Assembly (NCBI GenBank): GCA_017534535.1
Contig: JAFXVZ010000001.1
Coordinates: 1 to 64,000 of the forward strand
Length of the DNA: 64,000 bases
Direction: 5' to 3'
DNA from: Bacteroidaceae bacterium
GTDB lineage: Bacteria; Bacteroidota; Bacteroidia; Bacteroidales; Bacteroidaceae
Both the position numbers and the translations under genes were made by a program. Below the pieces are notes generated by a model. The model was given only the letters and a program-made list of their open reading frames with translations, searched no databases and had not been told where the DNA came from. This document shows positions 1 through 64,000 of the stretch, in pieces (positions within the stretch are counted from its first letter, which is position 1; every line of letters starts with the position of its first letter).

Positions 1-645
1 ATACTGAGTGATTTTGGTGCAAATATAATAAAAAAAATATTACCTTTGTACTGTTTTCGCCTAAAATCACACTATTTTATAGATTATTATCTCCAAATTC
101 GCATTTTTATCGAATTTGGAAGCAAAATACACGCATATAACTCTAAATATGAGATATGATTGCCGTCCAAAAGAAAGAGAAGCCATTTATTCTGTTTGAT
201 AGCGCAACACTTTGGTTTAGTTTATACCCATATTAAATATCTATAACCTAAACTAAACCTTAATGCAACAATGTGCAAAAATCTGCGTTAAAAAGTGTAA
301 ACGTGCAAAGAACTGGAAAATCGATTTTGCAGATTTTTGCATTTTCTTTTTTTGACGGCAGTCATATTTGCAGATTTTTGCCTATTTTGCGCCCCCCACC
401 GTCCCTCGGAGTCACTTTAGATACCCTAAAACAAAAGTGTTTGTACTGATTATCAGATACTTATATTTTCAGATAGTAACTTCTGGATCGGAAAGTAGAT
501 TCTGCGTGGGAAAGTAATTGAACTTTTTATTTGTTAAGTATAAAAGGCTGATTATTCTCCCAAATAATCCTTTCCTTTACCGTATGACGACTGAGAGGAC
601 CACAGCATAACTCTATACGCTTTTAAAAAATGAAAATAAATGATT
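1..645. other. Gene-free left end with short repeats
   Basis: I see no convincing coding region here. A promoter-like TACCTTTG lies at 41-48 with no gene behind it. The 12-mer GCAGATTTTTGC occurs at 329-340 and 370-381, and as its exact reverse complement at 275-286. The DNA is AT-rich, and it precedes two decayed genes, so it may be the remnant of a lost accessory element; that is inference. Confidence 0.5.
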
Positions 646-1393
646 ATGAAAAAAAACTTTGGATTTAGGTAATGTCATCAATAAATGTTTGACACCTGTA
701 GCACTTTTGATGATATACTGTGTGATTTTCTTTTCATGCGACAAAGACTATTCCATAGAACGTGTAACTGAACCAGGGGCAGAATTCAGAACTATGTAAG
801 AAACACTTGACTGGGGAAAAGACACTTGTTTCATCTACGGACACAATACACCCGATGTGATTGCTTTCAATTCTGCTTCGTCATATGCTATTTTGATGCG
901 TGAGTTTGGCCACAATAGTAAAGCAAAGATATCGTCAACAAAGAAACTGAATTCATTAGCAGTCATTTGGGCTTTTCACTGCCAGATTTGAAGACATCAA
1001 CAGCCCCCCAGACATGCTTTATACAAATGGATCACACCGACTATGTCCAGCGTGTTGATGGTGCCCGCGAAGCCCACTACTCAACATATTGACTCAATAG
1101 CCTGGGAAGCACTAACCACTCAACTTGGTATTTCTAGTGACTCTGTAGCTTGGCTCAACCTCCAAATAGAGGAGACAACCTATAACTACTCGGGCATGAC
1201 AGATGAAGAAATACTCTTTTCTAAGGATAAAGATAATGATATAGGAACCTACAAAGTGGGCATTGGTTGTATGGCATGTAAGGAGGATGAGATAGACGCT
1301 TTTATCGACAGGATGCTAGTCGTGTCTTCAGACCTAATGAATGAGAAAGAGCGCGATATGCTCTTTGCCATGATTGACAAACGATTAGAGTAA
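646..1393 (+). pseudogene. Decayed lipoprotein gene with several frameshifts
   Basis: The ATG at 646 is followed by a run of eight A residues (649-656). Removing one A restores a frame that reads a signal sequence ending in a lipobox-like FFSC, then acidic text, until an in-frame TAA at 797-799 and a TGA at 989-991. Further coding-like text continues in other frames: a short stretch ending near 1086, then an open frame from about 1043 to 1393 (its last 100 residues look like real protein, with IEETTYNY and GIGCMACKEDE). Together these look like one secreted lipoprotein broken by at least two frameshifts and two stops. The original function is not recognised. Sequencing error could explain one frameshift but hardly all the lesions. 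Confidence 0.65.
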
Positions 1394-1478
1394 AACCTAA
1401 GAAAACGTTTTTACAGCCCCAAACATGCTATTATTTATATAATTTCGATAAAAAGTCTATTTTATTAAACATTTTTTC

Positions 1479-1486
1479 TAATTTTG
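1479..1486 (+). promoter_or_regulatory. Bacteroidetes -7 promoter element
   Basis: TAATTTTG matches the TAnnTTTG consensus and lies 16 bp before the ATG of the broken XRE regulator at 1503. The promoter appears intact although the gene is not. Confidence 0.6.
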
Positions 1487-1502
1487 CACCTAACAAATAA
1501 TT

Positions 1503-1841
1503 ATGGGAAAGGATACATATGGTAAGATGATGCCCAGAACCTTGAGCCAGAATCCGAAGATTATGGACGAACAAATCATGCTGGCATGCAAGTGCAGGCA
1601 CCTTTCTATGCAGGACATAACAGAAAGGGCAACGCTGACATGACTAATTGTCTCTAAGGTGGAACATGGTGGTGACCCAAGGATTTCTATGGGTATTTTT
1701 GCACGGGTATTCTTTTCGCTTAATATTGAAAACTATTTTACCCTTCTTGCTGCCGACGATGCTCTTGACAAATAGCTTCAGGATGCAGAAGTAAGGAACA
1801 GAACCAAAATAAATGATGTTTTAATTAATGAAAATAAATAG
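1503..1841 (+). pseudogene. XRE/HipB-like regulator with two internal stop codons
   Basis: Reading from the ATG at 1503 gives a small helix-turn-helix protein of 112 codons: an N-terminal tail, then LSMQDITERATLT as the first part of an HTH, continued after the stop by LIVSKVEHG and RISMGIFARVFFSLN. TGA interrupts at 1641-1643 (codon 47, where relatives would carry Arg; a CGA to TGA change) and TAG at 1773-1775 (codon 91, where Gln is expected; CAG to TAG). The frame closes at 1839-1841, overlapping the start of the next gene. In Bacteroidales such regulators usually precede a HipA-type kinase toxin; none is present here. Both lesions are C-to-T type, consistent with neutral decay. Confidence 0.75.
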
Positions 1842-2718
1842 AAACATAAATGTAGTCTTAGTCATCCTTATTTTCGGCGCAAGCCTATTTACAGCTTGTT
1901 CGAAAGACGATGATGATATTATAGGGGTTGACACAACAAACCGCATCGATAAATACAAGGAGATGGAGAGTCTGGTGGAATCCCAGCCTTTCTCCCAACT
2001 CCATGGAGTAAGCGTCGGAAATGCCCAGGACAATGATGCCAAGACGGGCGTAACGGTATTTTTCTTCCCCGAGGCTTCTATGGCTTCGGCGATAGTCCTA
2101 GGTGGCGGGCCGGCATCGCGCGAGGTGCCTCTTTTGGACCCTCAGCGCAACACGCAGCCTCTAAACGCATTGGTTTTCAGTGGCGGATCGGCTTATGGTT
2201 TGGCGGCTTCCGACGGCGTGGCGAATTGTTTGGAGGAACATGGTTATGGTTATAATACTGGATTCGGGCTGGTTCCCATCGTATGTCAGAGCTGCATCTT
2301 CGACCTCTCATACGGCAAGAGTAACGTTCGCCCCGACCGCGAAATGGGATATAAGGCTTGCCAAAGTGCCATCGCCAGCAACTCGCCACTCAGCGGAAAT
2401 GTAGGTGCAGGCACTGGGGCCACTGTGGGTAAGCCCGGCGGCATGGCCTTGGCCCCAAAAAGTGGCATAGGCTACGCTGCAGCACGTCTTGGACAATTGG
2501 AAGTCGGTGTGGCGGTTGTCGTCAATTCCTTGGGCGACATCTTCCAGGATGGTATAAAGATAGCAGGCATGACCACTGCCGACCGCAAGGGTTTCGTGAG
2601 TGCCGAACAGGCAGTACTCATGAACCAGTATTCCGACCTGATAGCAGGCAACACGACCATTGCCGATGCCATCCTTTCCAGCAAGATATCCGATGAGGAG
2701 TATCTCGACAACATTTAA
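1828..2718 (+). CDS. P1-family (DmpA-like) peptidase lipoprotein, C-terminally truncated
   Basis: A 296-residue protein with a lipoprotein signal (residues 1-24, lipobox LFTAC, Cys24) followed by an acidic linker and a P1/S58 peptidase domain (L-aminopeptidase/D-esterase family). Family marks are the GGGPASRE segment, FSGGSAYGL and the glycine-rich GNVGAGTGATVGK. Members of the related NylC/DmpA group are Ntn-type hydrolases that cut themselves before a Ser or Thr; the segment GNTTI at 274-278 looks like that site. Only about 20 residues follow it before the stop, whereas relatives continue for roughly 70-90 more, which would form the small subunit. The protein is therefore probably inactive or altered. 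It sits beside two pseudogenes, in line with local decay. Confidence 0.75.
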   Translation: MKINRNINVVLVILIFGASLFTACSKDDDDIIGVDTTNRIDKYKEMESLVESQPFSQLHGVSVGNAQDNDAKTGVTVFFFPEASMASAIVLGGGPASREVPLLDPQRNTQPLNALVFSGGSAYGLAASDGVANCLEEHGYGYNTGFGLVPIVCQSCIFDLSYGKSNVRPDREMGYKACQSAIASNSPLSGNVGAGTGATVGKPGGMALAPKSGIGYAAARLGQLEVGVAVVVNSLGDIFQDGIKIAGMTTADRKGFVSAEQAVLMNQYSDLIAGNTTIADAILSSKISDEEYLDNI

Positions 2719-2763
2719 ATTGCCTTCACCCCCTTTCACCATACCTGCATCCAGCTAAAAACA

Positions 2764-2786
2764 GCGCGACTCTACATGAGTCGCGC
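2764..2786. terminator. Perfect hairpin between convergent genes
   Basis: GCGCGACTC at 2764-2772 pairs exactly with GAGTCGCGC at 2778-2786 around a 5-nt loop. It follows the P1 peptidase stop and precedes the end of the minus-strand YCII gene, so it may act for both, although neither side has a long T run. Confidence 0.6.
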
Positions 2787-2899
2787 CTAATTAATTCTAA
2801 GTATGGATATGTATGGTTCGAGATAAACTCCGCCAAATTTATATACACTTTGAGAAGAGGTTGAAGCTCTGAACACTCAATTTACGACAGAGTGGGAGC

Positions 2900-3193
2900 T
2901 CACACCACCCTTTTCTTATCCAGATAAGCTACGTTCATCTGGTCAACAGTAATCTGTTCCCAGACACCCTCTACTACATATACTTCATGGGAGAGATAGT
3001 CGTCTAACTCTTGGCGGGTTTCAAACTCCATCACAAGAACGGAGCCTTTCAAATTGCCAGCCCCATCCAATAGACCACCCGCACACACAAGGTGATCTTT
3101 CAGTCTGTCCATACCTTCGAAGTGACGAGGACGCACCTCCATCCTCTTCGCCAATTTTCCTACGCCATCTATGGCCCTAATAACGAATTGCAT
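2900..3193 (-). CDS. YCII-related small protein
   Basis: A protein of about 97 residues beginning MQFVIRAIDG. It shows the YciI/YCII pattern: RPRHFEGMDRLKDH with the conserved His in the first helix, AGGLLDGAGN before the second strand, then GSVLVMEFET and a C-terminal region rich in V and W. These small proteins form dimeric ferredoxin-like barrels; their substrates are mostly unknown. The ATG at 3193 was preferred over an upstream TTG at 3214 because the latter lies inside the preceding gene. It starts 11 bp after the nitroreductase stop, so the two are very likely co-transcribed. Confidence 0.8.
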   Translation of the reverse strand: MQFVIRAIDGVGKLAKRMEVRPRHFEGMDRLKDHLVCAGGLLDGAGNLKGSVLVMEFETRQELDDYLSHEVYVVEGVWEQITVDQMNVAYLDKKRVV

Positions 3194-3204
3194 AATATTG
3201 AGAT

Positions 3205-3885
3205 TTATTTCCAACTAAAATTCTCTTTGCCTGCGCCAATCTCAAAATGATACTTGGCAATGCCGAGGTCCATCTGCGTATAGCCAATCAGTGAAAAGCC
3301 TTTGTGGGCGACAACCTTGTTATCCCCCACATATTCGAACGAGAATTTCTGCTGATTCACAGCTGTAGGAGCCAACAATGCAGCCTCCACTCCCTTTCGA
3401 AACCACAATGGCGTATTGTCGCTTACATTGCTTACTTGCTCTATGGTCTTGATTTTGTGGGTAACTCCTTGCGTTTCCCCATAGCCCAGGGCAATATAGC
3501 AGGCTATCTTCTCATCGTCACCCAACACATAGGTATAGGGAATCTTCGAGTAACTCAATCCTGCCCAACAGGTATTCAAGCCAAGCATCTGTGCCAACAA
3601 AACCAGATGCTCACCATAATAACCCACACGATAGTCGAGGTCATCAGCCTTCTTGCCTGCCATAACCAAATAATTGCTTACCCCTCGGAACTTACCGTAC
3701 TTCGCAAATGGTCCTAAGAATGCCTTCGGCTCATTCAAAATGAGCTGTACATGCAACCTGCCTTCATGGTTCACCTTTACAACAGCCTCCTGCAGCACCT
3801 TAACCACCTCTGCTTCCAAAGGCTGTTCCTTGTATGCCCTCACACTATGCCTCGCTTCAATTGCTTCTTGTATCGTCATATTCAA
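3205..3885 (-). CDS. Nitroreductase family protein (TM1586-like)
   Basis: A 226-residue flavoprotein of the nitroreductase superfamily, nearest to the TM1586-type group. The N-terminal IEARHSVRAYKEQPLE carries the conserved R-S-V-R FMN-phosphate contact. Residues 60-135 hold the NYLVMAGKK strand and the MLGLNTCWAGLSYSK turn typical of the fold, and the LLAPTAVNQQKF motif near 165-177 corresponds to the second flavin-binding APSAxNxQ region. The likely reaction is NAD(P)H-dependent reduction of an unidentified substrate in the cytosol. It is the first gene of a two-gene unit with the YCII protein. It starts MNMTIQ; the second Met is also possible. Confidence 0.85.
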   Translation of the reverse strand: MNMTIQEAIEARHSVRAYKEQPLEAEVVKVLQEAVVKVNHEGRLHVQLILNEPKAFLGPFAKYGKFRGVSNYLVMAGKKADDLDYRVGYYGEHLVLLAQMLGLNTCWAGLSYSKIPYTYVLGDDEKIACYIALGYGETQGVTHKIKTIEQVSNVSDNTPLWFRKGVEAALLAPTAVNQQKFSFEYVGDNKVVAHKGFSLIGYTQMDLGIAKYHFEIGAGKENFSWK

Positions 3886-3920
3886 TTATTACATATTGTA
3901 TATATCGCGGTATTATTTGG

Positions 3921-3928
3921 CAAAGATA
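3921..3928 (-). promoter_or_regulatory. -7 element of the nitroreductase-YCII operon
   Basis: On the minus strand this reads TATCTTTG, an exact TAnnTTTG match 35 bp before the nitroreductase ATG. Confidence 0.7.
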
Positions 3929-4138
3929 GGAAATCTTTTATGAATATCGAAGAATCTGACTACTTTTTGCAACAGAATAAATCCTCAAACACAATTCTCT
4001 GAAGTCTCAAAAGTGTTATTATATCGCCTCAACTGTATTCCACATTGATGAGGGCAACAGCTTCCATCCCCCATTTCATAATCAATTAACGAAAGTGTAC
4101 ATGTAGTTATCATTTTTCACTTCATAAATATTATTTAA

Positions 4139-4227
4139 AAAAAAGATACATAGTTACACTTTTGGATATAACACTCTATTTATTAGTATTATATATCAGT
4201 GTATCTTTTTTGAAAAGTTACACTTTT
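4139..4227. repeat. Inverted and direct repeats before the VirE-like gene
   Basis: AAAAAAGATACA (4139-4150) and its exact reverse complement TGTATCTTTTTT (4200-4211) bracket an AT-rich core. Just inside and outside them AGTTACACTTTT occurs twice in direct orientation (4152-4163 and 4216-4227). The span 3886-4316 has no gene. The unit 4139-4163 recurs, inverted and with one mismatch in 25 nt, at about 35208-35232, which suggests a specific protein-binding or replication/recombination site rather than chance. Confidence 0.65.
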
Positions 4228-4259
4228 TTGCACAAAAAAGCATCTTTTTCTGCAAATGG

Positions 4260-4291
4260 TTTGGTTTTGGGCGGATTATTTTGTATCTTTG
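4260..4291 (+). promoter_or_regulatory. Promoter of the VirE-like/HU module
   Basis: TTTG at 4260-4263 (-33) and TATCTTTG at 4284-4291 (-7) are separated by 20 bp, close to the Bacteroidetes sigma consensus. The start codon follows at 4317. Confidence 0.65.
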
Positions 4292-4316
4292 CATACTATT
4301 ATAAACCCTCAAAAAT

Positions 4317-6335
4317 ATGAAAATAACCATCATCAACACAGAAAGAAATGAGCAACGATTCACACGCGAAGAGCTGGATTTGTTCGTTTCTCAGTTGCAG
4401 GACGGGACCTACCGTCAAGACTATGTATTCAACAACCACAAGAAAGTATGTTTCACAACCGAATGGGCTAAACAAAGCGGTGAATTGAAGGCGAAAAATC
4501 TGAATCCGCTGGTGCTTCTTTCTTTAGAGAACCTGCGCGACCTGCCAACAGCAGAAGAGTACAAACGACTTGCAGCCCGCCTGCCCTATACTCTGCTCTG
4601 TTTTCTGGGGCACGACGGACACTCCCTGCGCATCATTGCACCTTTTGAAGTATCTGAATGCGAAATTACCAAGACTTCTTTGCTCAATGCTTATCGCAAA
4701 CTCCACTACATCTACTCATCGCAGTTGGGCACGCCACTTGCCAACGACGAGCCATCGTTCGAGAGCAGTTGTCAGGTGAGCTATGACCCCAAGCCCATCT
4801 ATAACCCTTCAGCCCTGCCCATCATCGTATCATTTGAGCAAGAGGATACGCCTGAATTCCGATCGATACAAGAAGACATCAGCGACTACAACTTTCCAGA
4901 AGAAATACCAGGCATGAGTCAGCGAGACAGCAGGATGCGCCGCTTTCACGATTGCCTCGATGCAGCCATCGAAGCCCATCGCGACAAAAAAGAAGATGAC
5001 CTTTTCCAAGTGGCCGTACTTGAACAGTTAGCCGACGGATGTCGCCAGATGGGCATCCCCAAAGCCTTTGCTGCTCATGCAGCAAGCCTCATCCCCCTAT
5101 TTGGATATAGGCAAAACCGCGACCTTGTGGAGAGCATCTTCAAAACTGCTTATCTGCGTGACACACTGAAAACCGTGCCCATGAAGTTCACTCGTCCCTC
5201 TGCCCTACTCGCTTACAAGACTGAGGCTTATATGAAGGAGCACTACACCCTGCGTCTGAACGTAATGACAGGCACACCAGAGTATCGCCTGAATGCCATA
5301 GGCTATGGCTTTGTCCCACTTGATCAAGCTGCCCGTAACACCATGACCATCAACGCACTCAAGGCAGGACTTGATTCATGGGACAAGGACTTGAACCGCT
5401 ATATCGACTCGAATCTCATTCCTCGTTACTATCCCATGGAGGATTACCTCACACATCTGCCCCGATGGAACGGAAAGCACGATTATGTGGGTGATTTGGC
5501 CAGACGCATCAAGACCGATGCCCCTTACTGGACGGACGATTTCCACACATGGATGCTCTCAATGGTGGCGCAGTGGTTGGGCAAGGATCGCCAGTATGGC
5601 AATGCCATCGTGCCCTTGCTCATCGGTCCGCAAGGATCGGGCAAAACCAGCTTCTGCCGACGCTTGTTGCCTGGCTGGTTGCAACTCTACTACAATGACC
5701 GCTTATCGATGAAGAACGACAACGACATTTTCATCGCCATGTCGTCGTATGCACTCATCAACATCGACGAGTTTGATGCCATGTCAAAGTCACAACAGCC
5801 TATCCTGAAGTATCTTATCTCGAAGAACGATGTGAAGTTCCGTCCCCCCTATGGTAAAATCATGGAGCAACGCCAGCGTTTCGCCTCATTCATCGCCACT
5901 ACCAACAACCGCCGTCCTTTGGTGGATGCCACTGGTTCGCGACGCTTCATCTGTGTCTATGCCGACGAGATAGATAACTCGGGGCAAATCCCCCACGACA
6001 TGGTGTATGCACAACTCGTCACTGAGCTTGAGCAAAAGCGGCGTTACTGGTTCAATGATGAGGAGAACCAACGCATCATGCGACAGAATGAGCATTTCCA
6101 ACTGGTGTCAAACTATGAGCAGATGGTGTCTCTTACTTACCTTCCACCCGAGGAAACACCTGTGGACGCAAACCATGTATTGTTGCAGGACATCATGCAA
6201 CGACTTGCTGAAGACTTCCCTACCTTCAACATCACGAAAGGCACCGACATGGAGCTTGGACGAAGGCTTGTGCAGATGGGTTATGTACGGAAGCGTCAAA
6301 ATCAAGGTTCCGCGTTCCGCATGAAGGAGAAGTAA
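4317..6335 (+). CDS. VirE-N/BT4734-like plus VapE-like P-loop ATPase
   Basis: A 672-residue protein. Residues about 35-165 resemble the BT4734-like (VirE N-terminal) domain, often found at the front of primase-helicase-like proteins in Bacteroidales. Residues about 380-610 form a VapE/virulence-associated-E type SF3-like ATPase: Walker A GPQGSGKTS near 437, Walker B ALINIDEFD near 480-487, and a sensor/arginine region ATTNNRRPLVDATGSRRF near 530-547. Such proteins are predicted nucleic-acid-dependent ATPases, related to replication proteins of phages, plasmids and islands. Here it is followed by an HU-like protein 57 bp downstream and flanked by short repeats. The biological role of this two-gene module is not known to me; mobile-element replication or element control is inference. 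Confidence 0.85.
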   Translation: MKITIINTERNEQRFTREELDLFVSQLQDGTYRQDYVFNNHKKVCFTTEWAKQSGELKAKNLNPLVLLSLENLRDLPTAEEYKRLAARLPYTLLCFLGHDGHSLRIIAPFEVSECEITKTSLLNAYRKLHYIYSSQLGTPLANDEPSFESSCQVSYDPKPIYNPSALPIIVSFEQEDTPEFRSIQEDISDYNFPEEIPGMSQRDSRMRRFHDCLDAAIEAHRDKKEDDLFQVAVLEQLADGCRQMGIPKAFAAHAASLIPLFGYRQNRDLVESIFKTAYLRDTLKTVPMKFTRPSALLAYKTEAYMKEHYTLRLNVMTGTPEYRLNAIGYGFVPLDQAARNTMTINALKAGLDSWDKDLNRYIDSNLIPRYYPMEDYLTHLPRWNGKHDYVGDLARRIKTDAPYWTDDFHTWMLSMVAQWLGKDRQYGNAIVPLLIGPQGSGKTSFCRRLLPGWLQLYYNDRLSMKNDNDIFIAMSSYALINIDEFDAMSKSQQPILKYLISKNDVKFRPPYGKIMEQRQRFASFIATTNNRRPLVDATGSRRFICVYADEIDNSGQIPHDMVYAQLVTELEQKRRYWFNDEENQRIMRQNEHFQLVSNYEQMVSLTYLPPEETPVDANHVLLQDIMQRLAEDFPTFNITKGTDMELGRRLVQMGYVRKRQNQGSAFRMKEK

Positions 6336-6349
6336 CTTGTCACAGCAAA

Positions 6350-6372
6350 ACAAGTATAGTGTAACTATGTAT
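6350..6372. repeat. AGTGTAACTATGTAT motif between VirE-like and HU-like genes
   Basis: The 15-nt sequence AGTGTAACTATGTAT at 6358-6372 is the same core seen inverted at 4149-4160 and again in the gene-free region at 34861-34876 and 35211-35225. It lies in the 57-bp gap between the two genes of the module. Confidence 0.55.
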
Positions 6373-6392
6373 ATAAATCAATAAAGAAAAAT

Positions 6393-6812
6393 ATGTCAGT
6401 ACATATCAAACTTATCAAAAACAACATCAAGAGCAGCAGCTCATACGGCAAGTATTTTGCCAAAACCATCAGTCAAGGCGAGGTTACCCTGCATGAAATC
6501 ATGAAAGAGGCTTGCCGCAACAGTCACCTGTCGGAGGGAACTGTCACCGCAGTAGTAACTGAACTCGAGGATTTGCTCAAGGAGAAGTTGGGCAATGGAC
6601 AAACCGTTGTGCTCCCTGGAATCGGCCGTTTCAGTTTGCGTGTAGAAAGTATCGGTGTGGATGAACCTAAGCAGTTCAATATTAGGCGTCACATCACCCG
6701 CATCATCTGTGGTTTCCTGCCTGCCGGTCGTCGCATTGCAGGCGGACACATCCTCTACAATTTCTGCGAGGGAGTGAAAGCAGAATGGCAAAAAGGCTTC
6801 AAACCAATATAA
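6393..6812 (+). CDS. HU-like DNA-binding protein
   Basis: A 139-residue member of the histone-like HU_rel group common in Bacteroidales. Residues about 12-50 carry the helical dimer part (TLHEIMKEACRNSHLSEGTVTAV begins at about 31), followed by LEDLLKEKLGNGQTVVLPGIGRFSLRV, the HU signature in which GxGxF leads into the DNA-binding arm. It is longer than bona fide HU (about 90 residues) because of N- and C-terminal extensions. Such proteins commonly accompany VirE-N proteins; in many genomes an amidase follows, but here the next gene is a convergent symporter ending 2 bp away. It probably binds or bends DNA, perhaps at the flanking repeats (inference). Confidence 0.85.
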   Translation: MSVHIKLIKNNIKSSSSYGKYFAKTISQGEVTLHEIMKEACRNSHLSEGTVTAVVTELEDLLKEKLGNGQTVVLPGIGRFSLRVESIGVDEPKQFNIRRHITRIICGFLPAGRRIAGGHILYNFCEGVKAEWQKGFKPI

Positions 6813-6814
6813 AG

Positions 6815-8350
6815 TTAACCATTCTTCTCATCTTTATAGCACTCAAAGATGGTATCCACCAAATTCTTAGGCAACTTCTTGGTAAAGAGGCTTACTATCC
6901 ATACCACAGGGAAGCCACCCACCATCGCAATAGCACCGCAGTTGATAGGATTGATTGGATTACCTATCAGCATATTGACCACCGTAAGGCCTACACCCCA
7001 AATGAAGCAAGCCCACACAGAAGCAGTAGTGACACCACGTGAGTAGAGGCCCAACATAAATGGTGCCAGAAAAGCTCCTGCTAAAGCACCCCAAGAGATG
7101 CCCATCAACTGAGCGATGAACGTAGGAGGATTAAGGGCAATCAACAGGGAAATGGCGATGAAGAACATTATCAGCACACGCATCACTACTACCTTGCGAC
7201 GTTCAATCTTCTCTGATACGATATCGTCAATGGTACCTTCCTCCACCTCACCAGGCAGGGATTTCTTGTCGCGATAAATCAAATCGAGAGTCATCGTACT
7301 GGATGAGGTGAGCACCAATGAAGCTAACGTTGACATAGAAGCTGAGAGCACCAACAATACTACAAGAGCTATCAAGACATCTGGGAGTGTTACCAGCATA
7401 GCAGGCACAATCGAGTCGAACGCAATCTTTCCATTCGCAATCACAGGTTCATACAGACGGCCAAATCCGCCCAAGAAATAGCAGCCACCAGCCACGATGA
7501 ACGCAAAGATCGTTGAGATAATGGTACCACGCTTGATGGCACTCTCATCTGTAATCGAATAGAATTTACCTACCATCTGCGGCAAACCCATTGTACCCAA
7601 AGAAGTAAGGACTACCACACCCAGCAAGCCCCAAGGGTCGGGGCCAAAAAGTGAGGTAAAGCCACCAGAACCAGGCTCTGTACTGCCATCAGCAGGAAGT
7701 ACAGCAAGCTTAGACACAGCTTCAGACAATCCGCCTTGTGCAGCAATTACAGCCACAATCACAGCCACAATGCCAAAGAGCATGATGATACCCTGAATAA
7801 AATCGTTCATTGCCGTAGCTTTATAGCCACCCAGGATGACATACACAGCCGTCAGAATAGCCATGATGATTACACAATATTCATATGGTATGCCAAATCC
7901 CATTTCAAACAATGTGGATATACCTTTATAAACACCTGCAGTATAAGGAATGAGGAACACAAATGCGATGATGGATGCCGCCACACGCAAGCCCTGGTCA
8001 GCAAAACGAGTGCCGAAGAAATCAGGCATCGTGCGACTTTCGATGTGCTGTGTCATCAGTTTGGTTCTTCTACCTAATAGCAGCCAGGCCAATAGTGAAC
8101 CTATGATGGCATTACCTATACCTATCCAAGCTGAAGACAGGCCATACTTCCAACCAAACTGACCAGCATATCCTACGAACACTACTGCAGAGAAATAACT
8201 TGTACCAAAGGCGAAAGCCGTAAGCCATGGACCTACGGCACGTCCACCCAATACGAAACCTTCCACACTACTGGCCTGCTTGCGGGTATAGAGACCCACA
8301 CCAATCATCACGGCCAGGAAAACAATCGTCAATAAAACCTTGATTATCAT
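6815..8350 (-). CDS. Sodium:solute symporter (SSS family)
   Basis: A 511-residue inner-membrane protein with about 13 predicted membrane segments from the first residues on. Family features include the GGRAVGPWLTAFAFGTSYFS segment (residues about 36-55), which matches the unwound first helix that binds Na+ and substrate, and the GGYKATAMNDFIQG motif near 178-191 typical of SSS/SLC5 proteins. The substrate cannot be read from the sequence; PutP- or pantothenate-like uptake are both possible. It begins 37 bp after the stop of the porin gene upstream, and no promoter is evident between them, so the pair probably forms an outer-membrane/inner-membrane uptake operon. Confidence 0.85.
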   Translation of the reverse strand: MIIKVLLTIVFLAVMIGVGLYTRKQASSVEGFVLGGRAVGPWLTAFAFGTSYFSAVVFVGYAGQFGWKYGLSSAWIGIGNAIIGSLLAWLLLGRRTKLMTQHIESRTMPDFFGTRFADQGLRVAASIIAFVFLIPYTAGVYKGISTLFEMGFGIPYEYCVIIMAILTAVYVILGGYKATAMNDFIQGIIMLFGIVAVIVAVIAAQGGLSEAVSKLAVLPADGSTEPGSGGFTSLFGPDPWGLLGVVVLTSLGTMGLPQMVGKFYSITDESAIKRGTIISTIFAFIVAGGCYFLGGFGRLYEPVIANGKIAFDSIVPAMLVTLPDVLIALVVLLVLSASMSTLASLVLTSSSTMTLDLIYRDKKSLPGEVEEGTIDDIVSEKIERRKVVVMRVLIMFFIAISLLIALNPPTFIAQLMGISWGALAGAFLAPFMLGLYSRGVTTASVWACFIWGVGLTVVNMLIGNPINPINCGAIAMVGGFPVVWIVSLFTKKLPKNLVDTIFECYKDEKNG

Positions 8351-8386
8351 ATTACTAATTATTCATTCTTCATTATTCATTCTTCA

Positions 8387-9472
8387 TTAGAATGCTACTT
8401 GAACTTGTGCTTGAAGCCAATTATAATCTTTACCTAACTTATCGCCTAGCAAACAGCGGGTATATTGAAGCTGCATACGACACTTCTTATAAAACCAATA
8501 CTGCAAGCCAATGGTAAGGTTAGTCTGGTCCCAGCCCTCCACCTTTGTATTGCGGTCATAAGTCTCGGCACTTGCCACCAAGTCAAGGGCATCTACCATA
8601 GGAATGCTGGTAGTGATGTATCCACCTCGTGAGCCCACCTTGCCGTCTTCGCCACCCAGCCACTCGGCACGTATTGAAGCTGGGCGAGCCTCCTTATACT
8701 TACTGCCCGTATAGGCCTTCGTTTTATACTCTGCACCCACGCTGTAGCGATTTCGTTTATAATTGTCGCCCACCTGGATATCAGGATTCCAAGCTGCCGT
8801 ACCTACAGCACAGCCTGTACCAAAATAGCCAGATGCGACCAGTCGGAGCCCATCCATAGGACGTACCTCCATCTTGGCAATAAAGTCTTTTTGATTATTC
8901 TGGTCCTTGCGGTTGATACCCTGACCACTCATCAAAGCCAACTCATAGTGCAGTTTGCTTTCCAACAAATCACCATACACCTCGATACCCATATCACGAC
9001 CATAGTTCACACCATTCAGGGGATCGGGACCCTCGCCAGCCAAGTAAAGCACAGCCTGCGAATAGACATCAATCAACTCCAATTGAGTGGGCGACAATGG
9101 ATTCTCCATAGAAAAAGAATGTTTGAACTGACCCAATCGGATAGTCATCTCTTTGCCTTTCGTCACACGAAAGTCAGTATAGAATTCCTGTACCACACTT
9201 GAGAAGTCGTGCATAAACAGAAAAGACCATCTGTCTGTAATGCGTGCCTTTGCCCAAAGCAAGGTACGCTTCAAGTTAAAGGCATTCTGGTCTTTGCCGT
9301 TTGGATTTTGATAACTCCATCCTCCCTGAGCGTATCCATTCAGGGTGATGCGTGAGGTGAAATCCTTCATCCAGTCGGGTTCACCTGATTGTTGCTGAGC
9401 CATTACAGCGATGCTTGTGGTCATCGCCATCGCCAACGCCAGCATCCTCATTTTGCAAGTTTTACCTTTCAT
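8387..9472 (-). CDS. Outer-membrane porin (Porin_O/P-like)
   Basis: A protein of about 361 residues beginning MKGKTCKMRML, with a signal peptide ending near MAQQQ, then a beta-barrel of alternating hydrophobic strands ending in the aromatic QAQVQVAF, as expected for outer-membrane insertion. Segments such as LKRTLLWAKARITDRWSFLF and LGQFKHSFS resemble the OprO/OprP-type porin family. It probably allows passage of small, possibly anionic, solutes; specificity is not determinable. The start at 9472 was chosen because an upstream frame extension to 9526 would overlap the promoter. It is first in an operon with the SSS symporter. Confidence 0.8.
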   Translation of the reverse strand: MKGKTCKMRMLALAMAMTTSIAVMAQQQSGEPDWMKDFTSRITLNGYAQGGWSYQNPNGKDQNAFNLKRTLLWAKARITDRWSFLFMHDFSSVVQEFYTDFRVTKGKEMTIRLGQFKHSFSMENPLSPTQLELIDVYSQAVLYLAGEGPDPLNGVNYGRDMGIEVYGDLLESKLHYELALMSGQGINRKDQNNQKDFIAKMEVRPMDGLRLVASGYFGTGCAVGTAAWNPDIQVGDNYKRNRYSVGAEYKTKAYTGSKYKEARPASIRAEWLGGEDGKVGSRGGYITTSIPMVDALDLVASAETYDRNTKVEGWDQTNLTIGLQYWFYKKCRMQLQYTRCLLGDKLGKDYNWLQAQVQVAF

Positions 9473-9512
9473 TTTGTCATAATTATTGTTCTGTATTCTT
9501 TTCTTGCGCTGG

Positions 9513-9545
9513 CAAAAATAGTACAATTCTATCAGTTAGACAAAA
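9513..9545 (-). promoter_or_regulatory. Promoter of porin-symporter operon
   Basis: Reading the minus strand, TATTTTTG (9513-9520) is the -7 element and TTTTG (9541-9545) the -33 element, 20 bp apart. The porin start codon lies 41 bp downstream of the -7 element. Confidence 0.7.
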
Positions 9546-9722
9546 TTATAGGCAAAAATCTTACGTTTTCCTTAATAATTCATTGTTTTACTACTACTTC
9601 TCAGCCAACGAAACGTAATAGTAAGGGAAAACAAAGATATAAAAGGGGGTTAAGAATAAAGGAATGTAGCTCGTGAATAATTATCGAATATTGTAGTCTT
9701 CTTTTAAGTATCAAGGACAATC

Positions 9723-10058
9723 TCAAATCACTTCAAGATAAAAGCTGAAAGGGCGAAAGCCATCGTTGCAACTAATCATGGCACTCATTGGGTTTTGCAT
9801 CCAGCCATCGTAAAAGTTGCCTTCGCCCCTCGCCAACGACTCCACAAAAGGTTTCATTGACTCCCAAGCAGAAAGGCATAGTCCCTTTGGGCATTGACCA
9901 TCAATGGAAATCCACTGCTGTCCCACCTTAATATCACAGGCATGTTGAATTGGATTTTCGTATTTCGCCATCAAATCAGGATAGATAGTCTGGCGAATGG
10001 CGGTGATACGCACCTGCCTCTTACACAAATCATTATTATTAGTATATTGGTCTGTCAT
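9723..10058 (-). CDS. TIGR04076-family small protein
   Basis: A 111-residue cytosolic protein. The order of motifs (RITAIRQTIYPDLMAKYE at the start, then CDIKVGQQWIS, CPKGLCLSAWESMKPFVESL and a C-terminal ISCNDGFRPFSFYLE) fits the TIGR04076 family, in which the central Cys/Trp region and the DGxRPVxF tail are conserved. Function is unknown. Three cysteines in the middle could bind a metal. It is transcribed divergently from dinB. Confidence 0.75.
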   Translation of the reverse strand: MTDQYTNNNDLCKRQVRITAIRQTIYPDLMAKYENPIQHACDIKVGQQWISIDGQCPKGLCLSAWESMKPFVESLARGEGNFYDGWMQNPMSAMISCNDGFRPFSFYLEVI

Positions 10059-10084
10059 AACCTTTTGTTGCTTAATTCTACGAG

Positions 10085-10092
10085 CAAATATA
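10085..10092 (-). promoter_or_regulatory. -7 element for the TIGR04076 gene
   Basis: The minus strand reads TATATTTG, an exact TAnnTTTG match 26 bp before the start codon. Confidence 0.6.
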
Positions 10093-10114
10093 AGGATTAT
10101 TTCGGAAATATCGC

Positions 10115-10122
10115 TAACTTTG
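10115..10122 (+). promoter_or_regulatory. -7 element directly before dinB
   Basis: TAACTTTG matches the consensus, and its last base is 4 bp before the dinB ATG at 10127. Transcription would start at or next to the start codon. Confidence 0.6.
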
Positions 10123-10126
10123 CCTT

Positions 10127-11203
10127 ATGAAAATCATCCACGTGGATATGGATCAGTTCTATGCGGCTGTGGAACAGCACGATCATCCTGAACTGAAAGG
10201 CAAGCCTATAGCTGTGGGGCACGACGCAGAGCGAGGCGTGGTAGCAACTGCCAGTTATGAGGCTCGTAAATATGGTGTGCATTCTGCTCAGTCCATCCAA
10301 GTGGCGAAGCGACTCTGTCCACAACTGATTATCGTTGAGCCACACTTCCAGCGCTACAAGGAGGTCTCGGCTCAGCTGCATGACATCTTCCACGATTATA
10401 CTGACTTGATAGAGCCTGTCTCACTGGACGAAGCGTTCTTGGATGTAACTGAAAACAAACGTGGTATGGAGTTGGGAGTGGATATTGCCAGAGAAATCAA
10501 ACAGCGTATATTCGATACCACAAGACTAACGGCATCAGCAGGAGTAAGTTACTGCAAATTTCTCGCTAAAATCGCATCTGATTGGCGCAAGCCAAACGGA
10601 CTGACAGTGATTCATCCTGATCGAGCACAGAAGTTCATCGACCAGCTACAAGTGGAGAAGATTTGGGGCATTGGTCCCAAGACTGCCGAAAGGATGCACA
10701 GCATGGGAATCTTCAATGGAGCTGACTTAAGGAAACAATCGTTGAAACATCTTATTGAGGTGTTTGGCAAGATGGGGCAGGTATTCTACAACTTTGCCCG
10801 AGGGATTGACGAACGACCTGTAGTGTCGGAGTGGGAGCGCAAATCTGTTAGCTGTGAACAAACTTTCTCACATGACATTAGCGATTCAATGGCAGCCACT
10901 ATCGAGTTATATCATATGGTACTTGAACTTGAGCGACGCATCAAAAAAAACACATTCGAGGGACATACACTCACCCTGAAAGTGAAGTTCCAAGACTTCC
11001 AGCAAATTACACGTAGCATTACAGTGGAGCAAGTGTTGCGTAGCAAAGACGATATCCTACCTCTCGCCAAACAGCTGTTGCAACAAGTGGAGTTAAGCTC
11101 CCATCCCATCCGTTTGCTAGGATTGGGAGTTTCAAATCAAAGAGGGGAAAACGAAGTACCTATCCATCGCTGGATTCAACTGAAGATTGATTTCGAGTAT
11201 TAA
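10127..11203 (+). CDS. dinB: DNA polymerase IV
   Basis: A 358-residue Y-family polymerase for translesion synthesis. The palm starts at once with IIHVDMDQFYAAVEQ (Asp7 and Asp9), and the second catalytic site VSLDEAFLDVT gives Asp101-Glu102. The steric-gate and finger region SYEARKYGVHSAQS follows at 43-56, the thumb HhH motif VEKIWGIGPKTAERMHSMGI is near 176-195, and a little-finger domain fills 240-345. It is full length for the family, although no beta-clamp motif was clearly identified at the C-terminus. The start is fixed by the conserved N-terminus; a promoter element ends 4 bp upstream, so the mRNA may be leaderless. The stop overlaps the convergent DUF1294 gene by 4 bp. Confidence 0.95.
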   Translation: MKIIHVDMDQFYAAVEQHDHPELKGKPIAVGHDAERGVVATASYEARKYGVHSAQSIQVAKRLCPQLIIVEPHFQRYKEVSAQLHDIFHDYTDLIEPVSLDEAFLDVTENKRGMELGVDIAREIKQRIFDTTRLTASAGVSYCKFLAKIASDWRKPNGLTVIHPDRAQKFIDQLQVEKIWGIGPKTAERMHSMGIFNGADLRKQSLKHLIEVFGKMGQVFYNFARGIDERPVVSEWERKSVSCEQTFSHDISDSMAATIELYHMVLELERRIKKNTFEGHTLTLKVKFQDFQQITRSITVEQVLRSKDDILPLAKQLLQQVELSSHPIRLLGLGVSNQRGENEVPIHRWIQLKIDFEY

Positions 11204-11487
11204 CATACTACCCCATATTTCCAACAATACATGAGTAAAACAACCTGAATAATCAATATCAGGGGGATGCCGTATTTGAATTTTTTATGCTGGGTTTTGT
11301 GGTGCCAAGCTTTCATCCCTAACCAAGCACCAATACTTCCTCCAATGACGGCCAAACACAAAAGCGTAGCTTCAGGTATTCGCCATTTGGAACGTTTAGC
11401 CTTCAATTTGTCGATGCCATAGACAAAGAATGTCACCACATTGATGGCAACGAGATAAAAAACAATAATAAACTGTAAATCTTTCAT
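11200..11487 (-). CDS. DUF1294 membrane protein
   Basis: A 95-residue protein with membrane segments at about 5-23, 41-58 and 72-90. The pattern VYGIDKLKAKRSKWRIPEATL followed by GGSIGAWLGMKAWHHKT is the DUF1294 signature, with its conserved basic loops. Function is unknown. Its ATG overlaps the stop of the TfoX-like gene by 4 bp, so translation is probably coupled, and it ends a three-gene minus-strand operon. Confidence 0.85.
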   Translation of the reverse strand: MKDLQFIIVFYLVAINVVTFFVYGIDKLKAKRSKWRIPEATLLCLAVIGGSIGAWLGMKAWHHKTQHKKFKYGIPLILIIQVVLLMYCWKYGVVC

Positions 11488-11810
11488 TTCTTTTTTTCTT
11501 TTTTGGGCTTAGGTTCAGGCAATTCTTCGTATGTTGCACGCACTAAACGAGAGAGGGTTTCGTGGTCATCTACATCTTCTATATAAAAATAATCTTTAGC
11601 CCCCTCGTAAGGTGGACGTAGGTCAATGGTTCTCAACACAGCACGACCTGCCTCAGTGGGTTTCACATAAAAATGGTCGTCGCAGATGAGACCGAAAATC
11701 TTACCTTTACAGTAGATGCCATAATCGCCAAACATCTTCTTGACGGTAATTTCCCCTGCTCCAGCACATTGGTCGGCTATATATTGAACAAAATCTCGAT
11801 TGCTTGCCAT
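11484..11810 (-). CDS. TfoX/Sxy N-terminal domain protein
   Basis: A 108-residue protein that consists only of the TfoX N-terminal domain: ITVKKMFGDYGIYCKGKIFGLI near 21-42 and DHFYVKPTEAGRAVL after it are characteristic. The lysine-rich tail (PKPKKEKKK) is low-complexity. Stand-alone TfoX-N proteins occur widely outside naturally competent bacteria and their role is unclear; nothing here points to competence genes. It starts 7 bp after the acetyltransferase stop in the same operon. Confidence 0.8.
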   Translation of the reverse strand: MASNRDFVQYIADQCAGAGEITVKKMFGDYGIYCKGKIFGLICDDHFYVKPTEAGRAVLRTIDLRPPYEGAKDYFYIEDVDDHETLSRLVRATYEELPEPKPKKEKKK

Positions 11811-11817
11811 AGAATTT

Positions 11818-12600
11818 TTAGTTAATGGTTAAACGCATTTCTGTGTAATTCGTCTTTTTATCTATGAATCCTAATCGTTTATAAATGCCATAACCTTTGT
11901 CGGTGGCACTGAGGTCAATACAACCTAAGCCTTTAGACTTTGCAAATTCTACAAGATTTCTCAGCAACTTGGTACACAAACCCTTGCCACGATACGCTTG
12001 CTCGGTATAAACGTTCAATACTTCTCCATACAGTCCATTAGAGAGTCGTAGATTAGCAGGCATCTCAATGATTAGTAAATAAACAACGGAAACAATCCTG
12101 CCTTTGTCTTTTGCTACGAAAGCCACCAATCGATTATGCAGATTCCGTTCGAAATATCTTGCCAGTTGTTCTTCAAGGATTGCTTGCTGGTGTTCATCCA
12201 TCGAACCTGCCTCTTCAGCAATAAATGCCATCCGCATGCGTATCAGTTCATCGATATCATCATAATCAGCCATATCAAAAAAATCCTTATACTCCACATG
12301 CGCCCCGAAAGTGCTAACCAAGCCAATATTTTTTAAAGCGGTCTTTTTGTCTAAACCTGGATAGAGAACTAACTCTGCATCATCACACACATACGCCAAA
12401 ATCCCTACATTCGAGTTTATCGCCCACATAGCATGACCACCTGTATATGGGATTGGCCACTCATTACCACAGCCACCATGAAGAATCACATGAATCAAGT
12501 CTTCAAGCACAGCATCGTCTGCCATCTTCAATTGTTGGATTCCATTTCCAGCGTCATCGCCCATGCAAACGCTTTCCCTATGAAATGTTAGCTCTATCAT
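11818..12600 (-). CDS. GNAT acetyltransferase with an extra N-terminal domain
   Basis: A 260-residue protein. Residues about 110-258 form a GNAT acetyltransferase, with the acetyl-CoA loop seen in VYTEQAYRGKGLCTKLLRNL (about 197-216) and the C-terminal YKRLGFIDK. Residues 1-105 are a separate domain of unknown type, with the conserved-looking GGCGNEWPIPYTGGHAMW and many acidic residues. The acetyl acceptor is unknown. It is the first gene of the operon with the TfoX and DUF1294 proteins and is transcribed divergently from the histidine phosphatase. Confidence 0.75.
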   Translation of the reverse strand: MIELTFHRESVCMGDDAGNGIQQLKMADDAVLEDLIHVILHGGCGNEWPIPYTGGHAMWAINSNVGILAYVCDDAELVLYPGLDKKTALKNIGLVSTFGAHVEYKDFFDMADYDDIDELIRMRMAFIAEEAGSMDEHQQAILEEQLARYFERNLHNRLVAFVAKDKGRIVSVVYLLIIEMPANLRLSNGLYGEVLNVYTEQAYRGKGLCTKLLRNLVEFAKSKGLGCIDLSATDKGYGIYKRLGFIDKKTNYTEMRLTIN

Positions 12601-12623
12601 ACAATCTTATTAATATTTTCATG

Positions 12624-12631
12624 CAAAAATA
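12624..12631 (-). promoter_or_regulatory. -7 element of the GNAT operon
   Basis: The minus strand reads TATTTTTG, 23 bp before the GNAT start codon. Confidence 0.6.
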
Positions 12632-12654
12632 GTATATTTGTTTGGAAATCTTTC

Positions 12655-12662
12655 TATATTTG
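12655..12662 (+). promoter_or_regulatory. -7 element of the histidine phosphatase gene
   Basis: TATATTTG lies 25 bp before the ATG at 12688. A second identical octamer at 12633-12640 sits 14 bp upstream and could supply part of the -33 contact or be an alternative promoter. Confidence 0.6.
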
Positions 12663-12687
12663 CACACAATATTTAATAAAAAGCGAT

Positions 12688-13956
12688 ATGAAAAGACATC
12701 TCATTACTTTGTTTGTAACAATCTTGGCTCTGACAGCCTGGGCTCAAGGCAATTCTGCACTCGACCAAATCAAGGCTGACCCTTGGAAAGCATACGGAAA
12801 CGATTATCCTTATGAGCAGAAAGTAAGTAGGTTGACGAAAGCACCTAAAGGTTACAAACCTTTCTATATCAGTCATTATGCCCGCCATGGGTCTCGCTAC
12901 TATTGGAGCGACCAACTCTACAAAGACTTGGATACCTTAATGACCACTGCCCACAACAAGCATCTGTTGACGCAAGAGGGAGAAGCTTTCTACAGCAAAT
13001 TCATGGCAGCCAAGCAGGAGTTGATGACAGGTGTCAGTGAATTGACGCAATTGGGCTGGGAGCAACATCAGTTCATTGCACGCACGATGTACAACAACTT
13101 CCCACAGGTTTTCAAGAAAGGCGGTAATGTGCTCGCCATATCTTCTTTGTCTGGTAGATGCGTCATCAGCATGGCAGCTTTCTGCCAGGAGCTGGTTCAG
13201 TGTAATCCTGCTATTGAAATTCGTGAGCAGTCTTCACGATTTACCCTTGACGGTGTGGTGCCTACCGATAGTCAGAATCCAGTAAAGCACAACTTCCCCA
13301 AACCTAACAAGCCTCGTTATGAGAGCAACCGCGATAAATTCCAGAGCGATAACAGTCTGAGTAAAAAAGTAGTTGAAAGAGTATTTACCAGCACAGAAGG
13401 TTTGCCTGGCAGACCTGAAATGTTGGGGAATAGCCTCATCAGTCTCTATACCACCTTGCCCAGCATCAACCATGTAGGCATGATGGGCAACATTGTTACC
13501 GACCAGGAGATTGTGGATCGTTGGGAAGCATCAAACCTGGGTTCTTACTCTTGGGTATTCGCCGGGCAGTATAACATGATTCCTATTTTGGAGGATATCC
13601 TCAAGAAGGCAGATGCTGCGATTAATGGTAGCAGTGACCGTATCTCTGACCTACGATTTGGACACGATACCTGCATTGGCCCGCTGACGGTGTTGATGGG
13701 CATCAATGGTGCTGATACCGACCCTGAAGACCCATACGAGGTGAAGAATATCTATCAAAATTGGGAGACTTGCAAGGCTTCTAATATACAGTTAGTGTTC
13801 TATCGTGGCAAGAAGGCATCTGATGATATACTCGTAAAGTGCTTGCTGAATGGTGATGAGGCAAAACTGCCAGTGCCCACAGATATGTTCCCATATTATA
13901 AGTGGAGTGATTTCCGCTCATTCTATCAGAATAGGATAAATAGCATTGTTAGGTGA
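12688..13956 (+). CDS. Secreted histidine acid phosphatase (phytase/MINPP-like)
   Basis: A 422-residue exported enzyme with a signal peptide (residues 1-19, ending AWAQ). The branch-2 histidine phosphatase signature HYARHGSR lies at 63-70, with the nucleophilic His67 flanked by Arg66 and Arg70, and the proton-donor motif is GHDT at 325-328 (His326, Asp327). The arrangement fits phytases and MINPP-like enzymes that remove phosphate from inositol phosphates or other phosphomonoesters in the periplasm. The HDT form resembles AppA-type phytases; MINPP enzymes usually carry HAE. It has its own promoter, and a short AT-rich hairpin at 13955-13982 follows the stop. Confidence 0.85.
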   Translation: MKRHLITLFVTILALTAWAQGNSALDQIKADPWKAYGNDYPYEQKVSRLTKAPKGYKPFYISHYARHGSRYYWSDQLYKDLDTLMTTAHNKHLLTQEGEAFYSKFMAAKQELMTGVSELTQLGWEQHQFIARTMYNNFPQVFKKGGNVLAISSLSGRCVISMAAFCQELVQCNPAIEIREQSSRFTLDGVVPTDSQNPVKHNFPKPNKPRYESNRDKFQSDNSLSKKVVERVFTSTEGLPGRPEMLGNSLISLYTTLPSINHVGMMGNIVTDQEIVDRWEASNLGSYSWVFAGQYNMIPILEDILKKADAAINGSSDRISDLRFGHDTCIGPLTVLMGINGADTDPEDPYEVKNIYQNWETCKASNIQLVFYRGKKASDDILVKCLLNGDEAKLPVPTDMFPYYKWSDFRSFYQNRINSIVR

Positions 13957-13998
13957 CAAAAAAACTTTAATTTCTTTTTGTCATTCCAAATAAAGCAG

Positions 13999-14006
13999 TA
14001 CCTTTG
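13999..14006 (+). promoter_or_regulatory. -7 element of tRNA-Thr
   Basis: TACCTTTG, an exact consensus match, is 31 bp before the first base of the tRNA. Confidence 0.65.
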
Positions 14007-14037
14007 CAGTCGCAAAAGCAACGAAAGGCAATGCATC

Positions 14038-14110
14038 GCCACTTTAGCTCAGTCGGTAGAGCAACGCATTCGTAACGCGTAGGTCGCCAGTTCAAGTCTG
14101 GCAAGTGGCT
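14038..14110 (+). tRNA. tRNA-Thr (CGT anticodon)
   Basis: A 73-nt cloverleaf. The acceptor stem pairs GCCACTT (14038-14044) with AAGTGGC (14103-14109), discriminator T at 14110; the CCA is not encoded. The D-arm GCTC/GAGC, the anticodon loop TTCGTAA with anticodon CGT, and the T-arm GCCAG/CTGGC with loop TTCAAGT are all present. The anticodon stem ACGCA/CGCGT has one A-C mismatch next to the loop. Confidence 0.93.
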
Positions 14111-14119
14111 CATGACACC

Positions 14120-14148
14120 AAAGGAGATGCTGGCTAAGCATCTCCTTT
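14120..14148 (+). terminator. Hairpin terminator after tRNA-Thr
   Basis: AAAGGAGATGCT (14120-14131) pairs perfectly over 12 bp with AGCATCTCCTTT (14137-14148) around GGCTA. It begins 10 bp after the tRNA and ends just before the first ATG of the mltG frame. Confidence 0.7.
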
Positions 14149-14164
14149 AATGATTATTAGGCGT

Positions 14165-15202
14165 ATGAAAAAACGTACAACACATATTCTGCTTGGTGCT
14201 TTTCTCGCCCTGCTGCTGATAGCCTGTGCCATCGGTGGTGCTTTTTATTACTATTTTATGGCTCCGCAGTTCTTCCCCCAACAGACGGCATACGTGTATA
14301 TCGACCGTGACGATACGGCTGACTCGGTGTATGTAAAGGTGCAGCAGGTGGGAAACGTGAAGGACTTTCACGGATTCAAGTGGATGAGCGAGTACCGACA
14401 CTATCCTGAAAGCATCCGTACAGGACGTTATGAGATTCGCAACAATGAGAGTGTATATCATGTGTTCAGTCGCATCTGGCGAGGTTATCAGACACCAATG
14501 AACATCACCATCAACAGTGCTCGTACGATGAAGAGACTGGCTGGGCAAGTAGGCAGGCAACTGATGATTGACTCAGTGGAGATTGCTACACTGATGTACG
14601 ATTCTGCCTTCCAAACCAAGATGGGTTATACAAAAGAGACGATGCCTGCATTGTTTATACCCGATACCTACGAGATGTATTGGGATATCTCTGTGGATGA
14701 GTTCTTCGATCGTATGCAGACAGAGCACAGACGTTTCTGGAACACCAGCCGTACGGCAAAAGCCAAAGAAATGGGATTATCAGAGAATGAGGTCGCAACA
14801 CTGGCCTCTATTGTGGAGGAAGAAACTAACAATAACCCGGAGAAACCATCGGTAGCTGGCTTATATTACAACCGCTTGCGTATTGGTATGCCATTACAAG
14901 CTGACCCTACCATCAAATTCGCACTGCAGGAATTTGGCATCCGTCGTATCCTCAACTCCGACTTGAATGTGGAGTCTCCTTACAATACTTACCTGCACAA
15001 GGGTTTACCTCCAGGTCCCATCCGCATTCCTTCGGTGGTGGGCTTAGATGCCGTGTTGAACTACGCCCATCATAACTATCTCTATATGTGTGCCAAGGAA
15101 GATTTTTCGGGCACACACAACTTTGCCGCTACCTATCGCGAGCATCTAAACAATGCGCAGCGTTACTGGGCAGCTTTGAACAAAAGAAAGATCAGCCGAT
15201 GA
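14165..15202 (+). CDS. mltG: Endolytic murein transglycosylase MltG
   Basis: About 345 residues, with an N-terminal membrane anchor (LLGAFLALLLIACAIGGAFYYYF) and a periplasmic YceG/MltG domain that cuts nascent peptidoglycan and helps end glycan synthesis. The catalytic region is VATLASIVEEETNNNPEK, whose Glu-rich ASIVEEE matches the ASIxExE motif, followed by VAGLYYNRLRIGMPLQADPT and the conserved GLPPGPIRIPS. The start MKKRTTH at 14165 was chosen because the earlier in-frame ATG at 14150 directly abuts the tRNA terminator hairpin. Its stop overlaps the nudC start in the sequence ATGA. Confidence 0.92.
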   Translation: MKKRTTHILLGAFLALLLIACAIGGAFYYYFMAPQFFPQQTAYVYIDRDDTADSVYVKVQQVGNVKDFHGFKWMSEYRHYPESIRTGRYEIRNNESVYHVFSRIWRGYQTPMNITINSARTMKRLAGQVGRQLMIDSVEIATLMYDSAFQTKMGYTKETMPALFIPDTYEMYWDISVDEFFDRMQTEHRRFWNTSRTAKAKEMGLSENEVATLASIVEEETNNNPEKPSVAGLYYNRLRIGMPLQADPTIKFALQEFGIRRILNSDLNVESPYNTYLHKGLPPGPIRIPSVVGLDAVLNYAHHNYLYMCAKEDFSGTHNFAATYREHLNNAQRYWAALNKRKISR

Positions 15203-15993
15203 AATGGTTTGTATTCCATAAGGGTCAACTGCTTCTACAGCAGCAAGGCGATGCTTTACGGGTACCAGAGGGCAATGAGCCTCCAGTACCTGTGCCTGAT
15301 GGGCACCAAGTGCATGAGGTGACCATGAATAATGGCACAAAGGTAAAGACATTCGAGATAGAAGACATCGACATTCAACAGTCAACGGTCAACAGTCAAC
15401 GGTCAACGGTCAACAGCCATTGGAAGCTAATTGGTCTTAGGGACTCTTTCAACTACATTCCTTTGGAGGATTATCTTTGTGGAGGCAAGGCAGCGCAGAT
15501 ACTCTACTGGGATAAGCATAGCCGTTATTGTCCTACGTGTGGAGTCCTTACTATCCAAGAAACGCCCATCATGAAGAAATGTCCGCAATGCGGATTGGAG
15601 ATGTATCCACCCATTGCCACCGCTATCATTGTATTGATACAAAAGGGTAATGAAATCCTGTTGGTTCATAACCGAGCTTTCAAGCGTAACTATTACGGAT
15701 TGGTAGCTGGTTTCTTGGAAGCAGGAGAGAGTTTAGAGCAATGTGTAGTTCGCGAAGTGAAAGAGGAAACAGGCCTTACCATCAAGAACCTACAATACTT
15801 TGGCAGTCAGACTTGGCCCTACCCCAGTGGTCTGATGGTGGGCTTTACTGCAGAGTATGAGAGTGGTACCATCAAACTCCAGGAAGATGAACTAAGTGCA
15901 GGCGCTTTCTATAGTAAAGACAACCTGCCGGAGATACCCAAGAAAATGAGTATCGCCCGCAAGTTGATAGACTGGTGGTTGGCTAACCACTAA
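15199..15993 (+). CDS. nudC: NADH pyrophosphatase NudC (Nudix)
   Basis: A 264-residue enzyme that hydrolyses NAD(H) to NMN(H) and AMP and can remove NAD caps from RNA. A zinc ribbon uses Cys111, Cys114, Cys128 and Cys131; the Nudix box GFLEAGESLEQCVVREVKEE starts at 171; the NADH-specific SQPWPFP motif appears as SQTWPYP at 203-209. The N-terminal domain is joined to the rest by residues about 60-73, which are encoded by six copies of a 7-bp DNA repeat. That addition is probably tolerated because it lies in a linker. The gene overlaps mltG by 4 bp and the convergent MBL gene by 3-4 bp. Confidence 0.92.
   Translation: MKWFVFHKGQLLLQQQGDALRVPEGNEPPVPVPDGHQVHEVTMNNGTKVKTFEIEDIDIQQSTVNSQRSTVNSHWKLIGLRDSFNYIPLEDYLCGGKAAQILYWDKHSRYCPTCGVLTIQETPIMKKCPQCGLEMYPPIATAIIVLIQKGNEILLVHNRAFKRNYYGLVAGFLEAGESLEQCVVREVKEETGLTIKNLQYFGSQTWPYPSGLMVGFTAEYESGTIKLQEDELSAGAFYSKDNLPEIPKKMSIARKLIDWWLANH
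15375..15416 (+). repeat. Heptanucleotide array inside nudC
   Basis: Six consecutive 7-bp units, TCAACAG or TCAACGG, total 42 bp and so keep the reading frame (14 codons, QSTVNSQRSTVNS-like). The unit is the complement of the TTGACNA family found between genes elsewhere in the window. Confidence 0.85.
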
Positions 15994-16793
15994 ACAATGG
16001 CTATTCGTTCCAAATCGTAAGGCACGAACACCTGACCATCATAGACCGACTGAGCCTCAGCGGTATAACGTTCTTTACGTGTATCCAACGTCTTATCCTC
16101 CGTGTGATAGAGAATCAGGTTAGGCACATCCAAGGTCTTAGCCAAACGGGCTGCATCCAAAGCGGTGCTGTGGTGCTTCTTATAAGGTTGGAAGCGCTCA
16201 CGGTCAGCATAAAGGCAAAACGCCTCACTCATCATCCAGTCAGCACCCTTGACGTATGGTTCATTTAACTCGCAATAAGGTTCATCGCCTAAGCAAGCCA
16301 ACCGTTTACCGTTAGCAAAGGTAACGGTGAAGCCGAATTGCTTCTCCTTGGTGGAATGGATGTCGAAACACTGCACCTGCATATCGCCAGCTCGGAAGCT
16401 GTCGCCATCGCCAAACTCGCAATACACCACATTGACACCTATCCTATCCACCTGTTTCTGTGGCAGTGTTTGCCTGGCAATATAGTCAATCAAGTCAAGT
16501 ACCTTCTTATGGCTATGTATCTTTAACTGTTGTGGTTTCTGATACTGCAGAGCCATACGCATCAGCCAGATAACGCCTAAGATATGGTCAGTGTGGGCAT
16601 GGGTAATAAAGAGGTCATCGATTTCTTCGCAACCCACGCCAGCCTTCTGCAACTGCGACAGAATGCCATTACCGCCACCAGCATCCACCAACATCATGCT
16701 ACCACTCTCACTACGCACAATGAAGCAGGTGTTGTAGCAGCGAGTCACCATCGCGTTGCCGGTGCCTAAGATTATTATTTCGTTGTTTTTCAT
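15990..16793 (-). CDS. Metallo-beta-lactamase-fold hydrolase (RNase Z-like)
   Basis: A 267-residue cytosolic protein starting MKNNEIIILGTGNAM. The metal-binding motif THAHTDHILG (about 64-73) is the HxHxDH box of the MBL fold, with further ligands in LACLGDEPYC and near the C-terminal LILYHTED. The N-terminal GTGNAMVTRCYNTCFIV pattern resembles ribonuclease Z-like and PhnP-like phosphodiesterases. The substrate is unknown. An upstream in-frame extension to 16829 looks non-coding, so 16793 was used. It converges on nudC, with overlapping stops. Confidence 0.82.
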   Translation of the reverse strand: MKNNEIIILGTGNAMVTRCYNTCFIVRSESGSMMLVDAGGGNGILSQLQKAGVGCEEIDDLFITHAHTDHILGVIWLMRMALQYQKPQQLKIHSHKKVLDLIDYIARQTLPQKQVDRIGVNVVYCEFGDGDSFRAGDMQVQCFDIHSTKEKQFGFTVTFANGKRLACLGDEPYCELNEPYVKGADWMMSEAFCLYADRERFQPYKKHHSTALDAARLAKTLDVPNLILYHTEDKTLDTRKERYTAEAQSVYDGQVFVPYDLERIAIV

Positions 16794-16876
16794 ACAATAA
16801 ATATACACCCTTCTCGGGGTACTCCCCATTTCTACGTGAGGGGAAAGTTTTGGGGTCTTTGTTGGTTTATCTATTC

Positions 16877-16910
16877 AATAAAGGCGAAGCCAAATAGCTC
16901 CGCCTTTATT
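16877..16910 (-). terminator. Terminator after the nqr operon
   Basis: AATAAAGGCG (16877-16886) pairs with CGCCTTTATT (16901-16910) and the stem extends by AGC/GCT with one mismatch. It lies 22 bp beyond the nqrF stop. Confidence 0.65.
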
Positions 16911-16931
16911 ATATATAAGGTGCAAACAGCC

Positions 16932-18200
16932 TTATGCAAAGTTATCGAACATCAAGTTCTGTGCAGGTACGCCCAAATCGTAGAGCAGACCTTCTACAGC
17001 CTTTGACATTGGACCAGGACCGCACATATAGTACTCGATATCCTCTGGAGCCTCGTGGTCTTTCAGATAGTCGTTGTACATCACTTGATGAACGAAGCCA
17101 GCTGTGTACTTTACACCAGCTGCATCGGCAGCAGGATCCGGACGGTCAAGTGCCAAGTGGAAGTGGAAGTTCGGGAAGTCCTTCTCCAAGCCCAAGAAGT
17201 CGTCAAGATAGAACACCTCATTCAAGGCACGTGCGCCATAGAAGTAGTGCATCTCACGATCACGGGTCTTCAGCGTCTTGCACATGTGCATAATCTGTGC
17301 ACGCAATGGAGCCATACCGGCACCACCACCTACCCAAATCATCTCACGCTTAGAGTCGAAGATAGGATGGAACTCACCATAAGGGCCACTCATCTTTACC
17401 TTGTCGCCTGGTTTCAGGCTGAAGATGTAAGAAGAAGCGATACCAGGACTAACGTCCATGAAGCCCACCTGAGGTTTTGGCTTGAATGGAGGCGTAGCGA
17501 TACGTACGGTCAACATGAAGCGGTCACCCTCAGCAGGATAGTTAGCCATAGAGTAAGCACGGATTGTTGGCGTATCGTTCTTGCACTTCAAGGTAAACAA
17601 ACCGAACTTCTCCCATGCAGGCAGGTATTCGCCCAAAGACTCCTTATCAATATCCTTGTCGTAGTCCATGTCATAGGTAGGAATCTGGATCTGTGCATAT
17701 GAGCCAGGGATAAAGTCCATGTGCTCACCCGGAGGCAACTGTACGATGAACTCCTTGATAAACGAAGCCACGTTCTTGTTAGAAACAACGGTACACTCGT
17801 ATTCCTTTACACCCAGAATGCTTTCTGGAATCTTGATAGACAGGTCATTCTTCACCTTTACCTGGCAGCCCAGACGCCAGTGGTCTTGCTGTTGTTTACG
17901 GGTAAAGTGAGAAGTCTCTGATGGCAAAATCTCGCCACCGCCCTCAAGCACCTGTACCTTGCACTGGCCGCAAGATCCCTTGCCACCACAGGCAGATGGG
18001 AGGTGAACGTCGTTAGTAACCAATGTATTCAGCAACGTGCTACCAGAGTTCACCTCCAGTACCTTGTCGCCGCCATTGATGGAAATCTTAACTTTGCCTG
18101 AAGGCACCAAATAATACTTGGCCACCAGCAGGATGATGACAAGCAGCAGGATGACTACAAGGAATACCCCAATGCTCGCTAATATTAAATTCATATTCAT
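16932..18200 (-). CDS. nqrF: Na+-translocating NADH:quinone reductase subunit F
   Basis: A 422-residue subunit that takes electrons from NADH. An N-terminal membrane helix (about 5-30) is followed by a 2Fe-2S domain with Cys71, Cys77, Cys80 and Cys112, and then a ferredoxin-reductase module with the FAD motif RAYSMANYP near 216-224 and NADH-binding segments MIWVGGGAGMAPLRAQI and YYMCGPGPM. It is the last gene of the nqrABCDEF operon, 18 bp after nqrE. Size and order match the canonical complex, which couples NADH oxidation to Na+ export. Confidence 0.95.
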   Translation of the reverse strand: MNMNLILASIGVFLVVILLLVIILLVAKYYLVPSGKVKISINGGDKVLEVNSGSTLLNTLVTNDVHLPSACGGKGSCGQCKVQVLEGGGEILPSETSHFTRKQQQDHWRLGCQVKVKNDLSIKIPESILGVKEYECTVVSNKNVASFIKEFIVQLPPGEHMDFIPGSYAQIQIPTYDMDYDKDIDKESLGEYLPAWEKFGLFTLKCKNDTPTIRAYSMANYPAEGDRFMLTVRIATPPFKPKPQVGFMDVSPGIASSYIFSLKPGDKVKMSGPYGEFHPIFDSKREMIWVGGGAGMAPLRAQIMHMCKTLKTRDREMHYFYGARALNEVFYLDDFLGLEKDFPNFHFHLALDRPDPAADAAGVKYTAGFVHQVMYNDYLKDHEAPEDIEYYMCGPGPMSKAVEGLLYDLGVPAQNLMFDNFA

Positions 18201-18218
18201 TGTATATTCCTTTCCTTT

Positions 18219-18845
18219 TTAGAGTTTCAAACCAGAGAAGCACATAAAGCCCATAGCCATCAAGCCTACCACGATGAACGTAATGCCCAAGCCCTTCAGC
18301 GGAGCAGGCACGTCAGAGTAAGCCATCTTTTCACGGATAGCAGCCAAGCCCACGATAGCGAGCAGCCAACCAATACCAGAACCCAGGGCATAACCCAATG
18401 CGTCAACCACACCACCGATATACTTAGGATCACTTGGGTTCAGGCCAATTCGCTGCTGCATAAACAGAGAGGCACCCATAATGGCGCAGTTTACGGCAAT
18501 CAGTGGCAGGAAGATACCCAGTGCATTATAGAGGGATGGGCTGAAACGCTCAACCACCATTTCCACAATCTGTACGATAGCGGCAATCACAGCGATGAAA
18601 AGGATGAGACAGAGGAAGCTCAGGTCCACACCCGGAATCAGTGCACCTTCTGCCAACACGTAAGTCTGCAGCAGATAGTTCACAGGCACGGTAACAACCA
18701 GCACGAAAGTAACGGCTGCGCCCAAGCCCAAAGCAGTCTTCACATTCTTAGATACGGCAAGGTAAGAGCACATACCCAGGAAGAATGCAAATATCATATT
18801 GTCCACGAAGATAGAGCGGACGATTAAGTTAAAGAAATTTTCCAT
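18219..18845 (-). CDS. nqrE: Na+-NQR subunit E
   Basis: A 208-residue integral membrane subunit with six hydrophobic segments. The first helices carry the conserved [19 protein letters not shown], with the Cys that with NqrD binds an iron centre between the two subunits, and [17 protein letters not shown] has the second conserved Cys. It starts 13 bp after nqrD and is typical in length. Confidence 0.95.
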
Positions 18846-18858
18846 ACTCTTTCAATTT

Positions 18859-19494
18859 TTACTTTTCTTGCAACTCCTTATGGTGGGCACGCTGGTACCA
18901 GATAATGCAAGCCACGATGATCAGTGCCATCGGTGACATTACCATCAGACCGTTGTTCATGTAACCCAAATCCTTAATCCAATCATAGTTCAGTAGGTTG
19001 AAGCCAAGCAGGGTGCCTGAGCCGAGGATCTCACGAAACACAGCCACAATCACCAAAATCTTAGCATAACCCAAACCGTTACCAACACCATCGAGGAATG
19101 ACTCCCAAGGACCATTCTGCATAGCAAAAGCCTCCAGACGACCCATCAGAATACAGTTGGTAATAATCAGACCCACATACACTGACAGCTGAACACTTAC
19201 GTCGTAAGCGAATGCCTTCAGAATCTCACTAACGATAGTCACCAAGCTCGCAACCACCACCAACTGAACGATGATGCGGATGCGGTTAGGTACTGTTTTA
19301 CGAAGCAGAGATATTACCACATTGGCAAAAGCCGTGATAACCGTCACTGCCAAACCCATTACAATGGCAGGCTCCAACTTGCTGGACACAGCCAGTGCAG
19401 AGCAGATACCCAACACTTGAACGGTAACAGGGTTGTTCAAACCCAGAGGAGTCATGAACACTTCCTTATTCTTTGCTGAAAATAATGCTGACAT
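18859..19494 (-). CDS. nqrD: Na+-NQR subunit D
   Basis: A 211-residue membrane subunit, homologous to NqrE in inverted topology. Conserved segments include NPVTVQVLGICSALAVSSKL with one iron-ligand Cys and YVGLIITNCILMGRLEAFA with the other. About six membrane helices are visible. It lies between nqrC (17 bp) and nqrE (13 bp). Confidence 0.95.
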   Translation of the reverse strand: MSALFSAKNKEVFMTPLGLNNPVTVQVLGICSALAVSSKLEPAIVMGLAVTVITAFANVVISLLRKTVPNRIRIIVQLVVVASLVTIVSEILKAFAYDVSVQLSVYVGLIITNCILMGRLEAFAMQNGPWESFLDGVGNGLGYAKILVIVAVFREILGSGTLLGFNLLNYDWIKDLGYMNNGLMVMSPMALIIVACIIWYQRAHHKELQEK

Positions 19495-19511
19495 ATTCTT
19501 TCCTCCTCTTA

Positions 19512-20189
19512 TTATTTATTGGTTAAAAATGCCTTGTAATTGCTCAAGCAGTCCTTCAACATAGCGTCAACGCCGTTAGAGGTCATCGTACCACCAGAGA
19601 TACCGTCCACCTTATTAGCGTCACCCTTAGCTTGTCCGCTCTTTACAACCTCCAGTGCAACCTCGCCGCCTTTCAGGACCTTCTTGCCCTCGAACTGCTG
19701 CTGGAATGCAGGATAGCTCTGGATCTCAGCACCCAGACCTGGAGTCTCGCTGGCGTGAGAGAAATAAGCACCATATACGGTATCCTTATCCTCATTCAAT
19801 GCCACATATCCCCAAATAGCGCCCCACAAACCTGCGCCGAACACTGGGAACACATACTTCTTCTGACCGTCAATCTCAGCCTCGAATACGTGCAGCTGAC
19901 CATTCTTCTTAAAATCATTCTCGAAGCTGGTCACGAACTTGCCTGTATAATCGGTGAGCTGTCCGTTCTGGAACAGCTTGTCGGCCTTTACAATCTTATT
20001 AAAGTCAGCTGCAGCGTCAGCAGACTCACGCACATTCAGCGCATATAGTATCTGCTTCTTGGTGTCGAGCTCTACATTAGCCTCCTGACGGCTGCTAAAT
20101 GCAGAGTGCACGAACGACAGCAGAAATGCTACAATAACAACCATTACCGCAGCATAAATGATAGTATAACTGTTACTATTGGTATTCAT
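19512..20189 (-). CDS. nqrC: Na+-NQR subunit C (FMN-bearing)
   Basis: A 225-residue subunit with one N-terminal membrane helix (about 8-28) and a periplasmic FMN domain. The flavinylation motif DGISGGTMT places the FMN-accepting Thr at 201 by comparison with the S(T)GAT motif of the family. SHASETPGLGAEI (about 144-156) is the conserved segment of the flavin site. Attachment needs the ApbE flavin transferase, which is not in this window. Confidence 0.95.
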   Translation of the reverse strand: MNTNSNSYTIIYAAVMVVIVAFLLSFVHSAFSSRQEANVELDTKKQILYALNVRESADAAADFNKIVKADKLFQNGQLTDYTGKFVTSFENDFKKNGQLHVFEAEIDGQKKYVFPVFGAGLWGAIWGYVALNEDKDTVYGAYFSHASETPGLGAEIQSYPAFQQQFEGKKVLKGGEVALEVVKSGQAKGDANKVDGISGGTMTSNGVDAMLKDCLSNYKAFLTNK

Positions 20190-20210
20190 TTTCTTAAACG
20201 GTATTAATTG

Positions 20211-21374
20211 TTAAACTTTAGCAACTCGTTTCTCACGCTTGCTGATATTGCTCTGAACCACATAGTAGTCAATCAGCGGAGCGAAGATATTCATCAACAG
20301 GATGGCGAGCATCATACCCTCTGGATAACCAGGGTTCAACACACGGATGACAATTGCCACCACACCGATGAGGAAGCCATAGATATACTTGCCACACTCA
20401 GTGCGAGCAGAGGTCACAGGGTCAGTAGCCATAAACACAGCACCGAAGCAGAAGCCACCCAATACCAGGTGTTCGTACCAAGGCACATTAGCCACAGCAT
20501 TGTCCATACCTGCAATATTGAATATCCAGGCCATCAGACCACCGCCAACAAATACGCTCAGCATAGTCTTCCAGCTGGCAACGCCCGTCCACAACAGAAT
20601 CACGGCACCAATGGCAATGGCAATCACACTGGTCTCACCGATTGAGCCAGGGATAAAGCCTGTCACCATGTCTGAGAAGTCATAGGTAATGTCCAAGCCA
20701 GTAGCAGCCTGACCCAGTGGAGTAGCCACTGTCAAGCCATCCACAGTCTTACCCAGACCGAAGATGCTGTCACCAGATACCCAAACGGAGTCACCAGACA
20801 TCTTAGTAGGATAAGCGAAGAACAGGAATGCACGGGTGATCAAAGCCACGTTGAACACATTCATACCTGTACCACCGAACACCTCTTTCGCAAAGATTAC
20901 GGCAAAAGCAGTTGCAATAGCCAGAATCCACAACGGACATTCAATTGGGACAATCAGCGGAATCAAAATACCAGATACCAGGAAACCTTCTTGAATCTCC
21001 TCATTCTTCCACTGTGCCACAGTGAATTCAATGCCGAGACCTACCACATAAGAAACAATGATTTTCGGCAACACTGCCAGGAAACCATAGAAGAACATCG
21101 CCCAGAAGTCACCCTCTGCGCCTGTAGCATGGAAATGCTGATAGCCCACGTTGTACATACCGAACAACATGGCCGGAATCAGCGCAATCACAACCAATGA
21201 CATGATTCGTTTGCTGTCAATGGCATCGTGGATATGCGTTCCGGATTTCGCTGTGCTATTAGGCACGAACAGGAAAGTCTCGAAGCCATCAAACACAGAG
21301 CGAAATGCGTGTAATTTGCCGCCTTCCTCGAAGTTCGGCTTTATCTTATCCAGATAATTTCTTAACGCGCTCAT
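20211..21374 (-). CDS. nqrB: Na+-NQR subunit B (FMN-bearing, membrane)
   Basis: A 387-residue subunit with about ten membrane helices that forms the Na+ pathway and binds riboflavin and covalent FMN. The segment VDGLTVATPLGQ corresponds to the flavinylation motif, giving Thr218 as acceptor, and IPGSIGETS follows at 241-249. It starts 29 bp after nqrA and ends 21 bp before nqrC. Confidence 0.95.
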   Translation of the reverse strand: MSALRNYLDKIKPNFEEGGKLHAFRSVFDGFETFLFVPNSTAKSGTHIHDAIDSKRIMSLVVIALIPAMLFGMYNVGYQHFHATGAEGDFWAMFFYGFLAVLPKIIVSYVVGLGIEFTVAQWKNEEIQEGFLVSGILIPLIVPIECPLWILAIATAFAVIFAKEVFGGTGMNVFNVALITRAFLFFAYPTKMSGDSVWVSGDSIFGLGKTVDGLTVATPLGQAATGLDITYDFSDMVTGFIPGSIGETSVIAIAIGAVILLWTGVASWKTMLSVFVGGGLMAWIFNIAGMDNAVANVPWYEHLVLGGFCFGAVFMATDPVTSARTECGKYIYGFLIGVVAIVIRVLNPGYPEGMMLAILLMNIFAPLIDYYVVQSNISKREKRVAKV

Positions 21375-21403
21375 ATTTTAGTTTTGAGTTTTTAAGTTTT
21401 TAG

Positions 21404-22756
21404 TTACGCCATTTCAGCACGAAGTGCATCCAGTCCTTCACGGACGATGCGCTGTACCTCAACCTTAGATGAACAAACGAACTCGCAAAGAGCGAAGTCC
21501 TCAGGAGCCACCTCATAGATGCCCAACGCCTCCATCTTGTCGATGTCGCCGGCGATGATAGCCTTCACCAGATATTCAGGATAGATATCCATTGGGAACA
21601 CACTGTCGTATTCACCAGACATGATCATGTGACGTTCGCCGCCCTTCACGCGTGCATCCATCACATACTCCTTCTTACCCTGCAGCCAGCTGAAATAAGA
21701 GCGGCTGGTACTGAATTCATTGAAACGAGGCATAATCCAACCGAGCATCTCGTGTACGTCATTACCCTCTGGAATAACGGTGAGCTGACTGTGGAAAGCA
21801 CCCAGATAGCTACCCTCGGCATTCACCTGCTTGCCAGTGAGTACATTGCCACTGATGTAGCGCAGGGTCTTACCAGTAGTTACATGTCCCTTGAAGATGC
21901 TGTCGAGCTTAGCACCCACCATCATCTTTACGTAGCAAGGCTTCACAAACTCAGAGCCTGTCAGCGCCACGGTGCGGGTCAGATCCACCTTACCGGTATT
22001 GAACAGGCGACCGATGAAGATCACGGCCTCAGCGCCAATCGTCCAAACCACCTCTCCCTTGTTTACAGGAGCCACATAGTTAATCTGCACACCTACATTG
22101 CCAGCAGGATGCGGACCGTCGAAAGCGGTGATGGTCACGCCTTGAGCCTGTGTCAGCGCAGCGGCTTTCTGGTTAACACTAACGCCTAAGTAAGTCTTGG
22201 CAATCTTTGCCAAAGCGTCGAGACCGGTCTGGAAGTTTGCCTCCTCTCCCTTCAACTGCAGCTCGAAGTCTGGAGCCAAAGGAGCGCTGTCAAACGCAGA
22301 CACGAAAATAGCACGGGGTGCATCGTTTGGGTTGGCAATCACATCATACGGACGCTGACGGAAGAAAGCAAACAGACCTGCTTCCAGCAACTCAGCCTTC
22401 ACCTCCTCAGCCTTGAGGCCGGAAACGGACTTCTTGCCGAAATCAACATACTGCTGCTCCTTGTCTGGAGTCACAATGATGTTCATCACCTTACGACGGG
22501 CACCTCGCTCAACGCTTGCAACCACGCCACTTACTGGCGAAACAAATTTCACTTCGGGGTGGTTCTTGTCAATAAACAAGGCTTCCCCTGCCAGAACATG
22601 TACCTGTTCTTTCACCACTACCTTAGGAGTGACGCCAGTGAAATCGTCGGGCACAAGAGAGTATGCATCCGCCGCTGGTACTGTAGTCACTTCATTGGCC
22701 GGCTTACCTTTCAGGTTGATGTCGAGGCCTTTGCGTAATTTAATTACATTTGCCAT
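21404..22756 (-). CDS. nqrA: Na+-NQR subunit A
   Basis: A 450-residue soluble subunit, first in the operon, beginning MANVIKLRKGLDINLKGKP as in homologues. The biotinyl-like fold at 35-105 and the FDGPHPAGNVGVQINYV region, typical of NqrA, are present, as is the C-terminal LCEFVCSSKVEVQRIVREGL. The start at 22756 was preferred over an in-frame codon at 22795, which would lie inside the promoter. Confidence 0.95.
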   Translation of the reverse strand: MANVIKLRKGLDINLKGKPANEVTTVPAADAYSLVPDDFTGVTPKVVVKEQVHVLAGEALFIDKNHPEVKFVSPVSGVVASVERGARRKVMNIIVTPDKEQQYVDFGKKSVSGLKAEEVKAELLEAGLFAFFRQRPYDVIANPNDAPRAIFVSAFDSAPLAPDFELQLKGEEANFQTGLDALAKIAKTYLGVSVNQKAAALTQAQGVTITAFDGPHPAGNVGVQINYVAPVNKGEVVWTIGAEAVIFIGRLFNTGKVDLTRTVALTGSEFVKPCYVKMMVGAKLDSIFKGHVTTGKTLRYISGNVLTGKQVNAEGSYLGAFHSQLTVIPEGNDVHEMLGWIMPRFNEFSTSRSYFSWLQGKKEYVMDARVKGGERHMIMSGEYDSVFPMDIYPEYLVKAIIAGDIDKMEALGIYEVAPEDFALCEFVCSSKVEVQRIVREGLDALRAEMA

Positions 22757-22792
22757 GCGATTATATAAATAATTAGTTTCCGATAATCTTTG

Positions 22793-22800
22793 CAAAATTA
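22793..22800 (-). promoter_or_regulatory. -7 element of the nqr operon
   Basis: The minus strand reads TAATTTTG, an exact consensus match 36 bp before the nqrA start codon. No other promoter was seen within the operon. Confidence 0.7.
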
Positions 22801-22812
22801 GTGAATATTTAA

Positions 22813-22859
22813 CAAAAAAACGAAGTTATTGCAGTTTATTTTCCGCAACAACCCCGTTT
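22813..22859 (-). terminator. Terminator of the C1 peptidase gene
   Basis: On the minus strand a stem of about 12-14 bp (arms 22845-22858 and 22818-22832, with a few G-T pairs) is followed by seven T residues (22813-22819 read in reverse), a good intrinsic terminator just upstream of the nqr promoter. Confidence 0.75.
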
Positions 22860-22903
22860 CTTTATCTTTTAAGATAAAACCAAGCCACAAATGTGGTCAT
22901 ATC

Positions 22904-24304
22904 TTACTCTTCCTCCGCAAACATTGGGTCCCAAGCAGGCAGCTTGGTTGGCTTCTGCTTCAGCAGCTCCTTCACCTTAGCTGTAACATAGCGACTCTCC
23001 ACCACCAGGCGGAACATATACTCATTGAACCATTCGTCGGTCATAATAAGGAAGCCCTGATAGCCGCGGTCAATACCCCAGCTGTTTTCCACCATCCATT
23101 TAGTCGGTTTGCCTGCCTTATCCAAATCCACCGCCGTCAAGGTCATCGCATGGGTAGAGCCACTGGCGAAAGTCTGAATGCGCTGCTTCTTGTCCATGCC
23201 GAAGGTGGTACCCATCAGTGAACCATAATCGAAGTTGTTCACATCCAGTAAACCCCGCTTTGAATCCTGGAACTTGCCCACATCGCAAGAAAAATACATC
23301 ATCGTATTGTCCTTCAAAGAAGCAATCGCCATTTCTTTAATCTCGTCAATAGGCAGATTTACATATACCCAGTTCTGTCCGTCGTAAGTGTGGCGGTCGA
23401 AGTCAATCTCGTAGGTCTTGTAATACTCGCGGGTAGGGTCGTTCATCAGCATCACATAGTCGGTGAGCAAACCCTTATCGCCATACTTCTCATAGAATGA
23501 CATTGGGGTATGGTGCTCGGTAGCCACTGGTTTGCCATCAGCGTCTTTGCGTACAAAATCAAACTCCTTGGGAGGGATGCCCAGATTCAGCACCAGCATA
23601 CGATACACCGTTGCCAGCATATCGGTCTTCTGCGCCTCCAAGTCTGCCTGTTTAACACCTTTCGAAGCATCGTCGCGAAGCTTCAGACCATACTCCTTCA
23701 GTTTCTGGGAAATCAGACTACGCATAGTGGATGTGTGATTACTGCTGTAAGTCTCTGGCATTACATCCTTGGGAACTAAGCCATATTTCTTTACCAAATC
23801 TGATACACCGCAGAAGGTACCGCCATCGCTCAGCGGATGCTGGAAGAGCCACTCCACCATCTTGTCGTCGATGGGTTGCTGACGAGTATCTATGACCCCC
23901 TGTAGGAACAAATTAGCTTTTTCCAACTGGTCGTAGAAGAAGGTATAGTTCTGAGAATATTCAAACACTGGCATACTGTACTGCTCAATAGCCTTGGCGC
24001 GCATCACATTCAAGCCAGTGAACAGCCAGCAGCGACCAGATGATGCCTGGTTGGTTATGCCCTTTGATTTTACTCGGATGGAGAAATTGGTATCCATCGC
24101 CTTCTGATTGTCCTGGTTGATTACGAGTGTACTGATGTCATTACTACCAATGGCATTGCGGATGGCTCTGTTGGCAGGCGTATCCTCGTAGCCCTTCTCA
24201 ATTTGCTGAAGCATACCTGCATCGATACCACCCTTGCCTGTCTGGGCATTGACAACAATAGCTGTAAATACCAATGTAATGGTCAGTAAAAAAATTTTCT
24301 TCAT
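22904..24304 (-). CDS. Secreted C1-family aminopeptidase (PepC/bleomycin-hydrolase-like)
   Basis: A 466-residue cysteine peptidase with a signal peptide (residues 1-20, ending VNAQ). The papain-type triad is visible: Cys92 in SSGRCWLF, His385 in GSTHAMTL and Asn407 in VENSWG. Similarity to bleomycin hydrolase/PepC rather than classical papains is shown by the N-terminal VINQDNQKAMDTNFSIRVK block and the C-terminal extension. It would act on peptides in the periplasm or outside. The start at 24304 gives the signal peptide; upstream frame text crosses a hairpin and is unlikely to be translated. Confidence 0.88.
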   Translation of the reverse strand: MKKIFLLTITLVFTAIVVNAQTGKGGIDAGMLQQIEKGYEDTPANRAIRNAIGSNDISTLVINQDNQKAMDTNFSIRVKSKGITNQASSGRCWLFTGLNVMRAKAIEQYSMPVFEYSQNYTFFYDQLEKANLFLQGVIDTRQQPIDDKMVEWLFQHPLSDGGTFCGVSDLVKKYGLVPKDVMPETYSSNHTSTMRSLISQKLKEYGLKLRDDASKGVKQADLEAQKTDMLATVYRMLVLNLGIPPKEFDFVRKDADGKPVATEHHTPMSFYEKYGDKGLLTDYVMLMNDPTREYYKTYEIDFDRHTYDGQNWVYVNLPIDEIKEMAIASLKDNTMMYFSCDVGKFQDSKRGLLDVNNFDYGSLMGTTFGMDKKQRIQTFASGSTHAMTLTAVDLDKAGKPTKWMVENSWGIDRGYQGFLIMTDEWFNEYMFRLVVESRYVTAKVKELLKQKPTKLPAWDPMFAEEE

Positions 24305-24325
24305 GGTTAGTATAAGATTTAACAA

Positions 24326-24357
24326 GTAAGCTCCAAAGCAACAGCTCTGGAGCTTAC
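24326..24357 (-). terminator. Hairpin between the carboxyltransferase and C1 peptidase genes
   Basis: GTAAGCTCCA (24326-24335) and TGGAGCTTAC (24348-24357) form a perfect 10-bp stem with a 12-nt loop, 22 bp before the peptidase start. It probably ends the upstream transcript; a leader role for the peptidase mRNA is possible. Confidence 0.55.
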
Positions 24358-24393
24358 CCAATTTATTCGTTGTTATGCTTTGCATCATTTTTA

Positions 24394-24442
24394 TCGCGAC
24401 TCGGCATAGCCCAAACAAGTTTGGTTCTGCACTCGCTGCTCC
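24394..24442. repeat. Dispersed hairpin element, copy 1
   Basis: TCGCGACTCGGCATAGC is followed by the apical stem CCAAAC-AA-GTTTGG and then TTCTGCACTCGCTGCTCC. The outer pairs GCGA/TCGC and GCA/TGC continue the hairpin. The flanks match copy 2 at 62269-62317, while the apical stem differs but still pairs. Confidence 0.7.
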
Positions 24443-24458
24443 TAAAAATCAATGTTCA

Positions 24459-26234
24459 TTATTCCTTGCTTTCCCTCTCAATATACGCCAGTACATCACC
24501 CTTATTAACGGTATCTCCCTGCTTAGCGCATATCTCGATAATCTTACCTGTAAAGTTAGCCTTCACCTCAGCCTGCTCGCCCCATAGCGTAGTGATATAG
24601 CAGAAGTGATCGCCCTCCGTAAACTTCTGACCGATAGCAGGAGCCAATGACGCGTTCACCACAACAATCTCCCACAGTACCTGACCGTTCACTGGAGCAG
24701 CTATAGGTTCAGCCTTAGCACGTTTCAGCTTCAGAATATCCTCTGGGTTGAAGCCCTGCTTAGCCATCGACGCATCCTTGGCCTTCTGCAAGTCGGCCTC
24801 GAAACGCTGCTTAGCCACACCGCTCTTGAATGGACGATACTGCTCTGGGTGCATAGCCAACTCGAACAGTTCCTCATCGTCTGGACCAGTCTCCCAGCCA
24901 TTCTCCTTCATTTCCTTACGGAAGTCATCCATATTGTCAGGATATAGAGCCTGCACATCACCCGTGAAGAACTCTAAGCCCTGCTCCTTAGCCAACTCCT
25001 TGATCTCAGGAGCCACCTCGCCAGGCAACTGACCGCTCTTACCCAGGATCATACCCCAGATGCTCTTGTCGGTCAACAAGCTATAGCGTGGTTTGCCCTG
25101 TGCCTCTGCCAAGATGTTCATCAGCGCGATGTTCTTAACATACTGGCTGAACGGAGTCACCAATGGAGGATAACCTACCTTAGGCCAAACATACTCTACT
25201 TCGTCGAACAACTTAACCACCACTTCGTCAATGGTCATCTCCGGCTTGCCCTGTGCCTTCAGTGACATATTGATAACAGGCATCATGCCCTTCATATCAG
25301 CCATCATAGAGCCCATCATACCACCTGGCAGACCACACTTCAGCAGCAATGAAGACATATGCTTGTTGCTTGGATCCATGAAGTAACCCAGGAAGTCGTC
25401 GATGAACTCCTGCGTCAAGGCGCGAGCTTCCATATACGCCTTCATATTAATGTCCTTAACCAGGAAGCCGGCATCCCTCAGCATCGCCTGGATGGTGATT
25501 ACGTCTGGATGAACCTTTCCCCAAGACAGAGGTTCCATAGCCACATCGATGACATCCACACCAGCCTCAGCGACTTCCAGCATAGAAGCCACTGACAGAC
25601 CCGGACCACTATGGCCGTGATACTGTACAATGATCTCAGGATGGCGTTCCTTGATGTTCTTGGTCAGCTGACCCAGTGACCAAGGACGACCGATACCTGC
25701 CATATCCTTTAAACAGATTTCCTGTGCGCCAGCCTCAATCAGCTTGTCGGCTAACTTGGTATAATATTCAACAGTATGAATCGGAGAATAAGTAATACAG
25801 AGGGTGGCCTGTGGAGTCATACCACCTTCCAGTGCATACTTGATAGAAGGGATAATGTTGTTGGCATCGTTCAAGCCATCGAAGATACGGGTAATGTCAA
25901 CTCCCTGAGCATGCTTAACCTTATACATCAGTTTACGGACATCCACCGGGCAAGGATACATACGCAATGCGTTCAATCCGCGATCGAGCATATGTGTCTT
26001 AATACCCACCTCATTGAAAGGCTTGGTGAAAGCGCGAACTGCCAAGTTAGGATTCTCGCCATACATCAGGTTTACCTGCTCGAAGGCACCACCATTGGTT
26101 TCCACACGGTCAAAGCAACCCATTTCGATGATAACAGGAGCAATACGTTCCAACTGGTCTTTTCTGGGCTGGAACTTGCCTGAACTCTGGAACATGTCTC
26201 GATAGAGGAGACTGAATTGGATTTCTTTCTTCAT
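24459..26234 (-). CDS. OadA/PycB-type carboxyltransferase, no visible biotin lysine
   Basis: A 591-residue protein of the pyruvate carboxylase B/oxaloacetate decarboxylase alpha/transcarboxylase 5S family. The TIM-barrel metal site is seen in YRDMFQSS (Asp13, Gln16), the carbamylated-lysine region LKDMAG (Lys176) and YHGHSGPG (His206, His208). The C-terminal 75 residues fold like a biotinyl domain, but where the family has EAMKM this protein has ITTLWGEQAEV (547-557), with no lysine. The substituted flanks (HGHSGPG in place of HTHDTSG, SWGKVHPDV) mark a divergent subgroup. A separate biotin carrier may exist elsewhere. Exact substrate (pyruvate, oxaloacetate or acyl-CoA) is open. Confidence 0.8.
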   Translation of the reverse strand: MKKEIQFSLLYRDMFQSSGKFQPRKDQLERIAPVIIEMGCFDRVETNGGAFEQVNLMYGENPNLAVRAFTKPFNEVGIKTHMLDRGLNALRMYPCPVDVRKLMYKVKHAQGVDITRIFDGLNDANNIIPSIKYALEGGMTPQATLCITYSPIHTVEYYTKLADKLIEAGAQEICLKDMAGIGRPWSLGQLTKNIKERHPEIIVQYHGHSGPGLSVASMLEVAEAGVDVIDVAMEPLSWGKVHPDVITIQAMLRDAGFLVKDINMKAYMEARALTQEFIDDFLGYFMDPSNKHMSSLLLKCGLPGGMMGSMMADMKGMMPVINMSLKAQGKPEMTIDEVVVKLFDEVEYVWPKVGYPPLVTPFSQYVKNIALMNILAEAQGKPRYSLLTDKSIWGMILGKSGQLPGEVAPEIKELAKEQGLEFFTGDVQALYPDNMDDFRKEMKENGWETGPDDEELFELAMHPEQYRPFKSGVAKQRFEADLQKAKDASMAKQGFNPEDILKLKRAKAEPIAAPVNGQVLWEIVVVNASLAPAIGQKFTEGDHFCYITTLWGEQAEVKANFTGKIIEICAKQGDTVNKGDVLAYIERESKE

Positions 26235-26272
26235 ATTATCTTTAAATTTTACCTATTTATCTAAAATTACGG

Positions 26273-26280
26273 CAAAGATA
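26273..26280 (-). promoter_or_regulatory. -7 element of the carboxyltransferase gene
   Basis: The minus strand reads TATCTTTG, 38 bp before the start codon. Confidence 0.65.
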
Positions 26281-26362
26281 CAACAATATTTTAAATCAGC
26301 CTAACAATTTGCTCATTTTTTTACAACTGAAATCAGACAGAACTAAAATCTGTCAATTATTG

Positions 26363-26632
26363 CTATTCCACCACGCCAGCCTCCTGCCATTCGGAAACGA
26401 TTCCCTGCACATCGGCCAAAGCTTCTGCTGTCGTTACATCGTATTCCTCACTGAGTTTGCTTGCCAAAGAATCAAAGGTAAAATCTCCCATTTCGACAGC
26501 TTGTTTCCACAACCACGCCGCCGTTTCATTGAGGCACAACAGACGTCCAAAGTCAATCGCCCCAAGGCCCTCACCCATAATTACCTGCTCGCCGCACACT
26601 TCTCGCAGCACAAATCCTTTTTTCAGTTTCAT
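26363..26632 (-). CDS. PqqD-like (RRE) small protein
   Basis: An 89-residue protein with the PqqD fold: an N-terminal winged-helix strand pair, LGAIDFGRLLCLNETAAWLW near 23-42 where PqqD proteins have the conserved L-N-x-x-A/T-x-x-W, and a C-terminal helical part. PqqD-like domains (RiPP recognition elements) hold precursor peptides for modifying enzymes. It is the last gene of the operon starting with a small glycine-rich peptide at 30428, and its ATG overlaps the stop of the S24/S26 peptidase (ATGA). A recognition role for that peptide is inference. Confidence 0.8.
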   Translation of the reverse strand: MKLKKGFVLREVCGEQVIMGEGLGAIDFGRLLCLNETAAWLWKQAVEMGDFTFDSLASKLSEEYDVTTAEALADVQGIVSEWQEAGVVE

Positions 26633-27060
26633 AATCTTCTATAAATTGCTAATAAATATCTTCTTATCGGTTTCAACAGCCACCAGACCTTCGCCCCAAA
26701 ACGCTGCCATCTGCCATATAGGTAGCGGGTATGACCCTTGGCACTTACCACATGGGTAGCCAATGCCTTGACATCATTAAGCAGGCAACACTCTGTACCC
26801 AATAAATTACCATCGCCCATCAGTGTCACCTGATCTCCTTCGATGCGGATAATGCGGTGAATGACAAAACGACAGCCGTCAACCCAAGCCAGCACCACAT
26901 CGCCAATCTTGGACTGTCCGGGCTTTTGCAGAATCACACTCTCCTTTCCACCAATAATGAAAGGCAACATACTGTTCCCCTTGACGGGCAGTGTAACACT
27001 GATGCCTTCTTCAACCAGCCTAATAGCCTCTTGTATAATTATCTGATCGTTGTCAATCAT
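26629..27060 (-). CDS. S24/S26-family (signal-peptidase-like) peptidase
   Basis: A 143-residue protein. The catalytic Ser30 lies in VKGNSMLPF, the S26/S24 signature, followed by GDVVLAWVDGCRFVIHRI, where His68 occupies the place that holds Lys in classical bacterial type I signal peptidases; Ser-His pairs are known in archaeal and ER-type enzymes. A basic C-terminal segment (KPIRRYLLAIYRRL) could sit on the membrane. In this operon it could cut the peptide or a partner (inference). It starts 33 bp after the kinase stop, with a heptanucleotide array in the gap. Confidence 0.75.
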   Translation of the reverse strand: MIDNDQIIIQEAIRLVEEGISVTLPVKGNSMLPFIIGGKESVILQKPGQSKIGDVVLAWVDGCRFVIHRIIRIEGDQVTLMGDGNLLGTECCLLNDVKALATHVVSAKGHTRYLYGRWQRFGAKVWWLLKPIRRYLLAIYRRL

Positions 27061-27071
27061 ATCAATTAATC

Positions 27072-27113
27072 GTCAATTGTCAATTGTCAATTGTCAATTG
27101 TCAATCGTCAACC
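27072..27113 (-). repeat. Heptanucleotide array at the kinase 3' end
   Basis: Six units: four GTCAATT, then GTCAATC and GTCAACC. On the minus strand these are TTGACNA-type units that encode the last residues (LTIDN) and the stop of the kinase gene and fill the gap to the next start codon. Confidence 0.85.
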
Positions 27114-27951
27114 TACAAAGCCTTGCCGCATCCTCATTTGGTAAGCAATCCAAAAACCACATAGGCACATGCCCAGCCAACCAGTTCTCCGTCTGGTGCA
27201 ATCCATCCGCAATGCCCTTATCCCATCGTTTGCCACTGATGCTGAGTATCAACGACGCATACGCCTCGATGCCACTCATTCGTCTGATGCTATTATGGGG
27301 TGCCTGGTTCAACTGTACCATCCCACCGACAGGCATGGAAACATTCCGATAGCAGGGAGTCTTGCCACTCCAAGGTGACCCATAGACAATAGCCTCGCCC
27401 TGAGCTGAGATTCTCACCACAGGATTATCGTCGTTCACCAATTCCGTCCCTTCAATGTGCTGTAGCCAAAGCCTCGCATGGGTACTCTTACCCGTTCCGC
27501 TAACACCCAAGAAAAGATAGCCCTTTCCTTGGCACGACACTACGGCAGCGTGAAACAAAGCCGTCTGCTGGTTAGCAGTGGCAAGCGCATAGAGTACCAT
27601 CAAGGCATTATCAATGGCAAACTTCTCATCATAGCCAGTGGTAATCAACTCAGCGCTGCTATAGTCGGCAGCGCAGACCACCCACCCAGCCGTTTGCCCT
27701 ATCAAACCGAACTCAAACACAGGTCTTTTGTCAGGCGTATGGCCGCAAATTATTATCTGCCCTTCGTCTTCTTGCCTGATTTCCTCTTCATAGGCTGGTG
27801 CCTCACCGCTACTAATGGTCAACTCAAACACCAAATTGTCAGTTGGCTCGCAGATGAAAGGTTCGTAGTTGCGCATCAGCTTCAGCAACTCCACTTGGGC
27901 ACATACGGCAAACACATGGTCTGCCACTCTAAAATATTTTGTTATCTTCAT
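27094..27951 (-). CDS. HPr-kinase-like protein kinase
   Basis: A 285-residue protein of the HprK/PckA-like P-loop group, without the N-terminal HprK regulatory domain. The P-loop FLGVSGTGKST is at about 147-157 and LVNDDNPVV (about 171-179) supplies the acidic metal-binding pair. In some Firmicutes lasso-peptide clusters HprK-like enzymes phosphorylate the precursor peptide; the same arrangement (peptide, kinase, nucleotidyltransferase, PqqD-like protein) is seen here. The target is therefore possibly the 45-residue peptide (inference). Its ATG overlaps the preceding stop (ATGA), and its last residues are encoded by a repeat array. Confidence 0.8.
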   Translation of the reverse strand: MKITKYFRVADHVFAVCAQVELLKLMRNYEPFICEPTDNLVFELTISSGEAPAYEEEIRQEDEGQIIICGHTPDKRPVFEFGLIGQTAGWVVCAADYSSAELITTGYDEKFAIDNALMVLYALATANQQTALFHAAVVSCQGKGYLFLGVSGTGKSTHARLWLQHIEGTELVNDDNPVVRISAQGEAIVYGSPWSGKTPCYRNVSMPVGGMVQLNQAPHNSIRRMSGIEAYASLILSISGKRWDKGIADGLHQTENWLAGHVPMWFLDCLPNEDAARLCRLTIDN

Positions 27952-29051
27952 CGTTTTAAATCAGATAATGAAAATGTTCTGTATTTAATTCGTTCTGGGA
28001 TGGTACGCGCCACCTGCTTCACATAATGCAGTTCCAAGCAGACAACCTCCCAGCAGTTGAAAGGTAGCAGTTGCAGATGCCTGAACTTGGTTTTTGAAAC
28101 ACGCTTCCAGGAATGAAAACCTGCCCGTTCAGCAAACCACCCAAAGTTACCGCCATCCATAACGTCCTGCAGCACCCTCTCGCCCCATTTGCTGTCTGGA
28201 GGACAGAGCATCAGCAGCTTGTCCAGATGCAGCACTTCCTGCAACACCCACATCAGCGCCCCAGCCATACGCTGTAAGCCAAAGGATTTCAGCAGACCAC
28301 CCACCGTTTTCCGGTCATCGGCACTGGCATTGTTCAACAGCCAGTAGTAATCCACTATCTGCCTGATGCCTATGCCTTCCTCTAAGAAATGTCGCTGGAT
28401 ATGTGCCAATTGCATTACCAAAGCAAACCTACAGGTGGGTACATTAAATCCCTCTTCAACGGGGGTAAGAATTCCTATTTCAGTTCCCAGCCACTGTTGC
28501 AGACGGCGGTTGGTAAATGGGTTAAAGTTTCCCGAAGCCGGTTGGTAATGAACCTCCACCACCACGCCGTTCTCATCGGCAGGGAGCTGTATATGATAGT
28601 CATATCTGTCCACATCCAAGTCCCCGGGGAAGGCCTTCAGGCAGAAATCCACCACACGCTGATAACCGCCCTCCACCCAGATGTCAATGTCGCCAGGCTG
28701 TCGCAGCAGCTTGTCGGGATAGAGTCGCGCATTGGCTTGGCCTTTCAGGATGGCAGTCTGGAAGCCAGCCTCTGCGAAGAGTCGTGTGAGCCTTGCCGCC
28801 TCGCTGTTCAGCAAAGCGTTCAGTCCACGGATGGCTTCCACCTCGCTTGCCCAGGGCAGTGCCACATCCATCGGCACCGGCTGTCTGGTTGCCTCGGCGA
28901 AGCATACGCCTAAAAGCGACTGGCGAGTGGCGGCATCATACAATTGCCGCCACTCGTCAGCTATAGGCTTCATCTTAAACTCTTCGATGCCCAATGCTGC
29001 CCGTAGCAGCGCAAACAACGTATTGTCAACTTGGGTCATATAAAACAACAT
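27948..29051 (-). CDS. Nucleotidyltransferase family protein (NTP_transf_5-like)
   Basis: A protein of about 367 residues. The nucleotidyltransferase-like core has AILKGQANARLYPD and the metal-binding LLRQPGDIDIW near 116-125, then a helical C-terminal region. This family (uncharacterised nucleotidyltransferase, PF14907-type) accompanies HprK-like kinases in several peptide clusters. What is transferred and to what is not known; adenylylation of the peptide or of a phosphate on it is speculation. The ATG at 29051 overlaps the upstream lipoprotein stop; ATG at 29036 is an alternative. Confidence 0.8.
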   Translation of the reverse strand: MLFYMTQVDNTLFALLRAALGIEEFKMKPIADEWRQLYDAATRQSLLGVCFAEATRQPVPMDVALPWASEVEAIRGLNALLNSEAARLTRLFAEAGFQTAILKGQANARLYPDKLLRQPGDIDIWVEGGYQRVVDFCLKAFPGDLDVDRYDYHIQLPADENGVVVEVHYQPASGNFNPFTNRRLQQWLGTEIGILTPVEEGFNVPTCRFALVMQLAHIQRHFLEEGIGIRQIVDYYWLLNNASADDRKTVGGLLKSFGLQRMAGALMWVLQEVLHLDKLLMLCPPDSKWGERVLQDVMDGGNFGWFAERAGFHSWKRVSKTKFRHLQLLPFNCWEVVCLELHYVKQVARTIPERIKYRTFSLSDLKR

Positions 29052-30271
29052 CAAAGACTTGTCTGACCACCGTAGCTTTTCCTACCGAAGGAGACAGGGG
29101 TCAAAGGCACATTACTGTTAAAATAATAAAAGTTACCTTTTACGACCGTCAAATCCGCACGTTCAAACTGATATTTTTTAGCACCTACCGTAGCCATAAG
29201 AGTAAGCGTTGAACTGCTGAACGCAGGCATAGCCACAAACAGCTCATCTGTTTCCGCTGACGGCTTTACCGTATAAGTATGGGTGCCATCGCTCACAATC
29301 AGTTCAGTAGCCTTGAGTGCCTGAGTAGGATCAGCGGCATCCACCAGTTTGAATAAGAAGATGACCTGTTGGTTCTCGAAATTAGCGTAAGTGGTGACGA
29401 TATCAGTATCCTCTATACCATCCACGGTGACAGTAGCTGTTGCATAGTTGCATTTTTCTGCTATGTAATCAAGGGTTCCGTCCTGTCCCGAATACTTCGG
29501 CTCGAGGTACTTCAATGTAAGCGTAGCACCTACCGACGGTATCTTGTCAGCATCCACAACACCTGTAAACGTGGTGGTAGATGAACCATAGCTTTGAGGG
29601 GTAAGGGTTCCTATAGGAGTCTCACCGTCATATACTACCACCTGATCACCCTCTCCCCATGCGGCGTCAATGTTTTTATTGGTAACATCATACGAAAGTG
29701 CGCGTGTATTGGCAGCATCCCTAAAACCCGCATTAATGGTCAGGGTATAAGACGTAGGAGTATTAACCGGATAATCCGGCTCATCGAATATGTTTTCAAA
29801 AGGATCTTGATTCACAGGCTCCACAGGAACAGTCGGCTCCACAGGAACGGTCGGTTCCTCTGGAACTGGTGTAACATCTGGCACATCCCCTACTCCTTCT
29901 TGTGGCTCAGGGTCAGCTGGTACCTCTGGCGTACCACTTGGCTGCTCCGAATCAACTGGTACCTCTGGATTGTCCGTTGGCAATTCAGGGTCAGTCGGGG
30001 TCTCAGCATCTACTACTGGTTGATTAGGGTCAGCTGGCGTTTCCGTTGTTTCCCCAGGCTGCCCTGGGTCAGCCGGGGTCTCGGTGGTTTCGTCTGTCTG
30101 TTCTGTAACAGCAGGCACGTCGGTAGCCTCCTTCTGACCGTTACTTGCAGATGTATCTGTCCTTACCGGAACAAGTATCTGGTCAGCCATATCATCTGCA
30201 CAAGCATTTAAGGATGCTCCTGCACAAAACAAGGCACATCCCATCAAAAAATAGTGGAATAATGTCTTCAT
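29051..30271 (-). CDS. Lipoprotein with proline/acid-rich repeats and a fimbrillin-like domain
   Basis: A 406-residue lipoprotein (signal 1-24, lipobox LNAC). Residues about 45-165 are a low-complexity stalk of repeated P-rich, E/D-rich units such as TPADPGQPGE and VPVDSEQPS. Residues about 175-400 form the same domain as the three neighbouring paralogues: SYTLTINA, AAWGEGDQVVVYDGETPIG, QDGTLDYIAEKCNYATATV and FENQQVIF match theirs. It is thus an anchored surface protein, perhaps a carrier or display partner for the short peptide before it. An AGGAGG ribosome-binding site precedes its start, and the stop overlaps the nucleotidyltransferase start. Confidence 0.8.
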   Translation of the reverse strand: MKTLFHYFLMGCALFCAGASLNACADDMADQILVPVRTDTSASNGQKEATDVPAVTEQTDETTETPADPGQPGETTETPADPNQPVVDAETPTDPELPTDNPEVPVDSEQPSGTPEVPADPEPQEGVGDVPDVTPVPEEPTVPVEPTVPVEPVNQDPFENIFDEPDYPVNTPTSYTLTINAGFRDAANTRALSYDVTNKNIDAAWGEGDQVVVYDGETPIGTLTPQSYGSSTTTFTGVVDADKIPSVGATLTLKYLEPKYSGQDGTLDYIAEKCNYATATVTVDGIEDTDIVTTYANFENQQVIFLFKLVDAADPTQALKATELIVSDGTHTYTVKPSAETDELFVAMPAFSSSTLTLMATVGAKKYQFERADLTVVKGNFYYFNSNVPLTPVSFGRKSYGGQTSL

Positions 30272-30279
30272 TTCTTTAT

Positions 30280-30285
30280 CCTCCT
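30280..30285 (-). promoter_or_regulatory. Strong Shine-Dalgarno of the operon lipoprotein
   Basis: The minus strand reads AGGAGG, 8 bp before the ATG at 30271. Such strong sites are scarce in this window, so the lipoprotein may be translated at a high rate relative to its neighbours. Confidence 0.6.
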
Positions 30286-30290
30286 AATTA

Positions 30291-30428
30291 TTATAAACCA
30301 TTACCAGAATAACCGGGCAATTGACCACCACCGGGGGTAGTACCATTCAGCAAGGCCTGGCGTTTCTGAACCAACTTAATCACCTTCATGGAAGGTCTCT
30401 CATAATTTCTTTTTTTGTTCTTTTCCAT
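30291..30428 (-). CDS. Short glycine-rich peptide, candidate RiPP precursor
   Basis: A 45-codon frame too short for usual gene calling. It starts with the basic MEKNKKRNYERPSMKVIKL, then a middle QKRQALLNG, and ends in a glycine/proline-rich tail (TTPGGGQLPGYSG at 30-42). The layout, a charged leader with YExPxxxVxxL followed by a Gly-rich C-terminus, resembles small Bacteroidales peptides that sit beside PqqD-like and kinase genes. It lies directly behind a consensus promoter (30449-30456) and 19 bp before the operon lipoprotein, so it is the first gene of the operon. Ser41 or Ser13 would be candidate phosphorylation sites. Its role as a modified precursor is inference. Confidence 0.7.
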   Translation of the reverse strand: MEKNKKRNYERPSMKVIKLVQKRQALLNGTTPGGGQLPGYSGNGL

Positions 30429-30448
30429 ACTCTAAAATATTATCACGA

Positions 30449-30456
30449 CAAAGATA
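30449..30456 (-). promoter_or_regulatory. -7 element of the peptide-kinase operon
   Basis: The minus strand reads TATCTTTG, with TTGTG about 18 bp upstream as -33 element. The peptide ATG is 21 bp downstream. Confidence 0.7.
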
Positions 30457-30574
30457 CAACTTTTTTTTATTTCTCACAACTATTCTCAGCTATTATTTGG
30501 TAATGACATCGCAGTTGCCCCATTTGAGCACAATAACTTGCTATACATTACAACTTTCTTGCCCTGGACTCGCG

Positions 30575-31909
30575 TCAATTAGGATAGCTGCCGCTGATGG
30601 TATTCTCCTGCACGCTGACAGTGCCGCAAGTGCTGTCCTGGCCGCCACCAGGACCGATATCCCACGGGCTATTTGAATCACCTTCAGCTTGACCTGAGGC
30701 GGTGCCGTTGATGATGATGTCACCGCAGCCACCTTCATATCCGCTGCCGATGCCGGCTGCTAGACGGCTGCCCGAGGCGGTGATGGTGCCACCAGTGATA
30801 CTAATACTGCCACAACTACCATTTTCTCCACTGCCGATGCCGGCACCTCCACTGAGACCCATGGCAGTGATGGTGCCACCGGTGATGCTGATATTGCCAC
30901 AACTACCATTTTTTCCGCTGCCGATGCCGGCTGCTAACCCGCCACCCGTGGCGGTCAGCGAGCCTGTGCCATTGATGGAGGCTTTGTACAGCGTGATGCT
31001 TGCGCCGTCTGCGACGGATATCTTGTACCTATTATCGGTTGCACCCATCAGCACATCACCGTCCTGGGCAACGTAATGGCCGGTAAGCTTTGAGAGATCC
31101 ACCAGATTGCCTTTCGCCATCTGCATGGTCAAGGTGTAGTACTTACCTCTTTCTATCGTGGCGTTTTCACGCACAAAGGTATAAATATCTGTACCATTAG
31201 TGGCTGTCATGGAAATGTCCTTTTCACTGAAGCTTGGGAGGGCAACGAAAACCTCGCCCGTGGAAGCTGTGGGCTGAATGGTGTATGTACGACCATTAGC
31301 TGCGACTATCATCTCCGTGGCGCTGATGGCGATGCCTGCATCGTCATGCAGGGTAAACTTCACGATGGACTGTTGGTTCTCGAAGTCGGCTACCGTGGTG
31401 GTGACATCGGTGCCGTTGATATTCGTTACCTTGACGGATGCCGTGGCATAGTCGCAGTGGGCGGCGATGTAGTCGAGGGTTCCGTCCTGGGTGGCGTAAT
31501 CTGGAGAGAGGAACTCCAGGGTCAGCTCGTCACCCACCTCCACACCGGACACCTCGCCTTTCAGTATGGCATGAGCCACATTGTCCTCCTGTGGCTTCAG
31601 CTCACCCACTTTCGTGTCACCTTTAAATACATAGATGGTGTCCGTAGTCATCCAAACGGCATCCAGGCTTTCCTCAGCAGTGCCTTCGTCTGCCAGTATC
31701 AAAGCCTTGGTCGTCGCTTCGCCTTTGGTGGCATGCACGGTCAGGGTGTAGGTCTAGGAGGAGGTGGTGGTGGTAGTGGCAGCAGTACTGACTGCAGGCA
31801 CTTCGTACTCAACCAATGTCTCGTTGGTGCACGCGGTGAATAGACCCAGTGTTATAACCAGCACCGTCAGGGCAGTAGCTGCCAGAATTGACTTCTTTCT
31901 CATTTCCAT
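30575..31909 (-). pseudogene. Fimbrillin-like/beta-helix lipoprotein, copy 1, with amber codon
   Basis: The frame from ATG 31909 encodes MEMRKKSILAATALTV, a lipoprotein signal with LFTAC, then reaches TAG at 31754-31756 (codon 52), exactly where copy 2 has CAG (Gln) in SSQTYTLTV. Downstream the frame is open for 393 codons: a fimbrillin-like domain (QDGTLDYIAAHCDYATASV, FENQQSIVKF) and a C-terminal glycine-rich part made of GAGIGSGENGSCGSISITGG-type repeats, probably a right-handed beta-helix. The N-terminus of copy 2 is nearly identical. Unless the codon is suppressed or re-initiation occurs, no exported protein is made. Confidence 0.75.
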
Positions 31910-32021
31910 TATCAAATCTATTTTTTTATTTAATTATTTTTTTGTTCTGTCCGTAAATATAATGTATGGATTTGGCAAGGTTTATCCGACTAAACATAAG
32001 TCGCAGCCCGGCATCACCTCA
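31872..32021. repeat. Duplicated 5' segment, downstream copy (pairs with 33601-33750)
   Basis: About 150 bp covering the first codons of copy 1 and its upstream region are almost identical to 33601-33750, at an offset of exactly 1729 bp. Similarity stops at CACCTCA on both sides. This marks the unit of a tandem duplication that produced copies 1 and 2. Confidence 0.8.
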
Positions 32022-32042
32022 TGCCCGACCTTGGAAACCAGA

Positions 32043-33638
32043 TTAATTATTGTATCCAAATATTCTCATCCCGTCAATGTAACAATCATCCTGCACAACG
32101 ACAGATATGCATCCGCCACTCTCAGCCCTTGGGCCAATATCATAAGCTTCGCTGCCACCGGATACTATGCCATAGCCAATATCAGCGATAAAGATGTGGC
32201 CACATAAACCACCAATGCCTGCTCCACCACTGCCACTACGTGCTTCGATATAGCCAACATTGATATAGATGTCACCACAGCCAGCCACGCTTCCGCTGCC
32301 GATGGCTGATCCACCATTACTACCATTAGCATAAATGAGAGAAGCAGTGACGCTGATATCACCACAACGACTATTTCTTCCGCCACCGATGCCCGCTCCA
32401 CCATCGCCTCCATGTGCTTCGATATAGCAATAAAGATCATTGATATAGATGTCACCACAGCCAGCCCCACTTTCATATCCTCCGCCGATACCTGCTCCAC
32501 CACTGCCACCATAGGCATAGATAGATCCTCTTCCGTTAATGGTGAGGATTGTGTTTTTGGGACCAGCCTGGATGCCAGGAGAACCATCGCTGCATGCATT
32601 CACCACATTATCCCCGACAAGGGTGATGGTGGCATGACCCAGGCAGGTGATGCCAGCCCACGGGGTATCACCACTAATATTCTTGCCTGCATTGATGTAC
32701 GCATCGCTCAGCGTGACAAACGCCCCATCTGCAATGGATATTTTAATGCTATTATCGATTTCACCAGTCAGTATATCACCGCTCTGAGCCACATAATCCT
32801 CAGAAAGCGTTGAGAGATCCACCACCTTGCCCACCACCTTGTCCATCTGCATGGTCAGGGCGTAGTACTTCCCATTTTCTAGGGTGGCGTTTTCACGAAC
32901 AAAGGTATAGATGTCTGTACCATTGGTGGCTGTCACCTGAATGTCCTTTTCACTGAAACCTGGGAGGGCAACGAAAACCTCGTTCGTGTCAGCAGAGGGC
33001 TTAATGGAACATACATGACCATCAGCTGAAACAAACATCTGCGTGATGCTGATGTCTGCATCTGGGTTGTCATTGTCCTGCAGGGTAAACTTCACGATGG
33101 ACTGCTGGTTCTCAAAGGCGGCACCCGTGGTGGTGACTTCGGTGCCGTTAATTTCCAACACTCTGACGGATGACGTGGCGTAGTCGCAGTTGGTGGAGAT
33201 GTAGTCGAGGGTTCCGTCCTGGGTGGCGTTTGTCGGAGAGAGGAACTTCAGGGTCAGCACGTCATTCAACGCCACATCAATCACCTTGCCTTTCAGTAAA
33301 GTCTGAGCCACATTGTCTTCCTGTGGCTTCAACAAACCCACATACGTATCACCTTTATATACACCAATGGTTTCCGTAGTCATCCAAACGGCATCCAAGC
33401 TTTCCTCAGCGGTGCCTTCGTTTGCCAGTATCAAAGCCTTGGTAGCCGCTTCGCCTTTGGTGGCATGCACGGTCAGGGTGTATGTCTGGGAGGAGGAGGT
33501 GGTAGTGGCAGCAGTACTGACTGCAGGCACTTCGTACTCAACCAATGTCTCGTCGGTGCACGCGGTGAATAGACCCAGTGCTATAACCAGCACCGTCAGG
33601 GCAGTAGCTGCCAGAATTGACTTCTTTCTCATTTCCAT
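32043..33638 (-). CDS. Fimbrillin-like/beta-helix lipoprotein, copy 2 (intact)
   Basis: About 531 residues from ATG 33638. The lipoprotein signal is MEMRKKSILAATALTVLVI with LFTAC; then a fimbrillin-like domain (about 55-280) and a C-terminal region (about 290-520) of glycine-rich repeats such as GGSGGAGIGGGYESGAGCGD and CGDIYINV that probably form a beta-helix or carbohydrate-binding stack. It should be an outer-membrane-anchored surface protein. It is the only intact full-length member of the trio. The upstream region has only a weak -7 element (TATATTTA); expression may depend on read-through. Confidence 0.8.
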   Translation of the reverse strand: MEMRKKSILAATALTVLVIALGLFTACTDETLVEYEVPAVSTAATTTSSSQTYTLTVHATKGEAATKALILANEGTAEESLDAVWMTTETIGVYKGDTYVGLLKPQEDNVAQTLLKGKVIDVALNDVLTLKFLSPTNATQDGTLDYISTNCDYATSSVRVLEINGTEVTTTGAAFENQQSIVKFTLQDNDNPDADISITQMFVSADGHVCSIKPSADTNEVFVALPGFSEKDIQVTATNGTDIYTFVRENATLENGKYYALTMQMDKVVGKVVDLSTLSEDYVAQSGDILTGEIDNSIKISIADGAFVTLSDAYINAGKNISGDTPWAGITCLGHATITLVGDNVVNACSDGSPGIQAGPKNTILTINGRGSIYAYGGSGGAGIGGGYESGAGCGDIYINDLYCYIEAHGGDGGAGIGGGRNSRCGDISVTASLIYANGSNGGSAIGSGSVAGCGDIYINVGYIEARSGSGGAGIGGLCGHIFIADIGYGIVSGGSEAYDIGPRAESGGCISVVVQDDCYIDGMRIFGYNN

Positions 33639-33750
33639 TATCAAATCTATTTTTTTATTTAATTATTTTTTTGTTCTGTCCGTAAATATAATGTATGGCT
33701 TTGGCAAGGTTTATCCGACTGAACATAAGTCGCAGCCCGGCATCACCTCA
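33601..33750. repeat. Duplicated 5' segment, upstream copy (pairs with 31872-32021)
   Basis: Near-identical to 31872-32021. Here its far end runs into the 3' part of copy 3 and supplies that gene's last codons and stop. Confidence 0.8.
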
Positions 33751-34604
33751 TTACCCCCATCAAGGGTGATGGTGAGAGCTGAGAGATCCACCACCTTGCT
33801 CACCACCTTGTCCATCTGCATGGCCAGGGTGTAGTACTTCCCATTTTCCAGGGTGGCGTTTTCACGCACAAAGGTATAGATGCCTGTACCATTGGTGGCT
33901 GTCACCTGAATGTCGTTTTCACTAAAGCCGGGGAGGGCAACGAAAAACTCGTTCGTGTCAGCAGAGGGCTTAATGGAACATACATGACCATCAGCTGAAA
34001 CAAACATCTGCGTGATGCTGATGTCTGCATCAGGGTTGTCATTGTCCTGCAAAGTAAATTTCACGATGGACTGCCCGTTCTCAAAGTCGGCTCCCGTGGT
34101 GATGACTTCGGTGCCGTTAATTTCCAACACTCTGACGGATGACGTGGAGTAGTCGCAGTTGGTGGAGATGTAGTCGAGGGTTTCGTCCTGGGTGGCGTAT
34201 GCCGGAGAGAGGAATTTCAGGGTAAACATGTCATTCAACGCCACACCGGACACCTCGCCTTTCAGGGAGGTATGAGACACATGGTCTTCCTGGGGACTCA
34301 AAAAACCTATATATTTGTGATCTTTATATACGCGAATTTTATCCGTAGTCTTCCAAACGGCATCCAGGCTTTCCTCAGGGGTGCCTGGATTATTCAATAT
34401 CAATGCCCTGGTCGCCGCCTCGCCCTTGGTGGCATGCACGGTCAGGGTGTAGGTGTTGGGAGGGGAATGAGAAAAGGCTGTCCTGGCAACAGGTGCCTCG
34501 CATTCAACCAATGTCTCATCGGTGCAGGCGGTGAGCAGACCCAGTGCTACAACCAACACCATCAAGGCAATAGCTGCCAGTTTTGACTTCTTTCTTATTA
34601 CCAT
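33711..34604 (-). pseudogene. Fimbrillin-like lipoprotein, copy 3, lacking the beta-helix part
   Basis: 297 codons from ATG 34604. It has the lipoprotein signal (LLTAC) and the whole fimbrillin-like domain (HATKGEAATRALI, QDETLDYISTNCDYSTSSV), but after KVVDLSALTITLDGG the sequence runs into the duplicated segment and ends with EVMPGCDLCSVG. The glycine-rich C-terminal domain of its paralogues is missing, probably deleted at the duplication junction. The remaining protein could still be exported, so it may be a functional short form. It has a consensus promoter (34632-34639), the best of the three. Confidence 0.65.
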
Positions 34605-34631
34605 TTTTACATGTGTATTTTTTTCAGTTTG

Positions 34632-34639
34632 CAAATGTA
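34632..34639 (-). promoter_or_regulatory. -7 element of lipoprotein copy 3
   Basis: The minus strand reads TACATTTG, with TTTTG about 20 bp upstream. It could drive copy 3 and, by read-through, copies 2 and 1. Confidence 0.65.
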
Positions 34640-34686
34640 ATGAATTATTTTGGATTTTGCAAGGAAACATGGAAAAACGGGAAGAG

Positions 34687-34735
34687 TTGACGATTGACCA
34701 TTGACGATTGACCATTGACCATTGACCGTTGATTG
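34687..34735 (+). repeat. Heptanucleotide array
   Basis: Seven consecutive units: TTGACGA, TTGACCA, TTGACGA, TTGACCA, TTGACCA, TTGACCG, TTGATTG. Confidence 0.85.
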
Positions 34736-34910
34736 TTAAACTCCCCACCAGTTATGAGCAAGCTACGTCTGAAGGAACGGACTCACTTCCCTGGTTATCT
34801 GTTGCTTAGGGTGTTTTCCTCCACTTCAACAGGGACTTCAGATTTTTTTTTGCTGTTTTAGTTACATAGTTACACTATGCTTGTTGATTACTTGATACTT
34901 ATTGCCTTTA

Positions 34911-34945
34911 TGCCAGTGTAACTTTTCTATAAAGTTACACTGGCA
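34911..34945. repeat. Perfect 15-bp inverted repeat
   Basis: TGCCAGTGTAACTTT (34911-34925) and AAAGTTACACTGGCA (34931-34945) are exact reverse complements around TCTAT. There is no gene directly upstream on either strand that would need a terminator. Confidence 0.8.
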
Positions 34946-34964
34946 TACACTACCATACACTACC

Positions 34965-34985
34965 ACCAAAACAACTTGTTTTGGT
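34965..34985. repeat. 21-bp dyad, copy A
   Basis: ACCAAAACAA and TTGTTTTGGT are exact reverse complements around a single central C; GTGAG follows. Copy B at 35032-35052 has the central G, so each is the exact complement of the other. Confidence 0.8.
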
Positions 34986-35031
34986 GTGAGAGAATACTAT
35001 ACTAACACCTGTCAGAAAGCAATATAACGAG

Positions 35032-35052
35032 ACCAAAACAAGTTGTTTTGGT
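35032..35052. repeat. 21-bp dyad, copy B
   Basis: Same arms as copy A with a central G, again followed by GTGAG, 67 bp downstream. The pair could be operators or recombination sites. Confidence 0.8.
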
Positions 35053-35303
35053 GTGAGCACATTACTTTTCCCTGATGATGGAATCATGGTTTCGACTCTG
35101 ACACTTGCCTATGTTTTCCCTTTGCGCAAGCATTATTTGCCAAATTAGTGTAACTTTATTAAAAAGGTACACCGCTGTAAATTGTTAATAAACAATACAC
35201 TAACACAAAAAGTGTAACTATGTAACTTTTTTCATCAAAAAATTTTGTATTGTGTTAGGCTTAGATAAAATATGATGCGCGGTGAGCGTGAGTATGCTAT
35301 AGC

Positions 35304-36971
35304 TCATTCATAGTACGCCTTGTTTGCCGGGATTTCCGTTCCCGTGTATTTATAGAATCCCAGATTGTCCCCCGTTTTACCCATTACATAGACAGTCTCA
35401 CCCGATTCCAAAGTTTTAGCAGCCGCTGTACCATGCAGGACATTGTCCGTCACAGTTACATCAGTTGCAGCAACAGGAGTAAGCGACAAACTTATTGCAT
35501 CCTCTGTAGAAACATCCGCCATGATAACCACTGGCGTCTTCTTGGGGATAATGCTGCCATCATTGCCCACCAGGTACAGCACATGGTTGCTCTTCATATA
35601 AAATGCCATCGCTCCCTTTGGCAGTTGATAGTTGAATATAGGATGGAAGAACGTTGCCCAATACTTAGGCACCCCGTTATAAGTTGCCTTATGGGCGGTA
35701 ACCACAAATGCTGTTGGTCCTTCTACGGTCACCGTTAGAGTAAAGTTGCCTGGATCATACCCTGCATTAGGATTTATATTCACATAATAGGTTTTGTTGG
35801 CCTCCAACGCATAGCCTTGTGAGGTTGGAGTCAAATCAGAGTCTGGGTCATAAACAAATATATCTACGTCATCCGGTTTGTCGGTAGTAAATTTGTAAAA
35901 GGCATTCTGAGTTGGGGTAAAGGTGTAATATGCCTCAACTATAGTAAAGTCACCTGTACCAACAGTGGGTGTTCCGTTCCATGTCAAAGGCAGTTCTAGA
36001 TAGTTAACCACGCCTGTTTTTATAGTCACTTTCACATCCTTTTGGGGCATGGTGAACTCCCAATAGTCGGAGTTTGCATCATAATTTACAGTAACAGCTG
36101 AATTATCTGAGCCTTTTAACGTAACTTCCGTAACCTTATAACCCAGTTTCGCCTCAATGCTCAACGACACCGTAGCATTGGGAGAAACATCTATCCGTTT
36201 TTCGGGTAATGAAGTATCAACGCCAGTGCCAATGTACGTCCAAATTTCTGTTACGTTATTGTTTTCAGCAGCAGTGAGATAATAGAATTCTGTGGTCTCT
36301 GTTAGGGAATGTCCTTGAATTTCTACTTTATCGTCATTAGTCAATCTTCCTTTATAACGTTTTCCCGTTGTTTCGTCTTCATAGTACTTACCATCAGTGA
36401 TAGTGAAGGTTTGGTCAGATTGATTAGCCACCCCGTTAGTATAAAACTTGCCACCATTGAGGGTAATTTTCTCACTAATTAGGACAGCGGTTTCGTTTAT
36501 GACTGCACTCTCAGCTATAGATGCATAAAGGTTACCACCGTTCAAGGTAATGGCATCCAAACCGCTAACAGCACTCGTTACTGAACTGTTGCCAGTATAT
36601 CTCAGTGTTACGCTGGCATTTTCTATAAATAGGGAGCCACTTGTGTTAAATAAAGATGCACCCCCGCTGATACAGCCTGATTCAGACGACGACTCTACAA
36701 TCATGGTTCCACTACCCAGGATGGTGAGTTTGGCATCATTGTTAATCTGGATGCGACCATTGACAGTGAGCATCTTACCTGCGGCGATGGTAACATTCGT
36801 ATCTTCATTAATCACCACTACAGGGTCAGAACCATTGACGGTTACATCACTCGTAACCTGATAATTGGTCGGCCAGGTGGTAGCCGTCTGCCCCCAAGCC
36901 ACCAAGGCAGTGAGCATCATCCAAGTGAGCATACAGGCAAATCGCCCCAATCTATTCATTTTCTTTTTCAT
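35304..36971 (-). CDS. Secreted repeat-containing surface protein
   Basis: A 555-residue exported protein with a signal peptide (ending LVAWGQ). Residues about 35-200 show a parallel beta-helix-like pattern (NVTIAAGKMLTVNGRIQIN, ITLNGGNLYASI, ITLNGGKFYTNG). Residues about 265-320 hold a bacterial-repeat type segment (KLGYKVTEVTLKGSD, FTMPQKDVKVTI), about 330-425 a pre-peptidase-like domain (YYTFTPTQNAFYKFTT), and the C-terminus the FYKYTGTEIPANKAYYE ending common in secreted Prevotella proteins. No catalytic motif was found, and the function is unknown. It probably sits on or outside the outer membrane. Confidence 0.75.
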   Translation of the reverse strand: MKKKMNRLGRFACMLTWMMLTALVAWGQTATTWPTNYQVTSDVTVNGSDPVVVINEDTNVTIAAGKMLTVNGRIQINNDAKLTILGSGTMIVESSSESGCISGGASLFNTSGSLFIENASVTLRYTGNSSVTSAVSGLDAITLNGGNLYASIAESAVINETAVLISEKITLNGGKFYTNGVANQSDQTFTITDGKYYEDETTGKRYKGRLTNDDKVEIQGHSLTETTEFYYLTAAENNNVTEIWTYIGTGVDTSLPEKRIDVSPNATVSLSIEAKLGYKVTEVTLKGSDNSAVTVNYDANSDYWEFTMPQKDVKVTIKTGVVNYLELPLTWNGTPTVGTGDFTIVEAYYTFTPTQNAFYKFTTDKPDDVDIFVYDPDSDLTPTSQGYALEANKTYYVNINPNAGYDPGNFTLTVTVEGPTAFVVTAHKATYNGVPKYWATFFHPIFNYQLPKGAMAFYMKSNHVLYLVGNDGSIIPKKTPVVIMADVSTEDAISLSLTPVAATDVTVTDNVLHGTAAAKTLESGETVYVMGKTGDNLGFYKYTGTEIPANKAYYE

Positions 36972-36993
36972 CTTACGAATGTATTATTTACCG

Positions 36994-37001
36994 CAAAAAT
37001 A
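36994..37001 (-). promoter_or_regulatory. -7 element of the surface-protein gene
   Basis: The minus strand reads TATTTTTG, 22 bp before the start codon at 36971. Confidence 0.65.
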
Positions 37002-37329
37002 CAACATTTTTTCAATCCACCCTAACATTTTGTCATTTATTTATTCCCGACACCGTATCCATTCCCCCAGCAGGGTAAAATTGCTTGTCAGTCTGCATTT
37101 TGGTAAGCCCCACTCATTTTCAGTTCGACTGCTTGATATTCTATGAATTATGCTCCCGATTCCCTTGGGTAATTTCACCACCAGCAAGGGATGATTGTTT
37201 CAGTTCTGTCAGATGCCAGATATCGGTTAGAAAACAAGGGAAGGGAGTTTCTATCCTATTCCATTCCTAAAAAGAATTAAAAAAACTTGTTTATAGTTTG
37301 CAGTATGCTGAAATAATAATAATTATTTG
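37002..37329. other. Intergenic stretch without visible genes
   Basis: I see no gene, RNA or notable repeat in this 330-bp region between divergent genes, other than promoter elements at both ends. Confidence 0.5.
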
Positions 37330-37337
37330 TATGTTTG
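37330..37337 (+). promoter_or_regulatory. -7 element of the epimerase-like gene
   Basis: TATGTTTG, 26 bp before the ATG at 37364. Confidence 0.6.
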
Positions 37338-37363
37338 CACTTGAATAAACTAATGATTAGGAA

Positions 37364-38455
37364 ATGAAGGTAACCATTGTTTCGGGCGCACGCCCAAACT
37401 TTATGAAAATAGCGCCCATCTGTAGGGCCATCATCGCTGCCCACAGCAGTGGAAAAGACATATCTTACCGCCTGATTTACACGGGACCGCAAGGCGATCC
37501 CAGCCTCGATGCATCGCTGTTCTATGACCTGGATATCCATGAGCCGGATGGCTACCTGGGTGTCAAGGAGGGTGGACAGAGCGAGGTATCAGCTGCTATT
37601 ATGCTGGCTTTCGAAAAGGAGCTGGACGAACATCCTGCACACGTGGTGCTGGTGGTGGATGACCTTGCCTCTACGATGAGCTGCTCCATCGTGGCTAAGA
37701 AGCGTGGCTTGAAGGTGGCGCACGTCATCGCCGGTACGCGCTCGTTCGATATGAACATGCCGCGAGAGGTGAACCGCACCATCGTGGATGCCATTTCCGA
37801 CTTCCTGTTTACTGCTGGTATGGTGGCTAACAGGAACCTGAACCAGGAGGGTATGATTCCAGAATATATCCACTATGTGGGCAATATCTTGATTGACACG
37901 ATTCGCTATAACCGCCACCGACTGCTGGAGCCGATGTGGTTCAAGAGTATGGGTTTGCACAAGGGCAATTACCTGCTGCTGACGCTGAACCGCCGAGACC
38001 TGCTGCGCAACAAGCCAGTGCTGAAGTCGCTGTTGGAGACGATGGTGAGGAAGGCCAACGGACTGCCTATCGTGGCTCCGTTGCACGGCTATGTGGAGGA
38101 GGCGGTGAAGCAGGTGGAGATAGAGGCTCCCAACTTGCATATCATGCCTTCGCAGAGCTACCTGCACTTCGGTTTCCTAATCAACCAGGCAAAGGGTATC
38201 GTAACGGACTCTGGTAACATTGCCGAGGAGGCGACGTTCCTGGATGTGCCTTGCATTACGCTGAACACGTATGCGGAGCATCCGGAAACATGGCGTATCG
38301 GAACCAACGAGCTGGTGGGTGAGAACACATTCGCCTTGGCTGCTGCCCTCGACAAGCTGATGCAAGGACAATGGAAGCATGCTACCCTTCCCGACCGCTG
38401 GGACGGCAGGACGGCAGAGCGCATTGTACAGGTTTTAGTGGAATCGAACAAGTAA
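37364..38455 (+). CDS. WecB-like UDP-GlcNAc 2-epimerase homologue with altered catalytic residues
   Basis: A 363-residue GT-B-fold protein of the non-hydrolysing UDP-GlcNAc 2-epimerase family. The start SGARPNFMKIAPI matches the family's GTRPExIKxAP, and VTDSGNIAEEATFLDVPCITL matches the UDP-binding SDSGGxxEEA. However, residues linked to catalysis in E. coli WecB differ: HVEAGLR is HVIAGTR (Ile122) and THRREN is TLNRRD (Asn209, Asp212). The Asp in VVDDLAST (Asp99/100) is kept. It may bind a different nucleotide sugar or have lost epimerase activity. It precedes a DUF5686 protein by 20 bp, probably one transcript; there are no other glycan genes nearby. Confidence 0.8.
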   Translation: MKVTIVSGARPNFMKIAPICRAIIAAHSSGKDISYRLIYTGPQGDPSLDASLFYDLDIHEPDGYLGVKEGGQSEVSAAIMLAFEKELDEHPAHVVLVVDDLASTMSCSIVAKKRGLKVAHVIAGTRSFDMNMPREVNRTIVDAISDFLFTAGMVANRNLNQEGMIPEYIHYVGNILIDTIRYNRHRLLEPMWFKSMGLHKGNYLLLTLNRRDLLRNKPVLKSLLETMVRKANGLPIVAPLHGYVEEAVKQVEIEAPNLHIMPSQSYLHFGFLINQAKGIVTDSGNIAEEATFLDVPCITLNTYAEHPETWRIGTNELVGENTFALAAALDKLMQGQWKHATLPDRWDGRTAERIVQVLVESNK

Positions 38456-38475
38456 GAAGATTGAAGAATGAATAA

Positions 38476-41073
38476 ATGAAAAGAATTTACATTATAATTA
38501 TATGCGTCATTGCTGCCTTGGGCTTCGCCCTTCCGGCTTCTGCCCAGAAGATCAGGGGTGTGGTGACGGATTCAGTAACAAACGAGCCGTTGTTGTATGT
38601 GACCGTGCAATATGAAGGCAAAGGTTCGGGTAGCGTATCGAACGGTGACGGTGAGTACGAGGTAGATAACCATGCCCGCAGGGGTTGGACAGAACTAACG
38701 TATTCTGCCATTGGTTACGAGACCAAGAAAGTGAAGATTACACCAGCTACTCGCGAACTGATCATCAAGTTGAAGCCTGCCGATATTCAGATAGCAGAAG
38801 TAACGGTGAGACCTGGACGCGAACGCTATCGCCGCAGGGAGAACCCCGCCGTGATTTTCATGCGAAAGGTCATTGACAAGAAGAAAGGCTTGAAGTTGGA
38901 AACCAACGACTTCTACGAATACCGCAAGTACCAGAAGATGCGTATGTCCATCAACGACATCACCCAGGAGAAGATGGAAAAGGGTATTTACAAGAAATTT
39001 TCTTTCTTCAAGGACCAGATAGAGGAATCGGAAAAGACGGGTAAGATGATTCTGCCCATCTCTATCAAGGAAACCGCTTCTCGTACCATCTTCCGCAAAG
39101 ACCCCGAAAGCAAGAAAGAGATTATTGATGGGTATAACTCATCGGGAATTGAGGAGTTCTTCAGCACGGGCGATATGATTGGTACCATCCTGACGGATGT
39201 ATTCAAGGACGTAAATATCTATGACGACGATATCGCGCTATTGTCACGCCGCTTCGTCAGTCCGATTGGTCGAGGCGCTATTACTTTTTACCAGTATTAC
39301 TTAGAGGATACGCTGATGGTCGATAAGACCGAGTGTGTACACCTGACCTTCGTGCCTGCCAACCCCATGGACCCGGGCTTTACTGGCCACCTCTATGTAG
39401 CTCGCGACTCCAGCTACGCCGTGAAACGCTGCATTATGAACTTGCCAAAGAAGACGGCAGTGAACTTTGTGGAAGACATGGTCATCCAACAGGAATATGA
39501 GCAGATGCCCGACAGCAGTTGGGTGCTGATAAACGACGATATGACCGTACAGCTTAAACTGATGTCTGCCATCCAAGGCCTTGAGGTGGAGCGTACCACC
39601 CGCTATTCGGATTATAAGTTCGACCCCATTGAACCACGTCTGTTCCGATTGAAAGGCGATGTCATCAAGGAGGTGGATATGATGAACAAGACCGATGAGT
39701 TCTGGGCGGAGGTTCGCCATGAGCCGCTGACCAAGCAGGAGAGCTCGATGGACTTGTTTATGAACCGATTGGAACAAATACCTGGTTTCAAGTATGCCAT
39801 CTTTGCCGCCAAAGCATTGATTGAAAACTACATTGAACTGGGTGACCGCAAGCATCCAAGCAAGGTTGACTTAGGTCCTATCAATACTATCATAACGAGT
39901 AACTTCGTTAACGGTCCTCGTGTACGACTCAGTGCGATGACCACGGCCAATATGAGCAAGCATTGGTTTGTAAGTGGCTACGGAGCTTACGGTTTCAAGG
40001 ATCACAAGTGGATGTACAAGGGCGACTTGGCTTATTCGTTCCTACCTCGCGATTTCATGTTGTGGGAATATCCGAAGCACTACATCCAGTTCAAGTATCA
40101 ATACGACGTAATGTCGCCCAGCGATAAGTACCTGGACACTGATAAGGATAATATGTTTGTGGGTATGCGTTGGACCAAGATGGACCAGATGATGTATTCC
40201 CGCATCGCTGAGATGACTTACGAGCTGGAAACACGATCGGGCTTCTCTATTAAGGCACAAGCTCGCCATAGAAACGACGAACCTGTGGGAACCTTGGCTT
40301 ATTACAAGAATGACGGTCCCGAGCCTGGTGTGCTGAGCGAGCAGAATACCTTTGTGAAGGACTTGACCACCAACGAGCTGGCTGTTACACTGCGCTATGC
40401 TCCAGGCGAATCGTTCATCAATACCAAACAGCGCCGTCGTCCTATTACACTGGATGCGCCTATCTATACACTGACACATACCTTCGGCTTCAAGGGTCTG
40501 GGTGGTGACTATAACTTCAATATCACCGAGTTCAGCATGCGCAAGCGCTTCTGGATGGGTTCTTGGGGTCATCTGAACATTATCGGACGAGCAGGTGCCC
40601 AGTGGAACAAGGTACCGTTCCCAATGCTAAATATTCCAATTGCCAACCTTTCGTATATTATGATGTACGACCAGGAGGCATTTGGTTTGATCAAGAACAT
40701 GGAGTTCCTGAATGACCGCTATGCGGCATTGTTCCTGAAATATAATATGAACGGTAAGCTGTTCAACCGCATCCCGCTCATCAAGCATCTCAAGTGGAGA
40801 GAGATGTTCTGCGTACGAGCTATGTGGGGAACGCTGACTGACAAGAATAATCCATACAAGCCAGGCAACGAGGATTTGTTTGTCTTCCCGATGCGCAACG
40901 ACCGGCCAGCGAGTTTCATCATGGACAGCAAAAAGCCATACGTGGAGGTCAGCTTCGGCATCTACAATATTTTCAAGCTGTTCCATGTGGAGTATGTGCG
41001 TAGATTGACTTACCTCGATGAACCTGGTACTCACAAGGATGGCTTTAGGTTTATGGTGCTGATGGAATTTTAA
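38476..41073 (+). CDS. DUF5686 outer-membrane protein with carboxypeptidase-regulatory-like domain
   Basis: An 865-residue exported protein with a signal peptide (ending LPASAQ). Residues about 25-105 form the CarboxypepD_reg-like beta-sandwich (IRGVVTDSVTNEPLLYVTV, GYETKKVKI), and the rest is the DUF5686 domain, with many aromatic beta-strands and a C-terminal strand ending FMVLMEF, as in an outer-membrane barrel. Such proteins are common in Bacteroidetes and of unknown function, possibly in surface transport. It follows the epimerase-like gene by 20 bp. A long heptanucleotide array begins right at its stop codon. Confidence 0.85.
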   Translation: MKRIYIIIICVIAALGFALPASAQKIRGVVTDSVTNEPLLYVTVQYEGKGSGSVSNGDGEYEVDNHARRGWTELTYSAIGYETKKVKITPATRELIIKLKPADIQIAEVTVRPGRERYRRRENPAVIFMRKVIDKKKGLKLETNDFYEYRKYQKMRMSINDITQEKMEKGIYKKFSFFKDQIEESEKTGKMILPISIKETASRTIFRKDPESKKEIIDGYNSSGIEEFFSTGDMIGTILTDVFKDVNIYDDDIALLSRRFVSPIGRGAITFYQYYLEDTLMVDKTECVHLTFVPANPMDPGFTGHLYVARDSSYAVKRCIMNLPKKTAVNFVEDMVIQQEYEQMPDSSWVLINDDMTVQLKLMSAIQGLEVERTTRYSDYKFDPIEPRLFRLKGDVIKEVDMMNKTDEFWAEVRHEPLTKQESSMDLFMNRLEQIPGFKYAIFAAKALIENYIELGDRKHPSKVDLGPINTIITSNFVNGPRVRLSAMTTANMSKHWFVSGYGAYGFKDHKWMYKGDLAYSFLPRDFMLWEYPKHYIQFKYQYDVMSPSDKYLDTDKDNMFVGMRWTKMDQMMYSRIAEMTYELETRSGFSIKAQARHRNDEPVGTLAYYKNDGPEPGVLSEQNTFVKDLTTNELAVTLRYAPGESFINTKQRRRPITLDAPIYTLTHTFGFKGLGGDYNFNITEFSMRKRFWMGSWGHLNIIGRAGAQWNKVPFPMLNIPIANLSYIMMYDQEAFGLIKNMEFLNDRYAALFLKYNMNGKLFNRIPLIKHLKWREMFCVRAMWGTLTDKNNPYKPGNEDLFVFPMRNDRPASFIMDSKKPYVEVSFGIYNIFKLFHVEYVRRLTYLDEPGTHKDGFRFMVLMEF

Positions 41074-41149
41074 CCATTGACGATTGACCATTGACAATTG
41101 ACCATTGACCATTGACAATTGACCATTGACGATTTGAAGATTGACAATT
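41074..41149 (+). repeat. Long heptanucleotide array
   Basis: Eight perfect-length units of the CCATTGA/CGATTGA/CAATTGA type (41074-41129) are followed by a less regular tail to 41149. It fills the whole gap between the DUF5686 gene and rarA. Confidence 0.85.
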
Positions 41150-41156
41150 AAGGATT

Positions 41157-42422
41157 ATGCAACCGCTTGCTGAAAGACTACGTCCCCAGACTCTCGATGA
41201 GTATATCGGCCAGAAACATCTGGTCGGTGAGGGAGCTGTGCTCCGTCAGATGATTGACAAGGGCGAGATTTCTTCGTTCATTATGTGGGGCCCTCCGGGT
41301 GTGGGCAAAACGACACTGGCACAAATCATTGCCCATAAGTTGGAGACACCGTTCTACACACTCAGCGCAGTAACCAGTGGTGTCAAGGACGTTAGGGATG
41401 TCATCGAGAGAGCCAAAAACGCCAGGTTCTTCTCTTCTGCCAGTCCCATCCTCTTTATCGACGAAATCCATCGTTTTAGTAAGTCGCAGCAAGATTCGCT
41501 GCTGGGGGCTGTGGAGCAAGGCATTGTAACGCTCATTGGTGCCACAACTGAGAACCCATCATTCGAGGTAATACGCCCTTTGCTGTCGCGTTGCCAGGTC
41601 TATACGCTCAAGTCTCTGGAGAAAGAGGATTTACTGGAACTATTGGACAGAGCCATCCATACAGATATCGAACTGAAGAAACGAAAGATAGAACTGCAGG
41701 ATACCACCGACCTGCTGCGTTTCAGCGGCGGCGATGCCCGCAAGTTGCTCAATATCCTGGAACTGGTGGTACAGGCTGCCCAGCAAGACCCTGTAGTGAT
41801 AACCAATGAGCTGGTGGCGAAGCGCATCCAGCAGAACCCGTTGGCTTACGACAAGGACGGAGAGATGCACTACGACATTATCTCGGCATTCATCAAAAGC
41901 ATCCGAGGCAGCGACCCCGATGCTGCAGTATATTGGCTGGCGCGTATGGTGGAAGGAGGCGAAGACCCAGCATTCATTGCCCGTCGCCTGGTCATCCTGG
42001 CAGCGGAAGATATTGGCTTGGCTAATCCCAATGCCCTGCTCTTGGCAAACGCTTGCTTCGACACTCTGATGAAGATAGGCTGGCCAGAAGGACGTATCCC
42101 TTTGGCAGAGACAGCCATCTACCTGGCAACCAGTCCGAAGAGCAACTCGGCTTATCTGGCAATAGGCAAGGCATTGGAGGAGGTAAAGCGTTCGGGCAAC
42201 CAACCCGTCCCTTTGCATCTGCGCAACTCCCCTACCCAACTGATGCAAGAATTGGGTTATGGCATCGATTATAAGTACGCCCACGATTATCCCGGGCACT
42301 TCGTGAAACAGCAGTACCTGCCCGACGGCTTGCAAGGCAAACGCTTTTGGGAACCACAGCCTAACCCTGCAGAGGATAGGCACAAGGAGCGGATGAAGGC
42401 CCTTTGGGGGGAGAGAGATTGA
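41157..42422 (+). CDS. rarA: Replication-associated recombination protein RarA (MgsA)
   Basis: A 421-residue AAA+ ATPase that acts at stalled replication forks. It starts MQPLAERLRPQTLDEYIGQ, with Walker A GPPGVGKTTL (about 45-54), Walker B ILFIDEIHRFSK (about 99-110), sensor 1 GATTENPSFE and an arginine region PLLSRCQVY; the C-terminal tetramerisation domain has DYKYAHDYPGHFVKQQYLPD. Length and order match the family. It has no obvious promoter, and the gap upstream is filled with a repeat array. Confidence 0.95.
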   Translation: MQPLAERLRPQTLDEYIGQKHLVGEGAVLRQMIDKGEISSFIMWGPPGVGKTTLAQIIAHKLETPFYTLSAVTSGVKDVRDVIERAKNARFFSSASPILFIDEIHRFSKSQQDSLLGAVEQGIVTLIGATTENPSFEVIRPLLSRCQVYTLKSLEKEDLLELLDRAIHTDIELKKRKIELQDTTDLLRFSGGDARKLLNILELVVQAAQQDPVVITNELVAKRIQQNPLAYDKDGEMHYDIISAFIKSIRGSDPDAAVYWLARMVEGGEDPAFIARRLVILAAEDIGLANPNALLLANACFDTLMKIGWPEGRIPLAETAIYLATSPKSNSAYLAIGKALEEVKRSGNQPVPLHLRNSPTQLMQELGYGIDYKYAHDYPGHFVKQQYLPDGLQGKRFWEPQPNPAEDRHKERMKALWGERD

Positions 42423-42423
42423 C

Positions 42424-42460
42424 ATCGTGTTACGCACGATTGACAAGTCGCTATGCGACT
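42424..42460 (+). terminator. Two small hairpins after rarA
   Basis: ATCGTG/CACGAT (42424-42429 and 42435-42440) and AGTCGC/GCGACT (42446-42451 and 42455-42460) are both perfect 6-bp stems just after the rarA stop. There is no T run, so they could also be a dispersed repeat fragment. Confidence 0.4.
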
Positions 42461-42493
42461 ATGACAATTGAATATTACAAAAAAACATAAAGA

Positions 42494-43450
42494 ATGAAAA
42501 TCGTAGTTTTAGACGGATACGCTGGAAACCCTGGAGATTTATCTTGGGACGCGTTAAAAGCATTGGGCGAGTGCACCATTTACGACCGCACTGCCCCTGC
42601 AGATTTGATCAGTCGTGTACAAGACGCTGACATCGTATTGACCAACAAAGTATGCTTCAAGGCAGAGCATTTCGACCTGCTGCCCAAGCTGAAATATATC
42701 GGTGTGATTGCTACGGGATTCAATATTATCGACTGCGAGGCTGCCAAGGCGCACGGCGTGGTGGTGACGAACATCCCAGCATACAGCACCAACTCGGTGG
42801 CGCAGATGGCATTTGCCCATATCTTAAATATTTACAACCGTGTAGGCCATTATGCTACTGCCATTACCAGCGAGGATTCTTGGGTGAAGAGCGAGGACTT
42901 CTGCTATATGGACACTCCTCAGATAGAGCTGTGGGGCAAGAAGATTGGTATCGTAGGACTGGGTAATACGGGCTCAGCCACTGCCCGCATCGCCATCGGC
43001 TTTGGCATGGAGGTATTGGCATATACTTCAAAGTCGGACTTCCAGTTGCCTCCAGAGATTAAGAAGGTTGAGCTGGAGGATTTGTTCCGCCAGTGCGACA
43101 TTATTAGTCTGCACTGCCCACTGACACCTACCACCAAGAACCTGGTGAATGCCGAGCGGCTGAAGCTGATGAAGCCCAATGCCATTATTATCAATACCAG
43201 TCGTGGCCCTGTGGTGAATGCCCAAGACCTGGCTGATGCACTGAACAGCGGACAGATTATGGCTGCAGGTATGGATGTGCTGGAAACGGAACCTCCAAAG
43301 GCTGACAATCCGCTGCTGAAGGCAAGGAATTGCTATATTACCCCGCACATCGCCTGGGCTACTTATGAGGCTCGAGTAAGGTTGATGGATATTCTGGTTG
43401 GCAATGTAAAGGCGTTTATGGAGGGGAAACCAGTGAATGTTGTTAATTGA
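42494..43450 (+). CDS. D-2-hydroxyacid dehydrogenase (glycerate dehydrogenase/hydroxypyruvate reductase-like)
   Basis: A 318-residue NAD(P)-dependent oxidoreductase. The Rossmann motif is GIVGLGNTGSATARIAIGFG (about 153-172). The catalytic Arg lies in INTSRGPVVN (about 233-242), the Glu in METEPP-like DVLETEPP (about 258-265), and the His in YITPHIAWAT (about 280-289). The C-terminal HIAWA and the start MKIVVLDGYAGNPGDLSW match HprA-like enzymes that interconvert hydroxypyruvate or glyoxylate with the hydroxyacid. It ends in a heptanucleotide-type region. Confidence 0.9.
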   Translation: MKIVVLDGYAGNPGDLSWDALKALGECTIYDRTAPADLISRVQDADIVLTNKVCFKAEHFDLLPKLKYIGVIATGFNIIDCEAAKAHGVVVTNIPAYSTNSVAQMAFAHILNIYNRVGHYATAITSEDSWVKSEDFCYMDTPQIELWGKKIGIVGLGNTGSATARIAIGFGMEVLAYTSKSDFQLPPEIKKVELEDLFRQCDIISLHCPLTPTTKNLVNAERLKLMKPNAIIINTSRGPVVNAQDLADALNSGQIMAAGMDVLETEPPKADNPLLKARNCYITPHIAWATYEARVRLMDILVGNVKAFMEGKPVNVVN

Positions 43451-43494
43451 TGATTGACATGTCAATAGTTAATTGTCAATCGTCAATCGTCAAT
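43447..43494. repeat. Heptanucleotide array with both orientations
   Basis: TTGATGATTGACA is followed by the opposite strand type GTCAATA, then GTTAATT, GTCAATC, GTCAATC and GTCAATT. The change of direction creates TTGACATGTCAA, a palindrome. Confidence 0.75.
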
Positions 43495-43502
43495 TAAAGA
43501 GT

Positions 43503-43784
43503 ATGCTTGTAGTTGTTCTAATGATGTTGGGGGGAATCCTGTGCGGCTACCTACTGCGAAAGCAGCGGGTAAGGATACAGGTACAGCAGTTGACGACGGT
43601 GCTAATTTGGGCATTGCTGTTCCTGTTGGGACTCAACATCGGAAGCAACGAACAAGTAATCAATAGTCTGGGTTCATTAGGATTGGAAGCGTTGCTAATC
43701 ACCGTCTTCGCCACTACAGGCAGCCTCATCGCCGCCTGGCTGTTGTGGAAATATGTTAACCGACAAGCTAAAGGTGGACAATGA
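43503..43784 (+). CDS. LysO-type exporter, N-terminal half as separate protein
   Basis: A 93-residue membrane protein with three helices (MLVVVLMMLGGILCGYLLR, LTTVLIWALLFLLGLNIGSN, LLITVFATTGSLIAAWLLW). It matches the N-terminal part of LysO (YbjE, DUF340), the lysine exporter that in E. coli is a single 299-residue protein. The ATG at 43503 was preferred to a TTG at 43473 that lies in the repeat array. Its stop overlaps the start of the second half by 4 bp (ATGA), so the two are co-translated and presumably assemble. Confidence 0.8.
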   Translation: MLVVVLMMLGGILCGYLLRKQRVRIQVQQLTTVLIWALLFLLGLNIGSNEQVINSLGSLGLEALLITVFATTGSLIAAWLLWKYVNRQAKGGQ

Positions 43785-44383
43785 AAGGCAGTTTGATTAT
43801 CATTGGTTTCTTCATTGCAGGTGTCATTTGTGGCTATACCGGGCTGATATCCGCCGACATTGCCCAAAGCGACATCAGCTTTTATGCCCTGTGTGCATTG
43901 CTGATTAGCGTAGGCTTCAGCGTAGGCAATGACCCTACTACCTGGCAACGCTTCAAGGCCTTGAATCCACGACTGGCTTGGCTACCCGTAATGACCATCC
44001 TTGGTACGTTTGCAGGAAGTATGGCGGTTAGTCTGTTGCTACCCCATCGCAGCATAACTGATTGCCTGGCCTCAGGCTCTGGCTTCGCATATTACTCGCT
44101 GTCGAGTATCCTTATAACGCAATACAAGGGTGCGGAACTGGGCACAGTAGCCCTGTTGGCGAACATCGCCCGCGAGATTATTACACTGATAGGCGCACCA
44201 TTGATGGTACGATGGTTTGGTACCCTCTCACCCATCTCTGCCGGAGGAGCAACTACGATGGACACAACTTTGCCCATCATCACCCGTACCTGCGGACAGC
44301 AGTTTGTGGTGCTCTCGCTCTTCCACGGCTTTTGCGTGGATTTTAGTGTGCCGTTTTTAGTGACATTCTTCTGTTCAGTCTGA
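43781..44383 (+). CDS. LysO-type exporter, C-terminal half as separate protein
   Basis: A 200-residue membrane protein with about five helices. GSGFAYYSLSSILITQYKG (about 91-109) and ISAGGATTMDTTLPIITR (about 148-165) are LysO family motifs. It makes up the transport-active part, with export of lysine or toxic analogues the likely role. It is translationally coupled with the preceding small protein. Confidence 0.85.
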   Translation: MKGSLIIIGFFIAGVICGYTGLISADIAQSDISFYALCALLISVGFSVGNDPTTWQRFKALNPRLAWLPVMTILGTFAGSMAVSLLLPHRSITDCLASGSGFAYYSLSSILITQYKGAELGTVALLANIAREIITLIGAPLMVRWFGTLSPISAGGATTMDTTLPIITRTCGQQFVVLSLFHGFCVDFSVPFLVTFFCSV

Positions 44384-44396
44384 TTATATAAATGTT

Positions 44397-45401
44397 ATGG
44401 AAGAGAATACCCAAGAGAAAAGACCGGACCTGATGGTCGGTAAGAAGATTTTATACGTGCACGGCTTCGGCTCATCAGGTGCTACAGGGTCAGCCAAAGG
44501 CCTTCGTATCCTATTACCCAAGGCGACGGTGATAGCCCCCGACCTGCCAGTTCGTCCCACAGAGGCGATGGAACTATTACATCGTGTCTGCGAGGCTGAA
44601 AAGCCAGACATGATTATTGGCTCTTCAATGGGTGGCATGTACACCGAGATGCTCTATGGCTTCGACCGCTTGTTGGTGAACCCCGCCTTTCAGATTGCCG
44701 ACACGATGGCAGAGCATAATATGATGGGACGAGTGAAATTCAGCAATCCCCGTCAGGATGGAGCCACAGACTTTCTGGTAAACAAGGCTTTGCAACAAGA
44801 GTTTCGGGAGGTTTCCAGTCATTGTTTCAAGGGAGTGAACGACCAAGAGCGTAGCCGAGTATTTGCCCTGTATGGCATACACGACGACCTGGTGCATACC
44901 TTCGACCTGTTCTGCGAGCACTATCCTCAGGCCATCAGATTCGATGGCGGTCATTTCCTCAACGACCATGTACTGGTGCGGAGTGTCTTACCTGTGGTGC
45001 AATGGGTGGACGACCATCAGGAAGGTCGTGAACGGCCAATCTTATACATCAGCTTAGCCGACACTTTACGTAAGGGCAACGAGCCTATGCCAACGGCAGT
45101 AAAAGCTTTCCAGCAATTGTCAGCGGTGTATGACACATATATCCTGGCTTCAGCCACATACAATGAGCCGGAAGCCTGGGCAGAGCAAGTGCGATGGGTG
45201 GAGCAATGGTTAGGCGTACCCGCTTACAACCGCCTGATTCTTTCGAACCATAAGAACCTAAGCTACGGCGATTATCTGATAGATGCGCACAACGCCTACG
45301 GCACAGACGGCTTTATGGGTACACATATTAAATATGGTGAAGACCCTTACAAGACTTGGGAGGATGTAATGGAGTTCTTTGAAAGACTGGGAGGACAGTA
45401 G
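44397..45401 (+). CDS. YqiA-like alpha/beta hydrolase fused to a NT5C-like HAD domain
   Basis: A 334-residue fusion. Residues 15-206 are a YqiA/UPF0227-like esterase with nucleophile Ser77 in IIGSSMGG, a probable acid in YGIHDD (Asp163/164) and His186 in GGHFLND. Residues about 213-330 resemble the 5'(3')-deoxyribonucleotidase (NT5C) HAD fold: LSNHKNLSYGDYLIDAHN and IKYGEDPYKTWEDVMEFF match its end. The first HAD motif, DxDG in active enzymes, is ISLADT (218-223), so the nucleophile Asp is absent. The second domain is probably a ligand-binding or structural remnant. The gene is preceded by lysO by 13 bp, but a functional link is not evident. Confidence 0.75.
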   Translation: MEENTQEKRPDLMVGKKILYVHGFGSSGATGSAKGLRILLPKATVIAPDLPVRPTEAMELLHRVCEAEKPDMIIGSSMGGMYTEMLYGFDRLLVNPAFQIADTMAEHNMMGRVKFSNPRQDGATDFLVNKALQQEFREVSSHCFKGVNDQERSRVFALYGIHDDLVHTFDLFCEHYPQAIRFDGGHFLNDHVLVRSVLPVVQWVDDHQEGRERPILYISLADTLRKGNEPMPTAVKAFQQLSAVYDTYILASATYNEPEAWAEQVRWVEQWLGVPAYNRLILSNHKNLSYGDYLIDAHNAYGTDGFMGTHIKYGEDPYKTWEDVMEFFERLGGQ

Positions 45402-45472
45402 TATTAGTTATTAGGAATTTGGTTTTAGGATTAAATTAATGGATAAGATAGTTAATAATTAAACAAATTAAG

Positions 45473-46918
45473 ATGAGTTTAGAGTTCGGATTATTGGTAG
45501 GAGCCATATTGATCTATGTAAGCATTTTAATCAGTAAGACGGGTTTCAAATTTGGCATCCCGACTTTGTTGCTATTCCTTCTTGTCGGCATGGCATTTGG
45601 TACAGACGGCATCGCTTTGCAGTTCGACGATGCCCGCAGTGCCCAGTTCATCGGAATGGTGGCTATGAGTATTATCTTGTTCACAGGCGGTCTGGACACT
45701 AAGTTGAAAGATATACGCCCTGTTGCAGTGCAAGGTATTTTGCTATCCACTCTGGGTGTATTGCTTACCACCATCATTACAGGCTCCTTCATCTTTTTTC
45801 TCTCTAACTGGACCAGTGTAGCGATAGCCCTGCCATTACTCACCTGTATGTTGCTTGCAGCTACCATGTCATCTACTGACTCCGCATCTGTATTCAGTCT
45901 GTTACGCTCACAGCACATGAACCTCAAACAACACCTCAAGCCCATGTTGGAGTTGGAAAGTGGTAGTAATGATCCGATGGCCTATATGTTAACCATCGTG
46001 CTGATAGACATCATCAATAGTGGAGAAAGCATGAACATTGGTAATGTACTATGGGATCTGTTAGTGCAATTCGCCATTGGCGGTCTCATCGGTTTCCTAA
46101 TAGGGAACTACGCTATAAGGCTCATCAATAAAATCAACTTGCCGAACAGTTCACTCTATCCTATCCTTTTGCTAAGCTTAGTGTTCATCACTTTCACCAT
46201 CACCGACTTTGCTAAAGGCAATGGCTATTTGGCAGTCTATATAGCAGGAATAGTGGTTGGCAACAACAAACTGACTTTCCGCAAGGAGATCAGCACATTC
46301 ATGGATGGCATGACCTGGCTTTTCCAGATTATCATGTTCCTCATTTTGGGACTGTTGGTTAATCCGCATGAAATGCTGGATGTTACTGTAGCAGCCCTAT
46401 TGATAGCAGCTTTTATGATGTTTATTGCCAGACCCATCAGCGTATATGCGTGCATGTTGCCTTTCAGGCAGTTCAATAATAAAGCACGCATTTTCACCTC
46501 TTGGGTTGGTTTGCGAGGTGCTACTCCAATCATTTTCGCCACATATCCCGTCATCGCTGGCATTGAGGGCTCTAACCAATTGTTCAACATCGTATTCTTC
46601 ATTACATTACTCTCTCTGCTTATTCAGGGTATGACCATCGCAAAAGTTGCACGATGGCTTCAGCTTGATTTGCCAGAAGTTAAGACTGGTAATGAATTTG
46701 GTGTGGAGTTGCCAGATGAGATTGATTCCAAATTGGAAGACCTGACTCTAACAGCCGAGATGCTTCAAAAAGGTAATCGCCTGGCAGATATGAATCTACC
46801 TAAAGGAATGTTGGTGATGATTATCAAGCGAGGCACCCAGTTCATTGTACCTAATGGAAAAATGGAATTATTAGAGGGTGACAAGCTCTTGGTAATCAAG
46901 GACAGCAAAATAGAATAG
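45473..46918 (+). CDS. K+/H+ antiporter (CPA1, NhaP2/CvrA-like)
   Basis: A 481-residue inner-membrane protein with about 12 helices (residues 4-390) and a C-terminal TrkA-C-like regulatory domain (about 400-481). Family motifs include FTGGLDTKLKDIRPV, STDSASVFSLLR near 143-154 and LELESGSNDPMAYML near 161-175, with the conserved Ser/Asn-Asp ion site, plus GLRGATPIIFATYPV. Sequences of this type exchange K+ (or Na+) for H+ and help cell pH and volume control. It is followed by a bidirectional terminator. Confidence 0.9.
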   Translation: MSLEFGLLVGAILIYVSILISKTGFKFGIPTLLLFLLVGMAFGTDGIALQFDDARSAQFIGMVAMSIILFTGGLDTKLKDIRPVAVQGILLSTLGVLLTTIITGSFIFFLSNWTSVAIALPLLTCMLLAATMSSTDSASVFSLLRSQHMNLKQHLKPMLELESGSNDPMAYMLTIVLIDIINSGESMNIGNVLWDLLVQFAIGGLIGFLIGNYAIRLINKINLPNSSLYPILLLSLVFITFTITDFAKGNGYLAVYIAGIVVGNNKLTFRKEISTFMDGMTWLFQIIMFLILGLLVNPHEMLDVTVAALLIAAFMMFIARPISVYACMLPFRQFNNKARIFTSWVGLRGATPIIFATYPVIAGIEGSNQLFNIVFFITLLSLLIQGMTIAKVARWLQLDLPEVKTGNEFGVELPDEIDSKLEDLTLTAEMLQKGNRLADMNLPKGMLVMIIKRGTQFIVPNGKMELLEGDKLLVIKDSKIE

Positions 46919-46958
46919 GCCAAGCGGCATAAAGATAGAGAAAGTTGACAATAAAAAA

Positions 46959-46978
46959 GGGGAGCTTCGAAGCTCCCC
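46959..46978. terminator. Bidirectional hairpin terminator
   Basis: GGGGAGCTTC and GAAGCTCCCC form a perfect 10-bp arm pair at 46959-46978, with A residues before it (T residues on the minus strand). It separates the convergent antiporter and GH2 genes. Confidence 0.8.
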
Positions 46979-46986
46979 TCAATATT

Positions 46987-49524
46987 TCAATTAATCACCG
47001 TCAGTTTCTGCATCGTCTCCCCAAACTGACTCTTTACCTTCACATAGATATCGCCAGGCTTCGCAAACGGACGGACAATGATTTGTCCGTAAGCCCGCCA
47101 AGTCTTAAAGGTTGCATGGTTGAAGCTCTTCATGCCATCGATACTGCCATTGCCACAGCCCAGCAACTCGCCGTTACCCATAACCGTCACCTCCACTGGC
47201 ACATCCACACCGGTCACCTTATTGCCACCCCTGTCAATAACCTTCACCTGGATATAAGACAGGTCTTCACGGTTGGCCTCCAACAGCACCTTGTCAGCCC
47301 TCAGCTCAATACCATGTGGATCGGAAGCCGTACGAAGCACCGCCTTGCCAATCACATTGCCAGCTTTGTAGGCTATGGCTTCCAGTCGGCCAGGATCGAA
47401 TGGTACCTCGAACTCAGCGATGTATCGTTCGTTTACGTCAGCCTCAGCGATGGTCATACCATGGAGCGTCAGCTTTACCTTATCGCCCTTCGTGAATACC
47501 CTTACCTTCATAGGCTTGCCCTCATAGCCCAGCCAGTTCCAGTGATGGAACTCATTGGGCCATCCCCAAGGAGTCATGTTCTCTACCATTCCATCAGGAA
47601 CAGGCTCGTGCACCAGCATCTCTACAGGAGTGACATCCCACAGCACATTTCGGTAATAGCCCTGCGGCTTCTTGCGGCCCGTAATGTCTAAGTCGCCACA
47701 CCAAGAGATATATTTCGGGAACAGGTTAGGCATTCTTTCAAACTGAATGTCATAAAGCATCTCAGGTCTGATACCATCCGGTAGTTTTCCAAATTCCAGT
47801 ACATCCTGAGCCCCCGTATCCACATTGGCCTTAGCTGCATAGAAAGCCTCTCCGGCACTTACCTCACCCAGGTAATCCATGGCAGTCCACACGAAATCGC
47901 CTATCACATAAAGCTTATCGGTCACTTGTTTCCAATAATCGTAAGCCTTTGAAGAATAAGATGCCGCAGTGAAGAAGATACGGTCTGGATAAGCTTCATG
48001 GTCGGATTCTATCCTATCCGACATATTGTTATAACCACAGATGTCCAGGTTCTGCATCTGAAGCTGGGCATGTTTTCGTCCACCTGCCACCATGTGAGGA
48101 GAAATCACTTGTGTAACGAAACGGGTTGCATCAAGTTCCTTCACACGTTTAATCAGTTCACCCTGTATACGCAACGCTTCCTCATCAGATTCATTAGGTA
48201 TCTCATTACCTATGCTCCACATGATGACGGAAGGATGATTCCTGTCACGCTTAATCATATTGGTAAGGTCTGGCTCCCAGGTTTCCTTGAAATAAGTGGC
48301 ATAGTCCTGAGGCGTCTTATGTACCTCCCAAACGTCGGTAAACTCTTCGATGACCAATATGCCCAACTCGTCGCAGGCATCCAGGAAATGGGTCGATGGT
48401 GGGTTATGCGTCGTACGTACAGCATTGTAGCCAGCCTCTTTCAGCAGTTCTACTTTGCGGTATTCCGCACGTTTGAAGGCAGCGGAGCCCAGCAAGCCAT
48501 TATCATGGTGCACACATCCGCCTTTAAGCTTCAGTAGCTCACCATTGAGGCGGAAGCCCTTGTCGGCACTTACCTCAATTTTACGAACACCAAACTTCTG
48601 CTTATATTCATCGATAACCTTATCACCTTTTCGGAGGGTAATCTCCGCAGTATAGAGGTATGGATTCTCCAACGACCAGATAACAGCACGGCTTACATGC
48701 ATCATTTGCGTTAATCTTACCCAGGAATTGGCCCTAACCTCGATGTCTTGATGGGCATTGCCCACATTGCGTCCTTTCATGGAGCGAATCACCACCTGCA
48801 CAGTAACGGTCTCAGTCTCATCTGTCTCGTTCACAACTCTTGTCTCCACATTGACCTTGGTCTCATAAGCATCCATATAAGACAATGTAACATAAGCGCC
48901 CCAGGGATCCACATGGACAGGATCAAACATCTCCAGCTTCACATCACGGTAGATGCCAGCACCAGAATACCAGTGGGCATTGCGACCATTGTTACGGCAA
49001 CGCACGGCGATGATATTCTCCTCGCCTAAGGGTTTCAAAGCATTGGTAATATCATAGTAGTATGGAGCATAGCCATTTACATGGTTACCCACCATGATTC
49101 CGTTCACCCACACCTTAGTCTCGTTATAGGTGCCATCGAACTTCAGCTTCACCAGCTTCCCCGCCATGTTTTTGTCGGTTTTGATGATTTTGCGATACCA
49201 GCCCGTACCACCCATCACATGACCAGTTGCGTTACGCCCAGGCGAGAGCTTGCTGAACGGACCTATCTGCTCGTCGTTGTCGCCACCTGGCAAAGGGATC
49301 AGACTAAAATCGTGGGGCAGGTCAACAGGCTTCCAATCGGTGACATCATAGTCCATAAACTCAGCGCCAGCCAATTCGGTTGGGGCAAAAAGCCAGCCAT
49401 CGTTGATCAGCATCTCACGCATGGGTTTATCCTCGGGCATGTCATAATAACCACCATAACTATATGTTCCCTCTGCGGGTGAACTCAGCTTTTTTGCATC
49501 AATCTTCTTCATGATACGAGACAT
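46987..49524 (-). CDS. GH2 glycosidase (beta-galactosidase-like), possible nucleophile loss
   Basis: An 845-residue glycoside hydrolase family 2 protein without signal peptide, so cytosolic. The sugar-binding beta-sandwich is at about 50-200 (GTGWYRKIIKT, WVNGIMVGNHVNGYAPYYYD), the Ig-like domain at about 205-315, and the TIM barrel at about 316-600, with the acid/base Glu441 in MWSIGNEI; DUF4982-like and Ig-like parts follow. The family nucleophile normally stands in a TES-like motif ahead of DFVWTAMDYLGE; here the aligned residue is Ala521 in FFTAAS. If right, the enzyme would be a poor hydrolase, perhaps a sensor. It has its own promoter and no carbohydrate neighbours. Confidence 0.8.
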   Translation of the reverse strand: MSRIMKKIDAKKLSSPAEGTYSYGGYYDMPEDKPMREMLINDGWLFAPTELAGAEFMDYDVTDWKPVDLPHDFSLIPLPGGDNDEQIGPFSKLSPGRNATGHVMGGTGWYRKIIKTDKNMAGKLVKLKFDGTYNETKVWVNGIMVGNHVNGYAPYYYDITNALKPLGEENIIAVRCRNNGRNAHWYSGAGIYRDVKLEMFDPVHVDPWGAYVTLSYMDAYETKVNVETRVVNETDETETVTVQVVIRSMKGRNVGNAHQDIEVRANSWVRLTQMMHVSRAVIWSLENPYLYTAEITLRKGDKVIDEYKQKFGVRKIEVSADKGFRLNGELLKLKGGCVHHDNGLLGSAAFKRAEYRKVELLKEAGYNAVRTTHNPPSTHFLDACDELGILVIEEFTDVWEVHKTPQDYATYFKETWEPDLTNMIKRDRNHPSVIMWSIGNEIPNESDEEALRIQGELIKRVKELDATRFVTQVISPHMVAGGRKHAQLQMQNLDICGYNNMSDRIESDHEAYPDRIFFTAASYSSKAYDYWKQVTDKLYVIGDFVWTAMDYLGEVSAGEAFYAAKANVDTGAQDVLEFGKLPDGIRPEMLYDIQFERMPNLFPKYISWCGDLDITGRKKPQGYYRNVLWDVTPVEMLVHEPVPDGMVENMTPWGWPNEFHHWNWLGYEGKPMKVRVFTKGDKVKLTLHGMTIAEADVNERYIAEFEVPFDPGRLEAIAYKAGNVIGKAVLRTASDPHGIELRADKVLLEANREDLSYIQVKVIDRGGNKVTGVDVPVEVTVMGNGELLGCGNGSIDGMKSFNHATFKTWRAYGQIIVRPFAKPGDIYVKVKSQFGETMQKLTVIN

Positions 49525-49542
49525 TTATAGATTGTATTTTTT

Positions 49543-49550
49543 GCAAAGAT
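49543..49550 (-). promoter_or_regulatory. -7 element of the GH2 gene
   Basis: The minus strand reads TATCTTTG, 18 bp before the ATG at 49524. Confidence 0.65.
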
Positions 49551-49717
49551 AATGCAACTGAAAAAGAGAACAAAATAATTTTATTATTTTTTATGTTGTA
49601 ACAGGCAATTTGTTTGGGTAAAGACAAAAAAACTTCCCCGCTTTACAAGAAGCAGGGAAGCCATTAAAAAATCATTGGATTTATCCATAACATTATGTTG
49701 CGCTTGGCAACTTAACG

Positions 49718-50110
49718 TGGAGCTGGCGGGAGTCGAACCCGCGTCCAAACGAGGAAACCATAAGCTTTCTACATGCTTATCTTTGACTTCATTTTCGTGT
49801 TACGGCAGAACCAAAGCCATCAACCGCAACCTTATCCCCTAAATCTTCATCCCTGCATCGAGGCCTACAAAGACTATCCCCGATATTGCTGCGCCACTTT
49901 ACCAGACTGCTTCGGAGCAAGAGCTTCTGAGTGACGTTTCGTCTCAGCACCTGGTGCCGAGATTAAGCCGATCTACTGTACTTCGATCAAGCAGCGAAAG
50001 CATAGTTAGTGTTGCCAGATAATTGTTGAAAGCTCAGATTTAAGTGCAAACTGACGAGGCACTGCATGCTTACTTACCTTTTCTACCCGCTGTCAAAACC
50101 AAACAACCCC
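49718..50110 (-). ncRNA. ssrA: Transfer-messenger RNA
   Basis: A 393-nt RNA that rescues stalled ribosomes. On the minus strand it starts GGGGTTGTTTGGTTTTGACA at 50110 and its 3' end carries the T-arm with GGTTCGACTCCCGCC and CAGCTCCA; the 5' and 3' ends pair as an acceptor stem (GGGGTTG with CAGCTCC, two wobble pairs). The tag frame at 49987-50016 reads GNTNYAFAA then TGA. The CCA is not encoded. The peptide is close to the tags I recall for Bacteroides (GETNYALAA) and Porphyromonas (GENNYALAA), with Phe in place of Leu. Confidence 0.93.
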
Positions 50111-50144
50111 AAAGAACACTTAGGCATTTCACCTTTTTGCGATG

Positions 50145-50152
50145 CAAATGTA
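50145..50152 (-). promoter_or_regulatory. -7 element of ssrA
   Basis: The minus strand reads TACATTTG, 34 bp before the mature 5' end, leaving a short leader to be removed by RNase P. Confidence 0.65.
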
Positions 50153-50253
50153 GGGTAAAACTATGAATCAACAAAATATTTTTGAGTTTTTTTTATCATT
50201 GTATCAACTAATTTGTATCTTTACACCCGAAAGAACTTTAACCCCTTGTTGTT

Positions 50254-50820
50254 ATGAACAAACTCTTATTGATTGTGGATCCACAGGTAGACTTCATTAG
50301 TGGCACCTTAGCCGTTAATGGCGCAGCCATTGCTATGCAGAACCTGGCTGAATACATCCGTCAAAACGACGGCACCTACATGTATAAAATAGTAACCACT
50401 GACTGGCATCCCTATAACCATTGCTCTTTCGAGGCTCAAGGGGGACCTTGGCCACTCCATTGCGTACAGAACAGCATTGGAGCTGCCATATTCCCCAGTT
50501 TAATAGAGCCGCTTTTCAACACAAAAGGAGCTCTTAAAGTGCTAAGGAAAGGCACCAATCAGAAGTCAGAAGAGTATTCCATCTTCAACAACCAAGCTTC
50601 TGCCGGACATCTTCAGCTGATTATGAAGCTGAAAGACGTTAATCAAATAGATATTTGCGGCATCGCAGGCGATTATTGTGTGCTGGATACGCTGAAAGAT
50701 GGCATCAAGTTATATGGCAAAGACAAGTTTAACGTACTGTTGCCTTATTGTGCCTCTATCGATGGCGGAACGGCTTTGAACCAATATCTGATGACTGAGA
50801 GAATTAAATCCATTTATTGA
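50254..50820 (+). CDS. pncA: Nicotinamidase
   Basis: A 188-residue isochorismatase-fold amidohydrolase that turns nicotinamide into nicotinate for NAD salvage. The triad is Asp9 (LLIVDPQVDF), Lys99 (VLRKGT) and Cys142 (AGDYCV), and the metal site is Asp50, His52 and His56 in DWHPYNH. The next gene, 14 bp after the stop, is nicotinate phosphoribosyltransferase, which uses the product. A TATCTTTA element at about 50217 is the likely promoter. Confidence 0.92.
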   Translation: MNKLLLIVDPQVDFISGTLAVNGAAIAMQNLAEYIRQNDGTYMYKIVTTDWHPYNHCSFEAQGGPWPLHCVQNSIGAAIFPSLIEPLFNTKGALKVLRKGTNQKSEEYSIFNNQASAGHLQLIMKLKDVNQIDICGIAGDYCVLDTLKDGIKLYGKDKFNVLLPYCASIDGGTALNQYLMTERIKSIY

Positions 50821-50834
50821 CCTTTATCTATACC

Positions 50835-52043
50835 ATGAAACAGATTATCAATCATTTTACTGACGACGATTTATACAAGTTGTCGATGTGCTGTGCTGTG
50901 ATTGACAACTTTCCACGCACACAGGTGAAATACCAGTTTGTGGATCGTAACGATACCGTTTATCCACAGGGCTTTGCCGACGAACTAAGCCGCCAGATTG
51001 CCCTGCTGGAAGGTGTGACCATCACCGACGACGAAATCAGTTTCTTGCGCCATAGGTGTTATTATATGCCAGAATGGTTCTTTACCTACTTGAAAGGCTA
51101 TCGCTTCAAACGAGAATGGGTGAAAGCTTGGCAAGACGACCAGGGACTGCTACACATTGAGTTCGAGGGCGGGTGGGCCAATACCATCTTGTTGGAAGTG
51201 AAGGTACTCGCCATTATCTCTGAATTGTATTACATCATGACTGGCCAGTCTGAAAAGCTCGATTATCAGGCTTACTATGAGAAGACATACCACAAGGCTG
51301 AACGCCTGCTGAAGGCTGGTTGTGTGTTCAGTGACTTCGGTACCCGGCGCAGGGCTTCGTTTGAGGCAGAAGAGACGGTAATCAGAGCCATGAAAGACTG
51401 CTACAATTCTCGCAAATGGAAGGGAAAGTTCGTGGGTACCAGCAACGTGTATCTGGCCATGAAATACGACCTGGTTCCTGTGGGTACCATGGCACACGAG
51501 TTCGTTTGTGCCATTGGTGGCATGTATGGCCCGCAAATGGCAAACCACATTGCCATGAACAAGTGGCGCAATACTTTCCGTGGTGCCTTGGGTACTTACC
51601 TATATGACAGTTTTGGCTGGGACATTTTCAGCATGAATTTCAGCGAAGACTTCGCCAACCTCTTCAAAGGACTGCGTGTGGATAGTGGAGACAATTTCGA
51701 GCAGCTGCACAAGATTGTGAAGAAATATCAATCGCTGGGCATCGACCCTCGTACCAAGCAGATCATCTTCAGCAATGCTCTCGACACCGACCGTGCCATT
51801 GAGATACAGCAGTACGCCCAGAAGCTTTGCCAACCATCATTCGGTATCGGCACACATTTCACCAATGATTTCGAGGGTGTGGAGCCCATGAATATCGTCA
51901 TCAAACTGGTGGCAGCTAAAATCACTGAAAGTTGGAGCTTCTACAACGACACTTGCAAAATCAGCGAGGATAAGGGTAAGCACACGGGAAAGCCGGAAGT
52001 CATCAAGCGCTTCATGGATGCCATTCATTATCAGGAAGACTAA
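50835..52043 (+). CDS. pncB: Nicotinate phosphoribosyltransferase
   Basis: A 402-residue enzyme of the Preiss-Handler pathway, joining nicotinate with PRPP to NaMN, coupled to ATP hydrolysis. Conserved segments are INHFTDDDLYKLSM at the start, SDFGTRRRASFEAEE (the Asp-Phe-Gly-Thr-Arg-Arg region near 174-188), GTSNVYLAMKYDLVPVGTMAHEF with the phosphorylatable His near 219-220, and LRVDSGDNFEQLHKI. ATG 50835 was chosen, since the earlier codon at 50817 overlaps the pncA stop. It forms an operon with pncA. Confidence 0.93.
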   Translation: MKQIINHFTDDDLYKLSMCCAVIDNFPRTQVKYQFVDRNDTVYPQGFADELSRQIALLEGVTITDDEISFLRHRCYYMPEWFFTYLKGYRFKREWVKAWQDDQGLLHIEFEGGWANTILLEVKVLAIISELYYIMTGQSEKLDYQAYYEKTYHKAERLLKAGCVFSDFGTRRRASFEAEETVIRAMKDCYNSRKWKGKFVGTSNVYLAMKYDLVPVGTMAHEFVCAIGGMYGPQMANHIAMNKWRNTFRGALGTYLYDSFGWDIFSMNFSEDFANLFKGLRVDSGDNFEQLHKIVKKYQSLGIDPRTKQIIFSNALDTDRAIEIQQYAQKLCQPSFGIGTHFTNDFEGVEPMNIVIKLVAAKITESWSFYNDTCKISEDKGKHTGKPEVIKRFMDAIHYQED

Positions 52044-52050
52044 AACAAAA

Positions 52051-52082
52051 CTCCTGGCAGATTCACCCAATTCTGCCAGGAG
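52051..52082 (+). terminator. Terminator of pncA-pncB
   Basis: CTCCTGGCAGA (52051-52061) and TCTGCCAGGAG (52072-52082) form an 11-bp perfect stem, followed shortly by a T run. Confidence 0.85.
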
Positions 52083-52139
52083 TAACTTGTTTTTTTGCTG
52101 CAAATTCTTCCACACGGGATGCGGCTACGCCCGCTTACA

Positions 52140-52328
52140 TCAATTCGTTAAATCAGCATAACCTTTACCGATTCTGCGAACTCCAGCGAGGCAAGAGAGA
52201 ATGCAGCCTACCATAAGCCACAATGGATGGCCAGGAGCCACCACGTATGCCACCACCGCTATCACGCCTATGAGCACCAACAAGATGCCCAGGTTTTTCT
52301 CGGAATTGTTGTTTTCGGCACTTTTCAT
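52140..52328 (-). CDS. Small two-helix membrane protein
   Basis: A 62-residue protein with a hydrophilic start (MKSAENNNSEKN) and two hydrophobic segments (LGILLVLIGVIAVVAYVVA and LWLMVGCILSCLAGV) separated by PGHP. No family is recognised. A TAACTTTA element about 35 bp upstream may serve as promoter. The frame has a natural start and good codon use, but the evidence is limited to length and topology. Confidence 0.55.
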   Translation of the reverse strand: MKSAENNNSEKNLGILLVLIGVIAVVAYVVAPGHPLWLMVGCILSCLAGVRRIGKGYADLTN

Positions 52329-52446
52329 CGCAGTATTAGGTTAAATGTTATCTTTCGCCTCTAAAGTTACGGCATTTTTGCGAACGCTACAAATATTTAT
52401 ACCCAAAATATGCAGCAAAATGTTGTATAACATAATAAAAAATAAT

Positions 52447-52454
52447 TATCTTTG
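52447..52454 (+). promoter_or_regulatory. -7 element of the 52481 gene
   Basis: TATCTTTG, 26 bp before the ATG at 52481. It probably drives the run of genes through menA. Confidence 0.65.
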
Positions 52455-52480
52455 CCACCGATAAACAAACTAAGTGATTG

Positions 52481-53017
52481 ATGACTATAGACGAATTAAT
52501 CAAAGACTGCTCGCGCAGACAAAAAAAAGGATTGCATTTCATCATGTCATCCGTAGTAATCTGGGCATTGATACTGGGCATCCACCTCAGTGGTATGAAC
52601 ATTGAGCTGAAGAATCTACTCACCTTCTGCTGCTCTGCCGTTTTGTTTCCCATAGCATGGACGGTGGCAAAAGTCTTGCACATCGACTTTGAAGGCAAAG
52701 GTAACCCACTCTCGAAGGCAGGTATCCTGTTCTCTGTCAATCAGATGTTATACATCCTGATAGCCATGTGGGTCTATGCCGCTGTGCCTCAGAAGATGCT
52801 CATGGTTTATGCCATGATCTTCGGTGCCCACCTGATGCCATTCAGTTGGCTGTATAACTCCAAGAGCTACTTAGTGCTTTCCATCGTCGTCCCTATCGGC
52901 GCACTAATCATTGGCCTGTTCTATGAACCCTGGGTATTAGCGGCACTGATGATGGTCGTAGAGATTGTCTTCTCCTTCCTCTTGTATCAAGAGTGTAATA
53001 AATTGAATTATAACTAA
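52481..53017 (+). CDS. DUF7010-like membrane protein
   Basis: A 178-residue protein with about six membrane helices. The N-terminus MTIDELIKDCSRRQKKGLHF and the following helix pattern look like the DUF7010 family, but I am only moderately sure. Function is unknown. It starts a cluster of four same-strand genes (this, a 60-residue Cys protein, menA, a radical SAM protein), with short gaps of 13, 6 and 1 bp. Confidence 0.65.
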   Translation: MTIDELIKDCSRRQKKGLHFIMSSVVIWALILGIHLSGMNIELKNLLTFCCSAVLFPIAWTVAKVLHIDFEGKGNPLSKAGILFSVNQMLYILIAMWVYAAVPQKMLMVYAMIFGAHLMPFSWLYNSKSYLVLSIVVPIGALIIGLFYEPWVLAALMMVVEIVFSFLLYQECNKLNYN

Positions 53018-53030
53018 AACATCATAGATT

Positions 53031-53213
53031 ATGGCACACGTATGTGAAAATTGCAAATTCAGAGCTCATTACGAGCAGAAGCCAGATTCCTTGCTTGGAC
53101 GTTTCTGGCACTGGCATATCAACTATTGTCCAGGGTGGAAGTCTTATTTCAACAAACAAAGCGAGGGACAGAAAGCTATCTTACGCGAAAAGTATAAATT
53201 CAATAAATATTAA
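53031..53213 (+). CDS. Small Cys-containing protein
   Basis: A 60-residue protein with CENCKF (Cys5, Cys8) and HINYCPGWKSYFNK (Cys33), His and Trp-rich, and a basic C-terminus ending EKYKFNKY. It resembles small uncharacterised Bacteroidales proteins that end in a similar way. A metal-binding role is possible. It sits directly before menA by 6 bp. Confidence 0.65.
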   Translation: MAHVCENCKFRAHYEQKPDSLLGRFWHWHINYCPGWKSYFNKQSEGQKAILREKYKFNKY

Positions 53214-53219
53214 GGTGTT

Positions 53220-54137
53220 ATGGGAGAGAAAATAGCCGTAAATTCATTCAAGGCGTGGTTCTTGGGCATACGCCCCACCAGCTTGGGAGCATCGTTGATG
53301 ACCGTATTGTTAGGTGCCGGATTGGCACATGGCTATATGCCGGAACAGTTTTCATGGACAATCGCCATCATGTGCTGGCTGTTTGCGTGGCTGATGCACA
53401 TCGCCGCCAACCTTATCAACGATGTGGTGGACTTCAATCGTGGTTTGGACAAGAGCGACCCAGAGCGCATCGACCGCATCTATGCCAACGGACTCATCAC
53501 CAAAAAGGTGGCCTATAATACCATCGCCATTTGTCTGGTTTTGGGCTGCTTGGTTGGTCTAGGCATTTTATATATGGTATGGGATCGTCTGGTATGGCAT
53601 GGTTGGGAAATCGTACTGATGGGAGCCATCGTGGTGGCTTGTACCTTCCTCTATAGCACCACTTTCGCATATCGTGGTCTGGGTGACTTAGCCGTTTTGT
53701 TGTGCTTTGGTTTGATTCCCGTTTGTGGCACGTTCTATGTACTTACCTATACCGTTACATGGGATGCAATTTGGGCTTCTATTGTGGCTGGTTGTTCCAT
53801 TGACACACTGCTGATTGTGAACAATTACCGCGACCGTGACGAAGATTATGAAGCTGGCAAATACACCAGCGTTGGCATCTTGGGCGAACCATTTGGCCGC
53901 TGGTTCTACCTTTTGGCAGGTATCGTCTGTGTAGTCATGGTGGTATTACTGTATGTCGATGGTGCCATCACCTGGATAGGTTTGCTCTACTCTGCTTTGC
54001 CTTATCTTATCCTGCACATCGGTTCTTGGCTGAAGCTGAACCGCATCAGGGAAGGTAACGCACTGAATGTGATTTACTACGAGAGTCCGAGGAACTTCAC
54101 GCTGTTAGGTCTGTTGCTGACCATCGCACTCTGGTAA
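53220..54137 (+). CDS. menA: 1,4-dihydroxy-2-naphthoate polyprenyltransferase
   Basis: A 305-residue UbiA-superfamily membrane enzyme with about nine helices that attaches the isoprenoid tail in menaquinone synthesis. The first Asp-rich motif NLINDVVDFNRGLDKSDPER (about 61-80) and the second YRDRDEDYEAGKYTSVG (about 201-217) bind the prenyl diphosphate and Mg2+. NALNVIYYESPRNFTLLG at the end is also typical of MenA. Other men genes are not here, but this quinone is the probable electron acceptor for Na+-NQR. Confidence 0.9.
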   Translation: MGEKIAVNSFKAWFLGIRPTSLGASLMTVLLGAGLAHGYMPEQFSWTIAIMCWLFAWLMHIAANLINDVVDFNRGLDKSDPERIDRIYANGLITKKVAYNTIAICLVLGCLVGLGILYMVWDRLVWHGWEIVLMGAIVVACTFLYSTTFAYRGLGDLAVLLCFGLIPVCGTFYVLTYTVTWDAIWASIVAGCSIDTLLIVNNYRDRDEDYEAGKYTSVGILGEPFGRWFYLLAGIVCVVMVVLLYVDGAITWIGLLYSALPYLILHIGSWLKLNRIREGNALNVIYYESPRNFTLLGLLLTIALW

Positions 54138-54138
54138 C

Positions 54139-55011
54139 ATGAAAGTACTGTTACAGCTTATCTACTTGGGATGGTGGTTCTTCAGAGCCAGGTTCTTAGG
54201 CAGACGCAGACCCTTGCAAAGTGTGGTCTTCGTCACCAACGGCTGTAATAGTACTTGCAGGCATTGCACCCATTGCACCAAATCTGAAGGCTTCTTCTGT
54301 AAATCATTTGCCGATATAGAGAAAGACCTCGACTACTGCTATGGACAAGGAGCCAGGATGCTGGACATTGAAGGAGTGCATCTGTTGCAGTGGAAGGATG
54401 GCGAGCTTCAAGTAAACGACATCTTTAGTTTAGCTAAAGGCAAGGGGTTCTTTAGCGTATCTACCATGGTACCTGCTGCTGACTATGCAGCTTTGCAGGC
54501 CCTGCAAGCTAAAGTGGATGTGTTATGGGTAAGTGTAATGGGCATTCATGATTGCACCTTGTTGGAAAACTTGCAGGGGACTTCCTTGTATATGGTGGTG
54601 AACAACGAGAACTACCAGGAATTGCCTGCCGTATTGGAGTTTCTGCAACAGCATAAAGATATCCGGCAGATTGCCTTCAACTTCCACACGCCGTTTGCAG
54701 GAACGGAACATCTAGCCTTAAGCCTGCAACAGCGTGAAGAGGTAATTAACCAGCTTATTGCCTACAAGCACCAAGGCTATCGCATTATGAACAGCATCTC
54801 CGGCTTGAAGAACATGCTTTCCCTGCGTTTCAAACGCCATTGCTGGATCTGCAACTTCATCTACTGCGACGGTCGGCGTTCTCCACAATGTATTGACAAT
54901 ATGGGCAGTGGCATCTGCCAATGTTGTGGCTTCAGCATGGCAGGCGAGATGAATGCCGTGTTCAGCTGCAAGCCCGACACCATTTTGGCTGGAATAGGAG
55001 TTAGACTTTAA
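54139..55011 (+). CDS. Radical SAM protein of unknown substrate
   Basis: A 290-residue protein with the radical SAM cluster motif CNSTCRHC (Cys36, Cys40, Cys43) inside FVTNGCNSTCRHCTHC, an unusually Cys/His-rich start. The barrel follows to about 210. The C-terminal part has six cysteines (HCWICNFIYCDGRR, QCIDNMGSGICQCCGF), likely for one or two auxiliary iron-sulfur clusters. The N-terminal hydrophobic LLQLIYLGWWFFRARF could touch the membrane. It begins 1 bp after menA, so the two are co-transcribed; a role in quinone or lipid modification would be a guess. Confidence 0.82.
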   Translation: MKVLLQLIYLGWWFFRARFLGRRRPLQSVVFVTNGCNSTCRHCTHCTKSEGFFCKSFADIEKDLDYCYGQGARMLDIEGVHLLQWKDGELQVNDIFSLAKGKGFFSVSTMVPAADYAALQALQAKVDVLWVSVMGIHDCTLLENLQGTSLYMVVNNENYQELPAVLEFLQQHKDIRQIAFNFHTPFAGTEHLALSLQQREEVINQLIAYKHQGYRIMNSISGLKNMLSLRFKRHCWICNFIYCDGRRSPQCIDNMGSGICQCCGFSMAGEMNAVFSCKPDTILAGIGVRL

Positions 55012-55106
55012 CCATAGATAGGTATCTATCTTTCCGACAAACACCCTTACGTGTCATCATAAATGATGATTTTATTATCTATTTAATAACTATTAAGAAA
55101 GAATTT

Positions 55107-55137
55107 TTTGTAAGACAACCTATTAGTTATAATTTTG
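55107..55137 (+). promoter_or_regulatory. Promoter of the thiol-redox operon
   Basis: TTTG at 55107-55110 and TAATTTTG at 55130-55137 are separated by 19 bp, a near-ideal Bacteroidetes promoter. The first gene starts at 55179. Confidence 0.75.
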
Positions 55138-55178
55138 TGCCACGAAGGAAAGAAGATAAATCATAAAATTAGTTCTGT

Positions 55179-55787
55179 ATGAAAAAAGTATTATTTATTC
55201 TGATGTCATTTGTTGCTATGACACTATCTGCTCAAAACACTCTTTACGATTTCAGCGTGAAGGATTTAGAAGGTGAGGATGTCTCTATGAAAGACTATGC
55301 TGGCAAGGTTCTGCTGATCGTTAACACGGCAACCAGATGTGGTTTTACCCCACAATACAAGGAACTGGAAGCATTGTATGAGAAATATCAAGCCAACGGC
55401 TTTACCATCTTGGATTTCCCCTGCAACCAGTTTGGTGAACAGGCTCCAGGCAGTAATGAAGAGATCCATGAGTTCTGTACGCTTAATTATAATACCCAAT
55501 TCCCTCAGTTCGACAAGATTGATGTGAACGGTGAGAATCAGTCCCCGCTGTTTGCATTCCTGAAGTCGAAGCAAGGCTTTAAGGGTTTTGAGCCTAACGA
55601 TACCGGCAAAATGATGGAACAGATGATGGCACGTCGTGACCCAGACTTCAAGAACAAATCTGATATCAAGTGGAATTTCACGAAGTTCCTGGTTAACCAG
55701 CAGAGAGAGGTGATTGCTCGTTTCGAACCATCTGATGACATGGGCAAGTTGGAGGAGATGATCAGCGACTTGTTGGCAAACAGATAA
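55179..55787 (+). CDS. Exported glutathione-peroxidase-family protein
   Basis: A 202-residue thiol peroxidase with a signal peptide (ending LSAQ). The catalytic set is Cys54 in NTATRCGFTPQY, Gln84 in PCNQFGEQ and the Trp/Asn in KWNFTKFLV. As in most bacteria it has Cys, not selenocysteine, and probably works with thioredoxin-like donors. The next gene is a TlpA-like thioredoxin 27 bp downstream, a likely partner in the periplasm. Confidence 0.9.
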   Translation: MKKVLFILMSFVAMTLSAQNTLYDFSVKDLEGEDVSMKDYAGKVLLIVNTATRCGFTPQYKELEALYEKYQANGFTILDFPCNQFGEQAPGSNEEIHEFCTLNYNTQFPQFDKIDVNGENQSPLFAFLKSKQGFKGFEPNDTGKMMEQMMARRDPDFKNKSDIKWNFTKFLVNQQREVIARFEPSDDMGKLEEMISDLLANR

Positions 55788-55814
55788 ATCGCTTATTGTT
55801 AGCTGTTTATACCT

Positions 55815-56306
55815 ATGAAGAAATTACTATTATTCTTTATTACAGTGTTTTGCTGCACACTCATGATGAGTGCGCAGCAAACGGTAGCCATGCCTAAGGT
55901 AGGTGACAAAGTCCCTTCTTTCACTGTAAAAGATGCAGATGGAAAGGAAAAGACTTTGGCCGACTTTTGCAAAGGGAAGAAATACATCATGATTGATTTC
56001 TGGGCTACCTGGTGTGTGCCATGCCGTAAGGAGATGCCTAATGTGAAAGAGCAATATGCCAAATACGCTGATAAGGGGTTTGAGATTATCGGTATTTCTG
56101 AAGACCGTAGCAAACCCACTATGGAAGAGTTTGTGAAGAAGGAAGGTATGAAATGGCCCACATTCCGTGACCAGACAAATATCGCCTCTCGATATGGCGT
56201 GACGATGATTCCCACTACTTTCATCATCAATGCTGAGGGTGTGGTTATCGCCCAAGACCTGAGAGGTGACGACTTGGGGGAGAAATTGGCACAATTGTTC
56301 CCTTAA
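55815..56306 (+). CDS. TlpA-like periplasmic thioredoxin
   Basis: A 163-residue thioredoxin-fold protein with a signal peptide (ending MMSAQ) and the active-site motif WCVPC (Cys67, Cys70), preceded by MIDFWAT. The insertion and cis-Pro segment (GVTMIPTTFIINAEG) fit the AhpC/TSA-TlpA group. It probably reduces the peroxidase encoded just before it or other exported proteins. Confidence 0.88.
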   Translation: MKKLLLFFITVFCCTLMMSAQQTVAMPKVGDKVPSFTVKDADGKEKTLADFCKGKKYIMIDFWATWCVPCRKEMPNVKEQYAKYADKGFEIIGISEDRSKPTMEEFVKKEGMKWPTFRDQTNIASRYGVTMIPTTFIINAEGVVIAQDLRGDDLGEKLAQLFP

Positions 56307-56328
56307 GCCCAACAAAAGCACTGCGTTA

Positions 56329-56415
56329 TGGAACAAGAACTGACATTGAATCAGCATAATAAGACTGAGTTTCCACCGATGCACACCACTGAGATTAACA
56401 CATCCATAATATAAA
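56329..56415 (+). pseudogene. 28-codon fragment similar to the start of the AlaX-like protein
   Basis: A short frame that contains FPPMHTTE, nearly the same as SIAPMHTTE in the AlaX-like gene at 58510, also at DNA level (CACCGATGCACACCAC is shared). It stops after a further seven residues. It looks like the remnant of a truncated second copy; the metal-binding CxxxH part is gone. Confidence 0.5.
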
Positions 56416-56839
56416 GCGTTTCAAATCAGTATATTACAACACAACCTTACTCAAGAAGAGGGCGGAATCAGAAAGGAAGAATACCTCAAGTATTTAAGGG
56501 TAAGGATAAAGCATCGGTATGACTTATCCTGTTGTTCACCATTGAGAAGCCTACTCTATCCGTGAAAAAAATGTAATTAAGTATGCCCCCCATTGCCTTA
56601 AAGTGCCGACCTCTTCAGAATTTCTGCTATGTTAACGACTTAATATAACACCTTTCAACTGCTCAGGTCACTCCCAATAAATATTCACTTTCCATCATAG
56701 GCGCATAAAAGTGAACAGGACGCTTCAAGACCCTTACGACAGAATAGTCATAAAAACGCAGAAAACGCTTTGAATTGAAGCGTTTCCTGCAATAATAAAA
56801 ATGTTCACTAATATCAATAGTGTAGATTTTAAAAATAAA
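56416..56839. other. Intergenic stretch without visible genes
   Basis: I see nothing coding or clearly structured here before the terminator at 56840. The frames that cross it on the minus strand run through that terminator. Confidence 0.5.
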
Positions 56840-56871
56840 GAGGGTACTGACCATCCATTGTCAGCACCCTC
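56840..56871 (-). terminator. Terminator of the leader-peptide operon
   Basis: On the minus strand a 12-bp stem (GAGGGTGCTGAC with GTCAGTACCCTC, one G-T pair) and an 8-nt loop are followed by TTTATTTTT. It lies about 180 bp beyond the second peptide, so the transcript holds space for another short frame. Confidence 0.8.
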
Positions 56872-56899
56872 GTAGGGAGTGGTATTATTTGTCGGGTTA

Positions 56900-56995
56900 T
56901 TAATCCACTTGACAAATGCCACCCACGTTTGGGCAGTACTTTTCAAATACATCTTGGAAAGTGTTACGTCCTCCTTTAAGACGTTGGTATATCAT
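56900..56995 (-). CDS. Possible third small peptide of the operon
   Basis: A 31-codon frame between the second leader peptide and the terminator. It starts MIYQRLKGGRN and ends EKYCPNVGGICQVD. The GG pair and the two Cys residues would suit a peptide core, but there is no leader like that of its neighbours and the frame is short. An AAGGAGG sequence lies inside it. It may be the remnant of a third precursor. Confidence 0.3.
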   Translation of the reverse strand: MIYQRLKGGRNTFQDVFEKYCPNVGGICQVD

Positions 56996-57051
56996 TGCAA
57001 AAGAAGAGGATGACTTAGTGGCATGTCACTCCTTCTACCTTTTCCTCATAA

Positions 57052-57300
57052 TCACTCATGCTTCGTAATATTTCCATAATTAGAAAATTCTGCAACATTA
57101 TTACAAGCATCTTGTTTCCCCCTGTTGACAAAATTACTCCCATTATGAGAACCACCACCTCCTGCCACACCATCCAACTCATCATCGCTGAGTTCTTGCT
57201 TCATCACCACTTGGTCATCCTTATCAACGCCCTCGATGGTGAGTTTCTTCACCTCGTCGTCGATTTCAATCTGCACGACACGCTTTGCTTTCTCTTCCAT
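57052..57300 (-). CDS. Double-glycine leader peptide 2, candidate RiPP/bacteriocin precursor
   Basis: An 82-residue protein. The leader (1-48) shares with peptide 1 the block DQVVMKQELSDDELD and ends VAGG (45-48), the double-glycine cleavage site recognised by C39-type peptidase/ABC transporters. The candidate core (49-82) is rich in Gly, Asn and His, with one Cys (Cys66), and ends NITKHE. No modifying enzyme or transporter is adjacent. It lies 16 bp after peptide 1 in the same transcript. Function as signal or toxin is inferred from the leader only. Confidence 0.75.
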   Translation of the reverse strand: MEEKAKRVVQIEIDDEVKKLTIEGVDKDDQVVMKQELSDDELDGVAGGGGSHNGSNFVNRGKQDACNNVAEFSNYGNITKHE

Positions 57301-57316
57301 ACCTTATCTTGAGTTA

Positions 57317-57499
57317 TTAATATACTTTTATTATACAAATCGGTGATTTTCCTCCTGCCACGTTATCCAACTCGTCATCACTGAGTTCTTGCTTCATAAC
57401 CACTTGGTCATGTTCGTCTTGCCCTATGATGGTAAGGCGCTTCACATCGTCTTCGATTTCGATGTTCACCAATCGTTTGTTCTTATCTTCTGTTGCCAT
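57317..57499 (-). CDS. Double-glycine leader peptide 1, candidate RiPP/bacteriocin precursor
   Basis: A 60-residue protein starting MATEDKNKRLVNIEIEDDV. The leader (1-50) has ELSDDELDNVAGG and matches peptide 2 over most of its length; the core would be only ten residues, KSPICIIKVY, with a single Cys. The ATG at 57499 was selected because a promoter element (57528-57535) lies 28 bp upstream, and earlier codons would be in the promoter. It is the first gene of the operon. The strong conservation of the leader and divergence of the core are typical of export-processed peptides. Confidence 0.75.
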   Translation of the reverse strand: MATEDKNKRLVNIEIEDDVKRLTIIGQDEHDQVVMKQELSDDELDNVAGGKSPICIIKVY

Positions 57500-57527
57500 A
57501 GTATATGAAATAAAAAGTTTATCTGCA

Positions 57528-57535
57528 CAAAGATA
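57528..57535 (-). promoter_or_regulatory. -7 element of the leader-peptide operon
   Basis: The minus strand reads TATCTTTG, 28 bp before the start of peptide 1. Confidence 0.7.
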
Positions 57536-57576
57536 GTCACTCCCAAGCGAACAAACAAGTATTTGCCGATAAAAAA

Positions 57577-57606
57577 GAGTGCCAACCCTTGAATGGGTCA
57601 ACACTC
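57577..57606 (-). terminator. Terminator-like hairpin upstream of the leader-peptide promoter
   Basis: GAGTG/CACTC and ACCC/GGGT stems with a small internal loop, followed on the minus strand by TTTTTT. There is no minus-strand gene just upstream that it would serve, so it may be a leftover of a lost gene or an insulator. Confidence 0.5.
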
Positions 57607-57751
57607 ACAAACGGCTATCGCCTTTTTAAGAGATAGGTTTTTACCAGAGCCCTTAATATCTTTGCAGAAATAGGTTTTTCTTTAACGAAATGCAAGATTT
57701 TTGGAAGTTTTTATTTATCTTTACGCGCAAATTAGTTATTAAATCATAGTC

Positions 57752-58378
57752 ATGGAACGAAACATTAAAACCACCAAGGAAATAGAGGAGCAGAAGCGGT
57801 TTGCAGAAGCGTTGAGATTGAACATTCAAAGTATCAACCAATCGATTAATGATGAGTTTGATGTGATTAGATTATTGGATTCTTTGTTGAAAGGCAACAC
57901 TACTAGAAAAAAAGAACCTTACACGAAGCATATACAAAAGAAAACTAAGCCTACAAATGTCAAGGTTAAGAATGGCAAGACGACACTGTGTAACGAAATG
58001 AGAGCATCCCTCGATGAGAGTATAGCCAACTATACGGAATCCCTTGCGATGATCGATACAATTGTAGAACTATTCTCACAATCCAAGGAGACTGACCCGA
58101 AGAAAAAAGACACTATTGACTATATCATCAACGTTCAGTTGACAGAGTTGAAGAAGATGTGTCTTAAGAAGTTGGAGTTCTTCAACGTCTTTTACAGTAA
58201 GTTGGATGAACTTGAAGATATTGAAAAACAAATTCAATCATTTAGGAGAAGAGTGGAGAAGGCTAAAAGCGGTGAGCAAATTTCAGATGAGGAATATGCT
58301 GAAATGAAGAATCGTCAAGCCAGGTTAGGCAAACGAATTGAAGAAATCGAGAACGAACTGCTTCTGTTAAAGCGCTAG
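57752..58378 (+). CDS. Coiled-coil protein of unknown function
   Basis: A 208-residue, highly charged, Lys/Glu-rich protein without signal or membrane segment. Residues about 1-45 and 145-205 look like long helices/coiled coils (IEKQIQSFRRRVEKAKSG and IEEIENELLLLKR); the middle (60-90) is basic. No family is recognised. Its AT-rich codon use differs from the core genes around, which hints at transfer. It lies between two accessory loci (leader peptides and AlaX-like protein), with a weak TATCTTTA promoter near 57716. Confidence 0.65.
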   Translation: MERNIKTTKEIEEQKRFAEALRLNIQSINQSINDEFDVIRLLDSLLKGNTTRKKEPYTKHIQKKTKPTNVKVKNGKTTLCNEMRASLDESIANYTESLAMIDTIVELFSQSKETDPKKKDTIDYIINVQLTELKKMCLKKLEFFNVFYSKLDELEDIEKQIQSFRRRVEKAKSGEQISDEEYAEMKNRQARLGKRIEEIENELLLLKR

Positions 58379-58382
58379 AAAT

Positions 58383-58406
58383 AAGGTGAGCCGATAAGCC
58401 CACCTT
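58383..58406 (+). terminator. Terminator after the coiled-coil gene
   Basis: AAGGTGAGC (58383-58391) and GCCCACCTT (58398-58406) pair with one mismatch, followed by TT. Confidence 0.65.
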
Positions 58407-58481
58407 TTCCATCGGTGTAGAGGTGTATCCTGCATTTGAGAAGAAACACGACAATATATTGCAACTTTTGAATCCATTTTG

Positions 58482-58489
58482 TATCTTTG
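58482..58489 (+). promoter_or_regulatory. -7 element of the AlaX-like gene
   Basis: TATCTTTG, with TTG about 20 bp upstream; the ATG at 58510 follows 20 bp later. This rules out the longer frame that starts at 58423. Confidence 0.7.
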
Positions 58490-58509
58490 CAAGGTTAAAA
58501 TTAATAATT

Positions 58510-58989
58510 ATGGAGGCAAAGATACAAAATCAAAAGATAAGTTCCAAACATTTGGATATGTCAATTGCACCGATGCACACCACAGAGCACATCATCAACC
58601 GAACGATGATGAATCTCTTTGGCTGTGGACGTTCGGTGGAAGCTCACATAGAACGCAAGAAGAGCAAACTGGATTATAAGTTGGCGGCATGCCCAACCCC
58701 AGAACAAGTGGAAGTGTTGGAAAAGACGGTGAACGAGGTGATACACCGCAACCTCCCGGTAACCACTGAGTACATTTCCCAAGAGGAAGCCAAAGGACGC
58801 TTCGACATGGAGCGCCTGCCCGATGATGCCTCAGAAACCGTGCGCGTTGTCAAGGTAGGCGACTATGACGAGTGCCTCTGCATTGGACTTCATGTAGAGA
58901 ATACCAGCGAGATTGGCTCGTTCAAACTTTTGAGCCACGATTTTAACCCCGAAACTGGTATTTGGCGCATAAGATTTAAACTGATTTGA
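58510..58989 (+). CDS. AlaX-like trans-editing protein
   Basis: A 159-residue protein with the two-part zinc motif of the AlaRS/ThrRS second additional domain: HTTEH (His23, His27) and CIGLH (Cys124, His128). Such proteins hydrolyse mischarged Ser- or Gly-tRNA(Ala), or Ser-tRNA(Thr). RTMMNLFGCGRSVEAH and YISQEEAKGRFDMERLPDD agree with the family. It is shorter than AlaX-L and lacks the glycine-rich N-terminal domain. Specific substrate not determinable. A truncated fragment of a paralogue is at 56329. Confidence 0.8.
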   Translation: MEAKIQNQKISSKHLDMSIAPMHTTEHIINRTMMNLFGCGRSVEAHIERKKSKLDYKLAACPTPEQVEVLEKTVNEVIHRNLPVTTEYISQEEAKGRFDMERLPDDASETVRVVKVGDYDECLCIGLHVENTSEIGSFKLLSHDFNPETGIWRIRFKLI

Positions 58990-58991
58990 TA

Positions 58992-59026
58992 ATTATTGTC
59001 AATTATCAATTGTCAATTGTCAATTT
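58992..59026 (-). repeat. Short heptanucleotide array
   Basis: Units ATTGTCA, ATTATCA, ATTGTCA, ATTGTCA in the gap between the AlaX-like and RyR genes. Confidence 0.7.
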
Positions 59027-59070
59027 ATTACTACCTTTACGCCAAGAAAAATTATTAAACTCTTTTTACT

Positions 59071-59508
59071 ATGGGAAAGTACATTCCAAAACCTATTGAC
59101 CTAAGCGATGTTACCATCAGTGAGGACCTGCAAGAGCTGCGTGAAGCCATTGCCGAAAACACCCACGAAGTATGGGCAGAGAACCGTATGCGCGAAGGTT
59201 GGACATACGGTCCACGTCGCGATGACACCAAGAAAGAGACCCCTGACATGGTGCCTTACAACGACCTGTCAGAGAAGGAGAAAGAGTACGACCGTGCTAC
59301 CGCATGGCGTACCATCAAACTGCTCAAGAAACTCGGCTACGACATTGTAAAAGCTGAAGAGACTCCGCTTTACAAGGAGATGATTGCCCGCATCCGCAGC
59401 CTGGAGCATGCCAACCACTGCAGCCATTGTGGTGGTGTCATCTTCAAGCACCAGGTATTCTGCGAACATTGTGGTAAGAAACTGGAAAAAGAAGATTTCA
59501 CAGCATAA
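59071..59508 (+). CDS. RyR-domain protein with a zinc ribbon
   Basis: A 145-residue cytosolic protein. Residues about 20-92 are a bacterial RyR domain: LQELREAIAENTHEVWAENR, then REGWTYGPRRDD and VPYNDLSEKEKEYDRATAW, which closely follow the domain consensus. Residues 114-136 form a zinc ribbon (Cys117, Cys120, Cys131, Cys134). In prokaryotes RyR domains appear in predicted conflict or nucleotide-signalling systems, where they may bind a small ligand. It is followed at 25 bp by a membrane protein with a TIR-like motif, so the two probably form one unit. A TACCTTTA element near 59033 may be the promoter. Confidence 0.85.
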   Translation: MGKYIPKPIDLSDVTISEDLQELREAIAENTHEVWAENRMREGWTYGPRRDDTKKETPDMVPYNDLSEKEKEYDRATAWRTIKLLKKLGYDIVKAEETPLYKEMIARIRSLEHANHCSHCGGVIFKHQVFCEHCGKKLEKEDFTA

Positions 59509-59533
59509 GACTGCTCCATAAGGCTGGAAGAAG

Positions 59534-60820
59534 ATGGAATCGCTCCCTGCATCAACGATCTGGGTACTCATCGTCTTTCTGTTTCTGACACTTCCCCTGC
59601 GATTGCTCATTTACTATGCCAAGAGCTATCGCTTGGTTATCTTGTCAAGACAGATAGCAGATGGTGTGCTCCTTGCGCTGACGGTCATTGCCACTTTGGG
59701 AGCAGCCTCATCCGTCTTTTACCAGCCGTTAGCACCAGAAGACGATATCTTCGCCAAGTACGTTTTCCCTGCATCGGCTTCTTTTATCCTGTCGGTACCC
59801 TATTTCTATATCTTGTCGTACCTGGTGGGCAGAAGGCCATTCTATACCAAGAAGCACTTAGCCAACCTCGACTACTTTACGGTGTATCTACGCAGTTTCA
59901 ATGACGAGCGCAAAGGCAAGAAACTGAAAAAGCGTATGACCAAAGCCCTGAGCGAGTGGTTTCCCGTATATGCCATTGGCAAACCCGACGAGTTCATGCC
60001 CCCGCCAGGAGCAAAACGCATCTATGTAGATGAGGACTGGCAGGAGATTGTGCAGGACATGATCAAGCGTTCGCAAATTATCCTGCAACGAATCAACACT
60101 TCTGAGAACTATCTTTGGGAGTTTGAACAGTGCTACAAGATGCAGTTCTTTGACAAATCCGTATTCTGGGTTGACCAAATAGACGAGTATCGGATGTTCC
60201 GAGGGATGATCAAACGTCGTTTCGGATTGGAGTTCCCACAATTGGAAGACCGCAAGTGCCATGTAGTGTTTTACCGATTGCCCGACCTGACGTTCCGTAT
60301 CATATACCTAACTGTCAAAGACGACTATGAACGGTTCAAGTTGTTGTTCAGGCAAGACCATCAGGCATTGTTTGCCGAAAACGAGACCTATCTCTATGGC
60401 AGGAAAGAGAAACTGGCGCAGCTATTGAAGTTTGGTTACGACAGTATCATCCCCCGTGAGGCACAAGGGTGGAGTTGGGCAGCTTTCTGGTGTCCGGAAT
60501 ACTACCTCATCTTCCAGCACATCAAGCACCGCCTGTGGATTTTCTTTGGCTTCACCACCTTGGAAGGTATCATCGCCGGTGTTGATTTCTCAGGCGAGAG
60601 CATCTTCCGCTTGCTGATTGTACGTTTGTTGTTTGCCATGGTACCCATGGGACGTAATGGCAAGAAGATGGTATGGCTATCGCACCATTGGGAGAGCATC
60701 CGCTATTACCAGCAAGAGGAGCGTATGTTCAGCAAGGCGGCTGTCATCATGAGCATTGCCTACGTGTTGTTCTGGGTTATTGCCCTTATAACACAGACTA
60801 TTGTTAAGTATATAAATTAA
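59534..60820 (+). CDS. Membrane protein with a TIR-like cytosolic domain
   Basis: A 428-residue protein. Three N-terminal membrane segments (about 8-28, 41-62, 75-98), a cytosolic domain (about 105-325), and a C-terminal part (about 325-428) with more membrane helices that resembles DUF2628. The cytosolic domain shows VYLRSFNDER (117-126), IGKPDEFMPPPGAKRIYV and DWQEIVQDMIKRSQIILQ, then INTSENYLWEFEQC (187-200). The last resembles the TIR/STALD motif with the catalytic Glu (Glu196 or Glu198). It follows the RyR protein in an operon. NAD cleavage or another membrane-linked effector action is inference; the gene ends just 7 bp before rlmD. Confidence 0.7.
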   Translation: MESLPASTIWVLIVFLFLTLPLRLLIYYAKSYRLVILSRQIADGVLLALTVIATLGAASSVFYQPLAPEDDIFAKYVFPASASFILSVPYFYILSYLVGRRPFYTKKHLANLDYFTVYLRSFNDERKGKKLKKRMTKALSEWFPVYAIGKPDEFMPPPGAKRIYVDEDWQEIVQDMIKRSQIILQRINTSENYLWEFEQCYKMQFFDKSVFWVDQIDEYRMFRGMIKRRFGLEFPQLEDRKCHVVFYRLPDLTFRIIYLTVKDDYERFKLLFRQDHQALFAENETYLYGRKEKLAQLLKFGYDSIIPREAQGWSWAAFWCPEYYLIFQHIKHRLWIFFGFTTLEGIIAGVDFSGESIFRLLIVRLLFAMVPMGRNGKKMVWLSHHWESIRYYQQEERMFSKAAVIMSIAYVLFWVIALITQTIVKYIN

Positions 60821-60827
60821 ACAAGAT

Positions 60828-62246
60828 ATGCCAAGAAAAAAGAAAGAGCTCCCTTTGTTGGAGCAGATAACAATAACCGACGTTGCAGCCGAGGGCAAGG
60901 CCATCGCCAAGGTCAACGACTTGGTGGTGTTTGTGCCTTACGTGGTGCCTGGCGATGTGGTGGATTTGCAAGTCCGTCGCAAGAAGCATCACTATGCCGA
61001 GGCTGAGGCAGTGAAATTCCACAAATTCTCTGAGGTGAGGGCAGTACCATTCTGCCAGCATTATGGTATCTGCGGTGGCTGTGTGTGGCAAATCCTCCCC
61101 TACGAGGAACAGCTGAAATACAAGCAGAAGCAAGTGGTGGATAACCTCACCCGCATCGGCAAGGTGCAGTTGCCGGAGATCAGTCCCATCATCGGCTCTG
61201 CCAAGACACGAGAGTATCGCAACAAGCTGGAGTTCACGTTCAGCAACAAGCGTTGGCTCACTCGCGAGGAGGTATCACAAGCCATAGAGTATGAGCGCAA
61301 TGTGGTGGGCTTCCACATTCCCGGTGCCTTCGACAAGGTATTGCCCATTGAGCAATGCTGGCTGCAGATCGACATCTCCAACCAGATACGCAATACCATC
61401 CGCGACTTTACCTTGGAACATGGCTACAGCTTCAGTGATCTCCGCAGCCACGAGGGCATGATGCGCAACCTCATCATCCGCACCACCTCTACTGGCGAAC
61501 TGATGCTGATTGTGGTGGCTCGCATTGACAACGACGAGGAAATGGAGAAGTTCAAGACGCTGTTGCAATTCGTGGCGGACAAGTTCCCGCAGATCACCTC
61601 GCTGCAATATGTCATCAATAATAAGGTAAATGACTCCATTGGTGACCTCGACACCTTTACCTTCAAGGGGCGTGACCACATCTTCGAGGAGATGGAAGGT
61701 CTGAAGTTCAAGATTGGTCCCAAGAGTTTCTACCAAACCAACTCAGAGCAGGCGTATAATTTATATAAGGTGGCACGTAACTTTGCCGGACTTACAGGCA
61801 ACGAACTGGTATATGATCTCTACACAGGTACTGGCACTATTGCCAACTTCGTTTCTCGTCAGGCTCGCCAAGTCATTGGTATCGAATATGTGCCTGAGGC
61901 CATCGAGGATGCCAAGGTCAATTCACAAATCAATGACATCAAGAACACTTTGTTCTATGCAGGCGATATGAAGGACATCCTCACCGCTGACTTCATAGCC
62001 GAGCATGGCAGGCCCGATGTGATTATCACCGACCCGCCACGTGCCGGTATGCACCCCGATGTGGTAAATGTCATCTTGGATGCCGAGCCTCAACGCATTG
62101 TCTATGTCAGCTGCAACCCTGCCACTCAAGCTCGAGACCTACAGCTGCTGGATGTGAAATACAAAGTGATGGCAGTACAGCCTGTGGATATGTTCCCACA
62201 GACTCATCACGTTGAAAACGTTGTTCTATTGACGATTGACCATTGA
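60828..62246 (+). CDS. rlmD: 23S rRNA (uracil-5)-methyltransferase RlmD
   Basis: A 472-residue enzyme that makes m5U in 23S rRNA. An N-terminal TRAM domain (about 10-65), a 4Fe-4S set in FCQHYGICGGC, the SAM-binding region ELVYDLYTGTGTIANFVS (about 325-342), the catalytic Asp/Pro motif IITDPPRAGMHPDVV and the nucleophile Cys in YVSCNPATQARD are all present. Its last residues LLTIDH and the stop are encoded by the start of a heptanucleotide array, so the native C-terminus may have been changed slightly. Confidence 0.92.
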   Translation: MPRKKKELPLLEQITITDVAAEGKAIAKVNDLVVFVPYVVPGDVVDLQVRRKKHHYAEAEAVKFHKFSEVRAVPFCQHYGICGGCVWQILPYEEQLKYKQKQVVDNLTRIGKVQLPEISPIIGSAKTREYRNKLEFTFSNKRWLTREEVSQAIEYERNVVGFHIPGAFDKVLPIEQCWLQIDISNQIRNTIRDFTLEHGYSFSDLRSHEGMMRNLIIRTTSTGELMLIVVARIDNDEEMEKFKTLLQFVADKFPQITSLQYVINNKVNDSIGDLDTFTFKGRDHIFEEMEGLKFKIGPKSFYQTNSEQAYNLYKVARNFAGLTGNELVYDLYTGTGTIANFVSRQARQVIGIEYVPEAIEDAKVNSQINDIKNTLFYAGDMKDILTADFIAEHGRPDVIITDPPRAGMHPDVVNVILDAEPQRIVYVSCNPATQARDLQLLDVKYKVMAVQPVDMFPQTHHVENVVLLTIDH

Positions 62247-62256
62247 CAATTGACTG
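62229..62256 (+). repeat. Heptanucleotide array at the rlmD 3' end
   Basis: Four units TTGACGA, TTGACCA, TTGACAA, TTGACTG overlap the last codons and stop of rlmD. Confidence 0.8.
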
Positions 62257-62268
62257 CGTCCTATTTTG

Positions 62269-62317
62269 TCGCGACTCGGCATAGCCGATGCAAGCATCGC
62301 TCTGCCCTCGCTGCTCC
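62269..62317. repeat. Dispersed hairpin element, copy 2
   Basis: TCGCGACTCGGCATAGC, then CGATGC-AA-GCATCG, then CTCTGCCCTCGCTGCTCC. The flanks match copy 1 (24394-24442) while the apical stem differs but pairs perfectly. Outer pairs GCGA/TCGC and GGCA/TGCC complete the hairpin. Confidence 0.75.
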
Positions 62318-62335
62318 AAAAAGTGACAATTGACC

Positions 62336-62400
62336 ATTATTCACTCTTCATTATTCATTATTCATTATTCACTATTCATTATTCATTGTTCTTCGTTCAT
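62336..62400 (+). repeat. ATTCATT-type repeat array
   Basis: Repeated ATTCATT/ATTCACT/CTTCATT units fill the region before the pseudouridine synthase start. A smaller set is at 8350-8386 between porin and symporter. Confidence 0.7.
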
Positions 62401-62401
62401 T

Positions 62402-63349
62402 ATGAAAGAAAAGAAAGTAGCCCGCGCCCGTAATCAATACACCGATTACATCGTTAGAGAACCCATGGGACTGATGGAGTTCCTGGCAGCCCGTATGCCA
62501 CAGGCAAGTCGTACCAAACTGAAGTCGCTGCTCAGCAAGCGCATCGTCTATGTAGATCAGCGCATCACTACGCAATACGACTTCCCCCTGAAGCCTGGCA
62601 TGAAAGTACAAATCAGTCGCGAGAAAGCCGGACATGAGTTCCGCAATCGCCTGCTAAAAATAGTTTATGAAGATGCCTATCTCCTGGTAGTAGAGAAAGA
62701 ACCCGGCTTACTGTCCGTCAAGACGGAGCGAGAGAAGGAACGCACAGCTGCCACCATCCTCACTGAATACCTGCGCAGAAGCAACAAACGCAGTCAGGTA
62801 TATGTGGTGCATCGTCTGGATCGTGATACCTCCGGCCTGATGATGTTCGCCAAGGACGAGCAGACACAACGTACCCTCCGCGACAATTGGCATAACATTG
62901 TGACCGACCGTCGCTATGTGGCCATCGTGTATGGAGACATGGAACAAGACTATGGTACCGTTCGTTCATGGCTCACCGACAAGAAGTTGTATGTGGCATC
63001 CAGTCCGGTAGATGATGGCGGGCAGATTGCCATCACCCACTACGAAACCATCAAGCGTGCCAATGGCTTTTCTATGATGGAGCTTAGACTTGAAACGGGT
63101 CGTAAGAATCAAATACGTGTACACATGGCAGATTTGGGTCACCCTGTGGTGGGTGATGGTCGCTATGGCCCTGAAGATGACAAGAATCCTTTGAACCGCT
63201 TGGGTCTTCATGCGTTCAAGCTCTGCTTCACCCACCCCGTTACAGGTGAGAAGATGCAGTTTGAGACCCCCTATCCTACCTCATTCAAACGTCTGATGCA
63301 GCGTCCTGTGCCTGACGCTCAGCATCCTTCTGCCTACGACGCTGATTGA
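62402..63349 (+). CDS. RluA-family pseudouridine synthase
   Basis: A 315-residue rRNA/tRNA pseudouridine synthase. An N-terminal S4-like domain (MEFLAARMPQASRTKLKSLL, about 22-41) precedes the catalytic domain with HRLDRDTSGLMMF (about 139-151), whose Asp forms the covalent link. KNQIRVHMADLGHPVVGDG (about 236-254) is the RluA motif. The target base cannot be told. ATG 62402 was taken, since earlier codons lie in a repeat array. The last 65 bp overlap the convergent channel gene. Confidence 0.9.
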   Translation: MKEKKVARARNQYTDYIVREPMGLMEFLAARMPQASRTKLKSLLSKRIVYVDQRITTQYDFPLKPGMKVQISREKAGHEFRNRLLKIVYEDAYLLVVEKEPGLLSVKTEREKERTAATILTEYLRRSNKRSQVYVVHRLDRDTSGLMMFAKDEQTQRTLRDNWHNIVTDRRYVAIVYGDMEQDYGTVRSWLTDKKLYVASSPVDDGGQIAITHYETIKRANGFSMMELRLETGRKNQIRVHMADLGHPVVGDGRYGPEDDKNPLNRLGLHAFKLCFTHPVTGEKMQFETPYPTSFKRLMQRPVPDAQHPSAYDAD

Positions 63350-64000
63350 GTTCATCCATATAACCTGCCGTCATAATACCCGACGGCAGGGCGATGATGG
63401 CGATACCCACGATAGCCGAGATGATACTGATAACGCGTCCTGTTTCAGAAATGGGATAGAAATCGCCGTAACCTACGGTGGTGAGTGTACAAGCCGACCA
63501 ATAGAAGGCCTCGAAGAAATTCTCAAATACCAGTTCGCCCGTCTCTGGGTTTACCTCCAACTCTGCGTTAAACATGATCAGTGCCGTAACGAACACGTAG
63601 AACACCGCCAATGACAGTACGGTGCAGAGAATCTTACTCTGCCTGCGTATCACTGCCAAGATAATCTCCAACGGCTCGAAATAGCGGATGACCTTCAGCA
63701 CACGCATAATTTTCAGCAGTCGGGAAACCCTCGCCACCTTGAATGTTGAATCCAAGACGGTAAATGTAGGCAAGATAGACAACAAGTCAACAATCGCCAT
63801 CGGTGTAAAGGGATAGATTAGGAATGCAGCCAGCGGTTTACGTTTCGAGCGCAAGTCTGCCGTTATCCATCTGAGCACATAGTCTATCAGGAAACAGATG
63901 CCCGACACCAGATCCATCAAATAGAAAACGGTATTAGTGTTACGGAACATCAAGGGGTATATGCCGATGCCTATCATCAACAGCATCAGCCAGTCATAGA
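63285..64000 (-). CDS. Voltage-gated-type ion channel (partial)
   Basis: The gene runs off the right end; at least 237 residues are visible with the frame open to 64000. Six-helix channel layout: an S4-like segment with Arg at every third place (KVARVSRLLKIMRVLKVIR), the pore with selectivity filter TLTTVGYGD, and S6 with ISAIVGIAIIALPSGIM. The filter shows a K+ channel. The C-terminal tail is charged (RRRQKDAERQAQDAASDV). It converges on the RluA-family gene and shares 65 bp with it. Confidence 0.88.
   Translation of the reverse strand, partial: YDWLMLLMIGIGIYPLMFRNTNTVFYLMDLVSGICFLIDYVLRWITADLRSKRKPLAAFLIYPFTPMAIVDLLSILPTFTVLDSTFKVARVSRLLKIMRVLKVIRYFEPLEIILAVIRRQSKILCTVLSLAVFYVFVTALIMFNAELEVNPETGELVFENFFEAFYWSACTLTTVGYGDFYPISETGRVISIISAIVGIAIIALPSGIMTAGYMDELNQRRRQKDAERQAQDAASDV

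Follow-up and report, generated by a model that had tools for sequence, protein, structure and literature searches.

A probable Bacteroidota branch of the linear polyphosphorylated peptides, with one or two enzyme cassettes for many dispersed precursor genes

The closest described relatives of the locus studied here are the linear polyphosphorylated peptides (LPPs), reported in 2026 from the lpp cluster of Paenibacillus alginolyticus, which according to that report have a YxxP leader, a core Ser3 phosphorylated by LppK and no cyclase, and whose clusters often lie in capsule loci (PMC13381572). The same report gives the leader consensus as YxxPxVLxHQxIxFETxxS, with Ser at +18 and cleavage after Thr, states that an S3T variant was not phosphorylated, and describes LPPs as restricted to Bacillota and of unknown role (PMC13381572). 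Among phosphorylated lasso peptides, the kinase BsfK likewise modifies core Ser3 and carries the motif H-G-G-G-K-S-D-D (PMC10368454).

We analysed a 64,000-nucleotide stretch of DNA from a Bacteroidaceae bacterium of probably ruminal origin (hereafter the window), in which a run of six genes on the minus strand encodes, in order, a peptide, a lipoprotein, a nucleotidyltransferase (NTase), a kinase, an S26 peptidase and a PqqD-like protein. The features, taken from the list of open reading frames and from direct reading, are as follows.

30449..30456, minus strand: putative promoter -7 element TATCTTTG, read directly from 30456 to 30449
30291..30428, minus strand: precursor peptide of 45 aa with leader and variable tail (open reading frame; peptide-profile matches)
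30393..30404, minus strand: YERP, the YxxP motif of the leader (direct reading)
30336..30347, minus strand: NGTT, candidate phosphorylation or processing boundary (alignment A5)
29051..30271, minus strand: companion surface lipoprotein of 406 aa (hydrophobic N-terminus ending in Cys, judged by eye)
27948..29051 (ATG start) or 27948..29054 (TTG start), minus strand: PF14907 NTase (E 1.9e-35)
27094..27951, minus strand: HprK-like putative peptide kinase (conserved motif residues)
27484..27507, minus strand: kinase P-loop GVSGTGKS (direct reading)
27068..27111, no strand assigned: heptamer array of 6.3 copies, running over the end of the kinase gene and the gap between it and S26
26629..27060, minus strand: SpI/S26-type putative leader peptidase with Ser30, His68 and Asp83 (PF00717 over cut-off)
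26363..26632, minus strand: PqqD-like RRE (lasso B1/LppB-like) with Asn35 and Asp74 (PF05402)

An earlier note on this DNA had placed six minus-strand genes at these positions, and both the open reading frames and the family matches confirm them. It had also counted three ATGA overlaps, two of which are present (27948-27951 and 26629-26632); the third junction, between lipoprotein and NTase, is instead TTGATG at 29049-29054, giving a 4-nt overlap from the TTG start or a 1-nt overlap from the ATG start. The lipoprotein gene follows the peptide gene after 19 nt, and kinase and S26 do not overlap, being separated by a 33-nt gap inside the heptamer array. Upstream, TATCTTTG presumably fits the Bacteroidetes -7 element consensus TAnnTTTG. 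In the family search of the window PqqD (PF05402, E 2.5e-12), Peptidase_S24 (2.4e-6) and NTP_transf_5 (1.9e-35) scored over their cut-offs, the Hpr_kinase_C match of the kinase (3.6e-4) fell below its own, and the peptide had no match in Pfam or NCBIfam. No Rfam match was found in 20000-40000.

The residues on which the comparison with LPP turns are conserved in the enzymes. In the kinase, H134, G152, G154, K155, S156, D174 and D175 are present in 35/35 named-locus relatives and G149 in 22 of the 35, being otherwise Ala, and among 31 kinase homologues from the genus the counts are 30 for H134, 31 for G149, 30 for S156, 28 for D174 and 30 for D175, so that the family retains the BsfK motif. Against solved structures the kinase profile is dominated by ABC P-loops, with HprK (1ko7) appearing only at E 0.027. 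The S26 residues Ser30, His68 and Asp83 occur in 16/16 relatives and match, by order and motif rather than by direct alignment, the S29, H68 and D93 that are reported to be required in LppS (PMC13381572). The best structural matches of S26 are signal peptidases including SEC11, although weak (E 0.003-0.04), and it has no evident N-terminal membrane helix. In the PqqD-like protein N35 is found in 30/30 and D74 in 28/30 PqqD proteins (the other two are gaps), with 17/18 for each in a second set. These align with N33 and D70 of LppB if the PDB entry 9x8z has an 18-residue tag; LppB D70 bonds the YxxP Tyr and N33 its Pro kink, N33A nearly abolishes binding, and paeninodin-type RREs have Gly at that site (PMC13381572). 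However, Asn and Asp do not single out LPP, because they are common in lasso and PQQ RREs as well. The top four structural matches of the RRE profile are lasso B1 or LPP RREs, with the actinobacterial lasso protein TfuB1 at 34.2 bits (E 1.9e-7), far above LppB at 14.8 bits (E 0.21), and other lasso/LPP RREs are also weakly matched. For the PF14907 enzyme, family name and setting suggest an LppN/PsmN-like role. The earlier claims that the kinase is the modifier and S26 the leader protease thus gain support from these residues and from the analogy with LPP (PMC13381572).

The precursors are defined by a leader and a position after it. Across 33 peptides (alignment A5) the Tyr and Pro of YxxP are the two columns besides the start Met conserved at 90% or more, and the amino-acid motif is kept from Bacteroidales to Sphingobacterium. 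A leader-only profile, covering the peptide up to +15 from Tyr, recovered 69 peptides, 60 of which have Ser/Thr exactly at +19 from Tyr (Ser in 56), followed by a variable tail; positions 0-18 carry Ser/Thr in at most 9% each. This count is partly open to selection because profiles A2 and A5, which located most of the peptides, contain the Ser column, and it scores the L080 row against +19 although its register is wrong, owing to a spurious upstream Y..P. Moreover, +19 Ser/Thr is found in 24/26 peptides whose leader stretch differs from every training row, and a further 13 peptides from other genomes have Ser at +19 or +20 in 13/13 (14 hits from 30 loci, one lacking YxxP having been dropped; 15 of 45 peptide matches in the extra genomes had no locus and were left out). 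The window peptide, which is matched by the leader-only profile and by the genus and order peptide profiles that contain it, has Thr at +21 and +22 and no Ser/Thr at +19 or +20, its NGTT occupying the site of the small-small-Ser motif of most relatives (alignment A5). Five of the nine peptides without +19 Ser/Thr come from its own genome, and four of those five have Ser/Thr at +20.

In that genome seven such peptides are spread over five contigs, and contig C17 carries another cassette, so that a self-contained operon, as first proposed, does not hold. Precursors are mostly scattered elsewhere too, one genome having 14 matches and another 18. The C17 cassette has an MsbA-type ABC exporter, NTase, PqqD and kinase, and no S26 was found in it; the window operon has the NTase and lacks the exporter. 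Of the 34 regions retrieved for the other kinase matches in the genus, 24 have a labelled S26, 22 a PqqD and 20 an NTase, and with our own profiles 52 named loci show S26 in 46, PqqD in 43, NTase in 7 (unlabelled in 45) and ABC in 27, some being distant ABC genes (unlabelled in 25). Kinase and S26 form one open frame of 453 aa in one locus (L044), a domain fusion unless it is an assembly error, and a radical SAM-like gene is added in three loci, including L037 and L066 where the peptide adjoins PqqD, S26 and kinase. One Lachnospiraceae genome and further genomes of the same phylum supplied 31 PF14907 loci. Among these, four kinase-RRE-NTase sets resemble paeninodin-type lasso clusters and S26 lies beside the NTase in four, but S26 and RRE were found together in none within the short flanks, and the loci thus yielded no Bacillota LPP set.

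These neighbour counts, together with the statistical tie between peptide and kinase, bear out the claim that the genes are grouped above chance. The kinase is present in 21/22 peptide genomes and 6/38 others of the genus (both, peptide only, kinase only and neither in 21/1/6/32 of 60 genomes, Fisher 7e-10), and in the order the corresponding counts are 11/3/30/251 (2.8e-8), both tests ignoring kinship. PF05402 alone is a poor marker, since it matches 52/60 genus genomes; many of its matches start only at profile positions 12-16, as if from a separate protein, while those starting at position 10 or earlier (split by eye) occur in 22/22 peptide genomes, among them the one without a kinase hit (G032), and in 8/38 others. 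The earlier note held that homologous operons without a peptide would refute the proposal, and such operons do occur: at 43 of the 52 named loci no peptide turned up in the flanking DNA retrieved, lax though the threshold was (hits were accepted up to E 3, and L107, L090 and L093 are weak among the nine); yet all seven genomes checked, six of them without a peptide near the kinase, show peptide matches at other sites. Could the kinase/S26/PqqD trio then have another substrate, such as a capsule or envelope component, with the peptides correlating through common lineages and lipoproteins? No peptide was detected in 6/27 kinase genomes of the genus and 30/41 of the order, a Wza-like export gene (named by eye) lies near the cassette in 10/35 regions, and four kinase homologues in such loci (L056, L062, L064 and L067) had no PqqD found, all of which fit this reading. 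We nevertheless consider it unlikely: the leader has the YxxP that such RREs bind, the RRE residues are conserved, a fixed Ser/Thr follows the leader, the peptide adjoins PqqD in L037 and L066, and a capsule setting is frequent for LPP itself (PMC13381572).

The peptides are also tied to surface-protein genes. A same-strand downstream frame is present for 63/69 peptides and is a lipoprotein by our automatic lipobox rule in 56 of these, against a background of 48/348; four rows scored as other (the window, L038, L155 and L065) were judged on inspection to resemble lipoproteins but stand outside the 56, the window lipoprotein not being flagged by the rule. That 51 of the 56 begin no more than 70 nt after the peptide, that the peptides are short, and that twelve copies in one genome (G053) have a common conserved upstream region are what unmodified regulatory leader ORFs, acting by translational coupling or attenuation on the lipoprotein genes, might look like. 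Such a role is very improbable, given the conservation of an amino-acid motif as far as Sphingobacterium and the tie to kinase and PqqD. Moreover, Hoylesella shahii, RUG405 and Prevotella sp. MGM1 have several peptides that follow the secreted-protein gene rather than precede it, a position from which that gene could not be attenuated. The idea of the lipoprotein as carrier is thus upheld as to frequent pairing but not as to the carrier role. We tentatively put forward, at somewhat less than even likelihood, that throughout the genome each gene for a surface lipoprotein (fimbrillin-like) or a secreted protein is accompanied by a phosphopeptide of its own, and that a single kinase-RRE-protease set matures all of these peptides in trans. 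The RiPP pathway would then be one for surface-protein assembly, display or variation and not for a released natural product. Literature on SynChlorMet, on small proteins with fimbrillin and on fimbrillin with RiPPs gave no lead.

Taken together, we think it probable that the locus belongs to a Bacteroidota branch of the LPP-type RiPP pathway, whose one or two enzyme cassettes per genome would act on the products of many precursor genes encoded at other sites. From the gene content, residue conservation, motif placement, co-occurrence and pairing observed here we infer its chemical steps, including phosphorylation and cleavage, as well as export and a function with the lipoprotein. The PqqD-like RRE would bind the YxxP leader as a β-strand and hand the peptide over for phosphorylation, perhaps repeated, of the boundary Ser/Thr by the HprK-like kinase (+19 from Tyr in most members; if the lasso register applies, this is core position 3). 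Leader removal by the S26 protease would come next. In cassettes that include it, the PF14907 enzyme might add a group to the phosphate, and an MsbA-type ABC exporter such as that of the C17 cassette could export the short linear core, which presumably acts at the cell surface with its paired lipoprotein or secreted protein. If true, this would extend the LPP family to another phylum, account for a large number of peptides, 35-75 aa long, in gut and oral Bacteroidota, and offer a lead to function, since the genome names the partner surface protein.

Compared with known systems, the phosphorylated lasso peptides (paeninodin, pseudomycoidin and Bsf) have in common with this one the kinase, NTase, RRE, ABC exporter and a YxxP or WxxP leader, with the B1-type RRE and YxxP leader here as lasso features. 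These parts, and the kinase and NTase as typical lasso accessories (PMC7533575, PMC9266682), could point to a degenerate or split lasso pathway, its cyclase and B2 acting on the peptides from elsewhere in the genome. However, no macrolactam cyclase or B2 cysteine protease was found here, an S26 serine protease is present instead, and the RRE has Asn where paeninodin RREs have Gly. B2 (PF13471) exceeds its cut-off in only 1/60 genus genomes (G038, without a kinase or peptide hit) and has no match in the window's genome; matches below cut-off in two others (G015 and G016) lie in 449-aa frames. Asn-synthase has no match on the window's contig, and matches in its genome are strong on C31 and weak on C33 and C17, the last some 15 kb from the C17 cassette. 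A plain lasso pathway is therefore rejected and the split version is highly improbable. SynChlorMet and HprK-related cassettes also combine an HprK-related protein with a PqqD-like partner, but the kinase matches their NCBIfam models (TIGR04249 ScmC, TIGR04352 and TIGR04355) far below cut-off, at 19-24 bits versus 125-200.

The Bacteroidota system differs from LPP in its host phylum (Bacillota for LPP), in precursors that are mostly scattered and in many cases paired with a surface-protein gene, in an NTase and exporter often unlabelled in the locus, in an RRE profile no nearer to LppB than to lasso B1, and in the radical SAM-like gene of three loci. The leader after YxxP also differs, with Ser mostly at +19 rather than +18 and the exact LPP consensus unmatched, and the window peptide, with Thr at +21/+22, is divergent from the LPP precursor pattern, a point against the reading given that Thr in place of Ser3 was not phosphorylated in LPP. 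The two nonetheless have in common an SpI-like peptidase with Ser/His/Asp, a discrete RRE, an HprK-like kinase and, in part of the loci, an NTP transferase and a putative MsbA-like exporter, as well as a YxxP leader, a conserved Ser near the boundary, a variable C-terminus, the lack of a cyclase and a frequent capsule-locus setting. The proposal that lasso-type enzymes without a cyclase modify a short peptide is strengthened, since this was demonstrated experimentally for LPP with the same enzyme set (PMC13381572) and the diagnostic residues are conserved here. The system can no longer be called unrecognised, its LPP type having been published from Bacillota in May 2026 (PMC13381572); what is new here is the presence of its parts in Bacteroidota, the scattering of its precursors and their pairing with lipoproteins.

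By our analysis the operon under study is probably a Bacteroidota variant of the linear polyphosphorylated peptide (LPP) type whose genomic architecture is new; its cassette likely has a peptide-modifying role, with the exact chemistry inferred. When the sequence was read directly, all six genes of the minus-strand operon claimed by the earlier note were in place and separated by short gaps or overlaps, although of its three ATGA overlaps only two junctions read so, the third being TTGATG. The PqqD-like, S24/S26 and nucleotidyltransferase assignments all hold, with PqqD, Peptidase_S24 and NTP_transf_5 matches above cut-offs, and that of an HprK-like kinase draws on a weak Hpr_kinase_C match together with HprK-like peptide-kinase residues kept in its relatives. 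At a threshold of E 1 the peptide itself matched nothing in Pfam or NCBIfam. Features in and beside the operon are as follows.

26363-30428, minus strand: operon of peptide, lipoprotein, nucleotidyltransferase (NTase, PF14907), HprK-like kinase, S26 peptidase and PqqD-like protein
27068-27111: heptamer array, 6-7 copies, across the kinase-S26 gap
30575-34748: three lipoprotein-like paralogues upstream of the peptide, with beta-helix-type repeats in two
31754-31915: N-terminal part of the peptide-nearest copy, out of frame with its remainder (30575-31738)
34687-34732: heptamer array, 6-7 copies, at the far end of the lipoprotein cluster

A profile built from 14 peptides finds members in 22 of 60 genomes labelled as the same genus, and the kinase is present in 27, such that 21 have both, 6 the kinase alone, 1 the peptide alone and 32 neither (Fisher 7e-10, in a test that, like the other co-occurrence tests here, ignores phylogeny). 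The same classes number 12, 1, 1 and 23 (9e-8) in the 37 genomes with completeness of at least 90% and contamination of at most 5%. Across 295 genomes of the order the kinase occurs in 41, the peptide in 14 and both in 11 with nine different family labels (2.8e-8), and with the window's genome removed 10 of 13 peptide genomes have the kinase (1.6e-7). Peptide matches can be numerous, with 18 in the uncultured Prevotellaceae RUG405, 14 and 8 in two further genomes (G053 and G036), and seven in the window's genome (a pair on each of contigs C36 and C43, and single ones on C2, C17 and C20). Homologous operons without a small peptide, which the earlier note had set against its own reading, do exist as cassettes with none nearby, and only 9 of 52 named kinase loci have a peptide inside the fetched flank; but all seven genomes checked (Hoylesella shahii and Alloprevotella sp. 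Lung230 among them), six of which lack a peptide near the kinase, do have peptide matches, at E up to 0.01 and some of them weak.

We found that a leader-only profile stopping 15 residues past the Tyr of the YxxP motif, run on 17286 small ORFs, recovers 69 peptides, 60 of which have Ser/Thr (Ser in 56) at +19 from that Tyr. Positions 0-18 show Ser/Thr at no more than 9%, and beyond +19 no position exceeds 22% in a dispersed, Gly/Asp/Glu/Pro-rich composition. The +19 residue is likewise Ser/Thr in 24 of the 26 peptides whose leader stretch differs from every training row, counts to be read with the Ser column having been included in the profiles (A2, A5) that located most peptide regions, and with few genomes supplying many peptides. 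Moreover, 13 additional peptides from other genomes all have Ser at +19 or +20, preceded in 12 by two small residues, and this small-small-Ser pattern could alternatively be read as a protease site. The reading of +19 as a core position comes by analogy with Bradymonadales lasso precursors: since PMC10368454 places their YxxPxL at -17 to -12, +19 would correspond to residue 3 of the core, which both the lasso peptide kinase BsfK (PMC10368454) and the LPP kinase LppK (PMC13381572) phosphorylate. The window peptide is divergent (Asn +19, Gly +20, Thr +21, Thr +22), and in four more peptides from its genome Ser/Thr stands at +20.

A same-strand downstream ORF (at least 150 aa, starting between 40 nt before and 350 nt past the peptide end) accompanies 63 of the 69 peptides, and 56 of these 63 have a lipobox by rule, versus 48 of 348 other genes of the same regions (p 4e-32). 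Since regions L121-L160 were fetched by peptide position, their choice did not favour lipoproteins. Thr-Arg inside residues 26-110, a feature of fimbrillins, occurs in 49/56 paired and 12/48 background lipoproteins. Pairing takes a different form in other lineages. Hoylesella shahii has a tandem run of three secreted proteins of ~1255 aa (L191), each followed 12-13 nt on by a similar peptide; of its remaining peptides, two stand before lipoproteins and one lacks any neighbour on the same strand. Peptides of RUG405 and Prevotella sp. MGM1 are found directly downstream of secreted-protein genes, and only 3 of the 13 additional peptides have a downstream lipobox gene by rule. At L194:2231-3553 a peptide shares its reading frame with the secreted nuclease-like protein (440 aa; named by eye) into which it runs, possibly a natural peptide-partner fusion or two overlapping genes. 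In G053 a nearly identical upstream region is common to 12 of 14 operons, all 12 being scattered peptide-lipoprotein pairs (L121-L131, L063; not L132 and L133). For 8 of these 12 the contig ends within 241-442 bases of the peptide, which looks as though the repeat broke the assembly.

The enzyme association is seen again elsewhere: of 34 regions at the other genus kinase matches, 24 have S26, 22 have PqqD and 20 have an NTase (blastp labels), and an ABC-transporter cluster occurs in 23 of 35 when the window is included. Named loci of the genome collection, 52 in number, have S26 in 46, PqqD in 43, NTase in 7 and ABC labels, which take in some distant ABC genes, in 27. From these label counts the cassette core is kinase, S26 and PqqD, with locus NTase and exporter optional. 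Two loci of the window's genome seem to complement each other: the window has S26 and no exporter, and the C17 locus (L035) encodes an exporter alongside NTase, PqqD and kinase, with no S26 found in 18 kb. A single 453-aa open frame spanning kinase and S26 protease (L044:6609-7970) reflects either fusion of the two genes in nature or a mistake in the assembly. Variant cassettes (L037:4299-8109, L066, L068) add a radical SAM-like gene (by eye), and because the peptide adjoins PqqD and S26 at L037 and L066, further peptide modification is likely there. Kinase homologues also occur in polysaccharide-export loci (L056, L062, L064, L067) adjoining a NusG/UpxY-like gene (named by eye), where no PqqD was found, and the family perhaps has a second role. 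In genomes of a Lachnospiraceae phylum, S26-type protease genes adjoin long PF14907 genes (L221-L224), with no RRE (PqqD-like leader-binding domain) found in the short flanks.

Among the kinase matches listed, which may omit the nearest records, RUG405 (66%) and Prevotella sp. RGIG3792 (61%) are the nearest named relatives, and the host is therefore probably a rumen Prevotellaceae. According to PMC13381572, LPP and paeninodins are restricted to Bacillota; its main text has no word beginning 'bacteroid', and it was the sole paper found for the LPP term among open-licence papers outside bioRxiv. A probably true lasso cluster is found in G038 (contig C3, about 863190-863800), where the sole lasso B2 (PF13471) match above cut-off in the 60 genus genomes adjoins a PqqD match. 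As described in PMC13381572, LPP has the same enzyme set as here and no cyclase, and its peptidase LppS depends on S29, H68 and D93, compared with S30, H68 and D83 in 16/16 members of the S26 family here. Similarly, the RRE LppB contacts the leader Tyr through D70 and the Pro kink through N33, and in an alignment to its solved chain 9x8z_B these fall on D74 and N35 of our PqqD, a placement that assumes 18 extra residues in the 9x8z construct, a number that fits both positions. Because Asn stands where paeninodin-type RREs have Gly (PMC13381572), the RREs here are by sequence not of paeninodin type; Asn and Asp are also common to many lasso RREs. However, our RRE profile is much closer to the lasso B1 RRE TfuB1 than to LppB, and the leader past YxxP differs from the LPP leader. 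Taken together, the shared enzymes and residues suggest that the system works like an LPP, yet with the TfuB1-closer RRE and differing leader, both a shared branch and independent assembly are candidates for its origin.
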